Below, piece after piece: positions 1 through 64,000 of a stretch of 64,000 nucleotides of DNA (position 1 is its first letter; every line of letters begins with the position of its first letter). The position numbers and the translations under genes are program-made. Below the pieces are notes generated by a model, which was not told the DNA's origin, made no database searches, and saw nothing but the letters and a program-made list of their open reading frames with translations. Source of the DNA: a virus; the IMG/VR virus record IMGVR_UViG_3300025401_000022, positions 16,309 through 80,308 of that record. One strand, written 5' to 3'.

Positions 1-110
1 TCTGCATAATCCTTGATTGCTTTTTTGAATATAGCGTCCCAGTTATTCTCAAACTGCTCCTTTGGTACGCCTAGTGGGCGACGTGCATCGCCTTTGCCTC
101 CGTCTCTCAT
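1..110 (-). CDS. Small phage protein, 3' end cut by window edge
   Basis: The ATG at 110 is preceded by a good AGGAGA ribosome binding site, and 36 codons are readable before the window ends. The visible product starts MRDGGKGDARRP and is hydrophilic. Short proteins beginning MRDGGKGD are familiar as anonymous accessory genes in tailed phages. No function is assigned. It is the most downstream gene of the left minus-strand operon visible here. Confidence 0.6.
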   Translation of the reverse strand, partial: MRDGGKGDARRPLGVPKEQFENNWDAIFKKAIKDYA

Positions 111-111
111 A

Positions 112-375
112 CTATCTCCTAAACTGTGGTACTGGTTTACGTCTGCCAAATGTTTTGCGAACCTTTAACGCCCATATACTACCGTGTACTTTGTTGCGCC
201 AGCCTTGATGGGCACGGCGGATCTTTTGCATCTTAAAGCGAGCTTTAATACGCTTTGGCTTATTATAGTAGTCTTGAATAAGCCGCCGCTTTCCAGCGTC
301 ACCAAAGATGACGCCGAACAAGCTACGCTTAATGATGCGTGGAAATCTAAACTTCTTCATCTTGTGGTTTGCCAT
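112..375 (-). CDS. Small very basic protein
   Basis: The 87-residue product from the ATG at 375 is rich in Lys and Arg throughout (for example RFPRIIKRS, KPKRIKARFKMQKIRR and KTFGRRKPVPQFRR), which suggests nucleic-acid contact. An upstream in-frame start at 441 would overlap the preceding small gene almost entirely and is less likely. An internal ATG at 360 (MKKFRF) is an alternative. No family is recognised. It lies between the 49-residue gene at 347-496 and the partial gene at the window edge. Confidence 0.5.
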   Translation of the reverse strand: MANHKMKKFRFPRIIKRSLFGVIFGDAGKRRLIQDYYNKPKRIKARFKMQKIRRAHQGWRNKVHGSIWALKVRKTFGRRKPVPQFRR

Positions 376-496
376 TAAGCGCAAACTGTGCGTACTGCCA
401 CGCTGTATCGCGGACCTCTGAGGGGCTTGCCCCTCTGGCAATGAGGCCCATGGTGGCCGCGCAGGCCAGTGTGAATAGTTGCTCTTCTTGTGTCAT
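347..496 (-). CDS. Small hypothetical protein, 49 aa
   Basis: Its ATG (496-494) shares one base with the TAA of the primase-helicase gene (TAATG), so it is probably translationally coupled. The product starts MTQEEQLFTLACAATMGLIA and ends NGKPQDEEV. It looks like one amphipathic helix followed by an acidic tail. No family is recognised. The tight coupling to the primase is the main argument that it is real. Confidence 0.6.
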   Translation of the reverse strand: MTQEEQLFTLACAATMGLIARGASPSEVRDTAWQYAQFALNGKPQDEEV

Positions 497-2805
497 TAAA
501 ATATCTCTCCGTTGTCTAGTCTTTCAATACTGTCAATGTACCTCTGAGCCTTTGAGTTCAGTCGTACGCCCTTATAAATGTGCTGCCGCTGGCCACCGAT
601 GCGCGTGGAGTCCGATTCAACGTGGTGCTCCTGAATCGCCGCCAAGAATCTGCGCTTGAATGACAGCTCGTTGCCCGGCGTGATGCTCTTGTGCAGAGCC
701 CAGCGCTTGTAGCACGCGAAGATGTCGTCCTTGTTCACGGTGTACTCGGGGCCAATCTCGAGCACGTCGTCGATGAACGAGCCGATCGGATTACCAAGTT
801 CGCTCATCAGATCCAAGTACTCTCTGCCCGACTTAGGCTGGATAAAGTTGCCACCGCGTGCCAATCGTCTACGTTGCCCCTCGATCACCCAGTTAAAGAT
901 GCCCGAGAGCTCTGACCTGAGCTTAGATGATAGCGAGGTGTCTTCGTTGTTGTAGAACGACTTGCTCATCTTTAGCACCAGCATGCGCCCAGTGAGCGCG
1001 TTGGAGTTCTCAGTCAGCTGGAGTACCTCGTTGCTGTACACGATTATTCGTGTGGGTAGGTATCCGTTCCATGACTCCTTGTTCTTTCTATTAACTGTAA
1101 CAGTGTCGCCGCCAACAATTCTAAGGAGTTGGCTAACAACAGCACTACGGTTACGCTCAGGGGCACGGGCGTCTGTGAAAGAAGCGAGTAGCTTACCCAG
1201 CCAAGGTTGCAGACCAAAAGTATCACACAATTCCTCCAGTTGTGGTGCCACTGTATTGTGTTGGCCTAGTAGGTCAACGAGCACCTTGTTAATAGTTCCC
1301 TTGCCGCTACGCCTAGGACCGATCACGTTCAAAAACTTCTGCTCTGAGGTGTCCCCTGAGAGTATGTAGCCAAAGTACTCCTGCAGTAGGTCCTTGCTCT
1401 CTTGGTCCTCGCCCCACACGTCGTCCAAGAACTTCATCCACTGTGGGCAGTCCTTAGTGGGGTCGTACTCGAACGGCAGTGAGTTGTACGTGAAGAATCC
1501 CAGTGAGTGCGCAAACAGTACCAGCTGGTCCATCTGAAACAGTCCGTTGACCATGCTGATTAACTTCTCAGCTGGCGGGTTGGACTGCGCGTAACCGTCT
1601 AACCAAACTGGTGGCTTGGTGTTCGGGTCGTTGGCCAAGTGCACGATGGACTTGATCGCGTCAATCGCGGCGTTCACCACTGCAGGGTTGGCGTTGAACG
1701 GCACCAGCGCGCCCTTCTTGTCTAGCTTCTGACACTTGTCCAAGAACTTATACAGCTGGGAGCGCACCGTTGCCTCCTCGATGTTGGTGTAGTGCGTGCC
1801 GGTGTACACGAAGAACTCTTCGGCGTAGTGCACCAGCTTATAGCCATCTTCCACCGTGTACATCGATGACAAAAACTTCCTTGCGTGGTCTAGCGGGTTG
1901 GAGATCTCGAGCACGATCTCTCCGTTGGCCAGAGCCACCTGCAGCTTTTTTTGGTTCACCTTAAATATCAGGGAGCGCAACGTGATGCCCTGACCCTTAA
2001 AGCTGTTCCACTTCGTCGTGCATGAGTTGATGCCCGTCACGGTGTACTTGTTGGACTGCGCACTCCAGCGCTCCCACGCCTCTAGTGCCTCGACGTCCTT
2101 GTTAAACTGGTGGTGCAAAGCCATACCCACGTTCTTCCAGTCATCGTAGCCACAGTCAGGGTCCAGCTCTGAGAGTAGCTCCGTTTCAACGCGGAGCAAA
2201 TCCCAGCCCTCGACTGGCGGCGTGTAGTTTGCAAAGTCGTCATCTGACTGGCGCATTGCCCGTGGTGGTACGTGCGCAGTGAGGTCCTGAGGCTCGTTGG
2301 GCACGTCGCCTGCAATCTTGTGCCCCGTCATGGTGAAGTAACGGCTCTTAGGATACACCTCCAGCCCGATGGTGTGGTCAACGTGGGCCGAGTGCAGGTC
2401 TGCGCGGGTGAATATCTTGATGCCAGTACCGCTTGGTGACACCTCAACGTAGCCCTTCACGTTGTCCATGATGGACTGTGCTAGGTCGTTTAGATCACCG
2501 CTCTCAGGATCACGGCAATCGTCAATGTCAATGCCAATGAGGTTATCATCCCCAGTAAAAACGAATCCAATACCGTCAAAATTACCATTCTCGTATGCCT
2601 TCTGTGCCGTGAAAAAATCTGTCCAAGTTGCTGGGTTGGTTGATGAGGCAAACTTGCCAGTGCTCTGTACTGGGAGCTTGCTCCACTTTTGCGACTCACC
2701 GTCGCCGACTAGCGTGTACTTCCACAGGCAAAACCGTGGTATGCGCTTCAAGTCGCTCGGTATCGCATTAAAATCTACCTCTAATGCTGGCGGTTTTTGT
2801 AACAT
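496..2805 (-). CDS. Primase-helicase (AEP / PriCT_2 / SF3 helicase)
   Basis: This 769-residue protein looks like a combined replicative primase and helicase. The N-terminal part carries the AEP-type acidic motif GIDIDDC (D93, D95, D96) and a GTGIKIF stretch, as in bifunctional primase-polymerases. Residues about 215-275 (DDWKNVGMALHHQF, then KWNSF) match the PriCT_2 region. The C-terminal half is a D5/SF3 helicase with Walker A GPRRSGKGT near residue 500, a Walker B-like segment (LLASFTDARAP) and a sensor-like stretch RIIVYSNE. It has its own GCGTATTAGT promoter, with a predicted 18-nt leader carrying GAGGAG. The neighbouring origin-like block fits a role in initiating phage DNA replication. 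The AEP assignment rests on short motifs only. Confidence 0.85.
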   Translation of the reverse strand: MLQKPPALEVDFNAIPSDLKRIPRFCLWKYTLVGDGESQKWSKLPVQSTGKFASSTNPATWTDFFTAQKAYENGNFDGIGFVFTGDDNLIGIDIDDCRDPESGDLNDLAQSIMDNVKGYVEVSPSGTGIKIFTRADLHSAHVDHTIGLEVYPKSRYFTMTGHKIAGDVPNEPQDLTAHVPPRAMRQSDDDFANYTPPVEGWDLLRVETELLSELDPDCGYDDWKNVGMALHHQFNKDVEALEAWERWSAQSNKYTVTGINSCTTKWNSFKGQGITLRSLIFKVNQKKLQVALANGEIVLEISNPLDHARKFLSSMYTVEDGYKLVHYAEEFFVYTGTHYTNIEEATVRSQLYKFLDKCQKLDKKGALVPFNANPAVVNAAIDAIKSIVHLANDPNTKPPVWLDGYAQSNPPAEKLISMVNGLFQMDQLVLFAHSLGFFTYNSLPFEYDPTKDCPQWMKFLDDVWGEDQESKDLLQEYFGYILSGDTSEQKFLNVIGPRRSGKGTINKVLVDLLGQHNTVAPQLEELCDTFGLQPWLGKLLASFTDARAPERNRSAVVSQLLRIVGGDTVTVNRKNKESWNGYLPTRIIVYSNEVLQLTENSNALTGRMLVLKMSKSFYNNEDTSLSSKLRSELSGIFNWVIEGQRRRLARGGNFIQPKSGREYLDLMSELGNPIGSFIDDVLEIGPEYTVNKDDIFACYKRWALHKSITPGNELSFKRRFLAAIQEHHVESDSTRIGGQRQHIYKGVRLNSKAQRYIDSIERLDNGEIF

Positions 2806-2827
2806 GACTCTCCTCTTTTCTTGCCCT

Positions 2828-2838
2828 TACTAATACGC
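2828..2838 (-). promoter_or_regulatory. GCGTATTAGTA promoter copy, primase operon
   Basis: This is an exact copy of the phage-wide element, pointing at the primase-helicase. If TATTAG is the -10 hexamer, transcription would start near 2823, about 18 nt before the ATG. On the minus strand, a TTTCAT...TGAAA-type imperfect dyad lies about 20-30 bases upstream (near 2855-2872). A similar dyad precedes the copy at 54185. Confidence 0.75.
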
Positions 2839-2875
2839 AAATCGGCTGACCTGCGTTTCACATTATGAAATATTG

Positions 2876-3077
2876 AAAAATGCTGCACTGCATCCTGGAT
2901 TTGGATCCACCATACAAATGAGAATGATTCTTATTTGGTCTATACAAATCAATAACTTACGAGCTCGGATCCACAGTATCCATAGTATCCACCCTTTATT
3001 CAGGTTATTTTTTATTTTAAAAAAATAAAAAATAAATATCTGGAGTAAAAGTGAAAACTACTGTGGATACTGTGGAT
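2876..3077. repeat. Origin-like duplicated element, copy 1
   Basis: A 25-bp block (2876-2900) recurs exactly at 9956-9980, and GATCCACAGTATCCA (2968-2982) recurs at 10048-10062 with identical spacing. The element has a 15-bp perfect inverted repeat: GATCCACAGTATCCA at 2968 pairs with TGGATACTGTGGATC at 3064-3078. Between the arms lies an A/T-only stretch near 3008-3038 that could serve as an unwinding element. The iteron TACTGTGGAT resembles a degenerate DnaA box (TGTGGATAA). It lies next to the primase gene. An origin or replication-initiator site is inferred, not shown. Confidence 0.65.
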
Positions 3078-3109
3078 CGTACTCAAAATATCTATTGGAA
3101 TCAAGCACT

Positions 3110-3242
3110 TACCGTGCCACCCTTTGGCACCTGTATCCTGCCACTATCCTGCCACTTTTTAAAATCGGGCCATAGAGGCGTTTAAAATGACTGGGTAAGG
3201 GGGTAGCCTCACATAGCCCTAAAAAACGCCTCTATGAGGCTA
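3110..3242. other. Tandem TATCCTGCCAC units and competing inverted repeats
   Basis: TATCCTGCCAC occurs twice in direct tandem near 3134-3155. Next comes a 13-bp perfect inverted repeat, CATAGAGGCGTTT (3171-3183) with AAACGCCTCTATG (3224-3236), around a 40-nt loop. A second pair, TAGCCTCA (3204-3211) with TGAGGCTA (3235-3242), would exclude the first. The segment lies just downstream of the small-gene operon on the minus strand. It could be a terminator or attenuator for that operon, or part of the replication origin. Confidence 0.5.
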
Positions 3243-3512
3243 TAAACAGACTATGGTGCCGATGCTGGTCTTCGTGCACCTGACAATCGTGCCGTCAGGC
3301 ATCTGCACAACCTGAGCCAGCGCACTGGCGATGTGAAAGCCAAAGTACAGAATAAACGCCACGATGGCAATCCAGCCATACTTATTCCAGCGGTGGTACT
3401 GGCGCTCACGCTCTAAAAAGATAAAGCGCTCGGGTTTGCCGTAGTCTAGCTCAATCCCCCTGCAGTCGCAAACACTGCGCCCTTGGTTACAATTTCCTGA
3501 GCACCCCTTCAT
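3240..3512 (-). CDS. Small membrane protein with Cys-rich N-terminus
   Basis: The 90-residue product has five cysteines in its first 20 residues (MKGCSGNCNQGRSVCDCRG), a charged stretch, one clear transmembrane segment near residues 47-67, and a tail with two further cysteines. No family is recognised. It is the last gene of the early block and overlaps the gene upstream by 4 nt (ATGA), which indicates coupled translation. Confidence 0.6.
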   Translation of the reverse strand: MKGCSGNCNQGRSVCDCRGIELDYGKPERFIFLERERQYHRWNKYGWIAIVAFILYFGFHIASALAQVVQMPDGTIVRCTKTSIGTIVCL

Positions 3513-3706
3513 TTGTTCACCTCGTATCCTAAGTTGTCTTTAATAAATTTGTACGCCCACTTTCTAAACGCGATGCGGTTCTCGCTGGTCTGCTCCTCCC
3601 GCTCGTCCCACTTAGCCTCGACCAAGAAGTTACCCTCCAAGTCGTTGAACTCAATCGCGGTAATGTTGCCGTCCTTGTCATAAATATCCGTTGGTATTGC
3701 TTTCAT
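3509..3706 (-). CDS. Hypothetical protein, 65 aa
   Basis: This is a small acidic/basic protein (MKAIPTDIYDKDGNITAIEFNDL). The N-terminal half looks like beta strands and ends in FLVEAKWDEREEQTS, followed by a helical C-terminus. It overlaps both neighbours by 4 nt, in the ATGA pattern used throughout this operon. The ribosome binding site AAGGAGAT lies just before the ATG. No function can be named. Confidence 0.6.
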   Translation of the reverse strand: MKAIPTDIYDKDGNITAIEFNDLEGNFLVEAKWDEREEQTSENRIAFRKWAYKFIKDNLGYEVNK

Positions 3707-4038
3707 GTTATCTCCTTAATTAGTGGTGACTTATCCTTCCATGAGTCGGTGTCACCGTAGTCACCCCTAATCATGCTCATGCGCTCCTCTTTTCTAAACG
3801 CTGGCTCGATGGCCCACCATGCTAGGCTGGCCTCCTTGTACTCGACCCACGCGTCATTTTCTAAAAACATGGGATGGTTGAGCCCAGCCACGTCCACGGT
3901 GCACACCACGTCACTGGTGGGTTGCCACCCCTTGGCGTTCTTCCTGCGGTACTGCCCCAGCGAGACGTTGTCTCGGGCGCGGATAAAGCGTACGTATGCG
4001 CGGGTCTGTTCGTCTGTTAATTTAATCATCGTGTTCAT
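3703..4038 (-). CDS. Hypothetical protein, 111 aa
   Basis: The product (MNTMIKLTDEQTRAYVRFIRARDNV) is soluble and tryptophan-rich. It starts inside the last codons of the sigma gene, overlapping it by 17 nt, so the two are probably translated together. An internal ATG at 4029 is an alternative start. No family is recognised. Confidence 0.6.
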   Translation of the reverse strand: MNTMIKLTDEQTRAYVRFIRARDNVSLGQYRRKNAKGWQPTSDVVCTVDVAGLNHPMFLENDAWVEYKEASLAWWAIEPAFRKEERMSMIRGDYGDTDSWKDKSPLIKEIT

Positions 4039-4585
4039 CTTCCATCTTGTCTAATTGTAGGGCGTCTAATGACGTTGGTTCTTGCAACATATAAAACTTT
4101 AACTGGTTTACGCGCTTGGTTGTTTTCCCAAGCACCTTGGCCAGCTCCTGAACCGTTGGCGTTCGGCCTAGGGTCTGAGTCAGTGCACGCTCGGTGTACG
4201 TCATCTTGCGTATCTCTTCGCGCACCTTAATCGGTATGCGAACTAGGTTCTCCTCGTCGTCCTGCCCACGCTCTACCCCACGCAGGATAAACCGCTTGGC
4301 AAAGGTCGCGAACTTGGCGCCGTTCTTTGGCACCCACTGACGTGCCGCCTTGATGAGCGCCTCGTTGCCCATGCCAATCAAGTCCTCCTGAGGCGTGCGT
4401 GAGTGGTTCCACGCGGTCAGCTTGCGCACCGTGTACACCACAAAGCGCAGGTTGTGCGTCACTAGCCTGTCCAGTGCCTGCTCGTCACCTTGCTGAATGC
4501 GACGTGACAGCTCGTACTCCTCTGCCGAGTCCAGCACTGGTATGCCGTACAGTGACTGCAGGTAGTCAGTTAAAAAGTCGTTCAT
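4022..4585 (-). CDS. Phage sigma-70-family factor lacking region 4
   Basis: The 187-residue product resembles primary sigma factors: regions 1.2-2.1 at residues 1-60, region 2 at 64-106 (EDLIGMGNEALIKAARQW), region 3.0 at 115-122 (VRIPIKVRE, compare IRIPVHM) and region 3.1 at 123-173 (LGRTPTVQELAKVLGK). It stops there, so the finger and region 4, the -35 reader, are absent. In region 2.4 (KFATFAKRFILRGVER, 91-106) the positions equivalent to E. coli RpoD W433, W434, Q437 and T440 are R, F, R and E, which predicts altered -10 recognition. The start at 4585 is chosen because it overlaps the preceding stop (TAATG). It probably switches host RNA polymerase to the GCGTATTAGT promoters. Confidence 0.85.
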   Translation of the reverse strand: MNDFLTDYLQSLYGIPVLDSAEEYELSRRIQQGDEQALDRLVTHNLRFVVYTVRKLTAWNHSRTPQEDLIGMGNEALIKAARQWVPKNGAKFATFAKRFILRGVERGQDDEENLVRIPIKVREEIRKMTYTERALTQTLGRTPTVQELAKVLGKTTKRVNQLKFYMLQEPTSLDALQLDKMEDEHDD

Positions 4586-4839
4586 TATGAGTCCATCCAT
4601 ATAAGAGTTGTTGCCACGGCCGCGGCTATTAGCAATGGCCACAGCTGTGGAAAGAAAAAACACAACACAATAAATCCAGCCAGTGCCACCATGCCCCTAT
4701 AACCTATCTTGGCAAACAACACTGGAAAGCCCTTGTAAGCCACGTAAAGCAGTTGTGCCGCGGCTATTAGTAACGATACTCCGACGATAAATTGCACCTT
4801 GTGTCCTTTCGATGGTTTATGCCCGTGATGTCCGCTCAA
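4585..4839 (-). CDS. Small membrane protein, two to three TM segments
   Basis: The 84-residue product has a His-rich N-terminus (MSGHHGHKPSKGHK) and then hydrophobic segments near residues 15-35 and 47-80, ending TTLIWMDS. It precedes the sigma gene with a one-base stop/start overlap and overlaps the gene upstream by 4 nt. It is not recognisable as a holin or any named family. The lysis genes are elsewhere, at 31.1-32.6 kb. Confidence 0.6.
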   Translation of the reverse strand: MSGHHGHKPSKGHKVQFIVGVSLLIAAAQLLYVAYKGFPVLFAKIGYRGMVALAGFIVLCFFFPQLWPLLIAAAVATTLIWMDS

Positions 4840-5015
4840 AATGGTGCCTCCTGCAGTATGGCTACTGCGACTTGGTACGGGTTTGCTTTAGGCTCGCGCG
4901 GTAGTGTCACCAAGCTCATACCATTGGTTAGGTAGGGGGTAGCCTCCAGCTTTGATACAAACTTCCTGCAGGCCCCTCCAAACTCATCCATGAGGACGTA
5001 ACGATATTGGCTCAT
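4836..5015 (-). CDS. Hypothetical protein, 59 aa
   Basis: The ATG at 5015 (MSQYRYVLMDEFGG) overlaps the upstream gene by 4 nt and is preferred over an earlier in-frame start inside that gene. The product mixes beta-type and charged segments (YVLMDEFGGACRKFVSKLEA). No family is recognised. Confidence 0.55.
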   Translation of the reverse strand: MSQYRYVLMDEFGGACRKFVSKLEATPYLTNGMSLVTLPREPKANPYQVAVAILQEAPF

Positions 5016-5212
5016 GGTATGAATGCCTCGCGCTTGAGCTGGTTGCCCAGCTTGTCCTGCAAGTACATCACCACGTCCCACTCGCCGTCGTCGCGGCCGC
5101 GTGAGCGCTCCGCGTTGGTCAGCTTGTCAGCGTACCAGTAAAGCGCACGCTTGATAGCTAGGAACTCCTCCGCGTCGAGGTTTAACTCAAAGCGGTTAGT
5201 GTTGATCTTCAT
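5012..5212 (-). CDS. Hypothetical protein, 66 aa
   Basis: The product starts MKINTNRFELNLDAEEFLAIK and is predicted to be mainly helical, with Arg/Asp-rich stretches (ERSRGRDDGEW). It is coupled to both neighbours by 4-nt overlaps. No function is recognised. Confidence 0.6.
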   Translation of the reverse strand: MKINTNRFELNLDAEEFLAIKRALYWYADKLTNAERSRGRDDGEWDVVMYLQDKLGNQLKREAFIP

Positions 5213-5478
5213 GCTGACACCTTGCGCACGACGACTGCGTCCACTGCCTTAATTGCTGTGACCTTAGCCACAGTAGTCACGTCGCAAAACTCGCGAACTA
5301 ATTTAGGGTCAATGCTGGCTCGGTCGTAGTGTTGCACCTCGGCAATGAAGTCCATTCCTTGGTACTTACCTACACCGCGAGCAATGAGCTCAGCCTTGAG
5401 CTTACGAGCTGTAGATTCGAGCTCAGCGATCTGCTGGTTAATGATTCCTAAGTCGTCGATCATGTTATCTGTAATCAA
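5209..5478 (-). CDS. Hypothetical coiled-coil protein, 89 aa
   Basis: The TTG at 5478 has AGGAG 7 nt upstream, whereas the first ATG (5463) is too far from it, so the TTG start is preferred. Residues 10-32 (IINQQIAELESTARKLKAEL) form a short coiled coil, followed by a compact alpha/beta tail. This is loosely reminiscent of small phage host-nuclease-inhibitor-like proteins, but there is no firm match. Confidence 0.55.
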   Translation of the reverse strand: MITDNMIDDLGIINQQIAELESTARKLKAELIARGVGKYQGMDFIAEVQHYDRASIDPKLVREFCDVTTVAKVTAIKAVDAVVVRKVSA

Positions 5479-5506
5479 TTTAATTCTCCTTTGTGTGTTT
5501 TCTAAA

Positions 5507-5515
5507 ATTATACCA
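5507..5515 (-). promoter_or_regulatory. Extended -10 promoter candidate (TGGTATAAT)
   Basis: On the minus strand, TGGTATAAT is a perfect extended -10 box for a bacterial primary sigma factor. It lies at the end of the 5508-5753 gene, about 30 nt upstream of the next coding sequence. No convincing -35 is visible. It could boost the downstream part of the early block, which includes the sigma gene. Confidence 0.45.
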
Positions 5516-5753
5516 CGACTGATTCGTGCATTGTTTTGTTGATCTCGCGTATCAGGCTTGCGTCCTCAAACCACATAACGCGTGCGTACGTCCTGCGTGT
5601 TGGCTTGCGCGGTGTGCTTTCAGGCGCGTCGCCTGTGTGCACGAACAACGCGAAGGCGTAGCACGCCAGCTTGTCAGTCGCGCACTTGGTTGCGTGCACG
5701 CACCCGTCGCACGGCATTGGCTCATTTAAAAACTTTCTCATTTTAAAGTTCAT
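5508..5753 (-). CDS. Small Cys-containing protein
   Basis: The ATG at 5753 (MNFKMRKFLNEPMPCDGCVH) has AGGAG a few bases upstream. Cysteines in PCDGCVHATKC and DKLACYAF could bind one zinc or an iron-sulfur cluster. The C-terminal half is basic and then mixed. No family is recognised. The likely product is 81 residues. Confidence 0.6.
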   Translation of the reverse strand: MNFKMRKFLNEPMPCDGCVHATKCATDKLACYAFALFVHTGDAPESTPRKPTRRTYARVMWFEDASLIREINKTMHESVVV

Positions 5754-5757
5754 AGTA

Positions 5758-5952
5758 TTACTCCTGATTATCAAGTTGTTCTAGGTCTTCCTGCCACCAT
5801 GCCATCACGGTGCATATATCGCTCCACTCTGCGTCGTACTGGGGATCTTGACCCTCAGGTATGCAGTCCTCGCGATACGCCTCTAGGGCACGCCAAATCG
5901 CGCCAAATTGGCTGTCTCTGTCATTACTGGTTACTGGTTTAAATGTCGCCAT
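5758..5952 (-). CDS. Hypothetical protein, 64 aa
   Basis: This is a small acidic protein (MATFKPVTSNDRDSQFGAIW) with two predicted helices and several tryptophans. It overlaps the end of the preceding gene by 14 nt. No function can be named. Confidence 0.55.
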   Translation of the reverse strand: MATFKPVTSNDRDSQFGAIWRALEAYREDCIPEGQDPQYDAEWSDICTVMAWWQEDLEQLDNQE

Positions 5953-6139
5953 CTTGATCTCCTGTGTCCCAATTGCTTACTGCCACAAATACCTGCTGGA
6001 TGTCGCACTTTGGAAACTTCTCACGCGCGATACTTACAGCCTCATGCGCGTCCTGCGCCCAAAATTGATGCCAGTCATAGTGGCGTGGCTCTTCGTGTGT
6101 TGCCAGTTCAATTGCAAATACTTTAGTCTCGTAGCTCAT
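5939..6139 (-). CDS. Hypothetical protein, 66 aa
   Basis: The ATG at 6139 (MSYETKVFAIELATHEE) has GAGGAG at the right distance. A longer in-frame extension back to 6292 only shadows the neighbouring gene. The product has a beta-alpha layout with WHQFWAQDAHEAVSIAREKF, similar to small anonymous phage proteins. Confidence 0.6.
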   Translation of the reverse strand: MSYETKVFAIELATHEEPRHYDWHQFWAQDAHEAVSIAREKFPKCDIQQVFVAVSNWDTGDQDGDI

Positions 6140-6143
6140 GGTG

Positions 6144-6296
6144 TTACTCCTCATCAAATTCAAAGTTAATAGTTTGCTTGCAGTGCAGGCACTGCTCCAC
6201 ATATATGATGCCGTTGTCACTGACCGCCTCAGTCTGAGCCCCATCGTATGGGCAGGTGAACGGAGCGTCAGCGTCCGCGATAAACACGTCAATCAT
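6144..6296 (-). CDS. Small zinc-ribbon-like protein, 50 aa
   Basis: This short gene lies between the 66-residue gene and the 92-residue gene. Its ATG overlaps the upstream TGA (ATGA). The product has CPYDG near residues 15-19 and CLHCK at 36-40. That gives three cysteines and a histidine in a plausible zinc-binding arrangement. It ends INFEFDEE. No family name is given. Confidence 0.65.
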   Translation of the reverse strand: MIDVFIADADAPFTCPYDGAQTEAVSDNGIIYVEQCLHCKQTINFEFDEE

Positions 6297-6571
6297 TTTG
6301 GTCCTTTCTTGCTTTCTCTGAGCACGCGTAGATCTTCGCGATACTGCTCCTTGTTCTCTTCGTACTGGCGACGTGTCATCTCTACGCCACGCTCACCACT
6401 GATTGTAGTCGGATCGGGTCGGCACACTAAAATCATGTCGTCAGGTGACTCGACTGGTACCTCGTACACTGGCTCCCATGGCACGTCAGGTGCGCTGGGT
6501 TGTTTGGACCAAGTCCGTGACACGTAGCGTGCCTCGTCACGTGCCCTACAAATTGCGTTAAGTGATCTCAT
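6293..6571 (-). CDS. Hypothetical protein, 92 aa
   Basis: The product starts MRSLNAICRARDEARYVSRT, has a proline-rich middle (PSAPDVPWEPVYEVPVESP) and ends in a charged helix. It is coupled downstream by a 4-nt overlap. No family is recognised. Confidence 0.55.
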   Translation of the reverse strand: MRSLNAICRARDEARYVSRTWSKQPSAPDVPWEPVYEVPVESPDDMILVCRPDPTTISGERGVEMTRRQYEENKEQYREDLRVLRESKKGPK

Positions 6572-6572
6572 G

Positions 6573-6824
6573 TTAAGCCTCCCATACAGTTAGCTGGGCA
6601 GGGTTCTGCCATTCAGCGAATAAATTATACTTGCGCAGTGTCTCAGTAATCACTGGTGACACGCCGAACTCCCAGTCAGGGATCATGTGCCCGTCATAGT
6701 AGTCACAGAAGTCGTGACCGTCCTCAGCACTAATCCAAAAATTAGGCTGGTCGTCGTGGTACTCACGTACCGCTACGCCTTGTTTTTTGAGCGCGTTGAA
6801 CGCGTTGCGAAAAGCTCTTTTCAT
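6573..6824 (-). CDS. Hypothetical phage protein, 83 aa
   Basis: The product starts MKRAFRNAFNALKKQGVAVR and contains FWISAEDGHDFCDYYDG and a C-terminal LRKYNLFAEWQNPAQLTVW. The final segment recalls anonymous phage proteins with a KYGLxAEWxNPG ending, but no function is established. A 4-nt overlap couples it to the gene upstream. Confidence 0.6.
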   Translation of the reverse strand: MKRAFRNAFNALKKQGVAVREYHDDQPNFWISAEDGHDFCDYYDGHMIPDWEFGVSPVITETLRKYNLFAEWQNPAQLTVWEA

Positions 6825-7048
6825 ACTGCCTCCTGTTTCAGAAATAAATTATATAAACCATCTTTGACCTGAGCCAAAGTGTTGCGTACTACATTGGCTG
6901 AGCTCGAGAGCTCGACAGCCAACTCACTATCACCACGCGCATTGGCGCAGTCTGCGAGCTCAGTGAGCTCTTTAATATGCGCTCTGAGCGCATTTTCCAT
7001 CAACAACGCTTGGCGTTGTGTCAGGAATATATCAAAACCTTTTACCAT
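6821..7048 (-). CDS. Hypothetical helical protein, 75 aa
   Basis: The product is predicted to be almost entirely helical, with heptad-like hydrophobics (FLTQRQALLMENALRAHIKEL and LSSSANVVRNTLAQVKDGL), consistent with a small helical bundle or dimer. No family is recognised. Confidence 0.55.
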   Translation of the reverse strand: MVKGFDIFLTQRQALLMENALRAHIKELTELADCANARGDSELAVELSSSANVVRNTLAQVKDGLYNLFLKQEAV

Positions 7049-7056
7049 ACATCCTC

Positions 7057-7359
7057 CTATTTGATATGAATAAATTTAAAGTGGTCTTTAATAAACTTAT
7101 TAGTATGCGCAATAGCCTGCTTGCGGATCTCGTTGAGCTCCTTGGCGATGTTGTCACCGCTCAGCTCCTTGATCCAGCCACGACCGTACCACTGCTCGTG
7201 GTTAGGGTGGTAGTCCAGCTCGATGCAGTTCTCACCCCACGTGATGCAGAACGACTTGCCACCCTGCTTTAGGTACTCAGCAAGCGTGCGCATGATGACT
7301 GCACGTGATGGCTTGCGCTTGTTGAACTCGATGTCAATTACTGGGAATAGTTGGCTCAT
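7057..7359 (-). CDS. Hypothetical protein, 100 aa
   Basis: The product starts MSQLFPVIDIEFNKRKPSRA and looks alpha/beta, with KSFCITWGENCIELDYHPNHEQWYG in two writable parts: KSFCITWGENCIELDY, then HPNHEQWYG. A TATAAT site lies 27-32 nt upstream. The C-terminus (KFIKDHFKFIHIK) is basic. No family is recognised. Confidence 0.6.
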   Translation of the reverse strand: MSQLFPVIDIEFNKRKPSRAVIMRTLAEYLKQGGKSFCITWGENCIELDYHPNHEQWYGRGWIKELSGDNIAKELNEIRKQAIAHTNKFIKDHFKFIHIK

Positions 7360-7385
7360 AAAATCTCCGTTGTGTTGATGTGTCT

Positions 7386-7391
7386 ATTATA
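7386..7391 (-). promoter_or_regulatory. TATAAT -10 candidate
   Basis: A consensus -10 hexamer on the minus strand lies in the 45-nt gap between two early genes, about 27 nt before the ATG at 7359. The expected -35 position (around CACTCA) is poor. It is a weak internal promoter candidate. Confidence 0.3.
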
Positions 7392-7404
7392 CTGGGTCAC
7401 TGGC

Positions 7405-7800
7405 TCACTGAGTGAGCTCGTATGGTTTATCCCAGTCGCCTACGTTCAGGTGAAAGTAGTACGCGGTGTCAAAGTAGTCCACCTGCGCGTCCGACTTGTC
7501 ATAGTAGTCCGCGCTCTTAAGCGCGTCAATGATCTCACCGATCACGCGCTGAGGGCGGTGTGTGAAGTGATCTTCGTACCAGTACGGGTTCACTTGGATG
7601 TGGTTGCGTACGTGCAAGTCAAAGTCTTTGCCAGTGGTCTGCTTGAAGTTCTCCATGAAGTCCACTGGGCCACTGCGTAGGGTGCAGGTGATGCTCATGT
7701 GATCCTGCACGCGCAGGCTGTACTTGATGCCCAGTGGTTTGAGCACCTTGTCTAGGTTAGCCTTGATGATCTTCTTCTTGTCTTGGTTCATGTATGCCAT
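7405..7800 (-). CDS. Hypothetical phage/plasmid-type protein, 131 aa
   Basis: The ATG at 7800 follows AGGAG. The product starts MAYMNQDKKKIIKANLDKVL, then SLRVQDHMSITCTLRSGPVDF, and ends DTAYYFHLNVGDWDKPY. This layout is seen in anonymous proteins shared by phages and plasmids. It has no recognisable catalytic motif. Confidence 0.6.
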   Translation of the reverse strand: MAYMNQDKKKIIKANLDKVLKPLGIKYSLRVQDHMSITCTLRSGPVDFMENFKQTTGKDFDLHVRNHIQVNPYWYEDHFTHRPQRVIGEIIDALKSADYYDKSDAQVDYFDTAYYFHLNVGDWDKPYELTQ

Positions 7801-7811
7801 GGTGTAGCTCC

Positions 7812-7943
7812 TTATTGGTTATGGTGTAGTTCGTCCATCAGCATGGCCCACTCAATCTCTGCGTCGGTCTGCTCAAGCTCGTCAACGCCGTAGCGTCTCT
7901 CTAGCTCTTCAAGTACTTCGGATAGTGGTAGATCTTTGGTCAT
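7812..7943 (-). CDS. Small acidic protein, 43 aa
   Basis: This short gene lies between the 131-residue gene and the 58-residue gene. Its ATG overlaps the upstream TGA (ATGA). The product, MTKDLPLSEVLEELEERYG-like and strongly acidic (DELEQTDAEIEWAM), should be helical. No function is known. Confidence 0.6.
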   Translation of the reverse strand: MTKDLPLSEVLEELERRYGVDELEQTDAEIEWAMLMDELHHNQ

Positions 7944-8116
7944 GTTAGCTCCTCAAGTTTATGTAGTACATCAGTATAGCCGTCGTTACGTTGCAGGACG
8001 CCGTCCTTGGCGCGTTTAGTAGCTTGGCGTAGGTTGTTGTCAGTGAACTCCCAGTAATGCGTCACAGCCCCGTCTATGGGGTCTGTGTACGTTGCTCTGT
8101 ATCGTTTGTTGGTCAT
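7940..8116 (-). CDS. Small hypothetical protein, 58 aa
   Basis: The ATG at 8116 is preceded by AAGGAGGC, a near-perfect ribosome binding site. The product starts MTNKRYRATYTDPIDGAVTH and continues WEFTDNNLRQATKRAKDG. It looks like a small beta-alpha fold. It is coupled downstream by ATGA. Confidence 0.65.
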   Translation of the reverse strand: MTNKRYRATYTDPIDGAVTHYWEFTDNNLRQATKRAKDGVLQRNDGYTDVLHKLEELT

Positions 8117-8125
8117 GTTGCCTCC

Positions 8126-8770
8126 TTATGCGGTTTGTAAAGTGCGCCAAGAGCGCGGTGACATCCAAGATTTTAACACCCTGCCAGTACTCTCTTGCGT
8201 GTAGTTGAACCACAAGCGCTGTCCGTCTTGCTGTACTGCTGTCATCACTAACCCCTTGGCGTTGACGCGCTTGTCACCAGCCTGAATGCGCTCGGCTGGT
8301 ACTGGCTTAGCTACTACTGCCAGCTCAGTGCCGTGCACCTTGTCAGCCAGTGCGCTCATCATCTTAGCGAAGTCTTCACCAGCCTTAGCACGGTACGTCA
8401 TCAGGTAAGCCTCATGCTTACGAATGTCTTGTTGGCGATACTCAGGCGCATCGGCAAACAATGCCACTTCTGCTACGCGCTTGCCGTCTACCATCTTCAT
8501 GTAGCCAGTCTTGTACTCGACTGGGTCGTGCATGCCTGCCAGTGTCTCTTCTGCCTTGATGCGCAGGTCGTGGGCTTGTTTTAATACATCAGCGATCATG
8601 CTGTCAGTCTCAGTACGACGCTTTTCAAGCGGTGCGTAGCGGTGACCTTGACATACGCCTTGGAACCAGCCGTTAGCTACTGTGTAGCCGTGAGCTGAGA
8701 TGCCGCCGCGTACTGCCTGCTGACGTCCACAGCACTGGCAGTGACCGCGTGTTTGAGTTGATGTTGCCAT
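8126..8770 (-). CDS. Zinc-ribbon protein of the phage early region
   Basis: The 214-residue product starts MATSTQTRGHCQCCGRQQAV. The HCQCCG...GVCQGHR pattern suggests one zinc-binding site in the first 45 residues. A helical middle follows (DSMIADVLKQAHDLRIKAEE), then a beta-rich C-terminus. Proteins with the same N-terminal signature and GYTVANGWFQGVC segment occur as anonymous phage early genes. The function is unknown. It is the largest gene of the early block after the 131-residue and sigma genes are considered. Confidence 0.65.
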   Translation of the reverse strand: MATSTQTRGHCQCCGRQQAVRGGISAHGYTVANGWFQGVCQGHRYAPLEKRRTETDSMIADVLKQAHDLRIKAEETLAGMHDPVEYKTGYMKMVDGKRVAEVALFADAPEYRQQDIRKHEAYLMTYRAKAGEDFAKMMSALADKVHGTELAVVAKPVPAERIQAGDKRVNAKGLVMTAVQQDGQRLWFNYTQESTGRVLKSWMSPRSWRTLQTA

Positions 8771-8820
8771 GGTGATAGCTCCTTTAGTTAATTGATCTCA
8801 TCAGTACCAGCCTAACTGGT

Positions 8821-8840
8821 AGACAGCCGTGAGGCTGTTT
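8821..8840. other. Intergenic hairpin
   Basis: AGACAGCC-GTGA-GGCTGTTT forms an 8-bp stem with a 4-nt loop between the 8846-8995 and 8126-8770 genes. There is no U-tract in the direction of transcription, so it may be a processing or stability element and not a terminator. Confidence 0.4.
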
Positions 8841-8845
8841 CGATC

Positions 8846-8995
8846 TTAATATCCAGCATCCCACTGGCATCCGTTGTCAATCCATCGTGCCTCGTCTTTG
8901 GCAGTTTGATAGAGCTCATCTTGCCAGTCGTCATAACCTTGGCAATCTTCTGCGTTATCAAACTCTGTACCGTCTTTGGCGATGTATTTAGTCAT
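8846..8995 (-). CDS. Small hypothetical protein, 49 aa
   Basis: The ATG at 8995 is preceded by AGGAGAATCACT. The product starts MTKYIAKDGTEFDNAEDCQG, then DDWQDELYQTAKDEARW, and ends WDAGY. The KYIAKDGTEFD opening is common in tiny phage proteins of unknown role. It is the first gene of the early block. Confidence 0.65.
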   Translation of the reverse strand: MTKYIAKDGTEFDNAEDCQGYDDWQDELYQTAKDEARWIDNGCQWDAGY

Positions 8996-9000
8996 AGTGA

Positions 9001-9310
9001 TTCTCCTATTGATTGGTTAGTACTGCCTCGAGAGCACTGCATTGCAATGCGCTCTGAGCACTACTATCTGCCAGCTGTTGGGACACCCTACCCCGCTGGT
9101 ACTTCTTTAGAGCTCCATCCACTGTCTAGGCGGAGCTCACAGGCACCTATGCACCTGATCTGCCACACGTTTTACAAGGCTGGTACTTAGTCACCTTGCA
9201 CTGGTAACGCCAGTGAGTCGATCGCTCGGCTAGTGGGCTCTTCGCTTAGTTACTGCATGACACGCTGAACTGTGGCACCGCTCCTAATCACCTGACTGCC
9301 TTACAACAGA
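9001..9310 (-). other. Long structured leader of the early operon (no ORF)
   Basis: About 310 nt separate the TATAAT site from the first early ATG. The stretch has many self-complementary segments (for example CGAGAGCACTGCATTGCAATG and the ACTGGTAACGCCAGT hairpin near 9198-9213) and no coding signal on either strand. No tRNA T-loop or known riboswitch core is recognised. It may be a 5' UTR with a regulatory fold or an uncharacterised small RNA. Confidence 0.4.
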
Positions 9311-9314
9311 CTCC

Positions 9315-9320
9315 ATTATA
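9315..9320 (-). promoter_or_regulatory. Early-operon promoter candidate (TATAAT)
   Basis: A consensus TATAAT on the minus strand precedes the early block. No good TTGACA lies 17 nt upstream. Just upstream, TGCGTATATCTGTG looks like a degenerate version of the phage element GCGTATTAGT, so the two promoter types may overlap here. Confidence 0.45.
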
Positions 9321-9340
9321 GTCACAGATATACGCATTTT

Positions 9341-9955
9341 GATTCCACGATGTGAAATAATTCGGAGTGTGCACTAACATAATTTGGTCACTGGAAAACG
9401 GACAGCTAACCCCCGTGGTTACTGGAATACTAGAGATCTCAGAGAGTTGAGGGGTAAGTATCACCTGATAGCGATCGCGTCTCTATGGCCCGATTAGGGG
9501 CATTGCTGGGGATTCGCTATCGGGCAATATCGCCACCTCACGTCCACCCACCCTCTCAGGCTCTCGCGTGCGCGTACCACTCAGCCACACCACCACACTG
9601 CACCACCGCGCCCACTCCACCACCCCACCAGCCTGCCGTCCCTAGCACACTGCCAGCTCAGCGTCAAGCAATACCCATACTGCCAGTGTGGTTATTAGCT
9701 GGGCCAGCACGCTGGGGCCCGCGTCCACTCTGTCCCCATTACTAGCAGTCAGGGTGGGTGAGTGCCAGCGTGGGGCGCGAGGGGCTGTTCCACATTGTGA
9801 GATGGCGTTCCGCATTGTGGTGGCCCTCCTTTGTGGCGCAGGGTCCCCTTTTTGCCAAGTCGACACCCCGTGAGCAGGTACCCAGGGGGCCGGGCGGAGG
9901 CCCCAGGTCAAAGCTCAAGTTTGTATAATTTTTTATTATTTTTTGTTATATAGAC
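9341..9955. other. GC-rich non-coding divergence region
   Basis: This lies between the start of the minus-strand early block and the origin-like repeat. From about 9530 to 9900 the sequence is C-rich on the plus strand (CACC and CCAC runs) and clearly richer in G+C than the genes around it. It includes a hairpin near 9885-9904 (GGGGCC...GGCCCC). Short ORFs here have low-complexity Pro/His/Ala composition and no ribosome binding sites. Possible roles are a packaging or terminal site, or a spacer for divergent transcription. Confidence 0.4.
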
Positions 9956-10214
9956 AAAAATGCTGCACTGCATCCTGGATATTTGCCAGGGTACAATTTT
10001 GTATGGTGGCACGATAACCCGTTGATTTTAAAGAACATTATACTTACGATCCACAGTATCCACAGTAGTTTTACTTTTTTTTATTTTTTTTTAAAAAAGA
10101 TAAAAAGATATATAGGGTAATAGTCGTTTAGACCCTGGATACTATGGATACTGTGGATAGTGATTACTTTTAGTTATATAGACCGGCCGTTAATATGATT
10201 TTTAGTTATATAGG
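9943..10214. repeat. Three short GTTATATAG repeats
   Basis: GTTATATAG followed by A or G and C occurs at about 9945, 10173 and 10205, flanking the origin-like element. The last two are preceded by TTTTA and lie 28-32 bp apart. They may be protein-binding sites that belong to the same element. Confidence 0.4.
9956..10158. repeat. Origin-like duplicated element, copy 2
   Basis: This is collinear with 2876-3077, offset 7080-7081 bp throughout. It shares the 25-bp block (9956-9980), GATCCACAGTATCCA (10048-10062) and the right-hand iterons (10140-10158). The A/T-only centre is near 10074-10100. The 22-bp left arm (10046-10067) is the exact reverse complement of the right arm of copy 1 (3059-3080). 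It lies immediately upstream of the late-region promoter at 10232. Confidence 0.65.
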
Positions 10215-10231
10215 CCAAAATGCAGCATTGT

Positions 10232-10242
10232 GCGTATTAGTA
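10232..10242 (+). promoter_or_regulatory. GCGTATTAGTA promoter copy, first late operon
   Basis: An exact copy of the element lies only 5 nt before the ATG at 10248. With TATTAG as the -10, transcription would begin at about 10247, giving an essentially leaderless mRNA. It starts the plus-strand late region. Confidence 0.75.
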
Positions 10243-10247
10243 GGAGT

Positions 10248-10556
10248 ATGAACAAGTACGTTTACCAAATCCAAGGCGCACTGGAAGACAGCAACCAAAA
10301 CCTACTAGGGTTACGAGTGCTGGTGTGTGACCTGCACAATTTTGATTCAGTAGACGTACCAATTGAGGTTTTAGATAAAGAGACAGCTAAGTACTTAGCT
10401 TTTCGTCTAAAACTAACAGACGGCGCCTTGGTTATCCAAAAACTACCCAATGGCGTCATTAACAAAATTAGACTGCTATTAGGCAAATACCTAGATAAGT
10501 GGGTATTGGAAAACTTTCATGGCAATATTGGCAACACAAAAGGTGTTAACCCTTGA
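10248..10556 (+). CDS. Hypothetical protein, first gene of the late region
   Basis: The product from the ATG at 10248 is 102 residues (MNKYVYQIQGALEDSNQNLL). An in-frame GTG at 10230 would place the promoter element inside the gene, so it is rejected. AGGAG lies one base before the ATG, too close for normal spacing. The predicted fold is beta-rich with a helical C-terminus. The position just before TerL often holds the small terminase, but this protein does not look like one, and a better TerS candidate is at 56292. Confidence 0.6.
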   Translation: MNKYVYQIQGALEDSNQNLLGLRVLVCDLHNFDSVDVPIEVLDKETAKYLAFRLKLTDGALVIQKLPNGVINKIRLLLGKYLDKWVLENFHGNIGNTKGVNP

Positions 10557-11511
10557 CTATTGGAAAATAGCGCAGGACATCAGACCGGGTGACATTGTAT
10601 TTGACAGACTGGGCCGCAAGGTCCGGGTAAAGCTCGTCCACCCCCTGGACAAACGCGCATGTTACCGAGTCACGTTCCTAGATGGAACCTCAGTGGCTGG
10701 GGATAAAGACCTCAAATTGCCAATTGAAACGCCAAAGTACCGCAAAAGGACTTGGGAATACAAAGGCAAATTCCAATTTCGCAGGCCGCTATCCAATCTC
10801 TCCCTTGGAACGCTGTCTGAAATGGAACTGATTAACAAGCACGGTAGGCTTATGTACAGCGTACCGACCGCTGGACCGTTAGAACTGCCCCATAAAGACC
10901 TGCCAGTGCCGCCGTTTGTGTTTGGGTTGTGGTTTTTCTCTAAAAGAAAAGACGGAACCATAAAAATTCCAGAGAAACACTTTGATTTTATTGTGGAAAA
11001 ACTAAAAGACTACGGCTATATACCAACATCTTGGCGTGATCCCATCAAAAAACGCCGGGTGTACAGCACAAAGCCAACTGTCATGTCGCACTTGGCGCCC
11101 AATGTGCCATACAAAATCCCAAACAACTACCTGTTAGCCAGCCCAGAGCAACGTCTTGAGCTGCTTAGTGGGATTATGTATGGAAAACCAAATCAATATA
11201 ACCAAAAGTTAGATAGATTTCAGTTTAGCTCCAAACATTTACCAACAGTCAAACAAATTCAGTACCTTGCTGAGACGCTTGGCTGTAAAACTTTACTTGA
11301 GGGACCCAATCCATTATCAGGATACACGGTCTACATCAAAACAAAATTAAAACTCATGGAACATCAGACCCCAGCGCCAATCAAAGTGCGACAAAACTGG
11401 AGAATGATTACCAAAATTGAAGAAATTACACCACAGGCGTGCGTTCACATCGAATTAGATGGCGACGATAGCACGATGTTGGTAGAAGAAGGATTTATTG
11501 CATGCCTTTAA
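10519..11511 (+). CDS. Free-standing Hint/LAGLIDADG-like (intein-related) protein
   Basis: The 330-residue product has an intein/Hint-like start (LTLDYWKIAQDIRPGDIVFD, then YRVTFLDGTSVAGD) and end (CVHIELDGDDSTMLVEEGFI). In between are two degenerate LAGLIDADG-type stretches, near residues 132-145 (FVFGLWFFSKRKDG) and 210-222 (QRLELLSGIMYGKP). The acidic catalytic residues of the endonuclease motifs and the C-terminal His-Asn of inteins are missing, and no exteins flank it. It overlaps TerL by 10 nt. I infer a splicing-dead relic or a domesticated DNA-binding protein. Its start overlaps the previous gene by 38 nt, and GTG 10543 is an alternative. Confidence 0.6.
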   Translation: MAILATQKVLTLDYWKIAQDIRPGDIVFDRLGRKVRVKLVHPLDKRACYRVTFLDGTSVAGDKDLKLPIETPKYRKRTWEYKGKFQFRRPLSNLSLGTLSEMELINKHGRLMYSVPTAGPLELPHKDLPVPPFVFGLWFFSKRKDGTIKIPEKHFDFIVEKLKDYGYIPTSWRDPIKKRRVYSTKPTVMSHLAPNVPYKIPNNYLLASPEQRLELLSGIMYGKPNQYNQKLDRFQFSSKHLPTVKQIQYLAETLGCKTLLEGPNPLSGYTVYIKTKLKLMEHQTPAPIKVRQNWRMITKIEEITPQACVHIELDGDDSTMLVEEGFIACL

Positions 11512-12947
11512 CACCCGAAGATAAAAAAGAACTGATCAAGTTCGCAGCCGATCGACCACACTGGCCCAAACCAGAGCTTGACGCCGCAATATGGCGCATC
11601 ACTTGGGCTAAACAAGCGTTAGCACACCAACAAGAACCCGAAGATGGAGAGTATGACACGTTCCTTATGCTTGCAGGCCGCGGCTCTGGCAAGACACACA
11701 CTGCTAGCCATTGGATTGGCATTCGTGCTTGGCGCTTCCCCGGCACTCGCTGGCTTGTCACCGCCCCAACCTCTAATGATATTCGTGCAACTTGCTTCGA
11801 AGGAGACTCCGGTCTTCTCAATATCATACCCAAGAGCCTTATACGAGATTACAACAAGTCCCTCTTTGAAATTACCCTCATCAACGGATCAATCATTCAG
11901 GGGATTCCAGCTTCAGAACCAGAACGTTACCGCGGTAAACAATACCACGGAGCTTGGTTCGACGAGCTATGTGCATTCGACTATCTTGACGACGCATACG
12001 ACGGCGTACAGTTCACCTTACGACTTAAAGATCCAAGAATACCCCGTGTCCAGCAGATCATCACCACCACCCCTAAGCCAAGGGAGCTCATTGTCGACCT
12101 CGCCGAAGGTAAAGTCGGTGGCGACGTCTACATGGTCAACGCGTCCTCGTTTGACAACCGGGAAAACCTGTCAGAAACGTTTTTCAAACAGTTAGAGACA
12201 TACGACGGCACCGACATTGGTCGTCAGGAGATCTACGGTGAGATTCTGGACCCAGAGTCCGCCGGTATTATTAAACGTAAGCAGTTCAAGATGTGGCCTG
12301 CTGATAAGCCCACACCAGAGCTGGAGTATGTCCTAGCTTCCTACGACCCCGCTACATCGGAAAAGACACACAACGACCCCACTGCTTGCACAGTATGGGG
12401 AATCTTTGAACAACAAGACGGTGGCACATGCGCAATCCTTCTTGATTCCTGGGACAACCACCTTTCCTACCCAGAACTACGCCGCAAAGTAGTAAATGAT
12501 TTTAAAGAGGTTGTATACGGCGCAGATAATGAGTTTGCTAAGGGCAAAAAGGCAGACCTCATCCTCATGGAAGACAAATCTGCTGGTATCTCACTAATCC
12601 AAGAGCTCAGAGGCGCAGGAGTGCCAGTCCAAGGTTACAACCCCGGCCGCGCGGACAAAGTGCAGCGCCTAAACATCGTAGCACCCCTGGTAGCTAAGGG
12701 AAAAGTGTTCATTCCAGAAGACCCCAAAAAGCCCGGCGAGTTTGCTGACTGGGCAAAGCGTTTTCTGCGCCAAGTCTGTTCGTTCCCTGAAATGGGTGGC
12801 CATGATGACTATGTGGATTCCCTATCACAAGCCCTTCGTATCCTACGAGACGATGGTTGGCTGCAGTTAGACTACCTCCCAGCTAGGGATTATGACTACG
12901 CTGACGATGATGTACGCAAGCGTTTTGCCAATCCCTACGCCCAATAA
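11502..12947 (+). CDS. terL: Terminase large subunit
   Basis: This is the DNA-packaging motor ATPase and nuclease, 481 residues. Walker A is AGRGSGKT (58-65). Walker B is GAWFDEL (near 150). The coupling stretch is TTTPKP. The RNase H-like nuclease domain carries acidic residues in ASYDPATSE (near 285), LILMEDKSAG (near 355) and GGHDDYVDSLS (near 442). The length is typical of the family. It starts inside the end of the Hint-like gene and is followed by a promoter element and the portal gene. Confidence 0.95.
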   Translation: MPLTPEDKKELIKFAADRPHWPKPELDAAIWRITWAKQALAHQQEPEDGEYDTFLMLAGRGSGKTHTASHWIGIRAWRFPGTRWLVTAPTSNDIRATCFEGDSGLLNIIPKSLIRDYNKSLFEITLINGSIIQGIPASEPERYRGKQYHGAWFDELCAFDYLDDAYDGVQFTLRLKDPRIPRVQQIITTTPKPRELIVDLAEGKVGGDVYMVNASSFDNRENLSETFFKQLETYDGTDIGRQEIYGEILDPESAGIIKRKQFKMWPADKPTPELEYVLASYDPATSEKTHNDPTACTVWGIFEQQDGGTCAILLDSWDNHLSYPELRRKVVNDFKEVVYGADNEFAKGKKADLILMEDKSAGISLIQELRGAGVPVQGYNPGRADKVQRLNIVAPLVAKGKVFIPEDPKKPGEFADWAKRFLRQVCSFPEMGGHDDYVDSLSQALRILRDDGWLQLDYLPARDYDYADDDVRKRFANPYAQ

Positions 12948-12967
12948 GGGCGGATACGTCAAAAACA

Positions 12968-12978
12968 GCGTATTAGTA
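12968..12978 (+). promoter_or_regulatory. GCGTATTAGTA promoter copy, portal operon
   Basis: It lies in the 79-nt gap between TerL and portal and is followed by AATATAAGGG. The predicted start near 12983 gives a leader of about 44 nt. That leader has no strong Shine-Dalgarno sequence before the portal ATG. Confidence 0.75.
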
Positions 12979-13026
12979 AATATAAGGGTTGAGTTAGGCC
13001 CACCAAATTCCAAAATGACATAATCT

Positions 13027-15933
13027 ATGGCACAACCACAATTACCTATCCAAGCTGGCGGCAATTTGCCTGGTCTTGATCGTGAAAATGATATTCAAGA
13101 TGCAAAACAGCAAGACGCTGACATGGAAGAGTACGAAGACATACTGGGTTTAGACTCCGACGAAGTAGAACAAGAAATAATTGAACTGGACGATGGTTCG
13201 GTGGTGGTTAACTACGTCGAAAAATCTAGCCCACTAAAAAATCCAGAGTTCTACGCAAACCTTGCAGAAGTGTTTGATGAGCAGACATTAAATTCACTCT
13301 CCATCGAATACCTTGACTACATTGATGTAGACAAGGAGGCACGCAAGCAAAGAGATAAGCAATATGAAGAAGGACTTCGTAGAACGGGCCTTGGTAAGGA
13401 CGCTCCTGGTGGTGCTACTTTCGACGGCGCTTCTAAAGTTGTTCATCCCGTCATGGCCGAGGCTTGTGTTGACTTCGCAGCTTCCGCCGCCAAAGAGCTA
13501 TTACCATCAGACGGCATCGTCAAGTCCAACATTAAAGGAAACGACGACAAAACCAAAGAAGAAGTCGCAGAACGAAAAGTCGAGTTTCTTAACTGGCAAT
13601 TAACCCAACAAGTCCCTGAGTTCCGCGATGAGATGGAGCAGTTGTTTACTCAATTGCCGCTTGGTGGGTCACAGTACCTTAAATGGATGTACGATGAAGA
13701 ACAAGCTCGCCCAACGTGCGAGTGGGTTCCAATTGACAACATCATTTTACCTTACGCCTCAACAAACTTTTACACAGCGCAGCGCGTTACTGAGCAACAA
13801 GACATCACTGGCGATGAATACCTAAAACGTATTGATGCTGGTCTGTATCGTGACTTGGATAATTTAGAGTATACCTCTGACGCTCCGCTTAATGACCAAA
13901 CTAAGAGTAAAGCAGCAAACGATAAGATTGAAGGTATTGATATGCCTTCTAAAAATATCGACGAGTTACGCAGAATTTATGAAATCACTTGCTTTATGCG
14001 ACTGGAAGCTGATCCGGAAACAGAAGGTAAACGTGCACCATACACTTTGACCATTGACGAATCAACAAACAAGGTATTAGCCTTGTACCGCAACTGGGAT
14101 GCAAATGATGAAAAACGTGAAAAACTGGACTGGATTGTTGAGTTCAAGTTCATCCCTTGGCGTGGTGCTTATGCTATTGGTCTCCCCCATCTTATTGGCG
14201 GTCTCTCTGCTGCTCTCACTGGTGCTCTACGTGCTCTGCTTGACGCTGCTCATATCAACAACAGCCAGACGTTACTTAAACTCAAAACTGGAAGAGTGTC
14301 TGGACAATCTGATCGAATTGAACCAACTCAAGTAGTTGAAGTAGAAGCGGGCGCTGGCGTGACTGACATTCGTCAGATTGCTATGCCAATGCCATTTAAC
14401 CCACCTTCAAGTGTATTGTATGATTTGCTTGGTTGGTTAACACAAGCTGCTAAAGGTGTTGTTACTACAGCTGAAGAGAAGATTGCTGACGCTAATAGCC
14501 AGATGCCAGTAGGCACAACCCAAGCTCTGATTGAGCAGGGTGCCAAGGTATTCTCTAGCATTCACGCACGCTTACACCGCAGCCAAGAAAAATCACTGGC
14601 CATCATCTCACGTATCAACCACTGGTACTTGCAAGAGATGGACAACCAGTCCGGTACTGAAATTGAGGTACGTGACTTTGCGTATAACTCAGATGTTCGC
14701 CCAGTATCCGACCCTAACATTTTTTCTGAGACACAACGTCTTGCTCAGAATCAAGCCCTCCTACAGATGGCAGGCACTGCACCTCCAGGAATGTTTGACA
14801 TGCGCGCAGTATACAAACGCGTACTCAAGCAATTAAAAGTTCCTGAGATGGAAGAAGTACTGCCAAACCCACAAGGCGCCAACGAATCCAATCCGGCCTT
14901 AGAGAACGTCTCTATGACGATGGGACGACCCGCTGCCGCCTACCCCGACCAGGATCATATTGCACACCTTAAGATTCACTTAGAGTATGCACAAAATCCT
15001 GCGTACGGTGGTAACCCTATCATTGGCCCAATCTTTGCGCCGCACGCACTTGAACACATCAAGCAACACTTGACACTGCACTACTTGCAATCTATGCGCT
15101 CTTATGTTGCCCAGGCTTCCGGCGGCGAAGATGTACTCAAACTACACCAAGAACAGCCACTGGATCAAGAAGCCCAACAAGCCTTGGCACTTGCTTCCCA
15201 AATGGTTGGCCAAGATGCACAGCAAACTATTGGACCATTCCTACAGCAAATTACTGGTCTGGCTCAGAAAGTATCACAAGCTCAACAACAGCAACAACAA
15301 ACTATGCTTATGTCTGATCCAACTGCTGCGGCAATTGTTAAGACCCAGACAGCTGAGACTCAACGTAAGTTGCAAGAAGCTCAGGCTAAAATGCAGCTTG
15401 ATACTCAGAGCATGCAACAAGATTATCAAATTAAGATTGCAGAGCTACAACAGAAAGTTCAAGAGTTGCAAGCTAAGTACAGCACGCAGACTAATATTGA
15501 TAACCAACGCAACGCCACAGACATTGCAATGGCTAACATCAATAATGCTGCAAAAGAGCGTGTTGCCATGATTTCAGCTGGTACTCAGATGGATCAGCTA
15601 CAAACAAAACTAGAAGCAGATCAAAATCAATCTGCTATGGAAGCTATCCAAGCCTCTGACCAAGATATTCGTCAGCATGGTTTAGCAATCCAGCAACAAG
15701 CATTCGAGCAACAAGCTCAACAAGTTCAACAACAAATTGAGGCACAACAAGCCGCTCAACAGCATCAACAAGGTTTAGCACAGGCCCAACAGCAGCATGC
15801 AATGGAGATGCAGCAACAGGACCAGCAACACCAACAGGGTTTGGCACAAGCCCAGCAGATGCACGAACAGCAAATAGCCCAAATGCAAGAGCAACAAGCT
15901 CAACAACCACAACAACCCACTGAAGGACAATAA
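13027..15933 (+). CDS. Portal protein with long Gln-rich C-terminus
   Basis: This is the likely dodecameric DNA-entry protein, 968 residues. The N-terminus is acidic. The core includes GGATFDGASKVVHPVMAEAC, IPWRGAYAIGLPHLIGG and MPVGTTQALIEQGAKVFSSI, typical of podoviral-type portals. From about residue 690 the protein turns into a Gln/Ala-rich coiled-coil tail (many QQQQ and QAQ runs up to the end). This makes it longer than most portals and could form an extended barrel. It is the first gene after TerL and precedes the capsid genes. Confidence 0.85.
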   Translation: MAQPQLPIQAGGNLPGLDRENDIQDAKQQDADMEEYEDILGLDSDEVEQEIIELDDGSVVVNYVEKSSPLKNPEFYANLAEVFDEQTLNSLSIEYLDYIDVDKEARKQRDKQYEEGLRRTGLGKDAPGGATFDGASKVVHPVMAEACVDFAASAAKELLPSDGIVKSNIKGNDDKTKEEVAERKVEFLNWQLTQQVPEFRDEMEQLFTQLPLGGSQYLKWMYDEEQARPTCEWVPIDNIILPYASTNFYTAQRVTEQQDITGDEYLKRIDAGLYRDLDNLEYTSDAPLNDQTKSKAANDKIEGIDMPSKNIDELRRIYEITCFMRLEADPETEGKRAPYTLTIDESTNKVLALYRNWDANDEKREKLDWIVEFKFIPWRGAYAIGLPHLIGGLSAALTGALRALLDAAHINNSQTLLKLKTGRVSGQSDRIEPTQVVEVEAGAGVTDIRQIAMPMPFNPPSSVLYDLLGWLTQAAKGVVTTAEEKIADANSQMPVGTTQALIEQGAKVFSSIHARLHRSQEKSLAIISRINHWYLQEMDNQSGTEIEVRDFAYNSDVRPVSDPNIFSETQRLAQNQALLQMAGTAPPGMFDMRAVYKRVLKQLKVPEMEEVLPNPQGANESNPALENVSMTMGRPAAAYPDQDHIAHLKIHLEYAQNPAYGGNPIIGPIFAPHALEHIKQHLTLHYLQSMRSYVAQASGGEDVLKLHQEQPLDQEAQQALALASQMVGQDAQQTIGPFLQQITGLAQKVSQAQQQQQQTMLMSDPTAAAIVKTQTAETQRKLQEAQAKMQLDTQSMQQDYQIKIAELQQKVQELQAKYSTQTNIDNQRNATDIAMANINNAAKERVAMISAGTQMDQLQTKLEADQNQSAMEAIQASDQDIRQHGLAIQQQAFEQQAQQVQQQIEAQQAAQQHQQGLAQAQQQHAMEMQQQDQQHQQGLAQAQQMHEQQIAQMQEQQAQQPQQPTEGQ

Positions 15934-16160
15934 TGGCAACTAAAAAATCAGCTGAAGACCAATTAGGCTTCCGCAAAGCATACAAAATGACTGGCACCCC
16001 TGGCTACGCTGGCGGTCCTGGTGAGACAACTATCGACAAAGGCGCTTCAGGTTCTAAGCGTGCTAACAATGCAGTACTTAACCAAAACAAAATGGCTAAG
16101 TCACCTAAAGTTGGCCCAGGTAAAAACCTTAACGAAATCGAAGGCGGCAACTTTTATTAA
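15933..16160 (+). CDS. Small basic virion-region protein, 75 aa
   Basis: It overlaps the portal stop by one base (TAATG). The Lys/Gly/Asn-rich product (MATKKSAEDQLGFRKAYKMT, ending KSPKVGPGKNLNEIEGGNFY) is probably disordered. No function is known. Confidence 0.6.
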   Translation: MATKKSAEDQLGFRKAYKMTGTPGYAGGPGETTIDKGASGSKRANNAVLNQNKMAKSPKVGPGKNLNEIEGGNFY

Positions 16161-16167
16161 TATTTGG

Positions 16168-16197
16168 GGCGGATTTATCCGCCACAGCGTATTAGTA
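16168..16197 (+). promoter_or_regulatory. Hairpin followed by GCGTATTAGTA promoter copy
   Basis: GGCGGA-TTTA-TCCGCC (16168-16183) directly precedes the element at 16187-16197. The hairpin has no U-tract. The ATG at 16203 lies 5 nt after the element, so the predicted transcript starts at about 16202 and is nearly leaderless. Confidence 0.7.
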
Positions 16198-16202
16198 AAA
16201 GT

Positions 16203-16394
16203 ATGAAAGACTTTATTAGTGAAATTATCGGTCGCGTAAGGACTGAGATACAAAATCATGCGGAAACCGTCACCGCCGGCACTAACATCAACTCGTTTGA
16301 TGATTACAAGCAGTACGTAGGCATTATTCAAGGTCTGCAAATGACTTTAGATATTGTCAACGAAATTCTGACGGAGAATGACGACGAATCGTAA
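16203..16394 (+). CDS. Small hypothetical protein, 63 aa
   Basis: The real start is taken as ATG 16203 (MKDFISEIIGRVRTEIQNHA). The longer in-frame reading from a TTG at 16164 would translate the hairpin and promoter element. The product is helical and acidic, ending ILTENDDES. It may be an assembly factor of the head operon. Confidence 0.65.
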   Translation: MKDFISEIIGRVRTEIQNHAETVTAGTNINSFDDYKQYVGIIQGLQMTLDIVNEILTENDDES

Positions 16395-16415
16395 GATTCA
16401 GAAAGGGATTGCCGG

Positions 16416-16856
16416 ATGGCGATTGATTTTAGAGAACAAGACGAACCAGATTTACGAACAGAACTTGAGTGTTTCCCTGACGTAGACCCTGGAGTCGAGA
16501 TTTTAGGTGACCGAGTACTTGTGCAGTTACGCAGGGAAAAGGTAACCAGTAAAGGCGGTATAATCCTAGTGGATGAGACCAGACAAACCTTACGTTTTAA
16601 CGAAACAGTAGCTAAAGTACGAGCAATTGGACCCTTAGCATATAAGAGCCCAGAAGATTTAACCCCTTGGATTGAAGGTCCTTGGTGTCAAGTTGGCGAT
16701 TTAGTTCGCACAATCAAGTACGGTGGTGATCGTTTCGTAGTGCAGCCCGACGATGATGGCGCGCCTGTGGTGTTTATTACATTACAAGCCCGTGAAGTGA
16801 TCTCCAAGATCAAATCATTCGAAGCAGCACAGAAAATGAAAGCGTTTGTAGACTAA
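16416..16856 (+). CDS. GroES-like co-chaperonin
   Basis: The 146-residue product has the cpn10 fold signature: PGVEILGDRVLVQLRRE, the mobile-loop segment SKGGIILVDETRQ with a GIIL hydrophobic triad at the expected place, VAKVRAIGP, and GDLVRTIKYGGDRF. It would cap host GroEL and help fold virion proteins, as T4 gp31 does. It carries a roughly 22-residue acidic N-terminal extension and an insert before GDLV. No GroEL is present. It lies between portal and scaffold. Confidence 0.9.
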   Translation: MAIDFREQDEPDLRTELECFPDVDPGVEILGDRVLVQLRREKVTSKGGIILVDETRQTLRFNETVAKVRAIGPLAYKSPEDLTPWIEGPWCQVGDLVRTIKYGGDRFVVQPDDDGAPVVFITLQAREVISKIKSFEAAQKMKAFVD

Positions 16857-16877
16857 TAACTTTGTAGAAAGTAAAGA

Positions 16878-17849
16878 ATGGCAAAGAAAGACGACGACCA
16901 TGTTCCAATGAAGGAACAGGAAGATGGCACACTGGTAGCTAAAATAGATTTACCAGAAGAAATTGAAGACCACGAAGAAGGTGGTCATGTAGAAGCAGAA
17001 GACACCCGCAGTGATGAAGAGCGTGAAGACGACGAAGCAGCCGAAGAAGGCGAAACCGACGAAGAACGTGAAGCAATCCGCGAGGCCCGTAGAGAAGAGC
17101 GTAAACTCAAAAAAGAGTTAAAGAAGCAACGTGAAATCTCTGCTAAGAACAAGATTACAGCACTTGAGCGCCGCAATGCCGAACTGGCAGAGCGTCTAGC
17201 TAAGGTTGAAAGCACTACAGTATCTTATCAATTTGCACAGATTGACAAGGCTATCGAAGACGAAGCCACACGTGTCGAATACGCAAAGATGAAGATGCTA
17301 CAAGCAGCACAATCTGGCGACGCAGCCGCTCAAATTGAGTATTTGGAACAGTTGACAGACGCTAAACAGCGTTTAAAACAAGCCGAACACTATAAGAAAC
17401 AACAAGTAGAGCAAGCTAAAGTACCAAAAGAAAACGTACCTAATCAGATTAATACTGAAGTACAAGCCAACGCAACAAAATGGCTTAAAAAGAACTCTTG
17501 GTATGATCCACAAGCTCGAGACACAGATAGTAGAATTGCAAAGGTAATTGACCAAGAACTAGCAGCCGATGGTTGGGATCCAGCAGATCCCGAGTATTGG
17601 GATGAGCTAGACAGTCGTTTGCAGTCTCGTTTACCCCACAGATACACTTCAAAAGGAGGCTCTGTGAAACGAGCAAACGCATCAACATCCGGCCGTACTG
17701 CCGCTACAAATAGCGCAAAACCCGGAACCATCACATTGAGTCGTGATCGTGTACAAGCGATTAAAGACGCTGGTGCATGGGATGATGTAGAGAAACGAAA
17801 CAAAATGATCCGCGCTTATGCGTCGTATGATCGTCAAAATAAAGGTTAA
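16878..17849 (+). CDS. Capsid scaffolding protein
   Basis: The 323-residue product has a highly acidic first third (DDEAAEEGETDEEREAIREA), a long charged coiled coil (residues about 65-185) and a basic, Ser/Thr-rich C-terminus. This is the usual composition of phage scaffolds that line the procapsid. The position between portal and major capsid genes supports the call. No protease motif is seen. Confidence 0.8.
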   Translation: MAKKDDDHVPMKEQEDGTLVAKIDLPEEIEDHEEGGHVEAEDTRSDEEREDDEAAEEGETDEEREAIREARREERKLKKELKKQREISAKNKITALERRNAELAERLAKVESTTVSYQFAQIDKAIEDEATRVEYAKMKMLQAAQSGDAAAQIEYLEQLTDAKQRLKQAEHYKKQQVEQAKVPKENVPNQINTEVQANATKWLKKNSWYDPQARDTDSRIAKVIDQELAADGWDPADPEYWDELDSRLQSRLPHRYTSKGGSVKRANASTSGRTAATNSAKPGTITLSRDRVQAIKDAGAWDDVEKRNKMIRAYASYDRQNKG

Positions 17850-17854
17850 TTATC

Positions 17855-18409
17855 ATGGCAAACAACAGAATCAAACGTGACTTAGATGATCGCTTAGCCG
17901 ATCGAGTTACCGCAACAAAAGAACGGATCGCTTCTGAGGATCCAAACGAATTAGCAAAAAAGGAGCGTGTAGCTGCGTTCCGCGATAAATGGCAAAACAG
18001 TGCATTACCTGATTTGCCAAACGGGATAATTCCCGGCTTTCATTTGTGCTGGTTATCCACTACAAATAATTATGACAGTATCGACAAACGTATGGCGTTG
18101 GGTTATGAGCCAGTTAAAGCCTCAGAATTAGGAGTAGGCTTTGAAGGACTAGGCAAAATGAGCTCGGGCAAGTTTGAAGGCTGTGTTAGCTGTAATGAAA
18201 TGGTTCTCTTCAAGTTACCAGAAGAAATCTATCAAGAAGTGATGAAAATGTTGCACCTTGAGGATCCCCTTGAGCACCAACGTAATATCACCGCGCAAGT
18301 TCGGAGCACTGCTCAAGAAGGCAAAGGTGGTAGATCAATTCTTGAAGGTGGTATTCTGGAAATGGAAAAGGAAGCCGCAAAAGCAAACAGTAATGTTCGC
18401 TTCCAATAA
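17855..18409 (+). CDS. Hypothetical head-operon protein, 184 aa
   Basis: The product starts MANNRIKRDLDDRLADRVTA with a charged helical N-terminus, then a compact domain (IIPGFHLCWLSTTNNYDSID), two cysteines in GCVSCNEM, and a Gly/Lys-rich tail. Similar proteins sit between scaffold and capsid in podovirus-like genomes. The role is unknown. A minor head protein is likely. Confidence 0.6.
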   Translation: MANNRIKRDLDDRLADRVTATKERIASEDPNELAKKERVAAFRDKWQNSALPDLPNGIIPGFHLCWLSTTNNYDSIDKRMALGYEPVKASELGVGFEGLGKMSSGKFEGCVSCNEMVLFKLPEEIYQEVMKMLHLEDPLEHQRNITAQVRSTAQEGKGGRSILEGGILEMEKEAAKANSNVRFQ

Positions 18410-18438
18410 CATTCTTCAAAAATAACAAAGGAAAATAA

Positions 18439-19104
18439 ATGTCCGCAACATTTCAACCCTTTGGTCTGAAGCCTGCATATCACCCAAGTGGTTTAGATCG
18501 TGCAGTACCATTCGCTGGTACTAACACGTATGTCACTGGTGTTTCAGGTTACAGCGCTCCTTACAGCTTGAGCTCTGGCCAGTCTTTCTGGCAATATCAA
18601 CCTGTAGCGATCACTTCTTCTGGCCAATTGACTATCGCCAACCAAACTGCATCTTCTGGTAAAGTTTATGGCGTATTTGACGGTGTAGAGTACACCAACT
18701 CTGACGGTCGTCGTTCAGTAGCTAAGTATGCTTCTAAATTGACACTTGACGCTTCTACAAACATCGTTTTCTGGATCTTCTCAGACCCAGCAATCGTATA
18801 CGAAGCTCAAATCAATGGCTCAGCAACAGCTTCTGCCATCGGTACTGAATACAATTTCGACACAACAACTAACTACACAGTTGCAGATGGCTACGCTATC
18901 GGTAATGGTGGTGCTGGTTTCTCTACTACTGCGTTGCTTGCAACTGCTGTTGGTAGCACAAACCAAGGTCAAGTTCGCGTGGTTGGATTAGGACGTGAAG
19001 TAGCATACCCAGCTGGCAACACCAATGCTTGGGGCGATGCTTACACAATCGTTCAAGTTCAGATCTGCAACAACCAGTTCGCCGCTCCGTCGACGTCCGT
19101 TTAA
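18439..19104 (+). CDS. Probable capsid decoration / minor head protein
   Basis: The 221-residue Ser/Thr/Gly-rich beta protein starts MSATFQPFGLKPAYHPSGL. It has repeated turns, VYGVFDGVEYTNSDGRRSV and ends CNNQFAAPSTSV. It lies immediately upstream of the major capsid gene, with an AAGGAAAAT ribosome site. The composition and place suggest a head-stabilising protein, by inference only. Confidence 0.6.
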   Translation: MSATFQPFGLKPAYHPSGLDRAVPFAGTNTYVTGVSGYSAPYSLSSGQSFWQYQPVAITSSGQLTIANQTASSGKVYGVFDGVEYTNSDGRRSVAKYASKLTLDASTNIVFWIFSDPAIVYEAQINGSATASAIGTEYNFDTTTNYTVADGYAIGNGGAGFSTTALLATAVGSTNQGQVRVVGLGREVAYPAGNTNAWGDAYTIVQVQICNNQFAAPSTSV

Positions 19105-19125
19105 TTAATACGAAAGGAATAAGCA

Positions 19126-20043
19126 ATGGCAACCCCAATGCGTAGTACCGACTTTCGTGCGGTAGTCGAGCCGATTATCAACGAAGTCTTTGATGGCGTT
19201 TATGAACAACGCGACGACGAGTGGAAAGGATTTGTAGAACAGATCCAAGGTATTCCACGTAACTACCATGAAGAAGTAATGCTTTATGGCATGAACGCAG
19301 CTCCTGCAATGCCTGATGGCACTCCAGTTAGCTACGATCAAGGTGGTACTTTGTACATCACCCGTTTCATCTACCAAATCTATGGCTTGGCATACGCCTT
19401 GACCAAAGTTTTGATGGAAGACGGCGATCACATCCGTATCGGTTCAACTTTCGCTAAGCACTTGGCTCAGTCTATGATTGAAACCAAAGAAACTCTTTGC
19501 GCTAACATCCTTAACTTTGCGTTTACCGCTGGTTATGTTGGTGGCGACGGCGTTACTTTGATCAACACAGCTCACCCAATCGCTAACGGCGGTTCTTACT
19601 CTAACCAATTGTCTACTGCAGCTGCATTGAGCCAAACTTCTGTTGAACAGATGTTGATTCAAATACGTTCTGCTGTTGACAACAACGGTAAGCGTATCCG
19701 CTTGAAAGCAGAGCAGTTAGTTGTTCCTCCAGCACTCGAGTTCCAATCAGAAGTAATTCTGAAGTCAGTTCTCCGTTCTGGTACAGCTGACAACGATTTG
19801 AACCCAATCAAATCAACAGGCATGTTGCCTAAAGGTACACACGTTGTAACACGTTTGTCCTCTAGCAAAGCCTGGTGGATTCAAACTGATGCAGAAAATG
19901 GTCTCATGCTCGTTATGCGTCGTCCAATGGAGAAATCCATGGAAGGCGATTTCGAAACTGATTCTATGCGTTATAAGGCTACTGAGCGTTATGCTACAGG
20001 TTGGCACGATGCGCGTAACATTTTCGGTACAGCCGGTTTGTAA
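19126..20043 (+). CDS. Major capsid protein (HK97-like)
   Basis: The 305-residue product starts MATPMRSTDFRAVVEPIINE. Features that fit HK97-type capsids are the E-loop-like region YITRFIYQIYGLAYALTKVL, the long helix region and the beta strands LVVPPALEFQSEVILKSVL, ending RYATGWHDARNIFGTAGL. The strong ribosome binding site (AAGGAATAAGC) and a strong terminator directly after it match a highly expressed gene. Codon use is biased to NNC/NNT, like a structural gene. Confidence 0.85.
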   Translation: MATPMRSTDFRAVVEPIINEVFDGVYEQRDDEWKGFVEQIQGIPRNYHEEVMLYGMNAAPAMPDGTPVSYDQGGTLYITRFIYQIYGLAYALTKVLMEDGDHIRIGSTFAKHLAQSMIETKETLCANILNFAFTAGYVGGDGVTLINTAHPIANGGSYSNQLSTAAALSQTSVEQMLIQIRSAVDNNGKRIRLKAEQLVVPPALEFQSEVILKSVLRSGTADNDLNPIKSTGMLPKGTHVVTRLSSSKAWWIQTDAENGLMLVMRRPMEKSMEGDFETDSMRYKATERYATGWHDARNIFGTAGL

Positions 20044-20063
20044 TAAACCCCCTCGTAGCACAG

Positions 20064-20096
20064 AAAAGCCACCCACAAGGTGGCTTTTTTGTTTTT
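20064..20096 (+). terminator. Rho-independent terminator after capsid gene
   Basis: AAAAGCCACC-CACAA-GGTGGCTTTTTT followed by GTTTTTT makes a clear stem with a U-tract on the plus strand. The A-run on the other side gives some bidirectional character. The next promoter element starts 23 nt later. Confidence 0.85.
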
Positions 20097-20118
20097 TGGG
20101 GCGCTTTGCCACAAAATA

Positions 20119-20129
20119 GCGTATTAGTA
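20119..20129 (+). promoter_or_regulatory. GCGTATTAGTA promoter copy after capsid terminator
   Basis: The element is followed by AGTATAGGAAG. The predicted start near 20134 leaves a leader of about 90 nt before the ATG at 20224. The leader contains AAGGAATTAAAC as ribosome binding site. The capsid terminator and this promoter form a relay. Confidence 0.75.
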
Positions 20130-20223
20130 AGTATAGGAAGAATCATCCCTTTCTGACCGCCGAACTTCCCGGTGAGACGACTTAGAGACAGCTAGGGATA
20201 CCCACTAAGATAAGGAATTAAAC

Positions 20224-20793
20224 ATGTCAAGTACATTTACTGGCCCAATTCGCATTTTTAAGCGTAACAACCCAACTAACAACGGCGTAATCGCTCCAGA
20301 CAACACTGGCGCAGCTCGCTGCTCACAACAGAGCTTTATTGCTCCAATTACAGCTACCACTTCTGGTGCTGTAGTTCTACCAACTTTCGATATTGGCCAA
20401 ACAACTGCAACTCCATTCGTGTTGCCAGCTGGTGCTATTATTGAGAACATCAAGTTCTACGAAACAACTATCCCTTCAGCTTTGACTGGCGGCGTTATCA
20501 CTGTTAACTTGCTCACTACAAGCCCAACAACTGGCAACGTAACAACTACAGCTATTGGTACAATCACCCCAACAGCAACTAACGGCGGTGTTATTTCTAT
20601 CGCTTTTGCTACAACAGCAGCTGCTACAGCTTTGTTGGCAAACATCGGTACTTTGGATGCAACATTGCAATTTAGCCAAGCTACTATCAGTGCTTTGACT
20701 GGTACTTTGGCTGGCACATTTACTGCTGAATACACAGCTCGCAACGTTGATGGTTCTACAACTGCTTACGGTTCTGGCTACACCAATAATTAA
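20224..20793 (+). CDS. Virion structural protein, Ala/Thr-rich
   Basis: The 189-residue product starts MSSTFTGPIRIFKRNNPTNN and is a beta-rich Ala/Thr/Gly protein without charged clusters (for example VITVNLLTTSPTTGNVTTTA). It looks like a capsid decoration or head-fibre protein. No family is assigned. Confidence 0.55.
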   Translation: MSSTFTGPIRIFKRNNPTNNGVIAPDNTGAARCSQQSFIAPITATTSGAVVLPTFDIGQTTATPFVLPAGAIIENIKFYETTIPSALTGGVITVNLLTTSPTTGNVTTTAIGTITPTATNGGVISIAFATTAAATALLANIGTLDATLQFSQATISALTGTLAGTFTAEYTARNVDGSTTAYGSGYTNN

Positions 20794-20798
20794 TTGCC

Positions 20799-20817
20799 TA
20801 GGGGGCTAGTCCCCCTA
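20799..20817 (+). terminator. Weak terminator or attenuator hairpin
   Basis: TAGGGGG-CTAGT-CCCCCTA forms a 7-bp stem with a 5-nt loop just after the stop codon, followed by CTTTAAC with no real U-tract. It may act as partial termination between two virion genes or as 3' end protection. Confidence 0.45.
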
Positions 20818-20841
20818 CTTTAACATTTAAGGAAATTAATT

Positions 20842-21642
20842 ATGTCAAATTTAGTAACAAACTTACAAAATATTCCAGCGGCAGTTGAATCTGTTACCAA
20901 AGTTGGTCGTACAGAACCATTTGATTTACAAGTTTCTCGCGGTCAAATCATGGGTCACTCCTTGGTCAACATTAATGGCTACAATGCAGCAGTGGCAGGC
21001 ACATCAATTCCATTATGGGAAAATGCAACAGCATATACTTTCCCTAGTACTGCTTTAACTATGACTGTTGCAAGCTCATCTACAAGTGATGTAAGTCCCG
21101 CAAAAGTAACTATTAACGGTCTTGATGCCAACTACAACCAATTAACTGAAGTAGTATCTCTAAACGGCACAACCGGCGTAACCACAGTTAACCAATTTTT
21201 ACGAATTAACAGCATTGTTATGACTGCAGTAGCTTCTGGTCAAACTAGCAATGCAGGCACAATTACCGTAAAAAATGGAAGCACAACTTATGCGCAGATT
21301 AATCCTGGTTTAGGTCGTAGCCAAATGACAGTGTACACTGTCCCGAATGGATACACATTTTACCTTAACCGTATTAATGCTTGGTCTGGTAGTAGCTTGT
21401 CTAGCAACGTATACATTTTTTACAATCTGACTAATACCACAAACGGCATCAATATTTCTACCGCACAAATTAGTTTCACATTGTTTATGGATGTACACCG
21501 TTATGCGCCAAATGTGTTTCAACAAAAAGCCGATTTGACTTTTGCTTTTTCAACAAGCGATAGTTCTTCTCAGCACGTTGCAGCATATATTGAAGGATTT
21601 TTGGTTCAAAACGACGGTCAAGCGTTAGCATCAGCAATCTAA
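20842..21642 (+). CDS. Virion structural protein, 266 aa
   Basis: The product starts MSNLVTNLQNIPAAVESVTK. It is a beta-rich Ser/Thr/Asn protein ending HVAAYIEGFLVQNDGQ. Proteins of this kind occur next to capsid genes in many environmental phages. The exact role is unknown. AAGGAAATTAAT precedes the ATG. Confidence 0.55.
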   Translation: MSNLVTNLQNIPAAVESVTKVGRTEPFDLQVSRGQIMGHSLVNINGYNAAVAGTSIPLWENATAYTFPSTALTMTVASSSTSDVSPAKVTINGLDANYNQLTEVVSLNGTTGVTTVNQFLRINSIVMTAVASGQTSNAGTITVKNGSTTYAQINPGLGRSQMTVYTVPNGYTFYLNRINAWSGSSLSSNVYIFYNLTNTTNGINISTAQISFTLFMDVHRYAPNVFQQKADLTFAFSTSDSSSQHVAAYIEGFLVQNDGQALASAI

Positions 21643-21651
21643 GGCGTTTAA

Positions 21652-22278
21652 ATGCCTGTCTACCTTGACACCCGTGGTAACTCTGTCCTATCTGTAGCGG
21701 TCTGTGACCGCTGCAATAGGAAGTTTGCCTATACAGAGCTTATGCCCGACCCCAACTTTCCGGGGATGCGGGTGTGTAAGGACGACCTAGATAACTTTGA
21801 CCCATGGCGATTACCAGCACTTCAGACCGAAAACATTGCATTACGTTTTCCGCGCCCAGACGTGGATATTGCTACAGGTCCAATTGGTGGCAATCAAATT
21901 ATGACCGAAAATGGTTTCCAAAATGATAACTCTATTTTCATTGAGGGAACTAACGGCACATACGCAAATGGTACTGGCGATTTAAACAAGAACAGCAACG
22001 TTGTTCCTTCGCCTTCAGTACTCAATCCCTATGTCTACACAGTGTCACCAAATACAGGTTCCCGTACAGGCGGAACTTTTGTGGTCATCACTGGAGCTAA
22101 TTTTACAGATGTTAACACCGTACGTTTTGGCGGTGTGGTGGCATCATTCGAGTTAATCAACTCCACACAAATCAATGCGTTTACGCCAGCTTACCCAGTA
22201 ACCGGTTTGGTAGACGTTTCAGTAATATCCCCTTTTGGCACAGGCACCTCGCATGGTGCGTTTACCTATACTACATAA
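21652..22278 (+). CDS. Virion protein with Cys cluster and IPT/TIG domain
   Basis: The N-terminus has CDRCNRKF and a further cysteine in MRVCKDDLDNFDPWRLP, a possible single zinc site. The C-terminal 80 residues (YTVSPNTGSRTGGTFVVITG, then VRFGGVVASFELINSTQINA) form an immunoglobulin-like IPT/TIG domain. Such domains decorate phage heads and tails and may bind carbohydrates. It lies 3 nt before the large fibre gene and may attach to it. Confidence 0.65.
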   Translation: MPVYLDTRGNSVLSVAVCDRCNRKFAYTELMPDPNFPGMRVCKDDLDNFDPWRLPALQTENIALRFPRPDVDIATGPIGGNQIMTENGFQNDNSIFIEGTNGTYANGTGDLNKNSNVVPSPSVLNPYVYTVSPNTGSRTGGTFVVITGANFTDVNTVRFGGVVASFELINSTQINAFTPAYPVTGLVDVSVISPFGTGTSHGAFTYTT

Positions 22279-22281
22279 TAC

Positions 22282-25200
22282 ATGGCCGATCAGTCGATAA
22301 CCCAGCTACCCATCGCCACCGCGCTAACCGGTGATGAGCAGGTACCTGTCGTACAACGTGGTGTAACAAAACAGGCGTCTGTTTCACAGATCGCCAACGC
22401 TGCCTCGCCCGGCAAATTAATTACTAATATTATTTACAACCCAACAAACGGTGACCTCGTTATTTATTACAGCGATGGTTCAACTGAGGTTGTTGGTCCG
22501 GTCTCTGGCTCATCTGGTTATAGTGGTTTGTCAGGATACAGTGGTATTTCTGGCTATAGTGGTATTTCTGGCTATAGTGGCATTTCTGGCTATAGCGGTA
22601 AATCTGGCTTTAGTGGTATTTCAGGTTTTAGTGGCTACTCTGGCAGCGGAGTGTCAGGCTATAGCGGAAGCGGTATATCTGGATATAGTGGCTATTCTGG
22701 TATATCTGGATATAGCGGTATCAGCGGATATAGTAGTTTTTCTGGATATAGCGGTGTCAGCGGATATAGTGGGTATTCTGGTATATCTGGTTTGTCCGGA
22801 ATAAGTGGATACAGTGGCACATCTGGTTGGTCCGGAATAAGTGGCTACAGTGGTACATCTGGTTGGTCTGGTACTTCTGGTTATAGCGGGTATAGTGGAT
22901 ATAGCGGCATATCTGGCTGGTCAGGAATTTCTGGTTATAGCGGCTATAGCGGCACATCTGGTTGGTCTGGTTTTAGCGGTTTTAGCGGCTATAGTGGCAT
23001 ATCTGGACAGCAGGGTACCTCAATTAATATTAAAGGTACTGTTGCCACACCAGCAGATTTACCCCCTACAGGTAACCAAGTAAATGACGCATATATTGTT
23101 AGCTCTAATGGTGACTTATATGTTTGGTCTGGAACCTCTTGGAACAACGTAGGAGAGATTGTAGGACCACCAGGAACCTCGGGGTACTCCGGGTATTCTG
23201 GTATTGGAACGTCTGGTTATAGTGGCTATTCTGGCTATTCTGGCGTATCTGGCTGGTCTGGTATTTCAGGCTGGTCTGGATATAGTGGTTATAGTGGTGC
23301 GTCAGGTATATCTGGGTACAGTGGTACATCTGGCTATTCTGGTACCTCTGGCTACTCTGGTACATCTGGTTACTCTGGCTATTCTGGTACGTCTGGATAT
23401 AGCGGTACATCTGGCTATTCTGGCTATTCTGGCGTATCTGGCTGGTCTGGTATTTCAGGCTGGTCTGGATATAGTGGTTATAGTGGTGCGTCAGGTATAT
23501 CTGGGTATAGTAGTTTTTCTGGCTATAGCGGCATATCTGGCTATAGTGGGGCAATTGGCCCTAGTGGTTATTCTGGTGTATCTGGCTACTCTGGTATCTC
23601 CGGTTATTCTGGTGTCTCCGGTTACTCAGGCTACTCTGGTTATTCTGGCATCCAAGCACCTATTGGTGGCACTAACACACAGATTCAGTACAACAATGCT
23701 GGTGTATTAGGCGGTGTTCCATTGCTAACCTACAACGGCACAACACTAGCCATGACTGGCTCAACAATCGACAGCGCCACCATTGGTGGAACTACCCCAG
23801 CCGCTGGTACATTTACTACTTTAGGCTCAACTAGTACAGCTTCATTAGGCACAGCTTCAACTACTTATGTTCAAGTTATTGGTGATGCTTCTTATCCCGG
23901 CATTTACGCTACTGGCGGTACAAATACTCCATTAGTTTTACAACCTTTAGGAACAGGCGCATTACAAGCACAAAAGACTACTTCATCAGCAACAGGCGGT
24001 AACGCTAGGGGTGCTAATGCGGTTGATTGGCAGACTTTAAGAAATATAGCGGCACAAGTAGCAGCACAAACTTCATCTGTAATTGCTGGAGGCCAAAATA
24101 ATGGTGTGAATGGCTCATCGGGAACTGTTTCTGGCGGCTCTGGTAATCAAGTTAGCGGAGCATTTTCAACCATCGCTGGCGGATATTCAAATTCACTATA
24201 TGGACAAACTTCTGTTATTGTTGGTGGACATTTAAATGGCACAACTACTCAAACTGGTTTTTTAAACTTTATTGGTGGTGGTGAATTAAATACAGGTACA
24301 TTGATTGCCGCAGTAACCACTCAAGCTACTTCTACAATTACAAGTGGCTCTACAGCAGTAACATTAAGCGCAACAAATGCCGCAATTAAAGTAGGTCAAT
24401 TAGTAACTGGTACACCAATTCAATCTGGTACTGGTTCTTTACCTTATACTTATGTTGCAGCTATTTCAGGCACATCATTAACATTAAGCCAAAATGCTAC
24501 ATCTTCAACCAACGCTACTTTGTCTTTTTACACTCCTCATGGTGTAGTAGTCGGTGGTGGTAATAACCAAGCAACAGGAGCATATAGCTTTATCGGTGGC
24601 GGTGGTGATGCTGGTACAGCGGCTAATCGAAATGTGGCAAGTGGTGATTATGCTACTGTAGTTGGTGGTAAAGCAAACCAAGCAACAGGTGAGTCAGCGT
24701 TTGTTGGTGGCGGTGGAAGCATTTCTGGAACAGTTTATATTAATACAGCGAGTGGTGCGGCTTCTTCTATTGTTGGAGGATTACAAAATACCGCAAATCA
24801 AATTGGTGCTTTTGTTGGTGGTGGATTTAATAATCTAGCAAATGGCGTATACTCATCCATAATGGGTGGTACTTATGGTTCTGCTAGAAGTATTGTAGGA
24901 AATATGGTTTTCCCAGCTACTCGACAACCTTTCGGAGCTGGCGCATCAGCAGTTGCACAATCTGCTTTACTAGTTCTTGGTCGTCAAACCACAGATGCAA
25001 CAGCCACAGTTCTTTGTTCAGACTCTAATGCCGCATCAGGAACAAACCAAGTAATCCTACCCAACAACTCTGCTTATTACTTTAAAGTCAGAGTTATTGC
25101 TGGTGTAACTGGCGCAGGAAACACAAAGGCTTGGACACTAGAAGGTGCTATTAAGCGTGGTGCTGGTGTAGGTACAACTGCTATAGTCGGTACAGTAACA

Positions 25201-25356
25201 ACGACTGTAGTAGCGGCAGATGTAGGCGCAGCAACTTGGACAGTAACCGCCACAGCAGATACAACTAATGGTGGATTAGCAATAACAGTAACAGGACAGG
25301 CTTCTACAACAATTCGTTGGGTTGCCAAAGCCGAAACCGCAGAGATGACATTCTAA
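22282..25356 (+). CDS. Large fibre with GYSG collagen-like repeats and YadA-like head
   Basis: Of the 1024 residues, about 75-445 are GYSGxSG repeats interrupted near residues 245-295 by a globular insert (GTVATPADLPPTGNQVNDAY). The N-terminus (MADQSITQLPIATALTGDEQ) is a typical fibre attachment segment. Residues about 600-870 contain left-handed beta-roll repeats (VVGGKANQATGESAFVGGGG, SSIVGGLQNTANQIGAFVGG) like YadA-type trimeric adhesin heads. The tip is a beta domain. It is probably a homotrimeric receptor-binding fibre. The GxY collagen triplets lack Pro at X and have Tyr/Ser instead. Confidence 0.75.
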   Translation: MADQSITQLPIATALTGDEQVPVVQRGVTKQASVSQIANAASPGKLITNIIYNPTNGDLVIYYSDGSTEVVGPVSGSSGYSGLSGYSGISGYSGISGYSGISGYSGKSGFSGISGFSGYSGSGVSGYSGSGISGYSGYSGISGYSGISGYSSFSGYSGVSGYSGYSGISGLSGISGYSGTSGWSGISGYSGTSGWSGTSGYSGYSGYSGISGWSGISGYSGYSGTSGWSGFSGFSGYSGISGQQGTSINIKGTVATPADLPPTGNQVNDAYIVSSNGDLYVWSGTSWNNVGEIVGPPGTSGYSGYSGIGTSGYSGYSGYSGVSGWSGISGWSGYSGYSGASGISGYSGTSGYSGTSGYSGTSGYSGYSGTSGYSGTSGYSGYSGVSGWSGISGWSGYSGYSGASGISGYSSFSGYSGISGYSGAIGPSGYSGVSGYSGISGYSGVSGYSGYSGYSGIQAPIGGTNTQIQYNNAGVLGGVPLLTYNGTTLAMTGSTIDSATIGGTTPAAGTFTTLGSTSTASLGTASTTYVQVIGDASYPGIYATGGTNTPLVLQPLGTGALQAQKTTSSATGGNARGANAVDWQTLRNIAAQVAAQTSSVIAGGQNNGVNGSSGTVSGGSGNQVSGAFSTIAGGYSNSLYGQTSVIVGGHLNGTTTQTGFLNFIGGGELNTGTLIAAVTTQATSTITSGSTAVTLSATNAAIKVGQLVTGTPIQSGTGSLPYTYVAAISGTSLTLSQNATSSTNATLSFYTPHGVVVGGGNNQATGAYSFIGGGGDAGTAANRNVASGDYATVVGGKANQATGESAFVGGGGSISGTVYINTASGAASSIVGGLQNTANQIGAFVGGGFNNLANGVYSSIMGGTYGSARSIVGNMVFPATRQPFGAGASAVAQSALLVLGRQTTDATATVLCSDSNAASGTNQVILPNNSAYYFKVRVIAGVTGAGNTKAWTLEGAIKRGAGVGTTAIVGTVTTTVVAADVGAATWTVTATADTTNGGLAITVTGQASTTIRWVAKAETAEMTF

Positions 25357-25368
25357 AAAGGAAAAATC

Positions 25369-25635
25369 ATGGCATTACGTTTATCCGTTTCAACACAATT
25401 TGGCGTACCAGCACCAGAAGCCTACGCCCGCATCACTAACTTCTACGGCACTAAAGACCAATTACAAGTCCAAGTAGCTATTTACTACAACGAAGATGCA
25501 AGACATCAAAATATGAGTACAGTTAAAGAAAATGCTCACTACATTGCTATGGAAGATTTAAAGGGCGATTTAATTCCAGCAATTTATGAAGTATTAAAGA
25601 GTTTTGCTGATTATCAAGGCGCAGTAGACGCTTAA
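25369..25635 (+). CDS. Small fibre-associated protein, 88 aa
   Basis: The product starts MALRLSVSTQFGVPAPEAYA and contains TKDQLQVQVAIYYNEDAR. It has a compact alpha/beta layout. Its position directly after a fibre gene is typical for small conserved tail-region proteins. The function is unknown. AAAGGAAAAATC precedes the ATG. Confidence 0.6.
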   Translation: MALRLSVSTQFGVPAPEAYARITNFYGTKDQLQVQVAIYYNEDARHQNMSTVKENAHYIAMEDLKGDLIPAIYEVLKSFADYQGAVDA

Positions 25636-25659
25636 TTTAGGACAGTTTTTAACTTTTTT

Positions 25660-25670
25660 GCGTATTAGTG
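25660..25670 (+). promoter_or_regulatory. GCGTATTAGTG promoter copy before glycosyltransferases
   Basis: This element variant ends in G and follows a TTTTTTG tract. The predicted start is near 25675, about 68 nt before the glycosyltransferase ATG. A host-like promoter overlaps the leader. Confidence 0.65.
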
Positions 25671-25707
25671 GTAGTAGATTAAGGTTTTTTTTTTGCATAA
25701 GTAGTAT

Positions 25708-25731
25708 TATAATAGAGGTTCGTATGAACCT
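25708..25731 (+). promoter_or_regulatory. Host-like -10 with adjacent operator-like dyad
   Basis: TATAAT (25708-25713) is followed directly by AGGTTC-GTAT-GAACCT (25716-25731), a perfect 6-bp dyad over the expected transcription start. No good -35 is visible (T-run). This could give the glycosyltransferase cassette a separate, repressible promoter. Confidence 0.45.
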
Positions 25732-25742
25732 AATAGGAAACC

Positions 25743-26960
25743 ATGAAATACAGCATAGTAATACCCACATATAACAACTGTGAGAAGTACCTAAAGCCGT
25801 GCATTGACTCAATTATTAAGCACACCGACATGGCCCAAGTAGAGCTGATTATCAGCGCCAACGGGTGTACAGACAACACCAGAGCCTATTTAGACTACTT
25901 AGAGACCGCAGTACCGAACCTGTACGTGGTGTGGAACCAAGAGCCACTGGGGTTTGCCAAGGCTACAAACAAGGGCATCCGTGTGGCTAGGGGCGACAAG
26001 ATTGTCCTGCTAAATAACGACACAGTCGTGCTAGATAGTAGCTGGTTAGAGCGCCTAGATCAGGGCGACATTGGGGCGGTACTGACGCAGCACTCAGACA
26101 TCACCCGCAGCCGTTTTGGCGTGTTCTTCTGCGTGATGATCGACCCGAAGGTGTTTCAGACCATTGGCTTTTTGAACGAAGATTATGCCACTGGGGGCTG
26201 TGAGGACATTGAGTTTTGCCATAAGGCACAGCTGAGTGGCTTTAATGTTGTGGACGTTGGATACAGGGGAGACTTCCCAATCTACCACGCAGCAGAGGGC
26301 ACGATGCACGACCCGCAGCTGGTACAGGACTGGGACAACACGTTCCTACTTAACCAGCTCAAGCTGGCAAAGGAGTACAACCTAGACTGGTACCGCTGGC
26401 GTCTGTCAAACAACTACGAGCGGGCTGTGTTCCTCAAGGACGATCTGGTTTTTCCCCGTGAAAAGCAAAGATACGAATTTGCAGGGAAAAACATACTGCC
26501 AGGCTCTGTGCTCGAGATTGGCTGCTCTACTGGATACGGCTACCAGTTTTTAAACACGCAGGCCTATATGGGGCTGGACTACGACCCCATTATTGTAAAC
26601 GTAGCCAAGGAACAAGAGTGGTCTGATAACGCCACGTTTTACCAAGCCGACATCAACGCCTATGATCTTGGTACGTACACCAACATCATTGCGTTTGAGG
26701 TAGTTGAGCACCTTGACAACGGCTTAGAGGTTGTTGAAAAGCTAAAGCAGCACTGCAAGCGCCTACTAATTACGGTGCCACATAACGAGCCAAAGGGCTT
26801 TTGGGGCGAGCACCACAAGTTGCATGGTTTAACAGAAAAAGATTTTCCTGGATTTACGTTTGCGTACATCAGCCACGACGGAACAATTTCGGACAGAATG
26901 CAGGCAGTAAACGCCGCCAATCCGAGCAACCTGATGATTTGCAGGTGGGACAATGAGTAG
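25743..26960 (+). CDS. Glycosyltransferase family 2 fused to SAM-dependent methyltransferase
   Basis: Residues 1-215 form a GT-A glycosyltransferase: MKYSIVIPTYNNCEKYLKPC, GFAKATNKGIRVARGDKIVL, the acidic motif LLNNDTVV, and GGCEDIEFC as an ED-type motif. Residues about 245-400 form a class I methyltransferase with motif I VLEIGCSTGYGY, GLDYD, and AFEVVEHL. The cytosolic enzyme would add and methylate a sugar, on host surface glycan or on virion protein. Codon use is more GC-rich than in the fibre genes, which suggests transfer. It overlaps the next gene by 8 nt. Confidence 0.85.
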   Translation: MKYSIVIPTYNNCEKYLKPCIDSIIKHTDMAQVELIISANGCTDNTRAYLDYLETAVPNLYVVWNQEPLGFAKATNKGIRVARGDKIVLLNNDTVVLDSSWLERLDQGDIGAVLTQHSDITRSRFGVFFCVMIDPKVFQTIGFLNEDYATGGCEDIEFCHKAQLSGFNVVDVGYRGDFPIYHAAEGTMHDPQLVQDWDNTFLLNQLKLAKEYNLDWYRWRLSNNYERAVFLKDDLVFPREKQRYEFAGKNILPGSVLEIGCSTGYGYQFLNTQAYMGLDYDPIIVNVAKEQEWSDNATFYQADINAYDLGTYTNIIAFEVVEHLDNGLEVVEKLKQHCKRLLITVPHNEPKGFWGEHHKLHGLTEKDFPGFTFAYISHDGTISDRMQAVNAANPSNLMICRWDNE

Positions 26961-27921
26961 TATCCTGTGCTCTGTAGCGACCCGTGGCAGGTACCACACC
27001 ACGCTGCCTCTCGTACTAAACGCCATCATCAACCAGACCAGGCTGCCAGATAAGCTAGTCATCTTCGATGATAATGATAAGCCGCAGGACATGCGGAAAG
27101 AGATGATTTACCAATATTTCTTTGAGATGCTAAAGCACAAAGGTATTGAGTGGGAATGGCGATATGCAACCCGTAGGGGTCAGCATCATATTCATCAAAG
27201 CGCTAACAACGAAGGTTTTGAATGGGTGTGGCGCGTTGATGATGACGCGGTGCCAGAACCTAATGTACTAAAAGAATTGTATAGATTTACTTCCCCCATT
27301 GTTGGAGCAGTTGGCGGTCAAGTGTTAACTCCACCGTATTCGCCAGATACAAATAACATAACTGGCAAAATTGATAACATTGACTCCGAACCAAATGTGC
27401 AATGGGGTAAGTTTAATATAGCAAGAGAAGTTGAACACTTACACTGTACTTTTTTATATCGTGCTGGGGTTGTTGATTATAATCTTGGTCTTTCACGGGT
27501 AGCACATAGGGAAGAAACTTTATTTACCTATGGTCTACATAAAAAAGGCTATATACTTTGGGCAATACCAAACGCAGTAACTTGGCACATGAAGAATCCT
27601 CAAGGTGGGATTCGTAGCGAAACAAAGAAGGAGATGTATGACCATGATGAACAGATTTTTAGAAATATTCTTGGACACCGTGATCGTACCATTGTGGTTC
27701 TCAATTGTGGTCTCGGTGACCATATTGTATTCAGCCGCATACTTCCTTCAATACCTAACGCTGAAGTTTTTAGCTGTTACCCTGAAGTGGTTCCCGGGAA
27801 GTCAATAGCTCAGGCAATACAGTTATTTGGTGACATTGACCATTGGAACGTCTACAAAAAGATGGATCAGTGGAAATGGAAAGATAGTTTAGAAGCTGCG
27901 TATAGAAAGATGTATTTATGA
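26953..27921 (+). CDS. Glycosyltransferase (GT2-like) carrying N-terminal half of a GT9-like domain
   Basis: Residues 1-230 form a GT-A domain: CSVATRGRYHTTLPLVLNAI, the WVWRVDDDAVPEPNVL acidic motif, and ILWAIPNAVTWHM. Residues about 240-322 (RTIVVLNCGLGDHIVFSRIL, then SIAQAIQLFGDIDHWNVY) resemble the N-terminal Rossmann half of heptosyltransferase-type GT9 enzymes. The matching C-terminal half is the next gene. Base composition shifts from GC-rich to AT-rich at about 27200, inside the gene. Confidence 0.7.
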   Translation: MSSILCSVATRGRYHTTLPLVLNAIINQTRLPDKLVIFDDNDKPQDMRKEMIYQYFFEMLKHKGIEWEWRYATRRGQHHIHQSANNEGFEWVWRVDDDAVPEPNVLKELYRFTSPIVGAVGGQVLTPPYSPDTNNITGKIDNIDSEPNVQWGKFNIAREVEHLHCTFLYRAGVVDYNLGLSRVAHREETLFTYGLHKKGYILWAIPNAVTWHMKNPQGGIRSETKKEMYDHDEQIFRNILGHRDRTIVVLNCGLGDHIVFSRILPSIPNAEVFSCYPEVVPGKSIAQAIQLFGDIDHWNVYKKMDQWKWKDSLEAAYRKMYL

Positions 27922-28352
27922 TCATCATATCGCCATACGCACAAAAGCTCAGAACCGGAGCTTTAAACCCAAAAAACTATCCGTATTGGAAAGAGCTCAT
28001 TGAGCAAATCAACGAGCCAATAGTTCAGATTGGAGTTGAGGGTGAAGAGCAATTAGTACCAGACTTTAGAAAGAACCTACCAATTGCATCATTGCGTGAA
28101 CTGTTATGGCAGTGCCGCACTTGGATTGGAATTGATAGTTTCTTTCAACATCTTGCATGGGATGAGGGTGTGCCAGGAATAGTGTTATGGGGTCCGTCTG
28201 ATCCACTAATATTTGGGCATCCAGAAAACATTAATCTACTAAAAGACCGATCACATTTAGTAGCAAACCAGTTTATATGGTGGGAAGCCACCGAACATAG
28301 TAATGATCGCTTTGTAAAACCACAAGAAATATTAGAGTATCTAAAGGAATAA
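27918..28352 (+). CDS. GT9/heptosyltransferase-like C-terminal domain, separate gene
   Basis: The 144-residue product covers only the donor-binding half of a GT9 enzyme: IVQIGVEGEEQLVPDFR, ASLRELLWQCRTWIGIDSFF, QHLAWDEGVPGIVLWGPSDP. It overlaps the previous gene by ATGA, and that gene ends with the corresponding N-terminal half. The two chains probably assemble into one active GT9-like site. Confidence 0.7.
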   Translation: MIIISPYAQKLRTGALNPKNYPYWKELIEQINEPIVQIGVEGEEQLVPDFRKNLPIASLRELLWQCRTWIGIDSFFQHLAWDEGVPGIVLWGPSDPLIFGHPENINLLKDRSHLVANQFIWWEATEHSNDRFVKPQEILEYLKE

Positions 28353-28355
28353 ACC

Positions 28356-29873
28356 ATGGCCCAATCCGGCTACACACCGATTAGTCTTTACTACAGCGCA
28401 ACGTCTGGCGTAGCGCCGACGTCTGGCAATCTTACCAATGGTGAGTTGGCTATTAACATCACCGACGGTAAGTTATACTTTAAAAATACTAGCGGCGCTG
28501 TAACTTTATTGGCTTCTGCCTCTGGTGCTGCAGCTGCGGGTAACCTATCCGGCGGTACATCAGGCCAGATTCCGTACCAAAGTGCGCCGAACACCACTGT
28601 GTTTATGCCTGCACCAGGGACATCCGGTACTTACCTTGGCTACAATGGTAGTGGTTTTTATTGGTCTACAACAACTGGCGCTTCCGGATACAGTGGCTAC
28701 AGTGGCTTTTCCGGCACAAACGGCATAAATGGTACTTCTGGATTTAGTGGTATTTCAGGATATTCTGGCTTTAACGGCTCTGGTGTTTCTGGTTATAGCG
28801 GCTCCGGTATTTCAGGTTTTAGTGGATACTCTGGCATATCTGGCTATAGCGGCTATAGCGGCTCAAACGGTTTATCAGGATTTTCTGGCTTTAGTGGCTA
28901 CAGCGGTTCCGGTATATCTGGCTACAGTGGTTTTAACGGCGCAACAGGTCCAACAGGCAACTCCGGTTACAGCGGCTACTCTGGCTACAGTGGCCAAGAT
29001 GGTATTTCAGGAACAAACGGTCTATCTGGCTACAGTGGTCGTAGTGGTTTTTCTGGCTACAGCGGTTCTGGTATCTCAGGATATAGTGGATACAGCGGTT
29101 TAGGTTTGTCTGGTTATAGTGGTTACTCTGGAGCTACTGCAGCTTCTGGTTATAGTGGCTACAGTGGCACTAATGGCGCGTCTGGTATTTCTGGCTATAG
29201 TGGCGCTAATGGTGCGTCTGGTATTTCTGGCTATAGTGGCACTAACGGTACTTCTGGTATTTCTGGCTATAGTGGATTTAGCGGATATTCCGGTTCTACA
29301 GCATATACCGCAACCAACTTATCCGGTGGTTATGTGAATGCAACAAGCATTACATATTCCACTACTCTTACTGGTGGTACTGGTATTGTTAACTTAGGTT
29401 CTGGTCAGTTTTACAAAGATTCTAGCGGCAACGTATCTATTGGTTCTACATCAACACCTGCAACACTATATGTAAAAGGTGGTAATTCAAACAACCTATC
29501 TATTGACAATGGTGGTCAGCAATATACCACAGTGTCTTTATACAACAACGGCACTGAAAAAGCGCAGATGTATTGGGACCAAACTAATACACTATTTGTA
29601 TTTGGTACTGACGCTGGTGCTCCTGTAGTATTTAAAGCCGCTACCGTTGAACGTATGCGCATTTCTGCAGCTGGTGGTGTATCAATTGGTACAGCAACAG
29701 ATCCGGGCGTTGGTAATTTATTGGTTAACGGCGCATATAAAACAGTTAACTTTTCTATTTTTGAGTCCGGTGGTAAGCTATATTTTGCCTACCAAGGAAA
29801 TAATATAGCTTCATTAGATTCATCAGGTAACTTTACATCATTAGCTTCAGTAATTGGTGGCGGCACACCTTAA
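28356..29873 (+). CDS. Second GYSG-repeat tail fibre
   Basis: The 505-residue product starts MAQSGYTPISLYYSATSGVA, a fibre-attachment segment (LTNGELAINITDGKLYFKNT). Residues about 108-312 are GYSGxxG collagen-like repeats with occasional GTNG and GATGPTG units. The C-terminal 180 residues form a beta domain (SGNVSIGSTSTPATLYVKGG). It shares the repeat type with the 1024-residue fibre but not the head. The two may be alternative or stacked receptor-binding fibres. Confidence 0.75.
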   Translation: MAQSGYTPISLYYSATSGVAPTSGNLTNGELAINITDGKLYFKNTSGAVTLLASASGAAAAGNLSGGTSGQIPYQSAPNTTVFMPAPGTSGTYLGYNGSGFYWSTTTGASGYSGYSGFSGTNGINGTSGFSGISGYSGFNGSGVSGYSGSGISGFSGYSGISGYSGYSGSNGLSGFSGFSGYSGSGISGYSGFNGATGPTGNSGYSGYSGYSGQDGISGTNGLSGYSGRSGFSGYSGSGISGYSGYSGLGLSGYSGYSGATAASGYSGYSGTNGASGISGYSGANGASGISGYSGTNGTSGISGYSGFSGYSGSTAYTATNLSGGYVNATSITYSTTLTGGTGIVNLGSGQFYKDSSGNVSIGSTSTPATLYVKGGNSNNLSIDNGGQQYTTVSLYNNGTEKAQMYWDQTNTLFVFGTDAGAPVVFKAATVERMRISAAGGVSIGTATDPGVGNLLVNGAYKTVNFSIFESGGKLYFAYQGNNIASLDSSGNFTSLASVIGGGTP

Positions 29874-29889
29874 TTTTTAGGAAATATTT

Positions 29890-30534
29890 ATGGCAAATAC
29901 AACAATTAACAGTTCTGGAGTAACCTTTCCAGACGGAACAACTCAAAGCACTTCTGGCGCACCTTTTATTAAAGGTCAAGTTTTTACATCCAATGGAACA
30001 TTTACTATTCCTACTGGAGTTACTGCACTTAAAATTACAGTAGTTGGTGGCGGCGGGGGTAGTGGCGGGGGTGCTAGCACTCCAGGAGGAGGTGGAGGGG
30101 GCGGCGGTGCTGCTGTTGCTTATTTAACTGGTTTAACATCAGGTAATACTTTAGCAGTAACTATTGGTGGCGGTGGCTCTGCTGGTGGAAATGGTAATAA
30201 TGGTAGTGGTGGCGGAAGTTCAACTGTTGCTTCAGGAACACAATCTATTACAACATTAACTGGTAGTGGTGGCGGTGGTGGCGGTGGTTCTAATTCTATT
30301 GGGGTTGGCGGTGGTGGCGGAAGTGGAACTAATGGAACAATAAATGTTGGTGGGGGCGGTGGCAGTTGGAGTGGTGGAAATTCTATATTAGGTGGTGGTG
30401 GTGCATGGGGTGTTAATAATGCAAATGGAAATTCAGGCAAGGCTTATGGCGGTGGCGGTGGTGGTGGTGGTGTTTCTGGATGTGGCAGTAGTGGTGCGGC
30501 TGGTGCTGCTGGTGTTGTAGTGTTTGAATGGTAA
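29890..30534 (+). CDS. Glycine-rich adhesin-like tip protein
   Basis: The 214-residue product has a short fibre-type N-terminus (MANTTINSSGVTFPDGTTQS), a TFTIPTGVTALKITVVGGGG strand pair, and then long Gly runs spaced by Asn/Ser, ending GAAGAAGVVVFEW. Glycine-rich tips with polyglycine helices bind host receptors in some tailed phages. It follows the second fibre gene and probably caps a fibre. Confidence 0.7.
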   Translation: MANTTINSSGVTFPDGTTQSTSGAPFIKGQVFTSNGTFTIPTGVTALKITVVGGGGGSGGGASTPGGGGGGGGAAVAYLTGLTSGNTLAVTIGGGGSAGGNGNNGSGGGSSTVASGTQSITTLTGSGGGGGGGSNSIGVGGGGGSGTNGTINVGGGGGSWSGGNSILGGGGAWGVNNANGNSGKAYGGGGGGGGVSGCGSSGAAGAAGVVVFEW

Positions 30535-30546
30535 TAGGAAAATAAA

Positions 30547-30840
30547 ATGACAACTCAAAACTATTTAGTAGTAGAAAACAATGTAGTCACAAACATTGTT
30601 GTATGGGATGGTAATACACAAGATTGGACACCTCCAGCAGATGCGACAATGCTAATTCAAGACACAACCCCAACAATGGTTTGGAAATTATCTGCTGACA
30701 AATCTACTTTTGTTTTAACAGAACAAATAGGTGCTGGTGCTATTGGATTTACTTGGAATGGTAGTGTATTAACAACTAATGAGCCACAACCAGCACCTCC
30801 AAAAGACCAACCAATAGCTAGTGGAACTACAACTGCATAA
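30547..30840 (+). CDS. Fibre-associated small protein, 97 aa
   Basis: The product starts MTTQNYLVVENNVVTNIVVW and contains DGNTQDWTPPADATMLIQ, a pattern common in small proteins after fibre genes. The C-terminus is Pro-rich. A tail-fibre assembly or virion role is possible. Its stop overlaps the next ATG by one base. Confidence 0.6.
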   Translation: MTTQNYLVVENNVVTNIVVWDGNTQDWTPPADATMLIQDTTPTMVWKLSADKSTFVLTEQIGAGAIGFTWNGSVLTTNEPQPAPPKDQPIASGTTTA

Positions 30841-31121
30841 TGGTTACTCATATAGGAACTGCCCATAGCTTTACTTATGATGGGGCACAATTAAATATTT
30901 ACCATGCAAATAAAGGCGAAGGCTTGCCAAAGCATGAACATATTTATAGTCATGCAACTATGTGCAATAGCGGTTCTTGTTTAGTAAGCCTTGAAGGTCG
31001 TAGCTACACAATCAATAAAAATAGCCAACCTTTAAATCTTCCTGCTGGTGAATGGCACGAAATTGAAGCATTAGAAGATGATACAGTATTTGTAAATGTA
31101 TTTGCAGAAGGAAAGTATTAG
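30840..31121 (+). CDS. Cupin-like small protein
   Basis: The 93-residue product has a cupin layout: GLPKHEHIYSHATMC (metal-ligand-like H-E-H...H), then VSLEGRSYTINKNSQPLNLP and AGEWHEIEALEDDTVF as the second motif. A small beta-barrel, metal-binding or structural protein is inferred. It is translated by TAATG coupling from the gene before. Confidence 0.6.
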   Translation: MVTHIGTAHSFTYDGAQLNIYHANKGEGLPKHEHIYSHATMCNSGSCLVSLEGRSYTINKNSQPLNLPAGEWHEIEALEDDTVFVNVFAEGKY

Positions 31122-31124
31122 GTC

Positions 31125-31358
31125 ATGGATCTCCAAACACTAATTAACACCGTATTGCCACTAATTTGTGTGGCAATTGGATGGTTCTGCAAAGAACTTT
31201 GGAATGCAGTTCAGGAGCTTAAAGATGACGTCTCCAATTTGCGCAATCACCTTTCGGATAACTATGTTCGCAAAGATGATTTTGCAAGTCGCTGGGATGA
31301 AGTTTTAAAAGCGGTTCATCGTATTGAAGACAAGCTAGACATTCTTCGTGATAAATAA
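31125..31358 (+). CDS. Membrane-anchored coiled-coil protein, possible holin or lysis accessory
   Basis: The 77-residue product has one N-terminal transmembrane segment (LINTVLPLICVAIGWFC) followed by a charged helix (ELWNAVQELKDDVSNLRNHL) that forms a coiled coil. It lies at the start of the lysis cluster and overlaps the next gene by one base. The layout is like class III holins or antiholin-type membrane proteins. Confidence 0.6.
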   Translation: MDLQTLINTVLPLICVAIGWFCKELWNAVQELKDDVSNLRNHLSDNYVRKDDFASRWDEVLKAVHRIEDKLDILRDK

Positions 31359-31582
31359 TGAACGATATTCTAAAACAGCTGTTGACCGGTAAAGATAACA
31401 CAACCTATGATATTGGCCGAGTTACTTGGCTTATTAGTTTAACAGCCGTTATTGGATTGGCTTTTTACGAGGTGATGCACAACACCGTTAGTATTCGTGA
31501 ACTTGCCGAATCCCTTGGAATTGTCTCAGCTGCAGGTGGTGCCAGTGTGGCAATGAAGTCCAAAACAGAACCCGATCAATAA
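31358..31582 (+). CDS. Probable holin
   Basis: The 74-residue product has a hydrophobic segment (WLISLTAVIGLAFYEVMH) and a second amphipathic stretch (LGIVSAAGGASVAMKS). It lies between the membrane coiled-coil gene and Rz, where holins usually are. It overlaps both neighbours by a single base. Assignment is by size, membrane segments and place. Confidence 0.65.
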   Translation: MNDILKQLLTGKDNTTYDIGRVTWLISLTAVIGLAFYEVMHNTVSIRELAESLGIVSAAGGASVAMKSKTEPDQ

Positions 31583-31992
31583 TGTTTCCATTACCTATAT
31601 TTACTTATGTCAAAATTGGATTATTTGCTACACTTTTATTTTTGGCTGGCTATACTGGCTTTAGCTTGGAAGCTGCGCGATTCGATCGCTACAAGGCGAG
31701 CCAACAAGCCCTCACCCAAACGCTCCAGGAAGAACACCAAGCCGCCGCAGACCAAATAAGGAAAGATAAAGATGCTCAAATTGCTACCATCAATAACAGC
31801 CTCGCTGATGCTCTTGTGCAGCTGCGCAGCCGTCCCAGTCGCGCCCAAGACGCCGCAAATGGACAAGGTGGAACTGGGCTGTCCCTTTCTGCCGAGGATG
31901 CAACTTTTCTTGAGCGGGACGCTGCCAGAGCCGACGTGCTCCGAAGCGCCCTCTCAGCCTGCTACGCCCAATACGACTCACTAAGTAAATAA
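31582..31992 (+). CDS. Rz-like inner-membrane spanin
   Basis: The 136-residue product has an N-terminal transmembrane anchor (VKIGLFATLLFLAGYTGFSL) and a long periplasmic coiled coil (residues 30-80), with a Cys near the end. It contains a nested lipoprotein gene in another frame, the classical Rz/Rz1 arrangement. It fuses inner and outer membranes at the end of lysis. Confidence 0.85.
   Translation: MFPLPIFTYVKIGLFATLLFLAGYTGFSLEAARFDRYKASQQALTQTLQEEHQAAADQIRKDKDAQIATINNSLADALVQLRSRPSRAQDAANGQGGTGLSLSAEDATFLERDAARADVLRSALSACYAQYDSLSK
31772..31984 (+). CDS. Rz1-like outer-membrane spanin lipoprotein (nested)
   Basis: The 70-residue product is read inside the Rz gene in a different frame. 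It has a signal sequence (MLKLLPSITASLMLLCSC) with lipobox LCSC (C18 as lipid site), then a Pro-rich periplasmic part. AAGGAAAG lies 10 nt before the ATG. It is a complete embedded Rz1. Confidence 0.85.
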   Translation: MLKLLPSITASLMLLCSCAAVPVAPKTPQMDKVELGCPFLPRMQLFLSGTLPEPTCSEAPSQPATPNTTH

Positions 31993-32002
31993 CCCCCAAT
32001 TT

Positions 32003-32013
32003 GCGTATTAGTG
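32003..32013 (+). promoter_or_regulatory. GCGTATTAGTG promoter copy, endolysin
   Basis: The element is followed by TAAACTGACG. The predicted start near 32018 gives a 23-nt leader with AAGGAGC before the endolysin ATG. This sets the endolysin apart from the holin/spanin genes. Confidence 0.7.
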
Positions 32014-32040
32014 TAAACTGACGCAAAGTAAGGAGCAAAA

Positions 32041-32562
32041 ATGAATAAGAAGCTATTTTTGGTAGTATGGTTGTTCACGTTGGTTTGGGTAGTTCAAAAC
32101 CTACAGATAACTAAAACAATAGAACGAGACATTGTGGCAATTACAGAATCAACATTCCAGTTTATTACCAACTTTGAGGGTAAACGCAATAAAGCGTACC
32201 GTGACTCCAAGGGCTTATGGACTATTGGCGTTGGTCACCTCATAAAAGCCGATGAAGAGTTCCTAAAGACCATTACCCTGACAGACTACGACGTACAAGA
32301 GCTATTTAAACGCGATTTAAAGTGGTGTGAAGAGGCTGTAGACGAGTCGGTAAGGGTACCCCTTAACCAGAACCAATACGACGCCCTGTACAGCCTGTGC
32401 TTTAATATTGGCGAGACTAACTTTAAAAAATCCGAAGTAGTCCAGCATATTAACAAAAATGACTTAAATGGTGCGGCAAATGCCTTTTTAAACTGGGCAA
32501 ACCCACCAGTATTAAAAACCCGTAGGAAAAAGGAACGGGAGTTGTTTTTAAGGGCGATTTAG
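32041..32562 (+). CDS. GH24 lysozyme (endolysin) with N-terminal membrane anchor
   Basis: The 173-residue product is a T4/P21-type muramidase. The catalytic triad pattern E46-(8)-D55-(5)-T61 is in FEGKRNKAYRDSKGLW then TIGVGHL. The N-terminal hydrophobic segment (LFLVVWLFTLVWVVQNL) suggests a signal-anchor-release type enzyme that holds the lysozyme at the membrane. It cleaves the glycan of peptidoglycan. The stop codon lies inside the following terminator hairpin. Confidence 0.9.
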   Translation: MNKKLFLVVWLFTLVWVVQNLQITKTIERDIVAITESTFQFITNFEGKRNKAYRDSKGLWTIGVGHLIKADEEFLKTITLTDYDVQELFKRDLKWCEEAVDESVRVPLNQNQYDALYSLCFNIGETNFKKSEVVQHINKNDLNGAANAFLNWANPPVLKTRRKKERELFLRAI

Positions 32563-32570
32563 CCCTTTTT
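32550..32570 (+). terminator. Terminator overlapping the endolysin stop
   Basis: AGGGC-GATTTA-GCCCTTTTT forms a stem with the TAG stop in the loop, followed by a U-tract. Two bases later the next promoter element begins, making a compact terminator-promoter unit. Confidence 0.75.
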
Positions 32571-32571
32571 A

Positions 32572-32582
32572 GCGTATTAGTA
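32572..32582 (+). promoter_or_regulatory. GCGTATTAGTA promoter copy, tail operon
   Basis: The element is followed by GATATAAGGG. The predicted start near 32587 leaves about 42 nt of leader with GAGGAAACC before the ATG at 32629. Confidence 0.75.
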
Positions 32583-32628
32583 GATATAAGGGCTGATCAC
32601 CCGTTTAACCAATAACCTCGAGGAAACC

Positions 32629-33426
32629 ATGGACGATTTCAAAAAACTACCTAAGATGCAGCACTTCAAAGAAGGCGGCTCTGTACAACGCGAAGTAAAG
32701 AACTTCACTAAACGTGACCGTAAGTCCGTGGAAATGGCTGACACAGCCCAAGATAAAAAGATTGTTAAAAAAGCTATTGGTATGCACGATAGCCAACAGC
32801 ACGAAGAAAAGACCGACTTGTCTGGCCTCAAAAAAGGTGGCCGCGCTAAAAAAGAAGCTGGTTCAGTTCGTAAGTATAAAACTGGTGGTAGCGTAACCAA
32901 TGTATACGAAGCCAAAAAATCATCTGGTGACATTGACAATATCAAAAAAGTAAAAGACATCAAGCCAGCTAAAGCAGCTGCCCCATCTAAAGCAGCCACA
33001 AAGCCAAACTTCAAAGGCTCTGACGTAGCTAAAACAAACAAGCTCCCAGCTGGTGACAAAGACTCAATTAAAAAAGTACCTCCAACTGGCGACAAAAAAG
33101 CCGCTGCTAAATCTGGCGCTAAAGGTGGCCCTAATAAATACAAGACTGGTGGCGGCGTTAAGAAAATGGCTGTTGGTGGTCCAGCACTACAAGACCTTAT
33201 GCAAGCCAAAGAACTTGTGCGTTTAAGAAATGCCCGTAAATATTTAAGCCCAGACCAACAAGGTCAATTTGCTGCCGGTGAAATGCAACAAACCCCCGCA
33301 ATGACTGGCTTAGGTCAACAAGCTCCAGCACCAGCTCCAATGCCTCCTGTGCAAGCTCCGGGCGGTACAAGCCCAGCGGGAGCCATTCCAGCACAAAAGC
33401 GCGGTGGTAAAGCAGGTAAGTGCTAA
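32629..33426 (+). CDS. Lysine-rich virion-region protein
   Basis: The 265-residue Lys/Ala/Gly-rich protein has recurring KTGG motifs ([24 protein letters not shown]) and a Pro/Gln-rich tail. It is probably disordered and nucleic-acid binding, perhaps an internal or ejected protein. The N-terminus is [19 protein letters not shown]. No family is named. Confidence 0.55.
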
Positions 33427-33427
33427 T

Positions 33428-33595
33428 ATGCCGTACAAATCTGAAAACCAGCGAGCCGCAATGTACGCTGCAGCTGCTGGCAAATCAACCCTTGGTATCC
33501 CTAAAAAGGTTGCCAAGGAGTTTATCAAAGCTGGTCCAGCTTCAAACAAACTACCAAACAAAGTAACTAAGCGAGCCGCTGGCCGCGGAAGGTAA
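33428..33595 (+). CDS. Small basic protein, 55 aa
   Basis: The start ATG 33428 ([20 protein letters not shown]) is chosen because it follows the previous stop directly. Proteins starting MPyKSxxQRxxMyAA are common small basic phage proteins next to virion genes. It ends KRAAGRGR. Confidence 0.65.
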
Positions 33596-33596
33596 C

Positions 33597-34667
33597 ATGG
33601 CTTATAGCAACACCACTGGCCAGACAACAATCAATGTCGACCAGTTAATCTCCTACGCGTTCCGTGATGCAGGTAAAACTGCAGAAGAAATTACGCCTGA
33701 GTACATTCAAGCAGGTAAACAGGCTTTATTTTACAATTTACAAAACCTGTCTAACCTTGGTGTTAATCTTTGGCTTTTGGAAAACCAACTGTATGGCGCT
33801 CTTACACAGCAACAACAGCTAGTACTCCCAAAGACTACTATTGACGTTCGTGAGGCTAACTGGGTTTATATCCAGAACATCCAAGCCTCTTCATACCTCC
33901 CAATTGCTAATCCAACATCTCCAGCTGCGTTTGATTTAAGCCCAACGCTATCCACAGTGGCGGATACCACTGGATACGCAAACTACTTTGGTTCTACCTA
34001 CCAGCAGTCACAGAGCGTATATTACGTTGGTTGGAATGCTTACGCACCAAACACAACACAGACCTATAACCTAGCGTTTGAGTACAGTGATGACGGCATA
34101 AACTGGTTCTTAAAAGAACAGTTCCCAGCCATCACAATGAGTGACTACCAGTGGCAGTACTATAATATCTCCACCACTGAACCACATCTCTACTGGCGCT
34201 TGCGTGAGACTGTAGCATCACACTATTCTGTTCGCCAGATTGTGTTCTCTACCAGTCAGCAAGTTATTCCTTTAGCTCGCTTAAACCGCGACGATTACTG
34301 GAATCTCCCAAACAAACAATTCCCATCTGTTCGCTCTTTGCAATATTGGTACGATCGTACAATTGAACCATCAATGTACCTCTGGCCAGTGCCAAATAAC
34401 CCCTATCAAATGTTCCAATTAGTTGTTGAAAAGCAAATGGAAGATGTGGGCTCTTTGACAAATCAAATTTATGTACCAGATCGTTGGATTACTTCAGTAC
34501 AAGCTAGTTTGTCTCACAAGTTGGCGCTACAACTTCCGGGTGTTGAGTTGACTCGCATTCAGTATCTTGAAGCTCAAGCGGACAAATTGTTCATGCAAGC
34601 CTCTAACGAAGAGCGCGACAAGTCACCAATCTATTTTCAACCTAATATAAGCTACTACACAAGATGA
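33597..34667 (+). CDS. Tail-region structural protein, 356 aa
   Basis: The product starts MAYSNTTGQTTINVDQLISY, with a helical adaptor-like N-terminus (YAFRDAGKTAEEITPEYIQA) and a beta-rich middle (YNLAFEYSDDGINWFLKEQF). It resembles proteins at the start of short-tail operons that bind the portal. It is linked to the next gene by an ATGA overlap. Confidence 0.6.
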   Translation: MAYSNTTGQTTINVDQLISYAFRDAGKTAEEITPEYIQAGKQALFYNLQNLSNLGVNLWLLENQLYGALTQQQQLVLPKTTIDVREANWVYIQNIQASSYLPIANPTSPAAFDLSPTLSTVADTTGYANYFGSTYQQSQSVYYVGWNAYAPNTTQTYNLAFEYSDDGINWFLKEQFPAITMSDYQWQYYNISTTEPHLYWRLRETVASHYSVRQIVFSTSQQVIPLARLNRDDYWNLPNKQFPSVRSLQYWYDRTIEPSMYLWPVPNNPYQMFQLVVEKQMEDVGSLTNQIYVPDRWITSVQASLSHKLALQLPGVELTRIQYLEAQADKLFMQASNEERDKSPIYFQPNISYYTR

Positions 34668-35278
34668 GCGTTATAATGACCTACGACTCGCTGGTGTTAA
34701 ACATCCAGCAATATATGGAGCGGAATGATGCTGACTTTGTGGCGCAGATTCCTAATCTAATAGCATTAGCTGAATCGTCTATTGCAGCTGAGCTTAAAAC
34801 TTTTTTACAACTTATTGTTGTGGAAACTAATCTTACCTCTAACGTGGCAGTTTTAAACAAACCATCGCGTTGGCGTAAAACTGTATCCATGAAAATTAAT
34901 GGTCAACCTGTCTTGTTACGTAGTCAGGATTATATCGCTCAGTATCAATCTGAGTCATCTACAAGCCAGCCGTTGTACTACGCAGATTATGACTATAACA
35001 ACTGGAACTTTGCGCCGGTTCCGGATAAGAGCTATCCAGTAGAAATTATCTACTACGCTGAAATACAACCACTAGACGCGTCTAACCAACAAAACTTGTG
35101 GACATCTATTGCACCACAAGCAATGCTTTATGGCGCGCTGTTGCAAGCTCAAGGGTATTTAAAAGCACTAGACAAATTACCTGTCTGGAAACAATACTAC
35201 ACAGACGCAATTGCTGCATTGAAAAAAGAAGACAATTCACGTCGTGTGGATCGCAATACATCGGTTCAGGAACCATAA
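34664..35278 (+). CDS. Head-tail adaptor-like protein
   Basis: The 204-residue product starts MSVIMTYDSLVLNIQQYMER. Helical parts (IPNLIALAESSIAAELKTFL), the conserved-type segment PSRWRKTVSMKINGQ, and a C-terminal helix recall adaptor proteins of short-tailed phages that sit below the portal. Position and size support this. The exact family match is unproven. Confidence 0.65.
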   Translation: MSVIMTYDSLVLNIQQYMERNDADFVAQIPNLIALAESSIAAELKTFLQLIVVETNLTSNVAVLNKPSRWRKTVSMKINGQPVLLRSQDYIAQYQSESSTSQPLYYADYDYNNWNFAPVPDKSYPVEIIYYAEIQPLDASNQQNLWTSIAPQAMLYGALLQAQGYLKALDKLPVWKQYYTDAIAALKKEDNSRRVDRNTSVQEP

Positions 35279-35281
35279 TAA

Positions 35282-36550
35282 ATGACTACTCCAGTTTATA
35301 CCTCACCCTTTACAGGCACCGTTGTAACTCCAACGGATGTATCTTACTATGCGCTGGCTTTTAATTCAAATACACAGCTTTCTTGGCCCAGTACAGTCAA
35401 TGGTAGCGAAATACCCGCAGCTCGCATCATTGATTGCACTCCTAGCACTGGTGGCTTATCTATTGCTCTTCCTGAAGGTGATCAAGGAACGGTAGGCGCC
35501 GACATTCTGTTTCGTAACCTAGGATCTAGCACCTTTACAGTAACAGATTTTCTCGGTGGTAATTCAGTAACTGTCCCCGCTGGTGTGTCTAAGTATTTTT
35601 ACCTCGCCGATAATACTACTGTTGCAGGTACTTGGCACAATGTGACCTTTGGAACTGGCACATCTTCTGCAGATGCAGCCTCCTTGGCTGGAAATGGTCT
35701 AACAACAGTAAATGGTCAACTAGCCACAACACAAAACATTCTTGATGTTTCAGTTGCACCGACATTAACAGACGCCAGTCGTGCAGCAACATACAACTGG
35801 ACAGCTGGTGTTGGCACAATTAATTTGCCAAGCGTATCCACTCTGTCCCGCGGTTGGTTTATTGCATTTAGAAATAGCGGATCCGGAGCACTAACATTTG
35901 CACCTAGTTCTACCCAGCTAATTAATGGTAAAACTACCATTGTTACAAATCCTGGTGATTCTGGTTATATTTTTTACGATTACAGTTCTGGTGGATTTAT
36001 TACCGTTGGTTGGGTAACACCAAACAATGTGGTGTTTACCTCTGCAACTTATGACGTTGATGCAGTTGTTGGTAATACACTTAACTTAGTTTCCAACGCA
36101 CCAATTATTCAAACTTATATAGCTCAGTCTGGAACCCGCACACAGAATTTAGCTGTGACATTCCCAGCGATTACCCAACTATATATTTTGGTTAATAACA
36201 CTAACCAATCTGGTTATGCAGTTACCTTCCAAAACCAAGGTAGTAGCCAAGCTCCTTTAGCTTTGACAACAGGTAATACTTATACCATATTGAGCGACGG
36301 CGAGTTTTTATACATCCTAAATTCTTCTTCCTCAAGCTCATTTAAAGCTATTAACGGAATCGCTGGCGCACCATCATACTCGTTCCTTAACGACAATGCC
36401 ACTGGTATGTACTTACAGGGAACAAGCATTTTAGGACTGGCAGCAAACGGTACTGAGATTATTGACATCAACGCAACAAACTTGTCTGCCCCAGTAGTAA
36501 CAGTAAATGGAAGGCTATACGCAACAACATTTAGTGGCGGAACATTCTAA
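35282..36550 (+). CDS. Tail/fibre-type structural protein, 422 aa
   Basis: The product starts MTTPVYTSPFTGTVVTPTDV and is beta-rich with Ser/Thr/Gly turns. The C-terminal part (YSFLNDNATGMYLQGTSILG, then VVTVNGRLYATTFSGGTF) looks like the tip of a phage fibre. It is probably a tail appendage attached near the adaptor. Confidence 0.6.
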   Translation: MTTPVYTSPFTGTVVTPTDVSYYALAFNSNTQLSWPSTVNGSEIPAARIIDCTPSTGGLSIALPEGDQGTVGADILFRNLGSSTFTVTDFLGGNSVTVPAGVSKYFYLADNTTVAGTWHNVTFGTGTSSADAASLAGNGLTTVNGQLATTQNILDVSVAPTLTDASRAATYNWTAGVGTINLPSVSTLSRGWFIAFRNSGSGALTFAPSSTQLINGKTTIVTNPGDSGYIFYDYSSGGFITVGWVTPNNVVFTSATYDVDAVVGNTLNLVSNAPIIQTYIAQSGTRTQNLAVTFPAITQLYILVNNTNQSGYAVTFQNQGSSQAPLALTTGNTYTILSDGEFLYILNSSSSSSFKAINGIAGAPSYSFLNDNATGMYLQGTSILGLAANGTEIIDINATNLSAPVVTVNGRLYATTFSGGTF

Positions 36551-38710
36551 ATGGCGGCTGATAACCAGCAACAAGATACCTCGCAATACACATCAATCTA
36601 CAGCCTAGCAATTCCGGCTGGGATTAAGCGCGACGGTACCCAATTCCAAAACGATCAATACACCGATGGTGTATGGTGCCGTTTCCAACGTGGCGACCCT
36701 AAGAAAATGGGTGGCTATCGTACACTATTTACCAGCAACGTTGGTATCTATCGCGGCTTGGTATCTCAGCCATACAACGGTGTAAACTATATTTTTGCTG
36801 GCACTTATCAAGAGCTAGATGTATTTACATGCGGTATTAACTACGGCACTGGTGCGGGGCCATTTACAGCAAACATTTTGCCGGGTACTGTACCGTTTAC
36901 ACTTGTTTCTCACACTACAAACACCTTTGTGATTGCTGGTGATGTAAGATCTAGTTTCCCCTCTGGAACAACAGTTATTTTTAACCAAACAACTCCAGTA
37001 AATTACACTACCACCGGTACTCCAACTTATACATCACCAAATACCACAATAACGGTTACTACAACAATAACTGGCAGCCCAACAACTGTTTGGTTGAACA
37101 ACACATCGACTTTTACTGAAGATCCTCAAAATGGTCCATATCGTATTACATGGCAGTTTGACGCTCAGTTTAGCCCACAAGGTGGCAACCTAGCGCTATT
37201 TGCTCATCCGGGCTACAACTTAAACGACATTGATAATGGAGTGCCATCTCAAGTTTTAGTTGGAAACGTTGCACCAACAACCGGAAACACTTGGACCTTT
37301 ACTGGCCTGTCTGATAGCGCCGGTGCTAATCCAACATACCAACCAATCAGTGTTGATGGTGGTGTTTGTGTGCTATATCCATTTATTTTTGTGTATGGCT
37401 CACATGGTTATATTGCTAATAATAACGTTAGTAGTACATATCTACAACAGAACTTTTATGATTGGAATGGCCCATTAGCCAACCAAACTAACGTATCATC
37501 TTCTAAGATTGTTAAGGGCATGCCAATGCGCGGCGGTACCAATTCGCCAGCGGGTTTATTCTGGGCAACTGATAGTTTAATTCGTGTTTCATTTAACTCT
37601 TCGGCTTCTAGCACCGCAACTACTAGCCAATTTTGGAACTACGACATTGTTTCCAGCCAAATCTCAATCATGTCTTCCAATGCTATTGTGGAGATGGATG
37701 GCGTTTACTGGTGGATGGGTGTTGATCGCTTTTATGCCTATAATGGTAGCGTACAAGTGGTGCCTAATGATAAGAACGTAAACTGGCTTTTTGACAACAT
37801 CAATTACACACAACGTCAAAAAGTGTGGGCAACTAAAGTACCACGCTACAATGAGATTTGGTTTTTTTATCCTAGGGGCACGGCTACAGAATGTACCGAT
37901 GCTATTATTTATAATACCAAAGATAAGTTATGGTATGACGCTGGTTCAGCTGTTGGTGCGCAACGCTCTTGTGGTTATACTACAGAGATTTTCCCAACAC
38001 CTATTTGGGCTGATTGGAACTACACCCCGTCATTTAGCCAGCCGTATACTGTCATAACGCACCCAGCTAGTTTGCCTGCACCAACAACAGATCAAATGTA
38101 TTTATCTGGCGATGTTACTTCGGTATTTAGTCCTGGTACTATTATTACTTTTGATAAGACAGCAGATTACAATTCCACGTACCAAGTAAGCTCTTCAGTA
38201 TATACCATCAATGGTACTATTGGTGCGCCGGGGGTTACCTTGGTAACGTTTACCGAACAGTCTCCAATTACTGTGGCGCCCGGCACTTTGGTATACCAGC
38301 AGATTGGTGGTTTTACTATTTGGCAACATGAGTACGGCCAAAATGCTGTAGGGTTAAATGGTGAGACTGCGGTGTATTCTAGTATTACTACCAGCGACAT
38401 TGGTTGGCTAACCGGTAACCCAAGTCAAGATGGTTTGGTGGGGGTAAACCGCCGTATGCACTTGCGCCGTGTTGAGCCAAACTTCTTACAGACTGGCACT
38501 ATGTCTATGACTATTTTAGGTCGTAAATTTGCGTCCAGCCCAATGGAAGAAGACTCTGGACCATACTACTTCACTCAAGATACTGGCAAGATTGACCTTC
38601 GTGTCGAGCACCGCTTAATCCGTTTGAAGTTTGAATCCAATGAGATTAACGGCAATTATGAGATGGGTCGTAATCTGATTACCTGCGAATTTGGTGACGA
38701 GCGTCCATGA
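36551..38710 (+). CDS. Tail hub/nozzle-like protein, 719 aa
   Basis: The product starts MAADNQQQDTSQYTSIYSLA, then DGVWCRFQRGDPKKMGGYRT. Many WD- and YY-rich beta strands (YWWMGVDRFYAYNGS, KVPRYNEIWFFYPRG) suggest a large beta-propeller-like fold, as in nozzle proteins closing short tails. Its stop overlaps the next gene by 4 nt. Confidence 0.6.
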   Translation: MAADNQQQDTSQYTSIYSLAIPAGIKRDGTQFQNDQYTDGVWCRFQRGDPKKMGGYRTLFTSNVGIYRGLVSQPYNGVNYIFAGTYQELDVFTCGINYGTGAGPFTANILPGTVPFTLVSHTTNTFVIAGDVRSSFPSGTTVIFNQTTPVNYTTTGTPTYTSPNTTITVTTTITGSPTTVWLNNTSTFTEDPQNGPYRITWQFDAQFSPQGGNLALFAHPGYNLNDIDNGVPSQVLVGNVAPTTGNTWTFTGLSDSAGANPTYQPISVDGGVCVLYPFIFVYGSHGYIANNNVSSTYLQQNFYDWNGPLANQTNVSSSKIVKGMPMRGGTNSPAGLFWATDSLIRVSFNSSASSTATTSQFWNYDIVSSQISIMSSNAIVEMDGVYWWMGVDRFYAYNGSVQVVPNDKNVNWLFDNINYTQRQKVWATKVPRYNEIWFFYPRGTATECTDAIIYNTKDKLWYDAGSAVGAQRSCGYTTEIFPTPIWADWNYTPSFSQPYTVITHPASLPAPTTDQMYLSGDVTSVFSPGTIITFDKTADYNSTYQVSSSVYTINGTIGAPGVTLVTFTEQSPITVAPGTLVYQQIGGFTIWQHEYGQNAVGLNGETAVYSSITTSDIGWLTGNPSQDGLVGVNRRMHLRRVEPNFLQTGTMSMTILGRKFASSPMEEDSGPYYFTQDTGKIDLRVEHRLIRLKFESNEINGNYEMGRNLITCEFGDERP

Positions 38711-38976
38711 CGATTTATGTCAATAAAAACAACCAGCAGTTCTTCCCCTTTGTGCCAGAAATGTCGAGCTGGGAAGACTGGAACGGTAATTTTATTATTT
38801 ACTATGGCCAGCTTAATATACCATACAATCCCGAAGAAAATTGGAAAGACACGGCCAGCGTAATTGCCAGTACGTTTACGTTTTCCGCGTTTCCAGTTCC
38901 GACCCCGGATGACTTTGAAAACTGGCAAGATTGGGCTAAAGAAGTCACGCTAATAATCAACGGTAAGAGCCACTAA
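38707..38976 (+). CDS. Hypothetical tail-region protein, 89 aa
   Basis: The product starts MTIYVNKNNQQFFPFVPEMS and is rich in Trp, Phe and Asp (SWEDWNGNF, DDFENWQDWAKEV). It is coupled to the hub-like gene by ATGA. No family is recognised. Confidence 0.6.
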   Translation: MTIYVNKNNQQFFPFVPEMSSWEDWNGNFIIYYGQLNIPYNPEENWKDTASVIASTFTFSAFPVPTPDDFENWQDWAKEVTLIINGKSH

Positions 38977-38978
38977 TA

Positions 38979-39010
38979 GGGGCGCAAAGCCCCAAAAACG
39001 CGTATTAGTG
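38979..39010 (+). promoter_or_regulatory. Hairpin followed by GCGTATTAGTG promoter copy
   Basis: GGGGC-GCAAA-GCCCC (38979-38993) is followed by AAAAAC and then the element (39000-39010) with TATATAGGAA. There is no plus-strand U-tract, so it is a weak terminator at best. The predicted start near 39015 gives a 21-nt leader before ATG 39036. Confidence 0.7.
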
Positions 39011-39035
39011 TATATAGGAACATCTCGGATATAAA

Positions 39036-39416
39036 ATGACACCATCACAGATTATCGCAGCGGATCACAAACGCTTTGGCCATAGCCAAGCGGATACTGC
39101 TCGTTTGATGGAAACCATGCAAGCCATGATTAAAAAAGATGTAGGCCATTTAGTGCAGCATGGAGATTCACTTTTGTTTTTAGCAAACCTTGGCAATAAA
39201 TCAGCCGAGATTAGCTTTTTTACTACAGATACCCCACAAAAAATTAAATCTGCTATGGTGTATTTTATTAAGCAAGTAAAACATGCTGGGTTTAATAAAG
39301 TATACGGCCAAGATGGCGGCCCGATATTAAATAAAACTTTACCTCTATTGCAAAAATTAGGGCTTAATATAGAAAAGTCTGACAAACCAACTTATTACTG
39401 GATGGCAGATTTATGA
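39036..39416 (+). CDS. GNAT-like virion-region protein
   Basis: The 126-residue product starts MTPSQIIAADHKRFGHSQAD. The central part SLLFLANLGNKSAEISFFTT and AMVYFIKQVKHAGFNKVYGQ has the beta-alpha order of acetyltransferase-fold proteins that occur in ejection-protein operons of short-tailed phages. No acetyl-CoA motif is clear. It overlaps the next gene by 4 nt. Confidence 0.5.
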   Translation: MTPSQIIAADHKRFGHSQADTARLMETMQAMIKKDVGHLVQHGDSLLFLANLGNKSAEISFFTTDTPQKIKSAMVYFIKQVKHAGFNKVYGQDGGPILNKTLPLLQKLGLNIEKSDKPTYYWMADL

Positions 39417-42400
39417 GCGGCGGAAATCCGATAAGTGCTGTAACAGACGCTTTTTCGAGTGCCCTTGGTACTGATGGTAGCCATGGTGGTTTATTGGGTC
39501 TTGGTGCCCAATTAGATAAATCAGTACGACAAGTTGTTCCTGGAGGCTGGGCTACTATTGGTTTAGCTGCTCTAGCTATTGCCGCGCCGTATGCAGCACC
39601 CGAATTATTTGCTGCGGCCCCAACTAGCATTGGTTTTGATGCTGCTGCAACAGGCGCTTCAGCTGGTATGACCGCTGGGGGAGTCGGTGCTTCTGGTGGA
39701 ATTTTAGGTGGTGCTGCCACAACAGCTGCCGGTATTACAGGTACTGAGGCAGCCGCTGGATTAGGTTTAGGCGCTGCTGCAAATGCTGGACTGTCTCCAG
39801 CTGTTGCGTCGATGTTAAGCTCGGCGCAGACTGGTGCGTTAACCGGTGGTGCTATGGGTGGTATTAACAGTGCTATTCGTGGAACTGACCCGTTAACGGG
39901 CATTTTGTCCGGTGCGTTGATGGGTGGATTAACTGGTGCATCTTTAGCAGATGTATCTAGTTTATTAGCCGCTAATGGTGTTCCACAATCCATGATTCAG
40001 CCAATGTCTTCTGCATTAGTTGGTGCTGCAAAATCTGTAGCAGCCGGCGCGGACCCTGTTACTGTATTAGAAAATACCGCGTTAAGTTCTGGGCTGGGCG
40101 CTCTATCTAATTCAGCTAAAGCATTAATCTCACCAGACATTGGTACTACCGCATCTAATATTGCTACCAGTGCCGGTACTGGTGCATTGGGTTCTGCTAT
40201 TAAGGGTGGGGACCCAACAACGGGGGCATTAAGTGGGGCTGTTGGTTCTGGATTAAATTCTTTGATGGCCCCAGTTGCAAATATTTTGTCATCGGCTTCT
40301 TCAACATCACCGTACGACCCAACAGTTGCTCAGACACCTGTAGATCCAGCCAGCACAGTACTCGGGCAGCAGCTATCACAAGAAGCGCAGACTATTGGTA
40401 GTCAGGCTTCTGCGTTAGAACCGACTATTGCACAGCAAAATGCTGCCTTAGCTTCACAAGCTACAGCTACAAACAGCGCTTACGATCAGGCATATAAAGA
40501 TCAAACAGCGTTAAATAACGCAATTAGCAGCGCATACACTCCAGCATATAATAATGTTGTGAGTTTACAAAAAACAGCAAATGATTTATACAGTCAGATT
40601 ACTCCACTACAATCTGCCTACGATACAAATGCTGCTGCTTACAAGGCAGACCCAACAAATACAACGGCGTTGACAGCGGCTAATGACGCAGCAACTCAAT
40701 TAAATAATTTAATACCTCAGTATAATTCAGCATATGATGCGTTTAATACCGCAAATACCTCGTTAACTGATTTATACAACACACAAATTGCCCCGTTACA
40801 GCAGACGTTCCAAGCTAGCAATCAATCATTGCAAACACAACTTGGTAATTATACTGCAGCTCAAACGGCACTACAAAACACAACGCAGCAATTTAGCACT
40901 TATTTATCTAACCTAAACCAGATCGCTAGCGGTAATTTGGTTAGTGGCGTGAACGCCCCGGAGACATCTTTAGGTAACGCAAATGCGGTTTCGCAAATAC
41001 CTGCAGCTCCTGAATCAAATCCAATCACTGATGCTGCTAGCGCGGTACTGAATGCGATTATACCAAGTGCAAATGCTGCTGAGCCCATCCCCGGTGATAA
41101 GGGCTCAGTAACAGTTCAAAATATTGGTGACAATACCACAACCGCAGCCCCAGACAATCCAGTAGTAGATGTATCTGCGCCAGATTCACAAGGTAATGTT
41201 ACAAAAACCTACGCTTCTGGTGATGCTATTACATTGAATGCTAATGGAGATGTTGTTTCATCAACAACTCCAGATGGAGTTACAACGCCAATAACACCTG
41301 CAGATAGTTCCGCACCTGTCGATAATACAACACCAGCAACAAGTACGGGTGTTTCATCTTCAGATGTTGTGGCTAATTTGGCTGCAAATCAACCAGCAAG
41401 TACACCAGTAGACCAACCAGTGACTCCACCGGTACAACAACCGGTAAGTACTCCGGTAGACCAACCAGTGACTCCACCGGTACAACAACCGGTAAGTACT
41501 CCGGTAGACCAACCAGTGACTCCACCGGTACAACAACCGGTAAGTACTCCGGTAGACCAACCAGTGACTCCACCGGTACAACAACCGGTAAGTACTCCGG
41601 TAGACCAACCAGTGACTCCACCGGTACAACAACCGGTAAGTACGGATACTGGTGGCCTTGCAAATACTCCAGTATCCCAGCCAACAACAAGTGGTGGATT
41701 ACCAGTACCTGTTAACCAAGTAACTAATCCTGATAGCAGTGTAACAACTACTTACTCAGATGGTAGCCAATCTACTTCTTCTGGTACAACAGCTATTGGT
41801 GGCTTAACAGCTGGTACAAGTACAGGTACAAGCACTGGAACCACTACAGCTGGTACAGGTACAAGCACTGGAACCACTACAGCTGGTACAGGTACAGGTG
41901 CAGGTACAAGCACTGGAACCACTACAGCTGGTACAGGCAGTACATCAACTGGTACAGGCAGTACATCAACTGGTACAGGCAGTACATCAACTGGTACAGG
42001 CAGTACATCAACTGGATTAGGCAATTTAGGAATGGCTACAACAGGAACAACACAAACTTTAGGAGGCGTGGCTTTGCCAACAGCTAAGACAATTAAGGGC
42101 ACGCAGATCGCCTCACCTTTGGCCCAATCATATAATGTGCCAATCGAAACATATCAGCAGCCGACATACAACCCACAGTCTTTAGCTGAAATTCAAAATG
42201 CCGCTGAAGGCGGATTAATACACATGGCTAGTGGTGGTTCTGCTGATTTTCCAGCAGCTCAGGGCTTAATGCACGGTCGCATGACCAAGCATGCTGATTT
42301 ATTTGGTTTAGATGGCGCTGCACTAGCACAAGCACCACATTTAGCTGCTGGCGGTAATATGGCATTTGAAGACCGCACATTACCAGAGGGGCACAATCCT

Positions 42401-42694
42401 CAGTTCTTTAGCGAAGGTGGATTAAATTCAATCCATCACCGCTATGTAACTGGCCAAGGTGATGGCACTAGCGACTCTATTCCAGCGATGTTAGCAAACG
42501 GTGAGTTTGTTATTCCCGCTGATGTGGTATCATCACTGGGTAACGGCAGCAATGATAGTGGTGCTAAGGTATTAGACGAGTTCCTTAAAACAATCAGAGA
42601 GCATAAGCGTAAAGCTGATGCCAAACACCTACCACCTGACAGCAAGGGCGCGTTGGGTTATTTATTAGAAGCAAAAAGAAAAGCGAGCAAATAA
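39413..42694 (+). CDS. Large ejection-type virion protein, 1093 aa
   Basis: The N-terminal third is Gly/Ala-rich and hydrophobic (GWATIGLAALAIAAPYAAPE), suited to membrane insertion. The middle is a Gln/Ala helical region. Residues about 660-870 are low-complexity repeats. The C-terminus has GQGDGTSDSIPAMLANGEFV followed by SSLGNGSNDSGAKVLDEFL, a signature of internal or tail proteins of short-tailed phages. It probably leaves the capsid with the DNA. Confidence 0.7.
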   Translation: MSGGNPISAVTDAFSSALGTDGSHGGLLGLGAQLDKSVRQVVPGGWATIGLAALAIAAPYAAPELFAAAPTSIGFDAAATGASAGMTAGGVGASGGILGGAATTAAGITGTEAAAGLGLGAAANAGLSPAVASMLSSAQTGALTGGAMGGINSAIRGTDPLTGILSGALMGGLTGASLADVSSLLAANGVPQSMIQPMSSALVGAAKSVAAGADPVTVLENTALSSGLGALSNSAKALISPDIGTTASNIATSAGTGALGSAIKGGDPTTGALSGAVGSGLNSLMAPVANILSSASSTSPYDPTVAQTPVDPASTVLGQQLSQEAQTIGSQASALEPTIAQQNAALASQATATNSAYDQAYKDQTALNNAISSAYTPAYNNVVSLQKTANDLYSQITPLQSAYDTNAAAYKADPTNTTALTAANDAATQLNNLIPQYNSAYDAFNTANTSLTDLYNTQIAPLQQTFQASNQSLQTQLGNYTAAQTALQNTTQQFSTYLSNLNQIASGNLVSGVNAPETSLGNANAVSQIPAAPESNPITDAASAVLNAIIPSANAAEPIPGDKGSVTVQNIGDNTTTAAPDNPVVDVSAPDSQGNVTKTYASGDAITLNANGDVVSSTTPDGVTTPITPADSSAPVDNTTPATSTGVSSSDVVANLAANQPASTPVDQPVTPPVQQPVSTPVDQPVTPPVQQPVSTPVDQPVTPPVQQPVSTPVDQPVTPPVQQPVSTPVDQPVTPPVQQPVSTDTGGLANTPVSQPTTSGGLPVPVNQVTNPDSSVTTTYSDGSQSTSSGTTAIGGLTAGTSTGTSTGTTTAGTGTSTGTTTAGTGTGAGTSTGTTTAGTGSTSTGTGSTSTGTGSTSTGTGSTSTGLGNLGMATTGTTQTLGGVALPTAKTIKGTQIASPLAQSYNVPIETYQQPTYNPQSLAEIQNAAEGGLIHMASGGSADFPAAQGLMHGRMTKHADLFGLDGAALAQAPHLAAGGNMAFEDRTLPEGHNPQFFSEGGLNSIHHRYVTGQGDGTSDSIPAMLANGEFVIPADVVSSLGNGSNDSGAKVLDEFLKTIREHKRKADAKHLPPDSKGALGYLLEAKRKASK
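41399..41638 (+). repeat. Five 48-bp tandem repeats in coding sequence
   Basis: Five direct units of 48 bp (41399, 41447, 41495, 41543 and 41591) encode STPVDQPVTPPVQQPV. The last four start identically (AGTACTCCGG) and the first differs by a few bases. Near-identity at DNA level implies recent expansion by slippage or recombination. Confidence 0.95.
41930..42013 (+). repeat. Four 21-bp tandem repeats in coding sequence
   Basis: GGTACAGGCAGTACATCAAC plus T, four times in register, encodes GTGSTST-type linkers. It follows longer TSTGTTTAGTG repeats from about 41815. Confidence 0.9.
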
Positions 42695-43728
42695 TGGCAA
42701 CAACTGGATCCTCTGGATTAAATAACGCGCTATCAAACACCGCGGTCACCCAGACCACGCTACCGAGTTGGTATGATACCGCGCAACAAAATATCATTAA
42801 CCAAGCTGGCACAGCGCAGCAGGCTGCTCCGCAGTTTCAAAATACTGCTGCTCAGGGTGCAGTTAATACGCTTCAAGGTGCTAATAATCCATTTACCCAA
42901 GCATCTGGCACATTAAATACAATTGCTCAGGGTGCCGCTAACCCTTGGATCGTAGATCAAAGCACTGGTGCTGTAACACCGAATACCAGTACCGCTTTAG
43001 GTGGATTATTTGCTGCTCAAGGCCAGCAACTTAACACCATGCTGCCATCTCTCACTTCTGGCGCAGAAGGTGCAGCAATCGGTTCGGGTAACTTTGGTAG
43101 CTTGCGTGGTCAGACAGCGGTTGACACTGCTAAGACCCAAGCACTCGCTAATTTGCAAGCACAACAGATGCAATCTGCGTTGCAAAACCAACAGACTGGT
43201 GTATCGGCTTCAACCGGTTTGGGCAACGTTGGTGCACAAGGTATTTCTTCTGGTTTAACAACTGGTGCAGCTCAAATGAATGCGCCGTTCCAAGGAGTTA
43301 CAAACTATGCCAACTTGGTCAATGCAGTCAACGCACCTACTACAGCATCACAGCAAACTCAGTTATCACCATTAAACATGTTGGGTTCAATTGGAAGTGC
43401 TGGCACTGGTTTATTAAATAGTTTGTTACCGACTGGGGTATCTGGAACTTCGGGATATAATCCGGGGGTTCTTAACCAACTCCAAAGTTTGTTCCCATCG
43501 CTTTTCGGAAGTAACAGTAGTGGTTCTAGCAATTCTATATACAACCCAAATATTGTGTCGACCGGCGGTAGTGGTACAGTTACAACCAATGACGGACTTT
43601 CAAATATCAATACTGGTGGTACTGGCGGTACATCTACTGTGGTTGATAATACAACCGGGCAAGTATTAAACACAACATCTAACCAAACTTTGCAAGACCA
43701 GCAAGTTGCTCAAGATCTACAACAATAA
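42694..43728 (+). CDS. Ejection-type virion protein, 344 aa
   Basis: The product starts MATTGSSGLNNALSNTAVTQ, is Gln/Ala/Asn-rich and mostly helical in the middle (ANLQAQQMQSALQNQQTGV), with a Gly/Ser/Thr-rich end. It overlaps the previous stop by one base. Similar small ejection proteins lie in this place in podovirus-like genomes. Confidence 0.6.
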   Translation: MATTGSSGLNNALSNTAVTQTTLPSWYDTAQQNIINQAGTAQQAAPQFQNTAAQGAVNTLQGANNPFTQASGTLNTIAQGAANPWIVDQSTGAVTPNTSTALGGLFAAQGQQLNTMLPSLTSGAEGAAIGSGNFGSLRGQTAVDTAKTQALANLQAQQMQSALQNQQTGVSASTGLGNVGAQGISSGLTTGAAQMNAPFQGVTNYANLVNAVNAPTTASQQTQLSPLNMLGSIGSAGTGLLNSLLPTGVSGTSGYNPGVLNQLQSLFPSLFGSNSSGSSNSIYNPNIVSTGGSGTVTTNDGLSNINTGGTGGTSTVVDNTTGQVLNTTSNQTLQDQQVAQDLQQ

Positions 43729-43737
43729 GGAATAATT

Positions 43738-46008
43738 ATGGCAGGCTTAGACAATATTCCAAAATACGAAGATGGTGGTGAAGTTGTGGTAACCCCAGCA
43801 AGCGTTAAGGGACAACCCACCGTTGCTGGTAAAGTTCCACTTGACCCAACTGAAACAGCTAACATTTTGGCTGGTATGCAACAAATGCTTGACGAGCGCA
43901 CTGGCCCAATGGCTCAGTTTATGAGCGGATTAAAAGATGCCGCAGCTTGGACAGCCGGTGGCGCACAGGGCCCTAGTGAAGCGTTAAACCAACGCGCTAT
44001 TGTAAAAAATGCCGAAGACAAAGACCTCATGGGCATTCGTAGCCAAATGGCTACTTACCGCAGCGCTGCAGCTCAAAACGAAATAGCTAAGCAACATCTT
44101 CAAAATTTGATGGGTGGTTCTGGAACTATCCCTGGCATTGCAGGTACTGCTTCCCAACACGCTAAATTGCTAAACGATCCCAATATACAATTACGTATGT
44201 CAGCATTACCTGAATGGGATTATCAAGGCCGTTTAGATATTCTTGGCGACGCAGCTAAAACTGAATTTGGTAATATTTCTAAGAGCCGTTCTGAAGCTGC
44301 TTCAAACACTCCGCAGGATTATATGATCCCGGGTGTTGGTCCAATGCGCATGACTCCAAATCAATTTAATGATTTACCGCAAGATATTAAACAGAAAATT
44401 GAAATGGAAACCCTTAAGCAGTTTGGTAAGTTGCCTGGTGCCCCTGTAACTGGTACAGCAAATACCCCATCTGCTGCTACGGGAACTCAAACAACAGCCC
44501 CAACTGGTGATGCTGCTGCTGCACGTGTCGCTACTAATGAGTCTGGTGCTAATCCAAACGTCGGTTACCATGACTTGTCTAAGAGCTCTGCTTACGGAAC
44601 TTATGGTATTACTAAAGGTGCTTACCAAGACATTCAAGCGGCTAATCCTAAATTCAAAGATCGTCCAATTACTTCACTTACTCCTGCTGAGCAAACTGAA
44701 GCGTTTAATACGTATCGCCAGTTATCTGGTAATCGCTTGTCACAATTAGGTGTTGAGACTTCACAGCCAAATTTAGACTTGGCGCATTTCTTGGGTGCCG
44801 ATGGCGCTGCAAGATTCCTAAAGAATGGCACCATTAGTGACGCAGCTGCCGCCGCTAACGGCGGTAGAGAAAAAGCAACGGCAATTGCTCAAAGCCTTTT
44901 AGGTGGCAAACCAACTACCGTATCCCCTGCTGCAGGACAACAAACTGCCCCATTGCCTCCTCACCCGTCAACCATTAAGCCTGCTGCTCCAATCGGTGCT
45001 GCTACTCCTACAGTTAATGAGTGGGATGACAACACTAAGATGTTGCCTAAGAATGAATGGGACGACAATACTAGAATGTTACCAGGCCATGCTGCTCCTG
45101 CCGCTGCTCCTGCCGCTGCTCCTGCCGCTGCTCCTGCCGCTGCTCCTGCCGCTGCTCCTTCTCTTTCACCAATCTCTTCTGCAGCTGCAGCTCCGGCTCC
45201 GGCTCCGGTTGCTACAGAGCCTCAGCCAGATCCAGCTAAATATGGTAGTAACTATGAAGCATTTAAAAATGATTTAGCTGCGTGGCAAAAACGTCAAGAA
45301 GAACGTGCTAAAGGTCTTGGAACTGCTTCAACTAAGACAGCTGAGCAAGATACCGATAAGAAAAATGAGTATCGTGATAGCCTTGATACAACTCAAAAAA
45401 CTTTTGACCAGTATGACCGTTTATTGAGTACTTCTAAAGGTAACTCAAATGCGTTTAATTTGGCTGGTGGTTTTGTTGGTTCTGCAGCAGCTAAAGTAAC
45501 ACCGCAGTTAAGCTCAGACCCTTCTGAACACCATGCAATTGCTAGAACTTGGTTCTCCAATAGTCCATTGTATACTCACTTTAAAAATATTGATCAAGGT
45601 GCTGCTGAAGCACAAGCTGCTTGGGCTAAAAACTTAGTGCAAGGTGCTGGTGGTCGATTGACCAACGCTGATTTGCAACTTGGTAAGCCTGCTAAGGGTG
45701 TTGGTGTTGAGACTACCTATGAGTCACACATGGCAAACTTAGCTAAAAACATGCAAGATATTCGCACTGCGTATTATCGCGCAGTTGAGTTCCAAAAATG
45801 GGAAAAACAACATCCTGAAGGGACAGCTGCCCAGTTTGAATTGACACCATACTATCAAACTTATTCTAAAGTGGATGCTGCAAGGGACGTAGCTAAGAAG
45901 TTTTTAGATGTTCCTGAAGTTATTGGTAAGGGTAGTGATAAATACATTCACAAAGATACAAACGGCAAACCTTATGTAATAGTTAACGGAGAGGCTTACC
46001 CACTATAA
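43738..46008 (+). CDS. Virion protein with lytic-transglycosylase-like domain
   Basis: Residues about 258-360 look like an SLT-type domain: ARVATNESGANPNVGYHDLS (E of NESG as likely catalytic Glu), AYGTYGITKGAYQDIQAANP and LDLAHFLGADGAARFL. It would open the peptidoglycan during DNA entry. An Ala-Pro linker (APAAAP repeats, 45090-45160) separates it from a helical C-terminal part. 756 residues. Confidence 0.7.
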   Translation: MAGLDNIPKYEDGGEVVVTPASVKGQPTVAGKVPLDPTETANILAGMQQMLDERTGPMAQFMSGLKDAAAWTAGGAQGPSEALNQRAIVKNAEDKDLMGIRSQMATYRSAAAQNEIAKQHLQNLMGGSGTIPGIAGTASQHAKLLNDPNIQLRMSALPEWDYQGRLDILGDAAKTEFGNISKSRSEAASNTPQDYMIPGVGPMRMTPNQFNDLPQDIKQKIEMETLKQFGKLPGAPVTGTANTPSAATGTQTTAPTGDAAAARVATNESGANPNVGYHDLSKSSAYGTYGITKGAYQDIQAANPKFKDRPITSLTPAEQTEAFNTYRQLSGNRLSQLGVETSQPNLDLAHFLGADGAARFLKNGTISDAAAAANGGREKATAIAQSLLGGKPTTVSPAAGQQTAPLPPHPSTIKPAAPIGAATPTVNEWDDNTKMLPKNEWDDNTRMLPGHAAPAAAPAAAPAAAPAAAPAAAPSLSPISSAAAAPAPAPVATEPQPDPAKYGSNYEAFKNDLAAWQKRQEERAKGLGTASTKTAEQDTDKKNEYRDSLDTTQKTFDQYDRLLSTSKGNSNAFNLAGGFVGSAAAKVTPQLSSDPSEHHAIARTWFSNSPLYTHFKNIDQGAAEAQAAWAKNLVQGAGGRLTNADLQLGKPAKGVGVETTYESHMANLAKNMQDIRTAYYRAVEFQKWEKQHPEGTAAQFELTPYYQTYSKVDAARDVAKKFLDVPEVIGKGSDKYIHKDTNGKPYVIVNGEAYPL

Positions 46009-48998
46009 TGAGCGACGATAACAGATATACCCCGCTACCTAAAGAACTGCATACCCACGACGCTGGGGTAACTCCCCAGCCAGTAGTTACTGAAGGTAAT
46101 GCTGGAAACTATGCCCCAGTACCGATAAACCAAGTACAAACTGGTGGTGAAGACCCGCAAATAAAACATCCTTCTGCCTATTCTGCTAACGATTACGGTT
46201 TAGTTGGAGCTGGTTTGGGTCTTACTGGCGCAGAAACATTAAATACGGCAAAATTAGCTGGTGAGAAATTGGGCATTGTTCCGCAGAGTTTGCAAAGATA
46301 TGCGGATACTCAGATTGGGCACAAGTTTAATCTCCCTTTGGAAGCATTAAAAAAGGAAGCTGGGGTGCCTTATGATTTGGAAACATACCCACTAATTCAA
46401 CGTGCAATTAAAAAGGTATCGGGTTCGGAAGCGGTTCCAGATGCGTACAAAAAAGTATATACTGTTGGCCCAAATGGTAAGCCTGTGTTTAGCCACATGG
46501 AAATTACTCCGGGCACACCTGAAGTCCCTCCGGTTGACCTTAGCAAATATAAAAGAACCCCAATGCAGATTGCAAAACACTTTGGTGAGTTGCCTGTGCG
46601 CGCGGGTGTAGCTGGTTATGATATTGGCCGTGGTCTTAGCGATCCTACTTCCATTGGTGGTTTGGCTGACATCGGCGCAGGTATTTCTGCCGCTGCAGCT
46701 CCGCTTTTAAAAGGTAAAGCAAAAACTATTGCTAACGTAGCTGGTGCATTGCCTATCGTTGGTGGTCTTATTCCAGGTGCTAGCGCTGCTCCATTAAAGC
46801 CACATGAAGTTGCTGGTACTGCTGTTGACTTAGCCACTGGTTGGATGTCACCTACTGAGTTAGGTAAAGGCACAACGCAACCTGAAAATGAAGCATACTA
46901 TCCCGGTATGACTGGTATTTTACATGGCACAACACTTCCACCCGGCCATGCCGAAGGGGGTGACATAAAAAAGTCTCCGGCCAGTATAGCTGGCACCCTA
47001 CAAGAGGTTGGTACAGTACAGGGACCTAGCCTTGCATCAAAGTGGGCTGAGCACTTAGCCTCACTGCCACAGACCACAGAAGACAATCTGCGTCACCAGC
47101 AAGACGTAATGAACCGCGCCATGCCTATCAGCATGAACAACGGCAAACTTGAGTTTGGTCAGGCTGACCCAGAGGCAATGCGCGAGATGACCGACATGGT
47201 ATCTGGTATTGGTGGTATGACTAAGGTTGTCAAAGATCCGATTATCAACGCGCTGTCAAAAGTAATGGAGCCGATTAAAAAATCTGGCGCACAACTGGCA
47301 CGCGAGGCTGAGTACGTTCACGATGTAAGACCAACACACAATTTCTCAGAAGCACCAAAAATTAGTATCCAGGACTTACAGGGTGGATACTTAGTTGGTG
47401 TCCCTGGAGATAGGTCACTGGCAGGGCACTCATTAGTATCTGTAAACGGTGTGCCGCTTAGTAAAGATACTGGATTGTACGGTGGCCCGCGTTATGGTCA
47501 GCGTAAATCTGACCTTGGTGAAGATACATTTTGGGCATCAAAAAGCGGCGCCGCAACTGCGCTGCAAAACAAAGCAAGAAGAGCTGCGGAATTAGCTGGG
47601 GATAATCCAGTGTTTGGTATGTATACTGCCATGGCACCAGACTCTTCTAACTTTGCGTTACACCACACAGAGGCTTTGGTAAATCAATTAGATGCTTTAA
47701 ATCCAAACAAAGCTAAATTACGTGCATTTGATAATATGATTCGCGATAGCTACCCAGAATTTTTGGGTATGAACCATCCGGAAGTAATGAATCAATTTGC
47801 TGCCAATTCTGAATTAAGAAAGCACGTTGCTGACAGACTAAACAAAACTAAAATTGTTGCTCAGTATGATATGCCAAGTGGTGAAGCTACAATTCATGCG
47901 ATTACTGACCCAAGTTTAAGAAACGTAAAGACTGGTTCTACTGGTTATTCTGTTGGTGAATTAAATCCTTTTGCTTCGCTGACATCGGAAACAGAACATC
48001 CGACCTACGACACAAAAATTCCGGGTAAGTTTAAAGGTCAAATGATTGCGCAATTACCTTGGGAACATTATTTCCCAGACGCAGCTAAACAGATTGCTGC
48101 TGACCCAAAACAAGCACCCTATGCTTGGGGCACCTTCAAAATGGGTGACTACAATCAACCTGTAACTCAAGAGTTAGTGGATAAGATTGCACCGATTGAA
48201 GAAATGGTTAAGTCAGCAGCCAAAGACTTTGGGTATGAAAATGCAGTAAAACAAATGGCTGCTCCAACTACCGCTGCAGCACCAGCGGTTAACCGCATCA
48301 ATATGAATTACAAAGATGTTACTAAGCGCATTCCAGAGTTGCAAGAGTCTGCACAACAAATTATGGCGGGTACTGGTTCGCGTGAGGCACATGAGGCTTT
48401 AGTAAATACACATAAGCCTGTATTACCTTTTGACTTTGTTCCTAAGCCAGCAACTCCGGAAGAGGCAATTGGTGCGCTATCAGCAGATAAAAAAGATCTG
48501 TATGGTGTCCCATCCAAAACACTACAAGCCGGTCACCCCGTTGGTTTACGTTTAGATATTCCAGCGTACTCTAATCACGGAGTATGGGTTCCGACTGTGC
48601 ATGAGCAGGCCTCTGGCTTTGGTGCCGGTAAGGCAATCGGGCATGAGAGTGTTGCTTCTGTTTTAAATCCTCAGTTTGGTATGTCAGATAAAGCAGCACT
48701 CAGTATTGCTTCTGGTAAACCAAAAGGCACTATTGCAACTATTAAAGGTAACTGGAATCCAGTTGACCAAGAGCAAGCTGTTGCAAACGCTCAAGAGTAT
48801 TTAAACCATCCTGACTGGCGTCAAGTTGGTATGGACCCAGAGCGTCATGGTTATTTTTATGATCGTGAAACAATGGAGCCAATCACACATGCCGAAGAGG
48901 CGCTGCAGATTGGCCCATTGGTCCTAGCTAAAAAACCTGTTTACGGCAACAAAGAAGATTTTAAGTTTGCTGATGGTGGTTTAGCTCACTTACGGTAA
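46008..48998 (+). CDS. Large virion protein, 996 aa
   Basis: The N-terminal half is Gly/Ala-rich (ADIGAGISAAAAPLLKGKAK). Residues about 460-760 form a folded domain (GGYLVGVPGDRSLAGHSLVS, then YGGPRYG and FGMYTAMAPDSSNFALHHTE) that resembles domains of large polyvalent phage and plasmid proteins. The end FADGGLAHLR is typical of ejected proteins. It starts one base inside the previous stop. Its 3' end overlaps the convergent polymerase gene by 13 nt. Confidence 0.6.
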   Translation: MSDDNRYTPLPKELHTHDAGVTPQPVVTEGNAGNYAPVPINQVQTGGEDPQIKHPSAYSANDYGLVGAGLGLTGAETLNTAKLAGEKLGIVPQSLQRYADTQIGHKFNLPLEALKKEAGVPYDLETYPLIQRAIKKVSGSEAVPDAYKKVYTVGPNGKPVFSHMEITPGTPEVPPVDLSKYKRTPMQIAKHFGELPVRAGVAGYDIGRGLSDPTSIGGLADIGAGISAAAAPLLKGKAKTIANVAGALPIVGGLIPGASAAPLKPHEVAGTAVDLATGWMSPTELGKGTTQPENEAYYPGMTGILHGTTLPPGHAEGGDIKKSPASIAGTLQEVGTVQGPSLASKWAEHLASLPQTTEDNLRHQQDVMNRAMPISMNNGKLEFGQADPEAMREMTDMVSGIGGMTKVVKDPIINALSKVMEPIKKSGAQLAREAEYVHDVRPTHNFSEAPKISIQDLQGGYLVGVPGDRSLAGHSLVSVNGVPLSKDTGLYGGPRYGQRKSDLGEDTFWASKSGAATALQNKARRAAELAGDNPVFGMYTAMAPDSSNFALHHTEALVNQLDALNPNKAKLRAFDNMIRDSYPEFLGMNHPEVMNQFAANSELRKHVADRLNKTKIVAQYDMPSGEATIHAITDPSLRNVKTGSTGYSVGELNPFASLTSETEHPTYDTKIPGKFKGQMIAQLPWEHYFPDAAKQIAADPKQAPYAWGTFKMGDYNQPVTQELVDKIAPIEEMVKSAAKDFGYENAVKQMAAPTTAAAPAVNRINMNYKDVTKRIPELQESAQQIMAGTGSREAHEALVNTHKPVLPFDFVPKPATPEEAIGALSADKKDLYGVPSKTLQAGHPVGLRLDIPAYSNHGVWVPTVHEQASGFGAGKAIGHESVASVLNPQFGMSDKAALSIASGKPKGTIATIKGNWNPVDQEQAVANAQEYLNHPDWRQVGMDPERHGYFYDRETMEPITHAEEALQIGPLVLAKKPVYGNKEDFKFADGGLAHLR

Positions 48999-50878
48999 CG
49001 CTTACCGTGCCAACCCTCCGCAGCAAGAGGAAAGTCGGGAGCCCACGTTGGTGGCGTCGTCATAATGCGTATGACGTCAGCCAACGCGGACTCCGCGCTT
49101 TGTTCTTCAACTAGGAGTAGTACCTCATCATGGATGCTGTTGATCACCTCGTAACCGGCTTGCTCAAGGTTAAGCATAGCCACGGCAAGACAGTCCCTAG
49201 CGGTACCTTGCACCGCGGACTGAAAAATAGAACTACCAATCAAAGCGTTCCTGCTCCACTGCCGGGTGTAAGTGTTCTGGCTGTGGACAGTGACGCCCAG
49301 CTTCTGGCTACCCCACGGAGTGGTCAGCAGCTCGAGCTCTGGCCTCTGCCAGCAGATAAGCCTGCCGCTGGGTAACTGCATCCACAATGCGTTCTTGGCA
49401 ACCTTCAGTGCAATCTTACTGCCAGCACGGAACGCAGTACCGGGATTGTTTACTGCATCAATCGAGGCAGCTTCGCACGCTGCCCACAACTCCTTCACTC
49501 GCGCATACGAACTGCGGTAACCATCTACTGCGCTCTTGGCTTGCGCCTCACTCAGTTTGACACCCATTCCTTCAGCATACTTAACCAACCCTTTAGCACC
49601 CTGACCAAACATCGCGCCGAGGACAGCTGATTTTGATACCTGGCGTTGATCCTTCGTGACTTCATCATAAGGGACTCGGTATAGGCTTTCTGAAGCGAAC
49701 ACTTTGTACTCATCTAATCCTTTCCGGAACAATTCGACTTTGTCGTTTTGTCCTGCGAGCCAAACCCCAACTCGGTTTTCAATTGAGCTAAAATCCACGT
49801 CAACGAAGGTCTTGCCGTCAGGAGCTTTGATTGCCGATCGAACCAAACTGGATAGCTCTTGCATGGATCCTTGTGCTTGCTCAAATACCAAAGGTATTGC
49901 CTGTTCAATTTGTTCATCGCCGATTGTGGGGCGCGCAATATTTTGGAGATTGAGCCCACCACGCGATGCCCAGCGGCCAGTACTAGCGCCATGATATACC
50001 AGTGTATTCCTAATACGACCATCTCGTTGTATCTCCATCATCTTAGCGTACTTAGCCACGCTAGTTTGGCTTCCTTCTTGGCGTAATTCTAACGCCCGCT
50101 TAATCACCGGGAATATGTTGCATTGCAGCATTTTTGAAACGGTCTCTGCGGTCAAATCGGGCATTGGGGCATGCGGTATCATCCTGTTAATCCATGCCAG
50201 CAATTTAGCCCTCTCAGACGGCTTACAACCGGTCAAGGTGAGGCATTCGTTGTCGATGGCTGCCTGGGCATCATTGACTGCCTTAACAGCGTTGTGGAGC
50301 TCTTCTGGGTCCACAGGAACGCCTCGAAGGTTAATCCGCTGCGTGAGGGTCCAGACATCCTGTTCCTCGGCTGTAAGAGGCCTTAAAACGCTTCCTATGG
50401 CCATCTCTGTGCGTACGTCTCCCATACAATAGTCATACATCTGTTTCAATAGTACAGGATCCTGGTTAAATGTACCATCTTTTTGAGGTTTGCATAATTT
50501 TTGAATAAGTCGTTTACCAATTGGGTCTTTTTGTTCCGACGTGCCTAAAAATATAGCAGCATCTTCCAGGCTCTGTGGCACGTTATTAGCTGCAGCAATT
50601 GCCATAGTATCTATACAACGCTCTAACCTAACATCTAATCCCAGCACATACTTCATAATGTGCCATTCAAACATAACATTCCAGCCTTGAAACCACGTTT
50701 TGTCCTCAAACATAAACATTGGTAGTGCTGTGTTGGGAGTCCACAATCTAATAGGGCCATTGTCAATGGAGTATGCCATACAAATAACCTCTGTGCTGGG
50801 GTCATTAGCATAAATATCTAAGCCATAAGTTGGTAAGTCCACGTTACTGCGAACCTCAAAGTCCAAATTAACTAACAT
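48986..50878 (-). CDS. DNA polymerase, family A with 3'-5' exonuclease
   Basis: The 630-residue product has the exonuclease motif LDFEV at the N-terminus, NVMFEWHIMKYV (Exo II with Glu for Asp) and YCMGDVRTE (Exo III). The polymerase part has motif A DVDFSSIENRV, motif B-like KSAVLGAMFGQGAKG, and motif C SIHDEVLL. It replicates the phage DNA. The ATG at 50878 overlaps the HNH stop (TGATG), so coupling to the HNH gene is likely. A GTG one codon earlier is also possible. Confidence 0.92.
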   Translation of the reverse strand: MLVNLDFEVRSNVDLPTYGLDIYANDPSTEVICMAYSIDNGPIRLWTPNTALPMFMFEDKTWFQGWNVMFEWHIMKYVLGLDVRLERCIDTMAIAAANNVPQSLEDAAIFLGTSEQKDPIGKRLIQKLCKPQKDGTFNQDPVLLKQMYDYCMGDVRTEMAIGSVLRPLTAEEQDVWTLTQRINLRGVPVDPEELHNAVKAVNDAQAAIDNECLTLTGCKPSERAKLLAWINRMIPHAPMPDLTAETVSKMLQCNIFPVIKRALELRQEGSQTSVAKYAKMMEIQRDGRIRNTLVYHGASTGRWASRGGLNLQNIARPTIGDEQIEQAIPLVFEQAQGSMQELSSLVRSAIKAPDGKTFVDVDFSSIENRVGVWLAGQNDKVELFRKGLDEYKVFASESLYRVPYDEVTKDQRQVSKSAVLGAMFGQGAKGLVKYAEGMGVKLSEAQAKSAVDGYRSSYARVKELWAACEAASIDAVNNPGTAFRAGSKIALKVAKNALWMQLPSGRLICWQRPELELLTTPWGSQKLGVTVHSQNTYTRQWSRNALIGSSIFQSAVQGTARDCLAVAMLNLEQAGYEVINSIHDEVLLLVEEQSAESALADVIRIMTTPPTWAPDFPLAAEGWHGKRYRK

Positions 50879-51333
50879 CACATATTTCCTAAAATTTTAA
50901 AAATAGGTTTCAGAGTTTCAATGCCCCATTCGTTTAAGGCCGCATTAACAGCAGCCAAAACTACTCGAGTATTTTCTGGTGAGTAATCTCTATTGTTGCT
51001 ATCTATTCTATCTAATGAAGGTGCGAATGGGTTTACATGATTTTTTGTTATGGGTTGTAAATCAAAAGGTAATCCAGTTAATTCACACCTACCCAGCAAA
51101 ATTTTAGATTCAATCCATTCTGGTGTGATAGACATAGCGCCGCCAAAACGAATTGCTCGGTGTTTTGCAGCATTATATAGGAATGAACTTCTTGATTTGG
51201 GGTCTAACAGGCGGTTGGCGTCATGTGACTTTTTACAGTCTTTACACCACCATTGAAGGCCGTCTGATGTGCTTTTCCGTTTAGAAAAACAATTCAAAGG
51301 TTTTGAGATTTGGCATTTATTGCAGGTTTTCAC
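50878..51333 (-). CDS. HNH-type endonuclease
   Basis: The GTG at 51333 has AGGAG five bases upstream. An in-frame upstream reading would run through the promoter element. The 151-residue product has CNKCQ...CKDC zinc pairs in the first 50 residues and an HNH-like end (KNHVNPFAPSLDRIDSNNRD, then YSPENTRVV). It is probably a homing endonuclease lying directly before the polymerase. Confidence 0.8.
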   Translation of the reverse strand: MKTCNKCQISKPLNCFSKRKSTSDGLQWWCKDCKKSHDANRLLDPKSRSSFLYNAAKHRAIRFGGAMSITPEWIESKILLGRCELTGLPFDLQPITKNHVNPFAPSLDRIDSNNRDYSPENTRVVLAAVNAALNEWGIETLKPIFKILGNM

Positions 51334-51386
51334 GCACACTCCTAAGGATAAAGCTGACGTATCAGCGGGAACTTCTATTCTACTCT

Positions 51387-51397
51387 TACTAATACGC
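51387..51397 (-). promoter_or_regulatory. GCGTATTAGTA promoter copy, HNH-polymerase operon
   Basis: The element directly follows the U-tract of the terminator at 51398-51419. The predicted start near 51382 gives a leader of about 49 nt to GTG 51333. It drives HNH and DNA polymerase. Confidence 0.75.
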
Positions 51398-51419
51398 AAA
51401 AAAGGGGGCCGAAGCCCCC
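51398..51419 (-). terminator. Strong terminator with TTCG loop
   Basis: On the minus strand GGGGGC-TTCG-GCCCCC-TTTTTT. It ends the RNR-DUF1289 operon and abuts the next promoter with no spacing. Confidence 0.9.
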
Positions 51420-51443
51420 AAAACTCACCACCATGTGAAATAA

Positions 51444-51632
51444 TTACTTAAGTCTATCTATTACCTGTTGCTTTTCACTGTTTGATAGACGTGTCCAAGC
51501 TGTAATCTCTTCCTTTGTTCGCTGACAGCCGCGGCAAACGCCGAAGAAGTCAAGCGAACATTTTCCGACACAGGGGCTTGCCACATCCACGCAAGATTCC
51601 AATTGAGAAGATTGAGTGGAGGGCAATCCCAT
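51444..51632 (-). CDS. DUF1289-family protein
   Basis: The 62-residue product contains ASPCVGKCSLDFFGVCRGCQ and RTKEEITAWTRLSNSEKQQV, the DUF1289 pattern with four cysteines (C-x3-C-x8-C-x2-C), likely to bind a metal or Fe-S cluster. It lies 3 nt after the RNR stop. It is unusual in a phage. A redox or host-interaction role can be imagined but is not shown. Confidence 0.8.
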   Translation of the reverse strand: MGLPSTQSSQLESCVDVASPCVGKCSLDFFGVCRGCQRTKEEITAWTRLSNSEKQQVIDRLK

Positions 51633-51635
51633 ACC

Positions 51636-53510
51636 TTAGATCTCACAGACACCGGCAGCACACGCTAACATTTGAGCGCCCTCTACGTTGTCTGTGTTCT
51701 CTGACAGCAAACTCCAGTCAATGGTTGGCATCTTAGCCTTGAGCTCTTCGTACTCTGCCTCTGTACAAGTCTCGTACGGAGCCTGACGGTATGTGCCACC
51801 GTCATACGGCAGGTAAGACACGCCGCTGATCTCGTCAAAGTGATCCCATGTCCACGCTCCTACTGATGGCCAATCCTTCTCTTCGACCGAGATGGTTACA
51901 GAAGGCTTGTGCTCACACCAGTGGCGCTGGTAGGTCAACCACAGCTGCAAGTGTGCCAGTGGTGTCACTTCGTCTCTGGTGATTCCGTCTGGGGCTTTGA
52001 TTGGGAAGCTAAACACAGTTGTCTGAGTTGGCTTGTAGACACAGTCTTCCGCTGGAACTCCTTGGCTAACCAAGAATTGGCTGAGAGGATCTTTCTTATC
52101 TCCTCGTACTCTGCGGATGTAGTATTTAGCGTGTCGTGGGTGGATTCCCGAAGCTGAGTCAACGAGCTGCGAAACTGTGCCACTTGGTTTAACACATGTA
52201 ATTGCTGCTGATACAGGGATTCCAAGTTTTGTAGCAAACTGTTCATTTGCATCTCTTGCTGCCAGGCGTAGCTCTGCGAGGAGTTCATTTAGTTCTGGTC
52301 CTTCTGTTGTAAGGAGTGGGTTATCGTAGATTCCTGTAAGGGATACTCCCAATAAGCGTTCTTCTTCGGTATTTCTTTGCCACACTTTTCGCAAGTAAGG
52401 AAATTTAGTGAAGGTAGCTTGTATGGTACCGAGTATTGAAGCGAGACGCACTTTTCGCAGCAAAGTTTCTTTGTTGTCGTCATGGCGTACTACACATTCA
52501 CTAAGATTACAGAATTGGTATGGTCGCAGAATGATCTCTGAGCACGGATTTGTTCCGAACTCATAATTTGGATCACGATGCCCGTATTTTTCAACCGTCT
52601 TTTTAGCAGCCTCCCGATTAAAAATGCCTCGTTCACCGGAATGGGAGTTGTAAAGTGACAGCCATTCTTCCATGAACTTTCCGACAGTAGGTGTTTCGTT
52701 ATACACCGCACTGTTGTTCGCAAGAGCGCGGTGTGGTGCTGTGTCCCACCATGGTCCAGCTTTTGCATGACGAATCCTTTCATCATCAAGATCAGATAAC
52801 GAGATCATTGCAGAGCGACGTACGCCACCCACTACAACCACCTCACCAATTTTACACATAAGATCGTGGCACTCTAACGAATGCAGTTTGCGACCCTGCG
52901 CGTGTTTAAACATATTAACAGCAAACTTAAATAAATCTATTAATGGTTCTGGCCCGGAAGCTCTTCCACCAAAAGTTTTGAGTCGTGTTCCGGCAGCTCT
53001 AACGGTTGATACGTCCCACTGGGGAATTTCCCCGGCGTATAAGTGTGCGATGAGAAGACGCAATGACTTGGCCCATCCTTCCTTAGAGTCGTGGACACTA
53101 ATTGTCCCCCCAGATTCAAATAACTTCTCTGGCACTTCAGGCAGTTTATTAATGTATTTACTCTCAACCGAGAAGCCGACACCCGTTCCGCATAACAATA
53201 TAAACATGGCTTCATCAAAAGATTTAACATCATCGACAGGTAAATACGAACAGTTGTAAACACATGTGTTATCACGATCTGCACTCTTTCCTGCCGTCAT
53301 AACAGCGCGCATAGACGGCATTAGTTCAAGGTTATAAATGGCACTACGCAATTCTGTTTTTAATTTAGTGTCTTCACTAATCGCTGGTGTGCGACTAAAA
53401 ATATAATTGACGTAGCGGTCTACTGTTTCATCCCAAGTCTCACGACGACCTTTGTCATCTTGGTAACGGGCATAACGGCTGGCGGCAATGTACTCTTGAT
53501 ACTGATCCAT
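51636..53510 (-). CDS. Adenosylcobalamin-dependent (class II) ribonucleotide reductase
   Basis: The 624-residue product reduces ribonucleotides for phage DNA synthesis. Motifs: GVGFSVESKYI, VRRSAMISLSDLDDERIRHA, FGTNPCSEIILRPYQFCNLS (catalytic NPCSEI), and KPSGTVSQLVDSASGIHPRH. The C-terminal CAAGVCEI supplies the redox cysteines. It is shorter than the about 740 residues of the Lactobacillus-type enzyme. Class II use needs cobalamin from host or environment. A terminator lies upstream and no phage promoter element is between, so its transcription start is unclear. Confidence 0.88.
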   Translation of the reverse strand: MDQYQEYIAASRYARYQDDKGRRETWDETVDRYVNYIFSRTPAISEDTKLKTELRSAIYNLELMPSMRAVMTAGKSADRDNTCVYNCSYLPVDDVKSFDEAMFILLCGTGVGFSVESKYINKLPEVPEKLFESGGTISVHDSKEGWAKSLRLLIAHLYAGEIPQWDVSTVRAAGTRLKTFGGRASGPEPLIDLFKFAVNMFKHAQGRKLHSLECHDLMCKIGEVVVVGGVRRSAMISLSDLDDERIRHAKAGPWWDTAPHRALANNSAVYNETPTVGKFMEEWLSLYNSHSGERGIFNREAAKKTVEKYGHRDPNYEFGTNPCSEIILRPYQFCNLSECVVRHDDNKETLLRKVRLASILGTIQATFTKFPYLRKVWQRNTEEERLLGVSLTGIYDNPLLTTEGPELNELLAELRLAARDANEQFATKLGIPVSAAITCVKPSGTVSQLVDSASGIHPRHAKYYIRRVRGDKKDPLSQFLVSQGVPAEDCVYKPTQTTVFSFPIKAPDGITRDEVTPLAHLQLWLTYQRHWCEHKPSVTISVEEKDWPSVGAWTWDHFDEISGVSYLPYDGGTYRQAPYETCTEAEYEELKAKMPTIDWSLLSENTDNVEGAQMLACAAGVCEI

Positions 53511-53544
53511 TTATTTTCTCTATTGTTATATGGTTGATAAAGGG

Positions 53545-53577
53545 CAAAAAAGCCCGACGCAGTTTCTACGCCGGGCC
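53545..53577 (-). terminator. Terminator between DUF2815 gene and RNR
   Basis: On the minus strand GCCCGGCGTAG-AAA-CTGCGTCGGGC-TTTTTTG: a long stem with U-tract. RNR then starts about 35 nt further on without a visible phage element, which implies readthrough or another promoter. Confidence 0.85.
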
Positions 53578-53597
53578 GCCCACTACATGGGTACTAC

Positions 53598-54116
53598 TTA
53601 AATTGCGAAGTCTGCTGCTGCGGATGTTGCGCCGCCTAACTTCTCACCATCCTCCAACTTCTGTACGTTGTTCAAACCACAGGCGATGCCCTTAGAACCT
53701 TGTGCATTGTATGGATAGAAAGTGATTGAGGCACGGCCATAGCAACCACTGTAGAACTCATTCATATCCATGATTGGATTGAGGTCAGCATCTACAACAC
53801 CGGGCTTTTGTGCGCTGTTGGCATTGATAAAGTATGAGCCTGCATATGCTGGGTCATCTTTCTCTTCGTCGCCGTCGCGCAAGCCGCCCTTAAGACCCTT
53901 AGGTACTGCGCCACCAAAGTAAGCAGCTGCACCTGCTTTAGTGTCTTCGTACGCCTTGGTAATCTTGGCGATAGTTTCCTTATCAGACTTAGGAATAATG
54001 ATTGATACTGAATACTTCGGTGTGCCGCCCTCAACTGATGCTTTTGGTTGGAACACGTTAGCGTATGAAAAACGAACTTTACCAGTTACGATTTTTACTT
54101 TAGTGGCTTGGGTCAT
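53598..54116 (-). CDS. DUF2815 protein (putative ssDNA-binding)
   Basis: The 172-residue product matches the DUF2815 pattern: VRFSYANVFQPKASVEGGTP, SIIIPKSDKETIAKITKAYE, and MNEFYSGCYGRASITFYPYN. The family is found with DUF2800 nucleases and family A polymerases in phage replication modules and is thought to bind ssDNA. The C-terminus is Ala-rich and weakly acidic. Confidence 0.85.
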   Translation of the reverse strand: MTQATKVKIVTGKVRFSYANVFQPKASVEGGTPKYSVSIIIPKSDKETIAKITKAYEDTKAGAAAYFGGAVPKGLKGGLRDGDEEKDDPAYAGSYFINANSAQKPGVVDADLNPIMDMNEFYSGCYGRASITFYPYNAQGSKGIACGLNNVQKLEDGEKLGGATSAAADFAI

Positions 54117-54184
54117 ACAATTTCCTTATTAACATTAGTACTGGTCTTCAATAGGTGCCAGCACGTCTAACCTTTTACTGTTGT

Positions 54185-54195
54185 TACTAATACGC
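54185..54195 (-). promoter_or_regulatory. GCGTATTAGTA promoter copy, DUF2815
   Basis: The predicted start near 54180 gives a leader of about 64 nt. A TTTCAT-ATG-ATGAAA dyad lies about 25 bp upstream (54213-54227), similar to that before the primase promoter. Confidence 0.75.
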
Positions 54196-54231
54196 AAATC
54201 AACTACTTAATATTTCATCATATGAAATAGT

Positions 54232-54489
54232 TTAAGCGTCATACAAAATACCTAACTTGCTCATTGCTTGCTTCATTGCTAAGGCCCTTAAGAAGTCTGT
54301 CCGATACTCCGGCTCTTCCAAGATGTCTGGCTCTATGGCAACAATTTCTAGGATTTCGTCAATGGCGTCTCTAATCTGCTGAACGCCTTCTCTGTATCCA
54401 CTGCCTGGTAGCGCGTTAAAATCAAATACAAACTTCTCTATTAACAGGTCCGGTATATCAAACTCCGAACCATAACACGATACCATCAT
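54232..54489 (-). CDS. Hypothetical protein, 85 aa
   Basis: The acidic helical protein starts MMVSCYGSEFDIPDLLIEKF and has IRDAIDEILEIVAIEPDILE. It lies between the small membrane gene and the DUF2815 promoter. AGGAGAC precedes the ATG. No family is recognised. Confidence 0.6.
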   Translation of the reverse strand: MMVSCYGSEFDIPDLLIEKFVFDFNALPGSGYREGVQQIRDAIDEILEIVAIEPDILEEPEYRTDFLRALAMKQAMSKLGILYDA

Positions 54490-54497
54490 ACTGTCTC

Positions 54498-54641
54498 CTA
54501 TTTTACTTGGAGTACCAGTCCCACGTTGCCTACGGCATACCCAAGGAACATAATGCCAGTACCCATGCCGCCTTTAATAAACTGGTCTACAGCTACAACA
54601 AAATAGACCAACCCCATTGCTGCTACTAACCAAGTACTCAT
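54498..54641 (-). CDS. Tiny membrane protein, 47 aa
   Basis: This short gene, starting MSTWLVAAMGLVYFVVAVDQ, overlaps the DUF2800 stop by ATGA. Two hydrophobic segments flank a Gly/Lys turn (FIKGGMGTG). AAGTCCTCC-type complement is not needed because coupling is likely. No function is known. Confidence 0.65.
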   Translation of the reverse strand: MSTWLVAAMGLVYFVVAVDQFIKGGMGTGIMFLGYAVGNVGLVLQVK

Positions 54642-55765
54642 GCAAAGTCCTCCTTCGCATCTTCTTTGGCCTTGACCAGTTTAGGCGAACCTTCTGGCCT
54701 TTGAACCAAGTCCCCCAGCCAAGTCTTAACCTGCTTGTTTAACTTCTCCAGCTGGGCCAATGACTTGAGCTTTGGCTGCTCCCAAATAACTGCTGGGTCC
54801 ATTCCCTTTTCTACTAATACTGTTGCTGCTAATGCGCTATCTGAAATCTTACGGTGCGTTGTTGTAGTTGACAGCTTGTAGCCCGGAGGCACGATGTTTT
54901 GTTCTACCGCTCGAGATAGTGCGTAATCTTCTACGTCACTAACCCAAGTACGCAACTGCTGCGCCTTGACTAAGACTTCGCTGACTTCTTCTTCGTCGAG
55001 GAGGGGCGGGTCTTTGAACTCTTGCTTGGCGAGCTCGGTGTTGAAGTCTGAGCGGGCGCGGCACTGCGCTTTCGCCCTGCAGAACTGGCACCACTCACCG
55101 GGAAGGAACTCACCGCTGCCGGCCCACGCTTTCTTGGCTTTTGGCTTGACGTAGTAGTTTGCCCAGTCGATAAGTTTGGCAATACTTGTCCCGTCAGTGG
55201 AAATGGAATCGAGGCGGGGTTGGTGGATGGTGTAGCTGACTTCTTTGATCTCCGGGTACTCTTCTTTGAACTTGGCGTAAGCTCCGAGCGCGTAGAGGCG
55301 GAGCTGCGTGTTGTCTGTTGCGGAAACGGCCACCCCCTTTCCGAACTTGAGATCACAGATTCGGATTGAATGCTTTGAAAGTATAACGACGTCTGCAGTA
55401 CCAAATCCATCAGGTACCCAGTCAGAGAAGTCCACACGCTGTTCAAAGAGCGGAGTATCGCCTTCGCCAATTTGACTACGAACATATAGAACGTAATTAT
55501 CGACGTGAGCCTCGAAGTCGTCATTGTAGTAGGGTGTGTTTTTAATGATTTCGTATTCTTTTTCATACTCTTCAATTCCAATTTGTCCATAGTAATGTCG
55601 TAGTTTAATCTCCCCAAGAGAGTGGGCCATGGTCCCTTCCTGCGAAAAATCAAAGGAGCCTGTAGCACGTTTTTGTTCGGGGAGCGTTGCCTCTAGTCTA
55701 GCTGACGGTGTGCAGGATAGCCATCGTTTGGATCCTGACGCAGATAGTATGGCATGTGCGGTCAT
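54638..55765 (-). CDS. DUF2800 / Cas4-like PD-(D/E)XK nuclease
   Basis: The 375-residue product starts MTAHAILSASGSKRWLSCTP, typical of DUF2800. Nuclease motifs: GTMAHSLGE, GFGTADVVILSKHSIRICDL with KFGKG (D...D-x-K type), and a C-terminal cysteine group WCQFCRAKAQCRA that with the early Cys may hold an Fe-S cluster as in Cas4/AddB. It is a likely recombination or replication exonuclease, partnered with DUF2815. Confidence 0.88.
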   Translation of the reverse strand: MTAHAILSASGSKRWLSCTPSARLEATLPEQKRATGSFDFSQEGTMAHSLGEIKLRHYYGQIGIEEYEKEYEIIKNTPYYNDDFEAHVDNYVLYVRSQIGEGDTPLFEQRVDFSDWVPDGFGTADVVILSKHSIRICDLKFGKGVAVSATDNTQLRLYALGAYAKFKEEYPEIKEVSYTIHQPRLDSISTDGTSIAKLIDWANYYVKPKAKKAWAGSGEFLPGEWCQFCRAKAQCRARSDFNTELAKQEFKDPPLLDEEEVSEVLVKAQQLRTWVSDVEDYALSRAVEQNIVPPGYKLSTTTTHRKISDSALAATVLVEKGMDPAVIWEQPKLKSLAQLEKLNKQVKTWLGDLVQRPEGSPKLVKAKEDAKEDFA

Positions 55766-55796
55766 ATTATTCTTTCAATTCGTTTTTAGGTATATT

Positions 55797-55807
55797 TACT
55801 AATACGC
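55797..55807 (-). promoter_or_regulatory. GCGTATTAGTA promoter copy, DUF2800 operon
   Basis: The element is followed by AATATACC. The predicted start near 55792 gives a leader of about 27 nt before the nuclease ATG. It lies 13 nt after the endonuclease VII stop. Confidence 0.75.
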
Positions 55808-55820
55808 AAATCGGGCACTT

Positions 55821-56213
55821 TTATTCGGAATATTTTTTAATATATTCTTGGGCGGATTGCATAATCTTGATTGAGTCTCTAAAGCCGCCCAGACCACGGT
55901 TGCAATGATTGCAAAGCAGCCCTCGCACCTTGTTGGTGGTGTGGCAGTGGTCTACGTGGGGGGTTTTTTCCGGCACAAAGGGCAGTTTACAGATTTCACA
56001 GGCGTTGTTCTGCGCGTCTTTCATTTGTTGGAATTGCTCTGGCATCACACCATAGTTTCTGGTACGAGCTTTATCCAATTTTTCAATACGATTTTTTTGG
56101 TAATATTCTTTTAGGCAGGCATTGCAATGGAACCGGTATCCGTCTTTCTTTGTTTTGTCTTTCAAAAATTCAGAATATGGCTTTACAATCTTGCACTTAG
56201 AGCACTTCTTCAT
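55821..56213 (-). CDS. Recombination endonuclease VII-like (HNH/treble-clef)
   Basis: The 130-residue product from ATG 56213 has KCSKCKIVKPYSEFLKDK, then CNACLKEYY, CEICKLPFVPEKTPHVDHCH, and LLCNHCNRGLGGFRDS. These cysteine pairs and the DHCH site match endonuclease VII-type enzymes that resolve branched DNA before packaging. It could instead act as a homing nuclease. The second set of cysteines is intact. Confidence 0.85.
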   Translation of the reverse strand: MKKCSKCKIVKPYSEFLKDKTKKDGYRFHCNACLKEYYQKNRIEKLDKARTRNYGVMPEQFQQMKDAQNNACEICKLPFVPEKTPHVDHCHTTNKVRGLLCNHCNRGLGGFRDSIKIMQSAQEYIKKYSE

Positions 56214-56291
56214 TGACACCCTCACTGGTAGTTGGTGGGTAGCCAGTGAGTGAGCACTGGCAGGGCCGCTAAGCCGATTCCCCTTTGAATT

Positions 56292-56687
56292 TTACTTACT
56301 TAATTTTTCGATTAGCTGAGAAACTTCCAAGTCAAAATTTACTGCTATTTCTTGTTTGACATTGGCCTTGATTTCTTGACGGTCTTTGTAGTCGTCAGGA
56401 TATTGGCCACGTAGCGCAATCTCTGCGACGCGGCTGTTAAATGCCTTGTTGTCGATGTTGGCGAGCATCATGTTTTCCCAGTACGCTTGGCCGTATGTGG
56501 TGGCCATGGACATGGTCTCGGCAAAGAACTCATCTTCTTGCTTTAGGCGAGCTGCTACGTCTTTGCTAATACCAATTGCGGCGTACATTGCCTTTTGGGA
56601 CGCACCTACTTTACCCAGTTCTAAGATGGTCTCTGCCATCTCAGGGGTAAACTTCTTTTTGTTTGAGGGTGATTTTTTAGCTACCAC
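56292..56687 (-). CDS. terS: Probable terminase small subunit
   Basis: The 131-residue product has a helix-turn-helix region (AETILELGKVGASQKAMYAA, IGISKDVAARL), a central oligomerisation helix (FAETMSMATTYGQAYWENMM) and the small-terminase-like segment RVAEIALRGQYPDDYKDRQE. It would select DNA for packaging. It is about 44 kb from TerL and on the other strand, unusual for this pair. Confidence 0.7.
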   Translation of the reverse strand: MVAKKSPSNKKKFTPEMAETILELGKVGASQKAMYAAIGISKDVAARLKQEDEFFAETMSMATTYGQAYWENMMLANIDNKAFNSRVAEIALRGQYPDDYKDRQEIKANVKQEIAVNFDLEVSQLIEKLSK

Positions 56688-56940
56688 ATTTCCACCTTTT
56701 TAGAGCTGCTGCTTTGCGTGTTGGTTTACCGTTTTCGTCCTTCATAGGACCCTTTACGCCTGACATGCGAGCGCAGAATGAATCTTTACGTGCACCACCT
56801 TCGGGTTGTGGCGCCTTTAAATTGCTGCCAGTAGCTGCGTTATACTTAGCACGACCCTTGGCGGTAAGCCCAGCGCCCTTAGACGCAGGCAGTTTTTCAC
56901 CACGACCAATTGCAAGCGATACATTTTTCTTAGTTGCCAT
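56677..56940 (-). CDS. DUF6321-like small protein
   Basis: The 87-residue product contains KGRAKYNAATGSNLKAPQPE, FCARMSGVKGPMKDENGKPT, and RKAAALKRWKC, the pattern of a conserved phage family with no known function. It overlaps TerS by 11 nt. It is basic. Confidence 0.75.
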   Translation of the reverse strand: MATKKNVSLAIGRGEKLPASKGAGLTAKGRAKYNAATGSNLKAPQPEGGARKDSFCARMSGVKGPMKDENGKPTRKAAALKRWKCGS

Positions 56941-57092
56941 TATTTTTTCTTAGCTGTCTTCGCAGCTTCTTTAAATTGTTTTGCTGTAGGCGCACCCTTG
57001 GCGCCCGGCTTGCGCATCTTCTCGCCTGAGCCTGCCTTGATGCGTGCCTCTTTAGCGTGAATGTTTGCGTATAAGCCGGGTTTAGTTGCCAT
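56940..57092 (-). CDS. Small basic protein, 50 aa
   Basis: The product starts MATKPGLYANIHAKEARIKA, then GSGEKMRKPGAKGAPTAKQF. This conserved small phage protein type often precedes the DUF6321-like gene. The stop overlaps the next ATG by one base (TAATG). Confidence 0.7.
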   Translation of the reverse strand: MATKPGLYANIHAKEARIKAGSGEKMRKPGAKGAPTAKQFKEAAKTAKKK

Positions 57093-57101
57093 AATGCTTT
57101 C

Positions 57102-57359
57102 CTAGAATATTACTGAAACGCCTGATAAGCGCTTAGCTACATTGGTTAGTTCTTTGGTTGTTGCGCCGCTGACAAACTCATTGATCTCGATTGCTTTTTC
57201 AATGACTTCGTGCAGGGTTGGGTATGATGGGGCCAGCTCTTCGGTCTTCTTGGTAGTCTTGTTTAAGAGCTCCCAAGCTGCCATGTTGGCCCTGTATTGT
57301 TCTTCCAAGAAAGTCTTGGCTGTGTTAAATACGGAAAAGCGTAGTTCAAATGGATTCAT
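57102..57359 (-). CDS. Hypothetical helical protein, 85 aa
   Basis: The product starts MNPFELRFSVFNTAKTFLEE and resembles small phasin-like or structural helical proteins of environmental phages (EEQYRANMAAWELLNKTTKK). No function is known. It is first in the operon of TerS. Confidence 0.6.
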   Translation of the reverse strand: MNPFELRFSVFNTAKTFLEEQYRANMAAWELLNKTTKKTEELAPSYPTLHEVIEKAIEINEFVSGATTKELTNVAKRLSGVSVIF

Positions 57360-57455
57360 GTAATTCTCCTGTGTGTGATGTGTGTAAATGCCGTCTTTCC
57401 GGCTGTCAGGCTTCTTTACGCCAAACAGAGGCGTCTCACGACGAGCTCCTATATC

Positions 57456-57466
57456 TACTAATACGC
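57456..57466 (-). promoter_or_regulatory. GCGTATTAGTA promoter copy, TerS operon
   Basis: The element is followed by GATATAGGAGC. The predicted start near 57451 gives a leader of about 92 nt before ATG 57359. The leader includes GACGCCTC...GGCGT-type self-complementary parts. Confidence 0.75.
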
Positions 57467-57485
57467 ATTTTTAGGATAAAGCGCC

Positions 57486-57728
57486 CTACTCTGGGATGAT
57501 GATCTTGCGTACTGGCTTTTCCTTCTTCTTTTGCTCTTCTTCCATCATCTTTCTAAAAGTCGGCATCATCTCATTGACGATACCTTTAGTCATGGCTTCG
57601 GCCAATAGGCGGTGCTCCATCTCCTGCTCTGCTGTCGTCTTCTTTGTCTTCTCTTCCACTGCTTGGACAATGTTGTTACCAAACTTGCGGTGCTTTAAAA
57701 ACTGGCGAATAAAGTTATCGTTACTCAT
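57486..57728 (-). CDS. Hypothetical charged helical protein, 80 aa
   Basis: The product starts MSNDNFIRQFLKHRKFGNNI and has a long charged helix ending in a Lys/Glu-rich tail (MMEEEQKKKEKPVRK). It overlaps the upstream gene by 8 nt. No family is recognised. Confidence 0.6.
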   Translation of the reverse strand: MSNDNFIRQFLKHRKFGNNIVQAVEEKTKKTTAEQEMEHRLLAEAMTKGIVNEMMPTFRKMMEEEQKKKEKPVRKIIIPE

Positions 57729-57927
57729 CTTTTTTAGGTGCCCCCACTTCTAATAACGCTTTAAATTGTGGCTCACCTTGCGCTTGGATCAAAGCGATCA
57801 AGCCAGCGGATGCAACGTAAGGTGCTTGTCCTAAGATGTGGAGGATTGCGTTTACTTGCTTAACGGTAAACTTAAACTCCAAAATTTCATTTTCTAATGG
57901 GTCTTGTTTTTGTACTTCGTCTGTCAT
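57721..57927 (-). CDS. Hypothetical protein, 68 aa
   Basis: The product starts MTDEVQKQDPLENEILEFKF and contains TVKQVNAILHILGQAPYVAS, a pattern found in small phage proteins of unknown role. It overlaps both neighbours. Confidence 0.6.
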   Translation of the reverse strand: MTDEVQKQDPLENEILEFKFTVKQVNAILHILGQAPYVASAGLIALIQAQGEPQFKALLEVGAPKKDE

Positions 57928-58226
57928 TTTTTCTTACCTTTCTTTACTGTTCCGCCTAAATTGGCTAATCCTATTGCTGCTTCTCTTCTTGCTAGTTTTT
58001 CTGGGTCCGTGCAGTACTGGTCTAACTCAAACTTTCGACAATACGTATCCATCAATTTTTCCATACGCATATCGTGCAGTACCTTAATACCGAGTAAAGC
58101 ATTTGCTACTTCGTCTTCAGTCATCGGCGTAATAAAATCACAATGATGCTTAAATAATAAATCAATATCTTCACTGGTCTGCCATGCCACCATGATGGCG
58201 CCTTCTAAATCAATATGGTTGTTCAT
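57924..58226 (-). CDS. Hypothetical protein, 100 aa
   Basis: The acidic N-terminal part (MNNHIDLEGAIMVAWQTSED) is followed by a helical domain and a basic end (GTVKKGKKK). ATGA couples it with the gene upstream. No family is recognised. Confidence 0.6.
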   Translation of the reverse strand: MNNHIDLEGAIMVAWQTSEDIDLLFKHHCDFITPMTEDEVANALLGIKVLHDMRMEKLMDTYCRKFELDQYCTDPEKLARREAAIGLANLGGTVKKGKKK

Positions 58227-58453
58227 TTCATCCTCTTCTTTGCTTTTTTAAGTTCTGCTGCAAAATCTACACTAAACCACTTACCTACGGTTTCAATTGC
58301 GGGCAACATTTCTTGGTATGCAGCGATGTCGTCCTCATGCCAAAGTGTTTTATTTTTCAGTGACTGCTTCATGCTAACGTAAGAGTCTGCAAGTGAGTTA
58401 ACTACTACCTGATCTGCAAAGTCGTCATCAATTTCAATCATCATTTTCCGCAC
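58223..58453 (-). CDS. Hypothetical protein, 76 aa
   Basis: The product starts MRKMMIEIDDDFADQVVVNS. The opening resembles small phage proteins with DxxxDxxV-type patterns, followed by a helical segment (AYQEMLPAIETVGKWFS) and a Lys-rich end. Function unknown. The start at ATG 58441 (MIEIDDD) is an alternative. Confidence 0.6.
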   Translation of the reverse strand: MRKMMIEIDDDFADQVVVNSLADSYVSMKQSLKNKTLWHEDDIAAYQEMLPAIETVGKWFSVDFAAELKKAKKRMK

Positions 58454-58665
58454 TCCTGTTCGTGGTTAATTCGTTTGGCTATTTCTCTTTCAATGTACCA
58501 GCGAGCCTTACGTAAGTCTTCTACTGCGTCCTTCTTCAAATCGCAGCGCCAAATATATTTCAGTGCGTTGCCAAGGTTAAAGCCCATGTGCTCAGTGATC
58601 TGAATGCACTCGATGCCACTGGGGTGGGCTGTGTAATGTTTAGGCTGGTTGACTGGATCGTTCAT
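58441..58665 (-). CDS. DUF3310 protein
   Basis: The 74-residue product fits DUF3310: NQPKHYTAHPSGIECIQITE, HMGFNLGNALKYIWRCDLKK and DLRKARWYIEREI. The family is frequent in phages, sometimes fused to nucleotide-metabolism genes. Its role is not settled. Confidence 0.85.
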   Translation of the reverse strand: MNDPVNQPKHYTAHPSGIECIQITEHMGFNLGNALKYIWRCDLKKDAVEDLRKARWYIEREIAKRINHEQECGK

Positions 58666-58834
58666 TTCTCATTCTCCTAAGTTCGTTTTCCACAGCGACA
58701 CACTCTTCCGGGCTCTCACAAACCCAGATTCCCAGTAAATCTTTATATAGGCTAGTGTCAATATCCTCCACACCAGCAATCGTTTCCATAACATATTTGT
58801 CCTTGTACTTGTGCTCCACAATAAAGTAGCTCAT
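58640..58834 (-). CDS. Hypothetical protein, 64 aa
   Basis: The product starts MSYFIVEHKYKDKYVMETIA, beta-alpha in layout, ending NELRRMRNERSSQPA. It overlaps the DUF3310 gene by 26 nt. No family is recognised. Confidence 0.6.
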   Translation of the reverse strand: MSYFIVEHKYKDKYVMETIAGVEDIDTSLYKDLLGIWVCESPEECVAVENELRRMRNERSSQPA

Positions 58835-59142
58835 AGCTTTAGTTCCTTTTTGATAAACTCCACGCCCTTAAGGAAGTGGTATCGCCAATACTTCTCAGAC
58901 ACGTTTGCCTCGAGGTGTGTTAATCCCTCTAAAAACGCCTCTAATACAAACCGCTCCTTGGCTGGCATCTTGTCTGCGATAAGGCGCTTGATGTCCAGTA
59001 TATCTTCTGCGCTCCACGGTAAGAAGGCCTCTACTAACTCTGTAGAGATGCCGTCGTTATCATCTTGCTCGATAGGGTCCAACTCCTCGTCAGATAGGCG
59101 AGGAGTTGCAGCGTGTACTTTGTGTTTGGTTTTTGTTCTCAT
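58831..59142 (-). CDS. Possible DNA-binding transcription-related protein, 103 aa
   Basis: The ATG at 59142 (MRTKTKHKVHAATPRLSDEE) is chosen since an earlier in-frame start would include the promoter element. Residues 40-100 (DILDIKRLIADKMPAKERFV, then LEAFLEGLTHLEANVSEKYW) look like a helical sigma-region-4-like arrangement (compare LPxxxRxVLxxxxxGxTxxEIA). The similarity is weak, and the turn and recognition helix differ. It could be a separate -35-type or activator component. Confidence 0.5.
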   Translation of the reverse strand: MRTKTKHKVHAATPRLSDEELDPIEQDDNDGISTELVEAFLPWSAEDILDIKRLIADKMPAKERFVLEAFLEGLTHLEANVSEKYWRYHFLKGVEFIKKELKL

Positions 59143-59144
59143 GG

Positions 59145-60485
59145 CTACACTAATACGCAATTTAGGTCATCTAAAAGTGCTTCTTGCAAATTTATTTTTC
59201 CGTCTAGTACTTTTACTACCTGCTCGTCAATACTATTAGACACCGTTAGGTGATGTATGATAACCGGTTTTTCTTGCCCTTGGCGGTAGATCCGAGCATT
59301 CGCCTGGATGTAGTTCTCTGAGCTCCATGGTAGATCGAACCAGACCGTCTGTGCTGTGTTTCCAACGTTGCACTGTAAATTAAGCCCGATGCCGCCGCTT
59401 TGCGGGTGGGCAAGCAGCATACGAATTTCGCCACGACGCCACGCTTCAATGTTGTCATCGTCCAGCACCACCGCCTCTGGGAACTGAAGACGTAACCGGT
59501 TGAGGCTGTGTTTGAAATGATAGAAGACAAGCGTGGGACTTGAAGATTCTTCCATGATCGACTCAAGGTATTCCAGTTTAGAGCGGTGTACTTCGTGCAC
59601 GTCTCCTTCTTCGCTATAGACCGCTCCCGATGTGAACTGGAGCAGCTTGTTCGCCAGTGCCGCTGCTGTTGGAGCTGTGATTTTTTCTTTCTTGATGTCA
59701 ACGACCATGTCTTTTCTAAGTTGGTCATACTTACTCCTTACGTTTTTGTCTAGTTCAATCTTGTGGTATAGCTTGGTACACTCGGGCAGCTGCAGATAAT
59801 CTTCGGCCTTGAGCGAGTAGCAGATGTCCTGAATCTTCTCTTGGATTTGCATGTCGGCCCCCAGCTTAAGTTTCCAGCTGTATACCACGCGGGTGTGCCG
59901 GTTGACTTGGTCTGGCACCATGTACTTGTCCCTAAAGCGGGTGAGGCTAGTCTCTAGGCGTTGGCCTAAGTCCAATATACCCACCTGAGACCAGAGATCG
60001 GACATGCCCTGAGGGGTAGGTGTACCAGTGAGGATAATACGCCGTGAGAAGCCCTTTAAATGCTTCTTGAGTGCCTTAAAGCGCTTGGTGCTGGGATCCT
60101 TAAAGCGGCTGGACTCATCAATCACTAAGTTAGTAAACACTAACTTAGGCTGAACGTCGCAGAGCCAAGCCACGTTCTCTAGGTTAATCAGGTAGATGTC
60201 TGCTTCCGAAGTCAAGCCTGACAATCTCTGCGCCGGTGTCCCCATGATCTTGGCCACTTTGAGGTGTGACAGGTGGTCCCACTTTTTTACCTCGGCGTCC
60301 CACACCGTCTCCGCTACCCTCTTTGGCGCGATGATCAAGGTCTTGCCCTGAAATTGTTCCGCAATGATGGTGAGCGTCGTCGCCGTCTTGCCCAGTCCCG
60401 GTGGCAGAAAAAGTCCCATGTTCGGGACCGTACGGGACAAATTGATAAGATGCTGTTGGTACTGGTGCAGGTCGGAGCGCTTCAC
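59145..60485 (-). CDS. SNF2-family DNA helicase/translocase
   Basis: The 446-residue product starts at GTG 60485. Motifs: I GLGKTATTL, Ia LIIAPKRV, II LVIDESSRFK (DEAH-type box DESS), III LTGTPTPQG, IV-V VFYHFKHSL and HPQSGGIGLNLQ, and VI NARIYRQGQEKPV. The enzyme moves on DNA in replication or repair. It is small for SNF2 and is typical for phage modules with VRR-NUC. Its first 302 nt overlap the VRR-NUC frame. Confidence 0.9.
   Translation of the reverse strand: MKRSDLHQYQQHLINLSRTVPNMGLFLPPGLGKTATTLTIIAEQFQGKTLIIAPKRVAETVWDAEVKKWDHLSHLKVAKIMGTPAQRLSGLTSEADIYLINLENVAWLCDVQPKLVFTNLVIDESSRFKDPSTKRFKALKKHLKGFSRRIILTGTPTPQGMSDLWSQVGILDLGQRLETSLTRFRDKYMVPDQVNRHTRVVYSWKLKLGADMQIQEKIQDICYSLKAEDYLQLPECTKLYHKIELDKNVRSKYDQLRKDMVVDIKKEKITAPTAAALANKLLQFTSGAVYSEEGDVHEVHRSKLEYLESIMEESSSPTLVFYHFKHSLNRLRLQFPEAVVLDDDNIEAWRRGEIRMLLAHPQSGGIGLNLQCNVGNTAQTVWFDLPWSSENYIQANARIYRQGQEKPVIIHHLTVSNSIDEQVVKVLDGKINLQEALLDDLNCVLV
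59148..59158 (-). promoter_or_regulatory. GCGTATTAGTG promoter copy inside helicase 3' end
   Basis: It lies in the last codons of the SNF2 helicase (encoding CVLV-stop). The ATG at 59142 is 5 nt after the element, so the transcript would start near 59143 and be nearly leaderless. Confidence 0.7.
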
Positions 60486-60741
60486 AAATAAAATCCTCTA
60501 TGTCGTCGTATGTTCGTAAAATATGTACCGGAAAGCCTTGCTCCCCAAACTCATCAAAAACCAGTTCTTGTCTCTTGCTCAGCTTGCCCGTCGTCGTCTT
60601 CAGCTCCACGAATAATACTTTGGAGTTCAACAAAACTATGCGATCCGGAACGCCCGATATAGTTGATATGAATTTGAGGCTCATTCCCCCGTTTTGCTTG
60701 ACCATCTTGTTTAGTCTTTGCTCTACTTGTTTTTCTAGCAT
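60184..60741 (-). CDS. VRR-NUC nuclease with overlapping C-terminal extension
   Basis: Residues 1-90 form a VRR-NUC domain: MLEKQVEQRLNKMVKQNGGM, SGVPDRIVLLNSKVLFVELK (D-x(n)-E-x-K active site) and TTTGKLSKRQELVFDEF. The domain normally ends near residue 90, but the frame stays open for another 95 residues that overlap the helicase out of frame. The extension is low-complexity and Gly/Asp-rich, and may be an overprint or a missing stop. The nuclease core is complete. Confidence 0.8.
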   Translation of the reverse strand: MLEKQVEQRLNKMVKQNGGMSLKFISTISGVPDRIVLLNSKVLFVELKTTTGKLSKRQELVFDEFGEQGFPVHILRTYDDIEDFICEALRPAPVPTASYQFVPYGPEHGTFSATGTGQDGDDAHHHCGTISGQDLDHRAKEGSGDGVGRRGKKVGPPVTPQSGQDHGDTGAEIVRLDFGSRHLPD

Positions 60742-61138
60742 GCTTGTCCTTTTCGTGCATACAAATTTTAAATATCTGTCCGGCTAGGTGGCCTGATAAA
60801 TAGGCACGCGTCTCGCCCACAAAGTTATCCTCTTCGCCTACGTGCTCGGCCAAATGATCCACAGCATGACTAACTTCGTGAGTAATCGTATCAACCAGCT
60901 CACTAAGGTTATCATTAACAAGAGATAGATCAAAAACCAAAATAATGATAGCGTCTTTGCCATCACCGATGAGGTGCGTCTCAGCAATCCCGCTGTCCAG
61001 TGCATTAGCTTTGAGAGTAACATCGTGGTCCTTTAAGATTTGTTGGAATACCTTGTCGTCAAAACATAGCTTGATGACGTCCGGAAAGAAGCCGACGTCT
61101 AGCTTATAGTAGTTGTAATTCTTTTTCTTCTTAACCAT
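60554..61138 (-). CDS. Zincin-like metallopeptidase
   Basis: The 194-residue product has the zinc motif ITHEVSHAVDHL (HExxH) near residue 88 and a third ligand candidate E in NFVGETRAYLSGHLA. The fold resembles small phage zincins. The C-terminal about 62 residues overlap the VRR-NUC start out of frame and are basic, then charged. The substrate is unknown. Confidence 0.7.
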   Translation of the reverse strand: MVKKKKNYNYYKLDVGFFPDVIKLCFDDKVFQQILKDHDVTLKANALDSGIAETHLIGDGKDAIIILVFDLSLVNDNLSELVDTITHEVSHAVDHLAEHVGEEDNFVGETRAYLSGHLAGQIFKICMHEKDKHARKTSRAKTKQDGQAKRGNEPQIHINYIGRSGSHSFVELQSIIRGAEDDDGQAEQETRTGF

Positions 61139-61359
61139 TAGTGCCTCGTATTCTTTTTACGTGAGAGCATTTCAATAATCTGCGCCTGTTCATCTTCGGG
61201 CAGTTCGTCCACTGGTGTAGAGTTGTCAAAGATCTCACCGGTCTCCGCCAGTTCAAAGATACCTCGAATTAACTTTTCCATCTCTTCTTCTGTAAGATCG
61301 TCTTCAATGTCATCAAAACAACCTTCCTCGAATGTTACTTTGAACGGCGGCTTTTTCAT
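61138..61359 (-). CDS. Small acidic protein, 73 aa
   Basis: The product starts MKKPPFKVTFEEGCFDDIED and is very acidic and helical (EEEMEKLIRGIFELAETGEI), then basic at the end. It could be a DNA mimic, but that is only suggested by charge. It overlaps both neighbours. Confidence 0.6.
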   Translation of the reverse strand: MKKPPFKVTFEEGCFDDIEDDLTEEEMEKLIRGIFELAETGEIFDNSTPVDELPEDEQAQIIEMLSRKKNTRH

Positions 61360-61640
61360 TTTGGCTCCTTTGCCTTTTTAACTTTAAGGGCCTCACGCAA
61401 TTCGTGTGAATGCAGTTTTTTACCTGGTTTCTTTACCTCACCAGCTTTCTTGGCAATCTTTGCAGCCTCTTTGCGATCTGCAAACTGGCCAGTAGAAAGC
61501 AAGAACCCACGCTTGTCTGCGTTTTTTGGGCGGCCGGCTTTCTTCTCAATCTCTTCGTGTGAGTAAGCAGGTGTGTCTTTTAAGATCTTACCTGACTTTT
61601 CTTTTACCGCTGGTTCAACTACTTTAATCTTTGTTGCCAT
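61356..61640 (-). CDS. Small basic protein, 94 aa
   Basis: The Lys-rich product (MATKIKVVEPAVKEKSGKIL, HEEIEKKAGRPKNADKRGFL) resembles small DNA-binding phage proteins with an AT-hook-like GRPK segment. It ends KKAKEPK. ATGA coupling to the next gene. Confidence 0.6.
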   Translation of the reverse strand: MATKIKVVEPAVKEKSGKILKDTPAYSHEEIEKKAGRPKNADKRGFLLSTGQFADRKEAAKIAKKAGEVKKPGKKLHSHELREALKVKKAKEPK

Positions 61641-61815
61641 TTTGGTTCCTTTCTACGTGCCATTTGCACAGGTCTTTGTAATATTTGATGCTTGCTTCAT
61701 ACTCTTTGTAGCGTGTTTCGTAAATCTCTTGTTGTTCTTTTAGGCTTTTGTCCTTTGGCCGCATCACAAGGCCGATCAGAAAGCCGATGAAGAACGCTAG
61801 TCCTATCTCAGTCAT
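61624..61815 (-). CDS. Small membrane protein with coiled coil, 63 aa
   Basis: The N-terminal transmembrane segment (IGLAFFIGFLIGLVM) is followed by a charged coiled coil (SLKEQQEIYETRYKEYEASI). No family is recognised. Confidence 0.6.
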   Translation of the reverse strand: MTEIGLAFFIGFLIGLVMRPKDKSLKEQQEIYETRYKEYEASIKYYKDLCKWHVERNQNGNKD

Positions 61816-62020
61816 CTAATTCCCCTACCATTTGTTTTACAGTATCCCAATCAGTTTTTTGTTCAAGATTGCCCTTATGATCTGCGCACCAAAAGCTATT
61901 AAGAAACTTATTAGTGTCTTTCATACGTTCCCACTCACGCACTCGGTACTTATATAGTTTAGTCCATGGCATGCGATTTGCTTGTAGTTTAACCCACCAC
62001 ACGTACAGTTTGGTTTTCAT
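61808..62020 (-). CDS. Hypothetical protein, 70 aa
   Basis: The ATG 62020 (MKTKLYVWWVKLQANRMPWT) overlaps the upstream stop (ATGA), so it is preferred over 62047. The product is basic and Trp-rich. No family is recognised. Confidence 0.55.
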   Translation of the reverse strand: MKTKLYVWWVKLQANRMPWTKLYKYRVREWERMKDTNKFLNSFWCADHKGNLEQKTDWDTVKQMVGELDD

Positions 62021-62193
62021 AGTTTCACCTGATTCTCTTCTGCCCACAGTAATGCCTCGGCCAGCTCTTTGTACCGGCTGGGGTCTATCACCTCACACTT
62101 GCCGTCTGCTGTAAAGCGCAAGAAGCCTTGGCCGTAGATTAGTGCGTTGTGCATGACGTGGTTGTAAAGTTGCACTGCATCTTGTTCGTTCAT
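62017..62193 (-). CDS. Hypothetical protein, 58 aa
   Basis: Short gene with ATGA overlaps at both ends. The product starts MNEQDAVQLYNHVMHNALIY, then GKCEVIDPSRYKELAEALLW. No function is known. Confidence 0.65.
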   Translation of the reverse strand: MNEQDAVQLYNHVMHNALIYGQGFLRFTADGKCEVIDPSRYKELAEALLWAEENQVKL

Positions 62194-62447
62194 AGCTCTT
62201 CCTCTTTGGTTTCGTTGCTGTATTTAAAGAGCGGTGTGATCTCCGCAACATAGCACTCAAAGTAACGTGCTTGACCCTTTGCAAACTCTCTCGCCTTGTG
62301 CAGTGTACCAAACTCGGTTGCTTGCCATGTTGTGTGCAGAAAATAGTTAACATCATCAAGCATTTCTTTTGGCTTATTGAAGTACACCACATACTTAGTG
62401 GTTGTGATCTTCTCTTCTTTTTGTTTTGTTTTAAATGGGTTCTTCAT
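62190..62447 (-). CDS. Hypothetical protein, 85 aa
   Basis: The ATG 62447 (MKNPFKTKQKEEKITTTKYV) follows GGAG and overlaps the upstream stop. A TTG at 62459 is rejected. The product has an alpha/beta layout with FGTLHKAREFAKGQARYFEC. Confidence 0.6.
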   Translation of the reverse strand: MKNPFKTKQKEEKITTTKYVVYFNKPKEMLDDVNYFLHTTWQATEFGTLHKAREFAKGQARYFECYVAEITPLFKYSNETKEEEL

Positions 62448-62563
62448 ATATTTCTCCAATATGTATCGTTGGGGTTAGCCAGCATGCTGGCAATAAGTTT
62501 GTCTACAGTGGGGAACCACTGGATGACTTTGAGCCCGTCTGCTTGGTAGATGGTGAAGCTCAT
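62444..62563 (-). CDS. Tiny hypothetical protein, 39 aa
   Basis: Short gene linked to both neighbours by ATGA overlaps. The product starts MSFTIYQADGLKVIQWFPTV. Found by coupling and composition. No family is recognised. Confidence 0.6.
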   Translation of the reverse strand: MSFTIYQADGLKVIQWFPTVDKLIASMLANPNDTYWRNI

Positions 62564-62739
62564 TGTTCTCTAACTTTCAACATTTCATCAGCGTATTGAT
62601 ATGCTAACACCGCTGGCTCTTCGTCAACAGAATAGTCGCAGGCCAATATACCTTGTAGTGCTGCGGCTGCAAAATAGTCACGCAAATCCATTCCGTTGTA
62701 TATGTCATTGTATTTACTTGATGCTGGAAACGCTTTCAT
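62560..62739 (-). CDS. Small hypothetical protein, 59 aa
   Basis: The product starts MKAFPASSKYNDIYNGMDLR, then DYFAAAALQGILACDYSVDE and AYQYADEML. This DLRDYFAAAALQGLL pattern is common in small phage proteins. GGAGAATAG precedes the ATG. Confidence 0.75.
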   Translation of the reverse strand: MKAFPASSKYNDIYNGMDLRDYFAAAALQGILACDYSVDEEPAVLAYQYADEMLKVREQ

Positions 62740-62740
62740 T

Positions 62741-62989
62741 CTATTCTCCTATTCCGTGGGCTCGCTCGATGGCACGGGCGAACTTTAATGCGTCAAACCG
62801 CAATTGAAAGTCTCTGTTGCCTTGGTCATGAAACAACCTCAATATCTCTGATTCTAACAGTGGTCTTGCTGTTGTTTGTTCAATATAAATCCAACCGGAC
62901 TCAACAGAATCATTTGCAAATTTTACTTTAGTTACGCCCAACGCATCACGTTGTGCATCTTGCCGGTCTTGTGTGGTAAAGGTGGTCAT
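62741..62989 (-). CDS. Hypothetical protein, 82 aa
   Basis: The product starts MTTFTTQDRQDAQRDALGVT. Its C-terminal part (LRFDALKFARAIERAHGIGE) resembles the FARAILRKA end of the three paralogues just upstream. This hints that it descends from the same family. It overlaps the upstream gene by 4 nt. Confidence 0.6.
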   Translation of the reverse strand: MTTFTTQDRQDAQRDALGVTKVKFANDSVESGWIYIEQTTARPLLESEILRLFHDQGNRDFQLRFDALKFARAIERAHGIGE

Positions 62990-63426
62990 TTCTCTTGTGC
63001 CTTTCTTAGTATTGCTCTAGCAAAATCATGGATTTCGTATAATCTTTTTTCACCAAATGGCGCACTGACTTCTTTGTATACCTGACTTATTTCCTCATCT
63101 GTTAAGTCTAACTTTTTTGTACAATTACACACTTTTTCGTACAAATCGGTGTTTTTTTCAACTTTTTTATTTGCTGGATGGGTGTAGAGTGGAATACTAA
63201 ACCTTCCTATATTCAAAGTGCTTACTTCAAATGACTCATCACTCATCCACGCTACTGGTTTAGTATTTACTTTGTTATTGCCGTCAGATTTACTTTGTTT
63301 TAACGCCTCTATTTCAGCTTGTTGCTGGCGTACAAAGTCTGCATATTGCTGAAATGGTTTGCCTTTTCCATCGCCCTGTATCCAATAAATGTTTTCTAAT
63401 TCATCAGCTATTTGTTTTGCGTTCAT
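62986..63426 (-). CDS. Tandem paralogue 1 (mosaic small phage protein)
   Basis: The 146-residue product starts MNAKQIADELENIYWIQGDG, then FVRQQQAEIEALKQSKSDG. The middle KPVAWMSDESFEVSTLNIGR with IPLYTHPA equals a segment of the third paralogue, and the end FARAILRKAQEK is shared by all. The IPLYTHPA module is common in anonymous phage proteins. Unknown function. Confidence 0.7.
   Translation of the reverse strand: MNAKQIADELENIYWIQGDGKGKPFQQYADFVRQQQAEIEALKQSKSDGNNKVNTKPVAWMSDESFEVSTLNIGRFSIPLYTHPANKKVEKNTDLYEKVCNCTKKLDLTDEEISQVYKEVSAPFGEKRLYEIHDFARAILRKAQEK
63170..63263. repeat. 94-bp near-identical repeat, copy 1
   Basis: It matches 63888-63981 with one difference seen (ATTCAAAG against ATTTAAAG), offset 718 bp. 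It encodes the KPVAWM...IPLYTHPA module. Confidence 0.95.
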
Positions 63427-63752
63427 TTCTCATTAGCCTTTCTTAATATTGCTCTAGCAAAATCCATAACATTCAAATCATTAGAAAGCCTTAATCCATG
63501 CTGGGGCTGTATTGTTTCTATTGAATTGGCAATTTTGTATATTTCCTCATCTGTTAGTTCACGCATTTCTAATGCTACGGCTCTTTGATGTTGTTCTTCT
63601 GCAAAATTTTGAATAAATCTATTTGCATTTTTTAAATTTTCTATTTCAGCTTGTTGCTGGCGTAGCATGGTGGCAGCTTCTTTACTTACTGGACATGGGT
63701 ATTCTTTTCCATAACAGTAATCTAATTCATCAGCTAGTTCGTTTGCGTTCAT
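63423..63752 (-). CDS. Tandem paralogue 2
   Basis: The 109-residue product starts MNANELADELDYCYGKEYPC, then MLRQQQAEIENLKNAN and LTDEEIYKIANSIETIQPQH, ending MDFARAILRKANEK. It shares the N-terminal and C-terminal modules with the neighbours but lacks the IPLYTHPA module. ATGA overlaps on both sides. Confidence 0.7.
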   Translation of the reverse strand: MNANELADELDYCYGKEYPCPVSKEAATMLRQQQAEIENLKNANRFIQNFAEEQHQRAVALEMRELTDEEIYKIANSIETIQPQHGLRLSNDLNVMDFARAILRKANEK

Positions 63753-64000
63753 TTTTCTTGTGCCTTTCTTAGTATTGCTCTAGCAAAACTTAAAACATTT
63801 AATTCATTACATAACCTTACTCCATAAGCTAAATCAATAGGTTCTATTTCAGATGCAATAGCCCATATTTCCCCATCTGTTAGTGTCTTTGCTGGATGGG
63901 TGTAGAGTGGAATACTAAACCTTCCTATATTTAAAGTGCTTACTTCAAATGACTCATCACTCATCCACGCTACTGGTTTAGGACTTGGTAAATCAATTTC
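63749..64000 (-). CDS. Tandem paralogue 3, 5' end cut by window edge
   Basis: The frame is open to the window edge (EIDLPSPKPVAWMSDESF), so the start is outside. It has the IPLYTHPA module, KTLTDGEIWAIASEIEPIDL and the shared end FARAILRKAQEK. The internal ATG at 63964 is probably not the true start. Confidence 0.7.
   Translation of the reverse strand, partial: EIDLPSPKPVAWMSDESFEVSTLNIGRFSIPLYTHPAKTLTDGEIWAIASEIEPIDLAYGVRLCNELNVLSFARAILRKAQEK
63888..63981. repeat. 94-bp near-identical repeat, copy 2
   Basis: This is the second copy of the 63170-63263 repeat, in the same orientation, in the third paralogue. Confidence 0.95.

Follow-up and report, generated by a model that had tools for sequence, protein, structure and literature searches.

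A short recurrent element, GCGTATTAGT, and a GGGCG box at a fixed distance upstream of it appear to divide the promoters of an uncultured freshwater phage into two tiers, and we put at roughly two in three the probability that the element is of the extended -10 type, that a phage sigma factor devoid of region 4 serves the middle promoters alone, and that a sigma4-like protein adds -35 reading for the late ones. We also lean, with more hesitation, towards the broader proposal that sigma is split over two sequentially expressed genes in a widespread clade of uncultured freshwater phages, and that this division is what acts as the time switch. In the cascade envisaged, host sigma70 would direct the early synthesis of the phage sigma, which, on the host RNA polymerase core, would read GCGTATTAGT at middle (replication and regulatory) promoters without a -35 box, including that of the sigma4-like gene itself; the sigma4-like protein would then supply the missing -35 reading, giving the same polymerase access to the late virion and packaging promoters (GGGCGN-N17-TATTAG), and putative U-tract terminators would be joined to the upstream side of some promoters (polymerase, exonuclease). 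If true, a temporal cascade can be made out of a single polymerase and a single -10 code by splitting sigma, and natural sigma/promoter pairs become available in number, with at least five versions of the element, to probe how residues of regions 2.4/3.0 set specificity.

The window, by which we mean the whole stretch of 64,000 nucleotides analysed, spans bases 16309-80308 of a virus record 80,308 bases long, and a search with its first 25 kb found no isolate of near-identical sequence. It carries the genes of a tailed phage (terminase, portal, tail, family-A DNA polymerase, gp2.5-like SSB, helicase, primase, ribonucleotide reductase, and exonuclease), the structural genes running mostly on the plus strand and the replication genes on the minus strand. 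All records, the window's included, are metagenomic and possibly incomplete. The virion operon also holds a gene for a GroES-like co-chaperonin (16416-16856), and GGTATTTCTGGCTATAG-like repeats occur at two places (22543-22994 and 29184-29272) among the tail and fibre genes. Host-type promoters were not in excess in sigma-70 scans of positions 1-20000 and 44001-64000; one candidate host-type early promoter (TATAAT) lies at 9345-9310 (minus strand), adjoining a TTTCACATCGTGGAA palindrome and in front of the early leftward cluster to which the sigma gene belongs.

The putative promoter element and its fixed-spacing box

Exact copies of GCGTATTAGT number 14 in the window, eight on the plus and six on the minus strand, all oriented with the genes, and when one mismatch is allowed 17 are seen against 3.95 expected, a count reached in none of 100 shuffles. 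At six of the 14 sites (12968, 16187, 20119, 32572, 39000, and 57466) a GGGCG begins precisely 20 nt upstream of the GCG of the element. The resulting late-type promoters are found on the plus strand before the portal operon (12948..12977, where a strong hairpin is absent), at 16167..16196 (GGGCGG-N14-GCGTATTAGT), at 20099..20128 and 38980..39009 (both GGGCGC-N14-GCGTATTAGT), and at 32552..32581, where a GGGCGA box is followed by a 17-nt spacer and the TATTAG within GCGTATTAGT, and on the minus strand before ORF57102 and a probable small terminase gene (57457..57486). Elements with no box precede the primase (2829..2838), the gp2.5-like SSB operon (54186..54195), the exonuclease operon (55798..55807), and the sigma4-like gene (59149..59158), all on the minus strand, and a further one stands at 32003..32012 on the plus strand. 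The exact box is likewise absent from the element of the endoVII/DNA polymerase operon (51388..51397, minus strand; GGGCT), and it is degenerate at the terminase operon (10232..10241, plus strand; AGGCC) and at 25660..25669 (plus strand; GGACA). AATACGACTCACTA (31970-31983), which agrees with the core of the T7 promoter over 14 bases, sits at the 3' end of an ORF immediately ahead of the element at 32003; a T7-type polymerase was not found in this phage.

The spacing holds well beyond the window. Over 176 distinct sites in relatives, GGGCG occupied the same offset in 64 of its 65 upstream occurrences, and in sister clades it did so in 60 of 63. The site at 39000 is thinly sampled, since the scan with gene 39413-42694 gave only six loci. 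The arrangement GGGCGN-N17-TATTAG has the normal -35/-10 distance of a bipartite sigma-type promoter. When promoters in relatives were classed by the first recognised downstream gene, the exact box was present at 130/133 virion and packaging promoters (portal, ORF16203, ORF20224, ORF57102, ORF56677, and small terminase) and at 1/199 replication and regulatory ones (primase, exonuclease, SSB, polymerase, and the sigma4-like gene). The promoter of the terminase operon falls between the two, its box having mostly one mismatch in sister clades and at least two in the clade of the window.

T-A at element positions 16-17 is near-invariant across the box promoters, which places the transcription start probably at the A of position 17. 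An ATG stands exactly at this predicted +1 in three gene families, ORF10245 of the terminase operon (56/61), ORF16203 (16/16), and the sigma4-like gene (27/42), the corresponding window positions being 10248, 16203, and 59142, and this conservation suggests that their messages are leaderless. A palindrome of the TTTCACA-n-TGTGAAA type, located at 2870-2856 and 54227-54213 (minus strand) with degenerate copies at about 51440 and 9350, was seen upstream of the primase, SSB, and polymerase promoters in the window and in many relatives, and it looks like a candidate operator for a repressor or an activator.

A sigma factor without region 4 and a sigma4-like protein

A sigma70-family factor of 187 aa, counted from a conserved ATG, is encoded at 4022..4585 (minus strand) and comprises regions 1.2, 2, and 3 (Pfam r1.2, 2.2e-7; r2, 2.5e-6; r3, 1.6e-8; phrog_351, 3.6e-30). 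Regions 2 and 3 were recognised by Pfam in 14/14 diverse members of the family and region 1.2 in 11/14, and 68 PDB sequences match the protein, all among the matches listed being sigma factors. Region 4 is absent from the chain, which ends after region 3 in a short acidic tail, and the only trace of an r4 match was a sub-threshold echo on residues 166-193 of region 3. The gene lies in the early leftward cluster with no phage element upstream and, as time classes throughout are assigned from gene function, is probably early.

The element and the sigma factor vary together. GCGTATTAGT was found in 31/31 contigs with a close relative of the sigma, and many sister phages, whose polymerases are roughly 64-82% identical, lack GCGTATTAGT and have their own short sigma together with their own version of the element (TTGCATTAGT, TTGCATTAAT, TTGCATTATT, or TTGTATTATT), these clade-specific versions usually following a T-run. 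Another apparent sister motif, CTAAGTACG, was rejected as coding sequence of the polymerase gene, and in two records (L076 and L078) that have both the sigma and the sigma4-like protein no recognised version of the element was found. In a phylogeny of 83 sigmas seven changes account for the element classes, against 35.9 when shuffled (0/200), and the GCG/TTG difference changes once. The GCG and TTG clades are set apart without overlap at only 7/189 columns of the sigma alignment, and five of these fall in region 2.4/3.0, aligned with T440, S442, I452, H455, and I457 of E. coli sigma70. Genetic work in E. coli places the reading of the -12 position and the extended -10 in the region around T440-I457 of sigma70. 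The matching of element and sigma is suggestive, and it is not an independent replication, because the GC/TT switch occurred once and follows the phylogeny.

The candidate reader of the box is a protein of 103 aa encoded at 58831..59142 (minus strand), directly behind the box-less element at 59158. Its ORF is conserved at 54 loci (31 sister), and no homologue was found in a collection of 50,697 phage records, in which no isolate phage had one. Its assignment as sigma4-like is of moderate confidence. Pfam Sigma70_r4_2 matches 12/35 members (best 4.7e-5), the window's own copy matching no Pfam family, and the phrog_1740 sigma factor matches 11/35 (best 9e-5). The core was modelled with a pLDDT of 93.4, and the top three PDB neighbours found by Foldseek are sigma region-4, -35-binding domains, at E values (0.55-1.1) that are not significant. 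Alignment to four E. coli sigmas with hhalign was weak (E about 0.02), in the right register with RpoE only, and a PDB sequence search with the profile gave no meaningful match. Some relatives have a divergent second sigma4-like paralogue near the sigma gene (G001:C1:10493-10756 in the record of L012; 8829-9275 in L103).

This moderate assignment leaves some room for another reader of the box. The sigma could read the element, and GGGCG be bound by a different DNA-binding protein of phage or host, with the 103-aa protein doing something else, in the manner of T4 MotA, which binds a -30 motif of middle promoters alongside a remodelled host sigma70 (PMC11598898); that promoters with and without the box share one sigma within a clade would be in keeping with such an activator. 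We consider this explanation rather unlikely, although the strongest of the competitors, for the spacing of exactly 17 nt matches that of a sigma -35 box, the sigma4-like gene accompanies the sigma in every record tested (24/24), and its own promoter never has the exact box.

Hairpins and putative terminators before the element

The first-pass annotation had singled out hairpins running directly into the promoter element and proposed that they act as compact terminator-promoter cassettes. For the endoVII/DNA polymerase operon this description was exact, since on the minus strand the stem and TTCG loop GGGGGC-TTCG-GCCCCC (51419-51404) are followed by TTTTTT and then, with zero spare bases, by GCGTATTAGT from 51397, which gives a putative intrinsic terminator, GC stem plus U-tract, at 51398..51419. 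The stems at the polymerase operon differ in sequence from relative to relative yet still pair (GGGGGC/GCCCCC, GGGGAGC/GCTCCCC, GGGGCCC/GGGCCCC, and ATGGGATC/GATCCCAT), and stems of the GGACTC or GCCACC type precede their exonuclease operons. Defined as a perfect stem plus a U-tract ending at the element and counted over relatives' distinct sites, flush terminators occur at 12/15 T-rich box-less sites, against a mean of 0.3 and a maximum of three in 500 shuffles; in sister clades 40/158 distinct sites also reach the same score, some of them box sites. A strong terminator with a 12-bp stem and a T-run lies at 53577-53551 (minus strand), between the SSB and ribonucleotide reductase genes, with no promoter element behind it.

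The other units that had been likened to this one fared less well. At 32550-32582 the hairpin AAGGGC-GATTTA-GCCCTT, then TTTA as a short U-tract and the element, make a plausible terminator, but its 5' arm (hairpin 32550-32568) is also the GGGCG box. The hairpins at 16168-16197 and 38979-39010 do exist, but they are followed by ACA and AAAAAC, respectively, with no U-tract, and are not classical intrinsic terminators. In the looser unit at 20064-20129 the terminator is a good one (20066-20092), but it is separate, about 27 nt upstream, and what stands 20 nt before the element is a GGGCG box. Fusion of terminator and promoter is supported at 51397 for the DNA polymerase operon and recurs in relatives, chiefly before their polymerase and exonuclease genes, but at 16168, 38979, 20099, and 32552 it is GGGCG that is conserved and not the hairpin; the expected joint conservation of hairpin and element is borne out where flush terminators recur with compensated stems, but the box is kept where the second arm has been lost. 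Judged from their sequence, only some of the hairpins that precede the element can count as genuine terminators.

Part of the hairpin signal at box promoters is nonetheless real and overlaps the promoter, as perfect stems using the box as the 5' arm were found at 12/43 sites against 3.0 expected and at 23/86 against 6.9 (0/300 shuffles each), so that the box serves also as a hairpin arm at roughly a quarter of the late promoters. The signal is only partial, and it is on these perfect box-including stems that our verdict rests rather than on the count of strong folds (MFE <= -5), which at box sites was not above that in shuffles (12 vs 12.7); a spacer-swap null was dropped because the boxes are all identical and pairing survives the swap. 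That the hairpins themselves are the functional unit, insulating the operons, is improbable as an account of the whole: the flush U-tract terminators far above chance, the compensated polymerase-operon stems, and the excess of box-as-arm stems speak for it, but about three quarters of box promoters have no such stem, two of the hairpins first cited (16168 and 38979) have no U-tract, and the box stays conserved where its partner arm is not. Insulation of neighbouring operons by the putative flush terminators is plausible, and a warning is in order that hairpins ahead of phage promoters may be disguised -35 boxes. Finally, recognition of the element by a T7-type single-subunit phage RNA polymerase, which its similar length and TATAG-like start might recall, is nearly refuted, since the element variants track a sigma factor and neither the 80-kb record nor 11 relatives, 12 phage records in all, gave a match to such a polymerase (PF00940) under a search whose T7 positive control scored 9.9e-110.

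Comparison with known systems

In the literature searched, largely without subscription journals, we did not find one clade with both single-element and bipartite promoters and with the sigma halves on separate genes. Late transcription of SPO1 needs two phage proteins, gp33 and gp34, a likeness to the arrangement proposed here. In phiEco32, the sigma gp36, which lacks region 4, reads single-element middle and late promoters on the host RNA polymerase and is stimulated by the small protein gp79 (PMC8948821). The phages studied here resemble it in combining a region-4-less phage sigma with a small second protein, but their late promoters add a -35 box, the second protein is sigma4-like and accompanies the sigma across the clade, and the element is GCGTATTAGT instead of tAATGTAtA. 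Bipartite late promoters are shared with phage 7-11 (GTAAtg-16-aCTA), whose gp47, however, carries its own region 4 (PMC8948821), while here region 4 is absent and its candidate replacement is a separate gene.

The T4 late system offers a further likeness, with the sigma-like factor gp55 lacking sigmaR4 and a separate flap-binding coactivator in the gp55/gp33/gp45 set (PMC7892883; PMC2988020). A conserved -35 sequence is, however, missing from T4 late promoters, and gp33 is structurally unrelated to sigmaR4 (PMC7892883), in contrast to the -35 box and sigma4-like protein described here. Regions 2 and 4 reside on separate cooperating proteins in SigO-RsoA of Bacillus subtilis as well (PMC8103513; MacLellan 2009), but that pair is bacterial, whereas the present one is viral and its region-2/3 part seems to work on its own at one further class of promoters, which would yield a two-step cascade. 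Among known systems, those of phiEco32, T4, and SigO-RsoA come closest to the proposed sigma split over two genes and serving two promoter classes.
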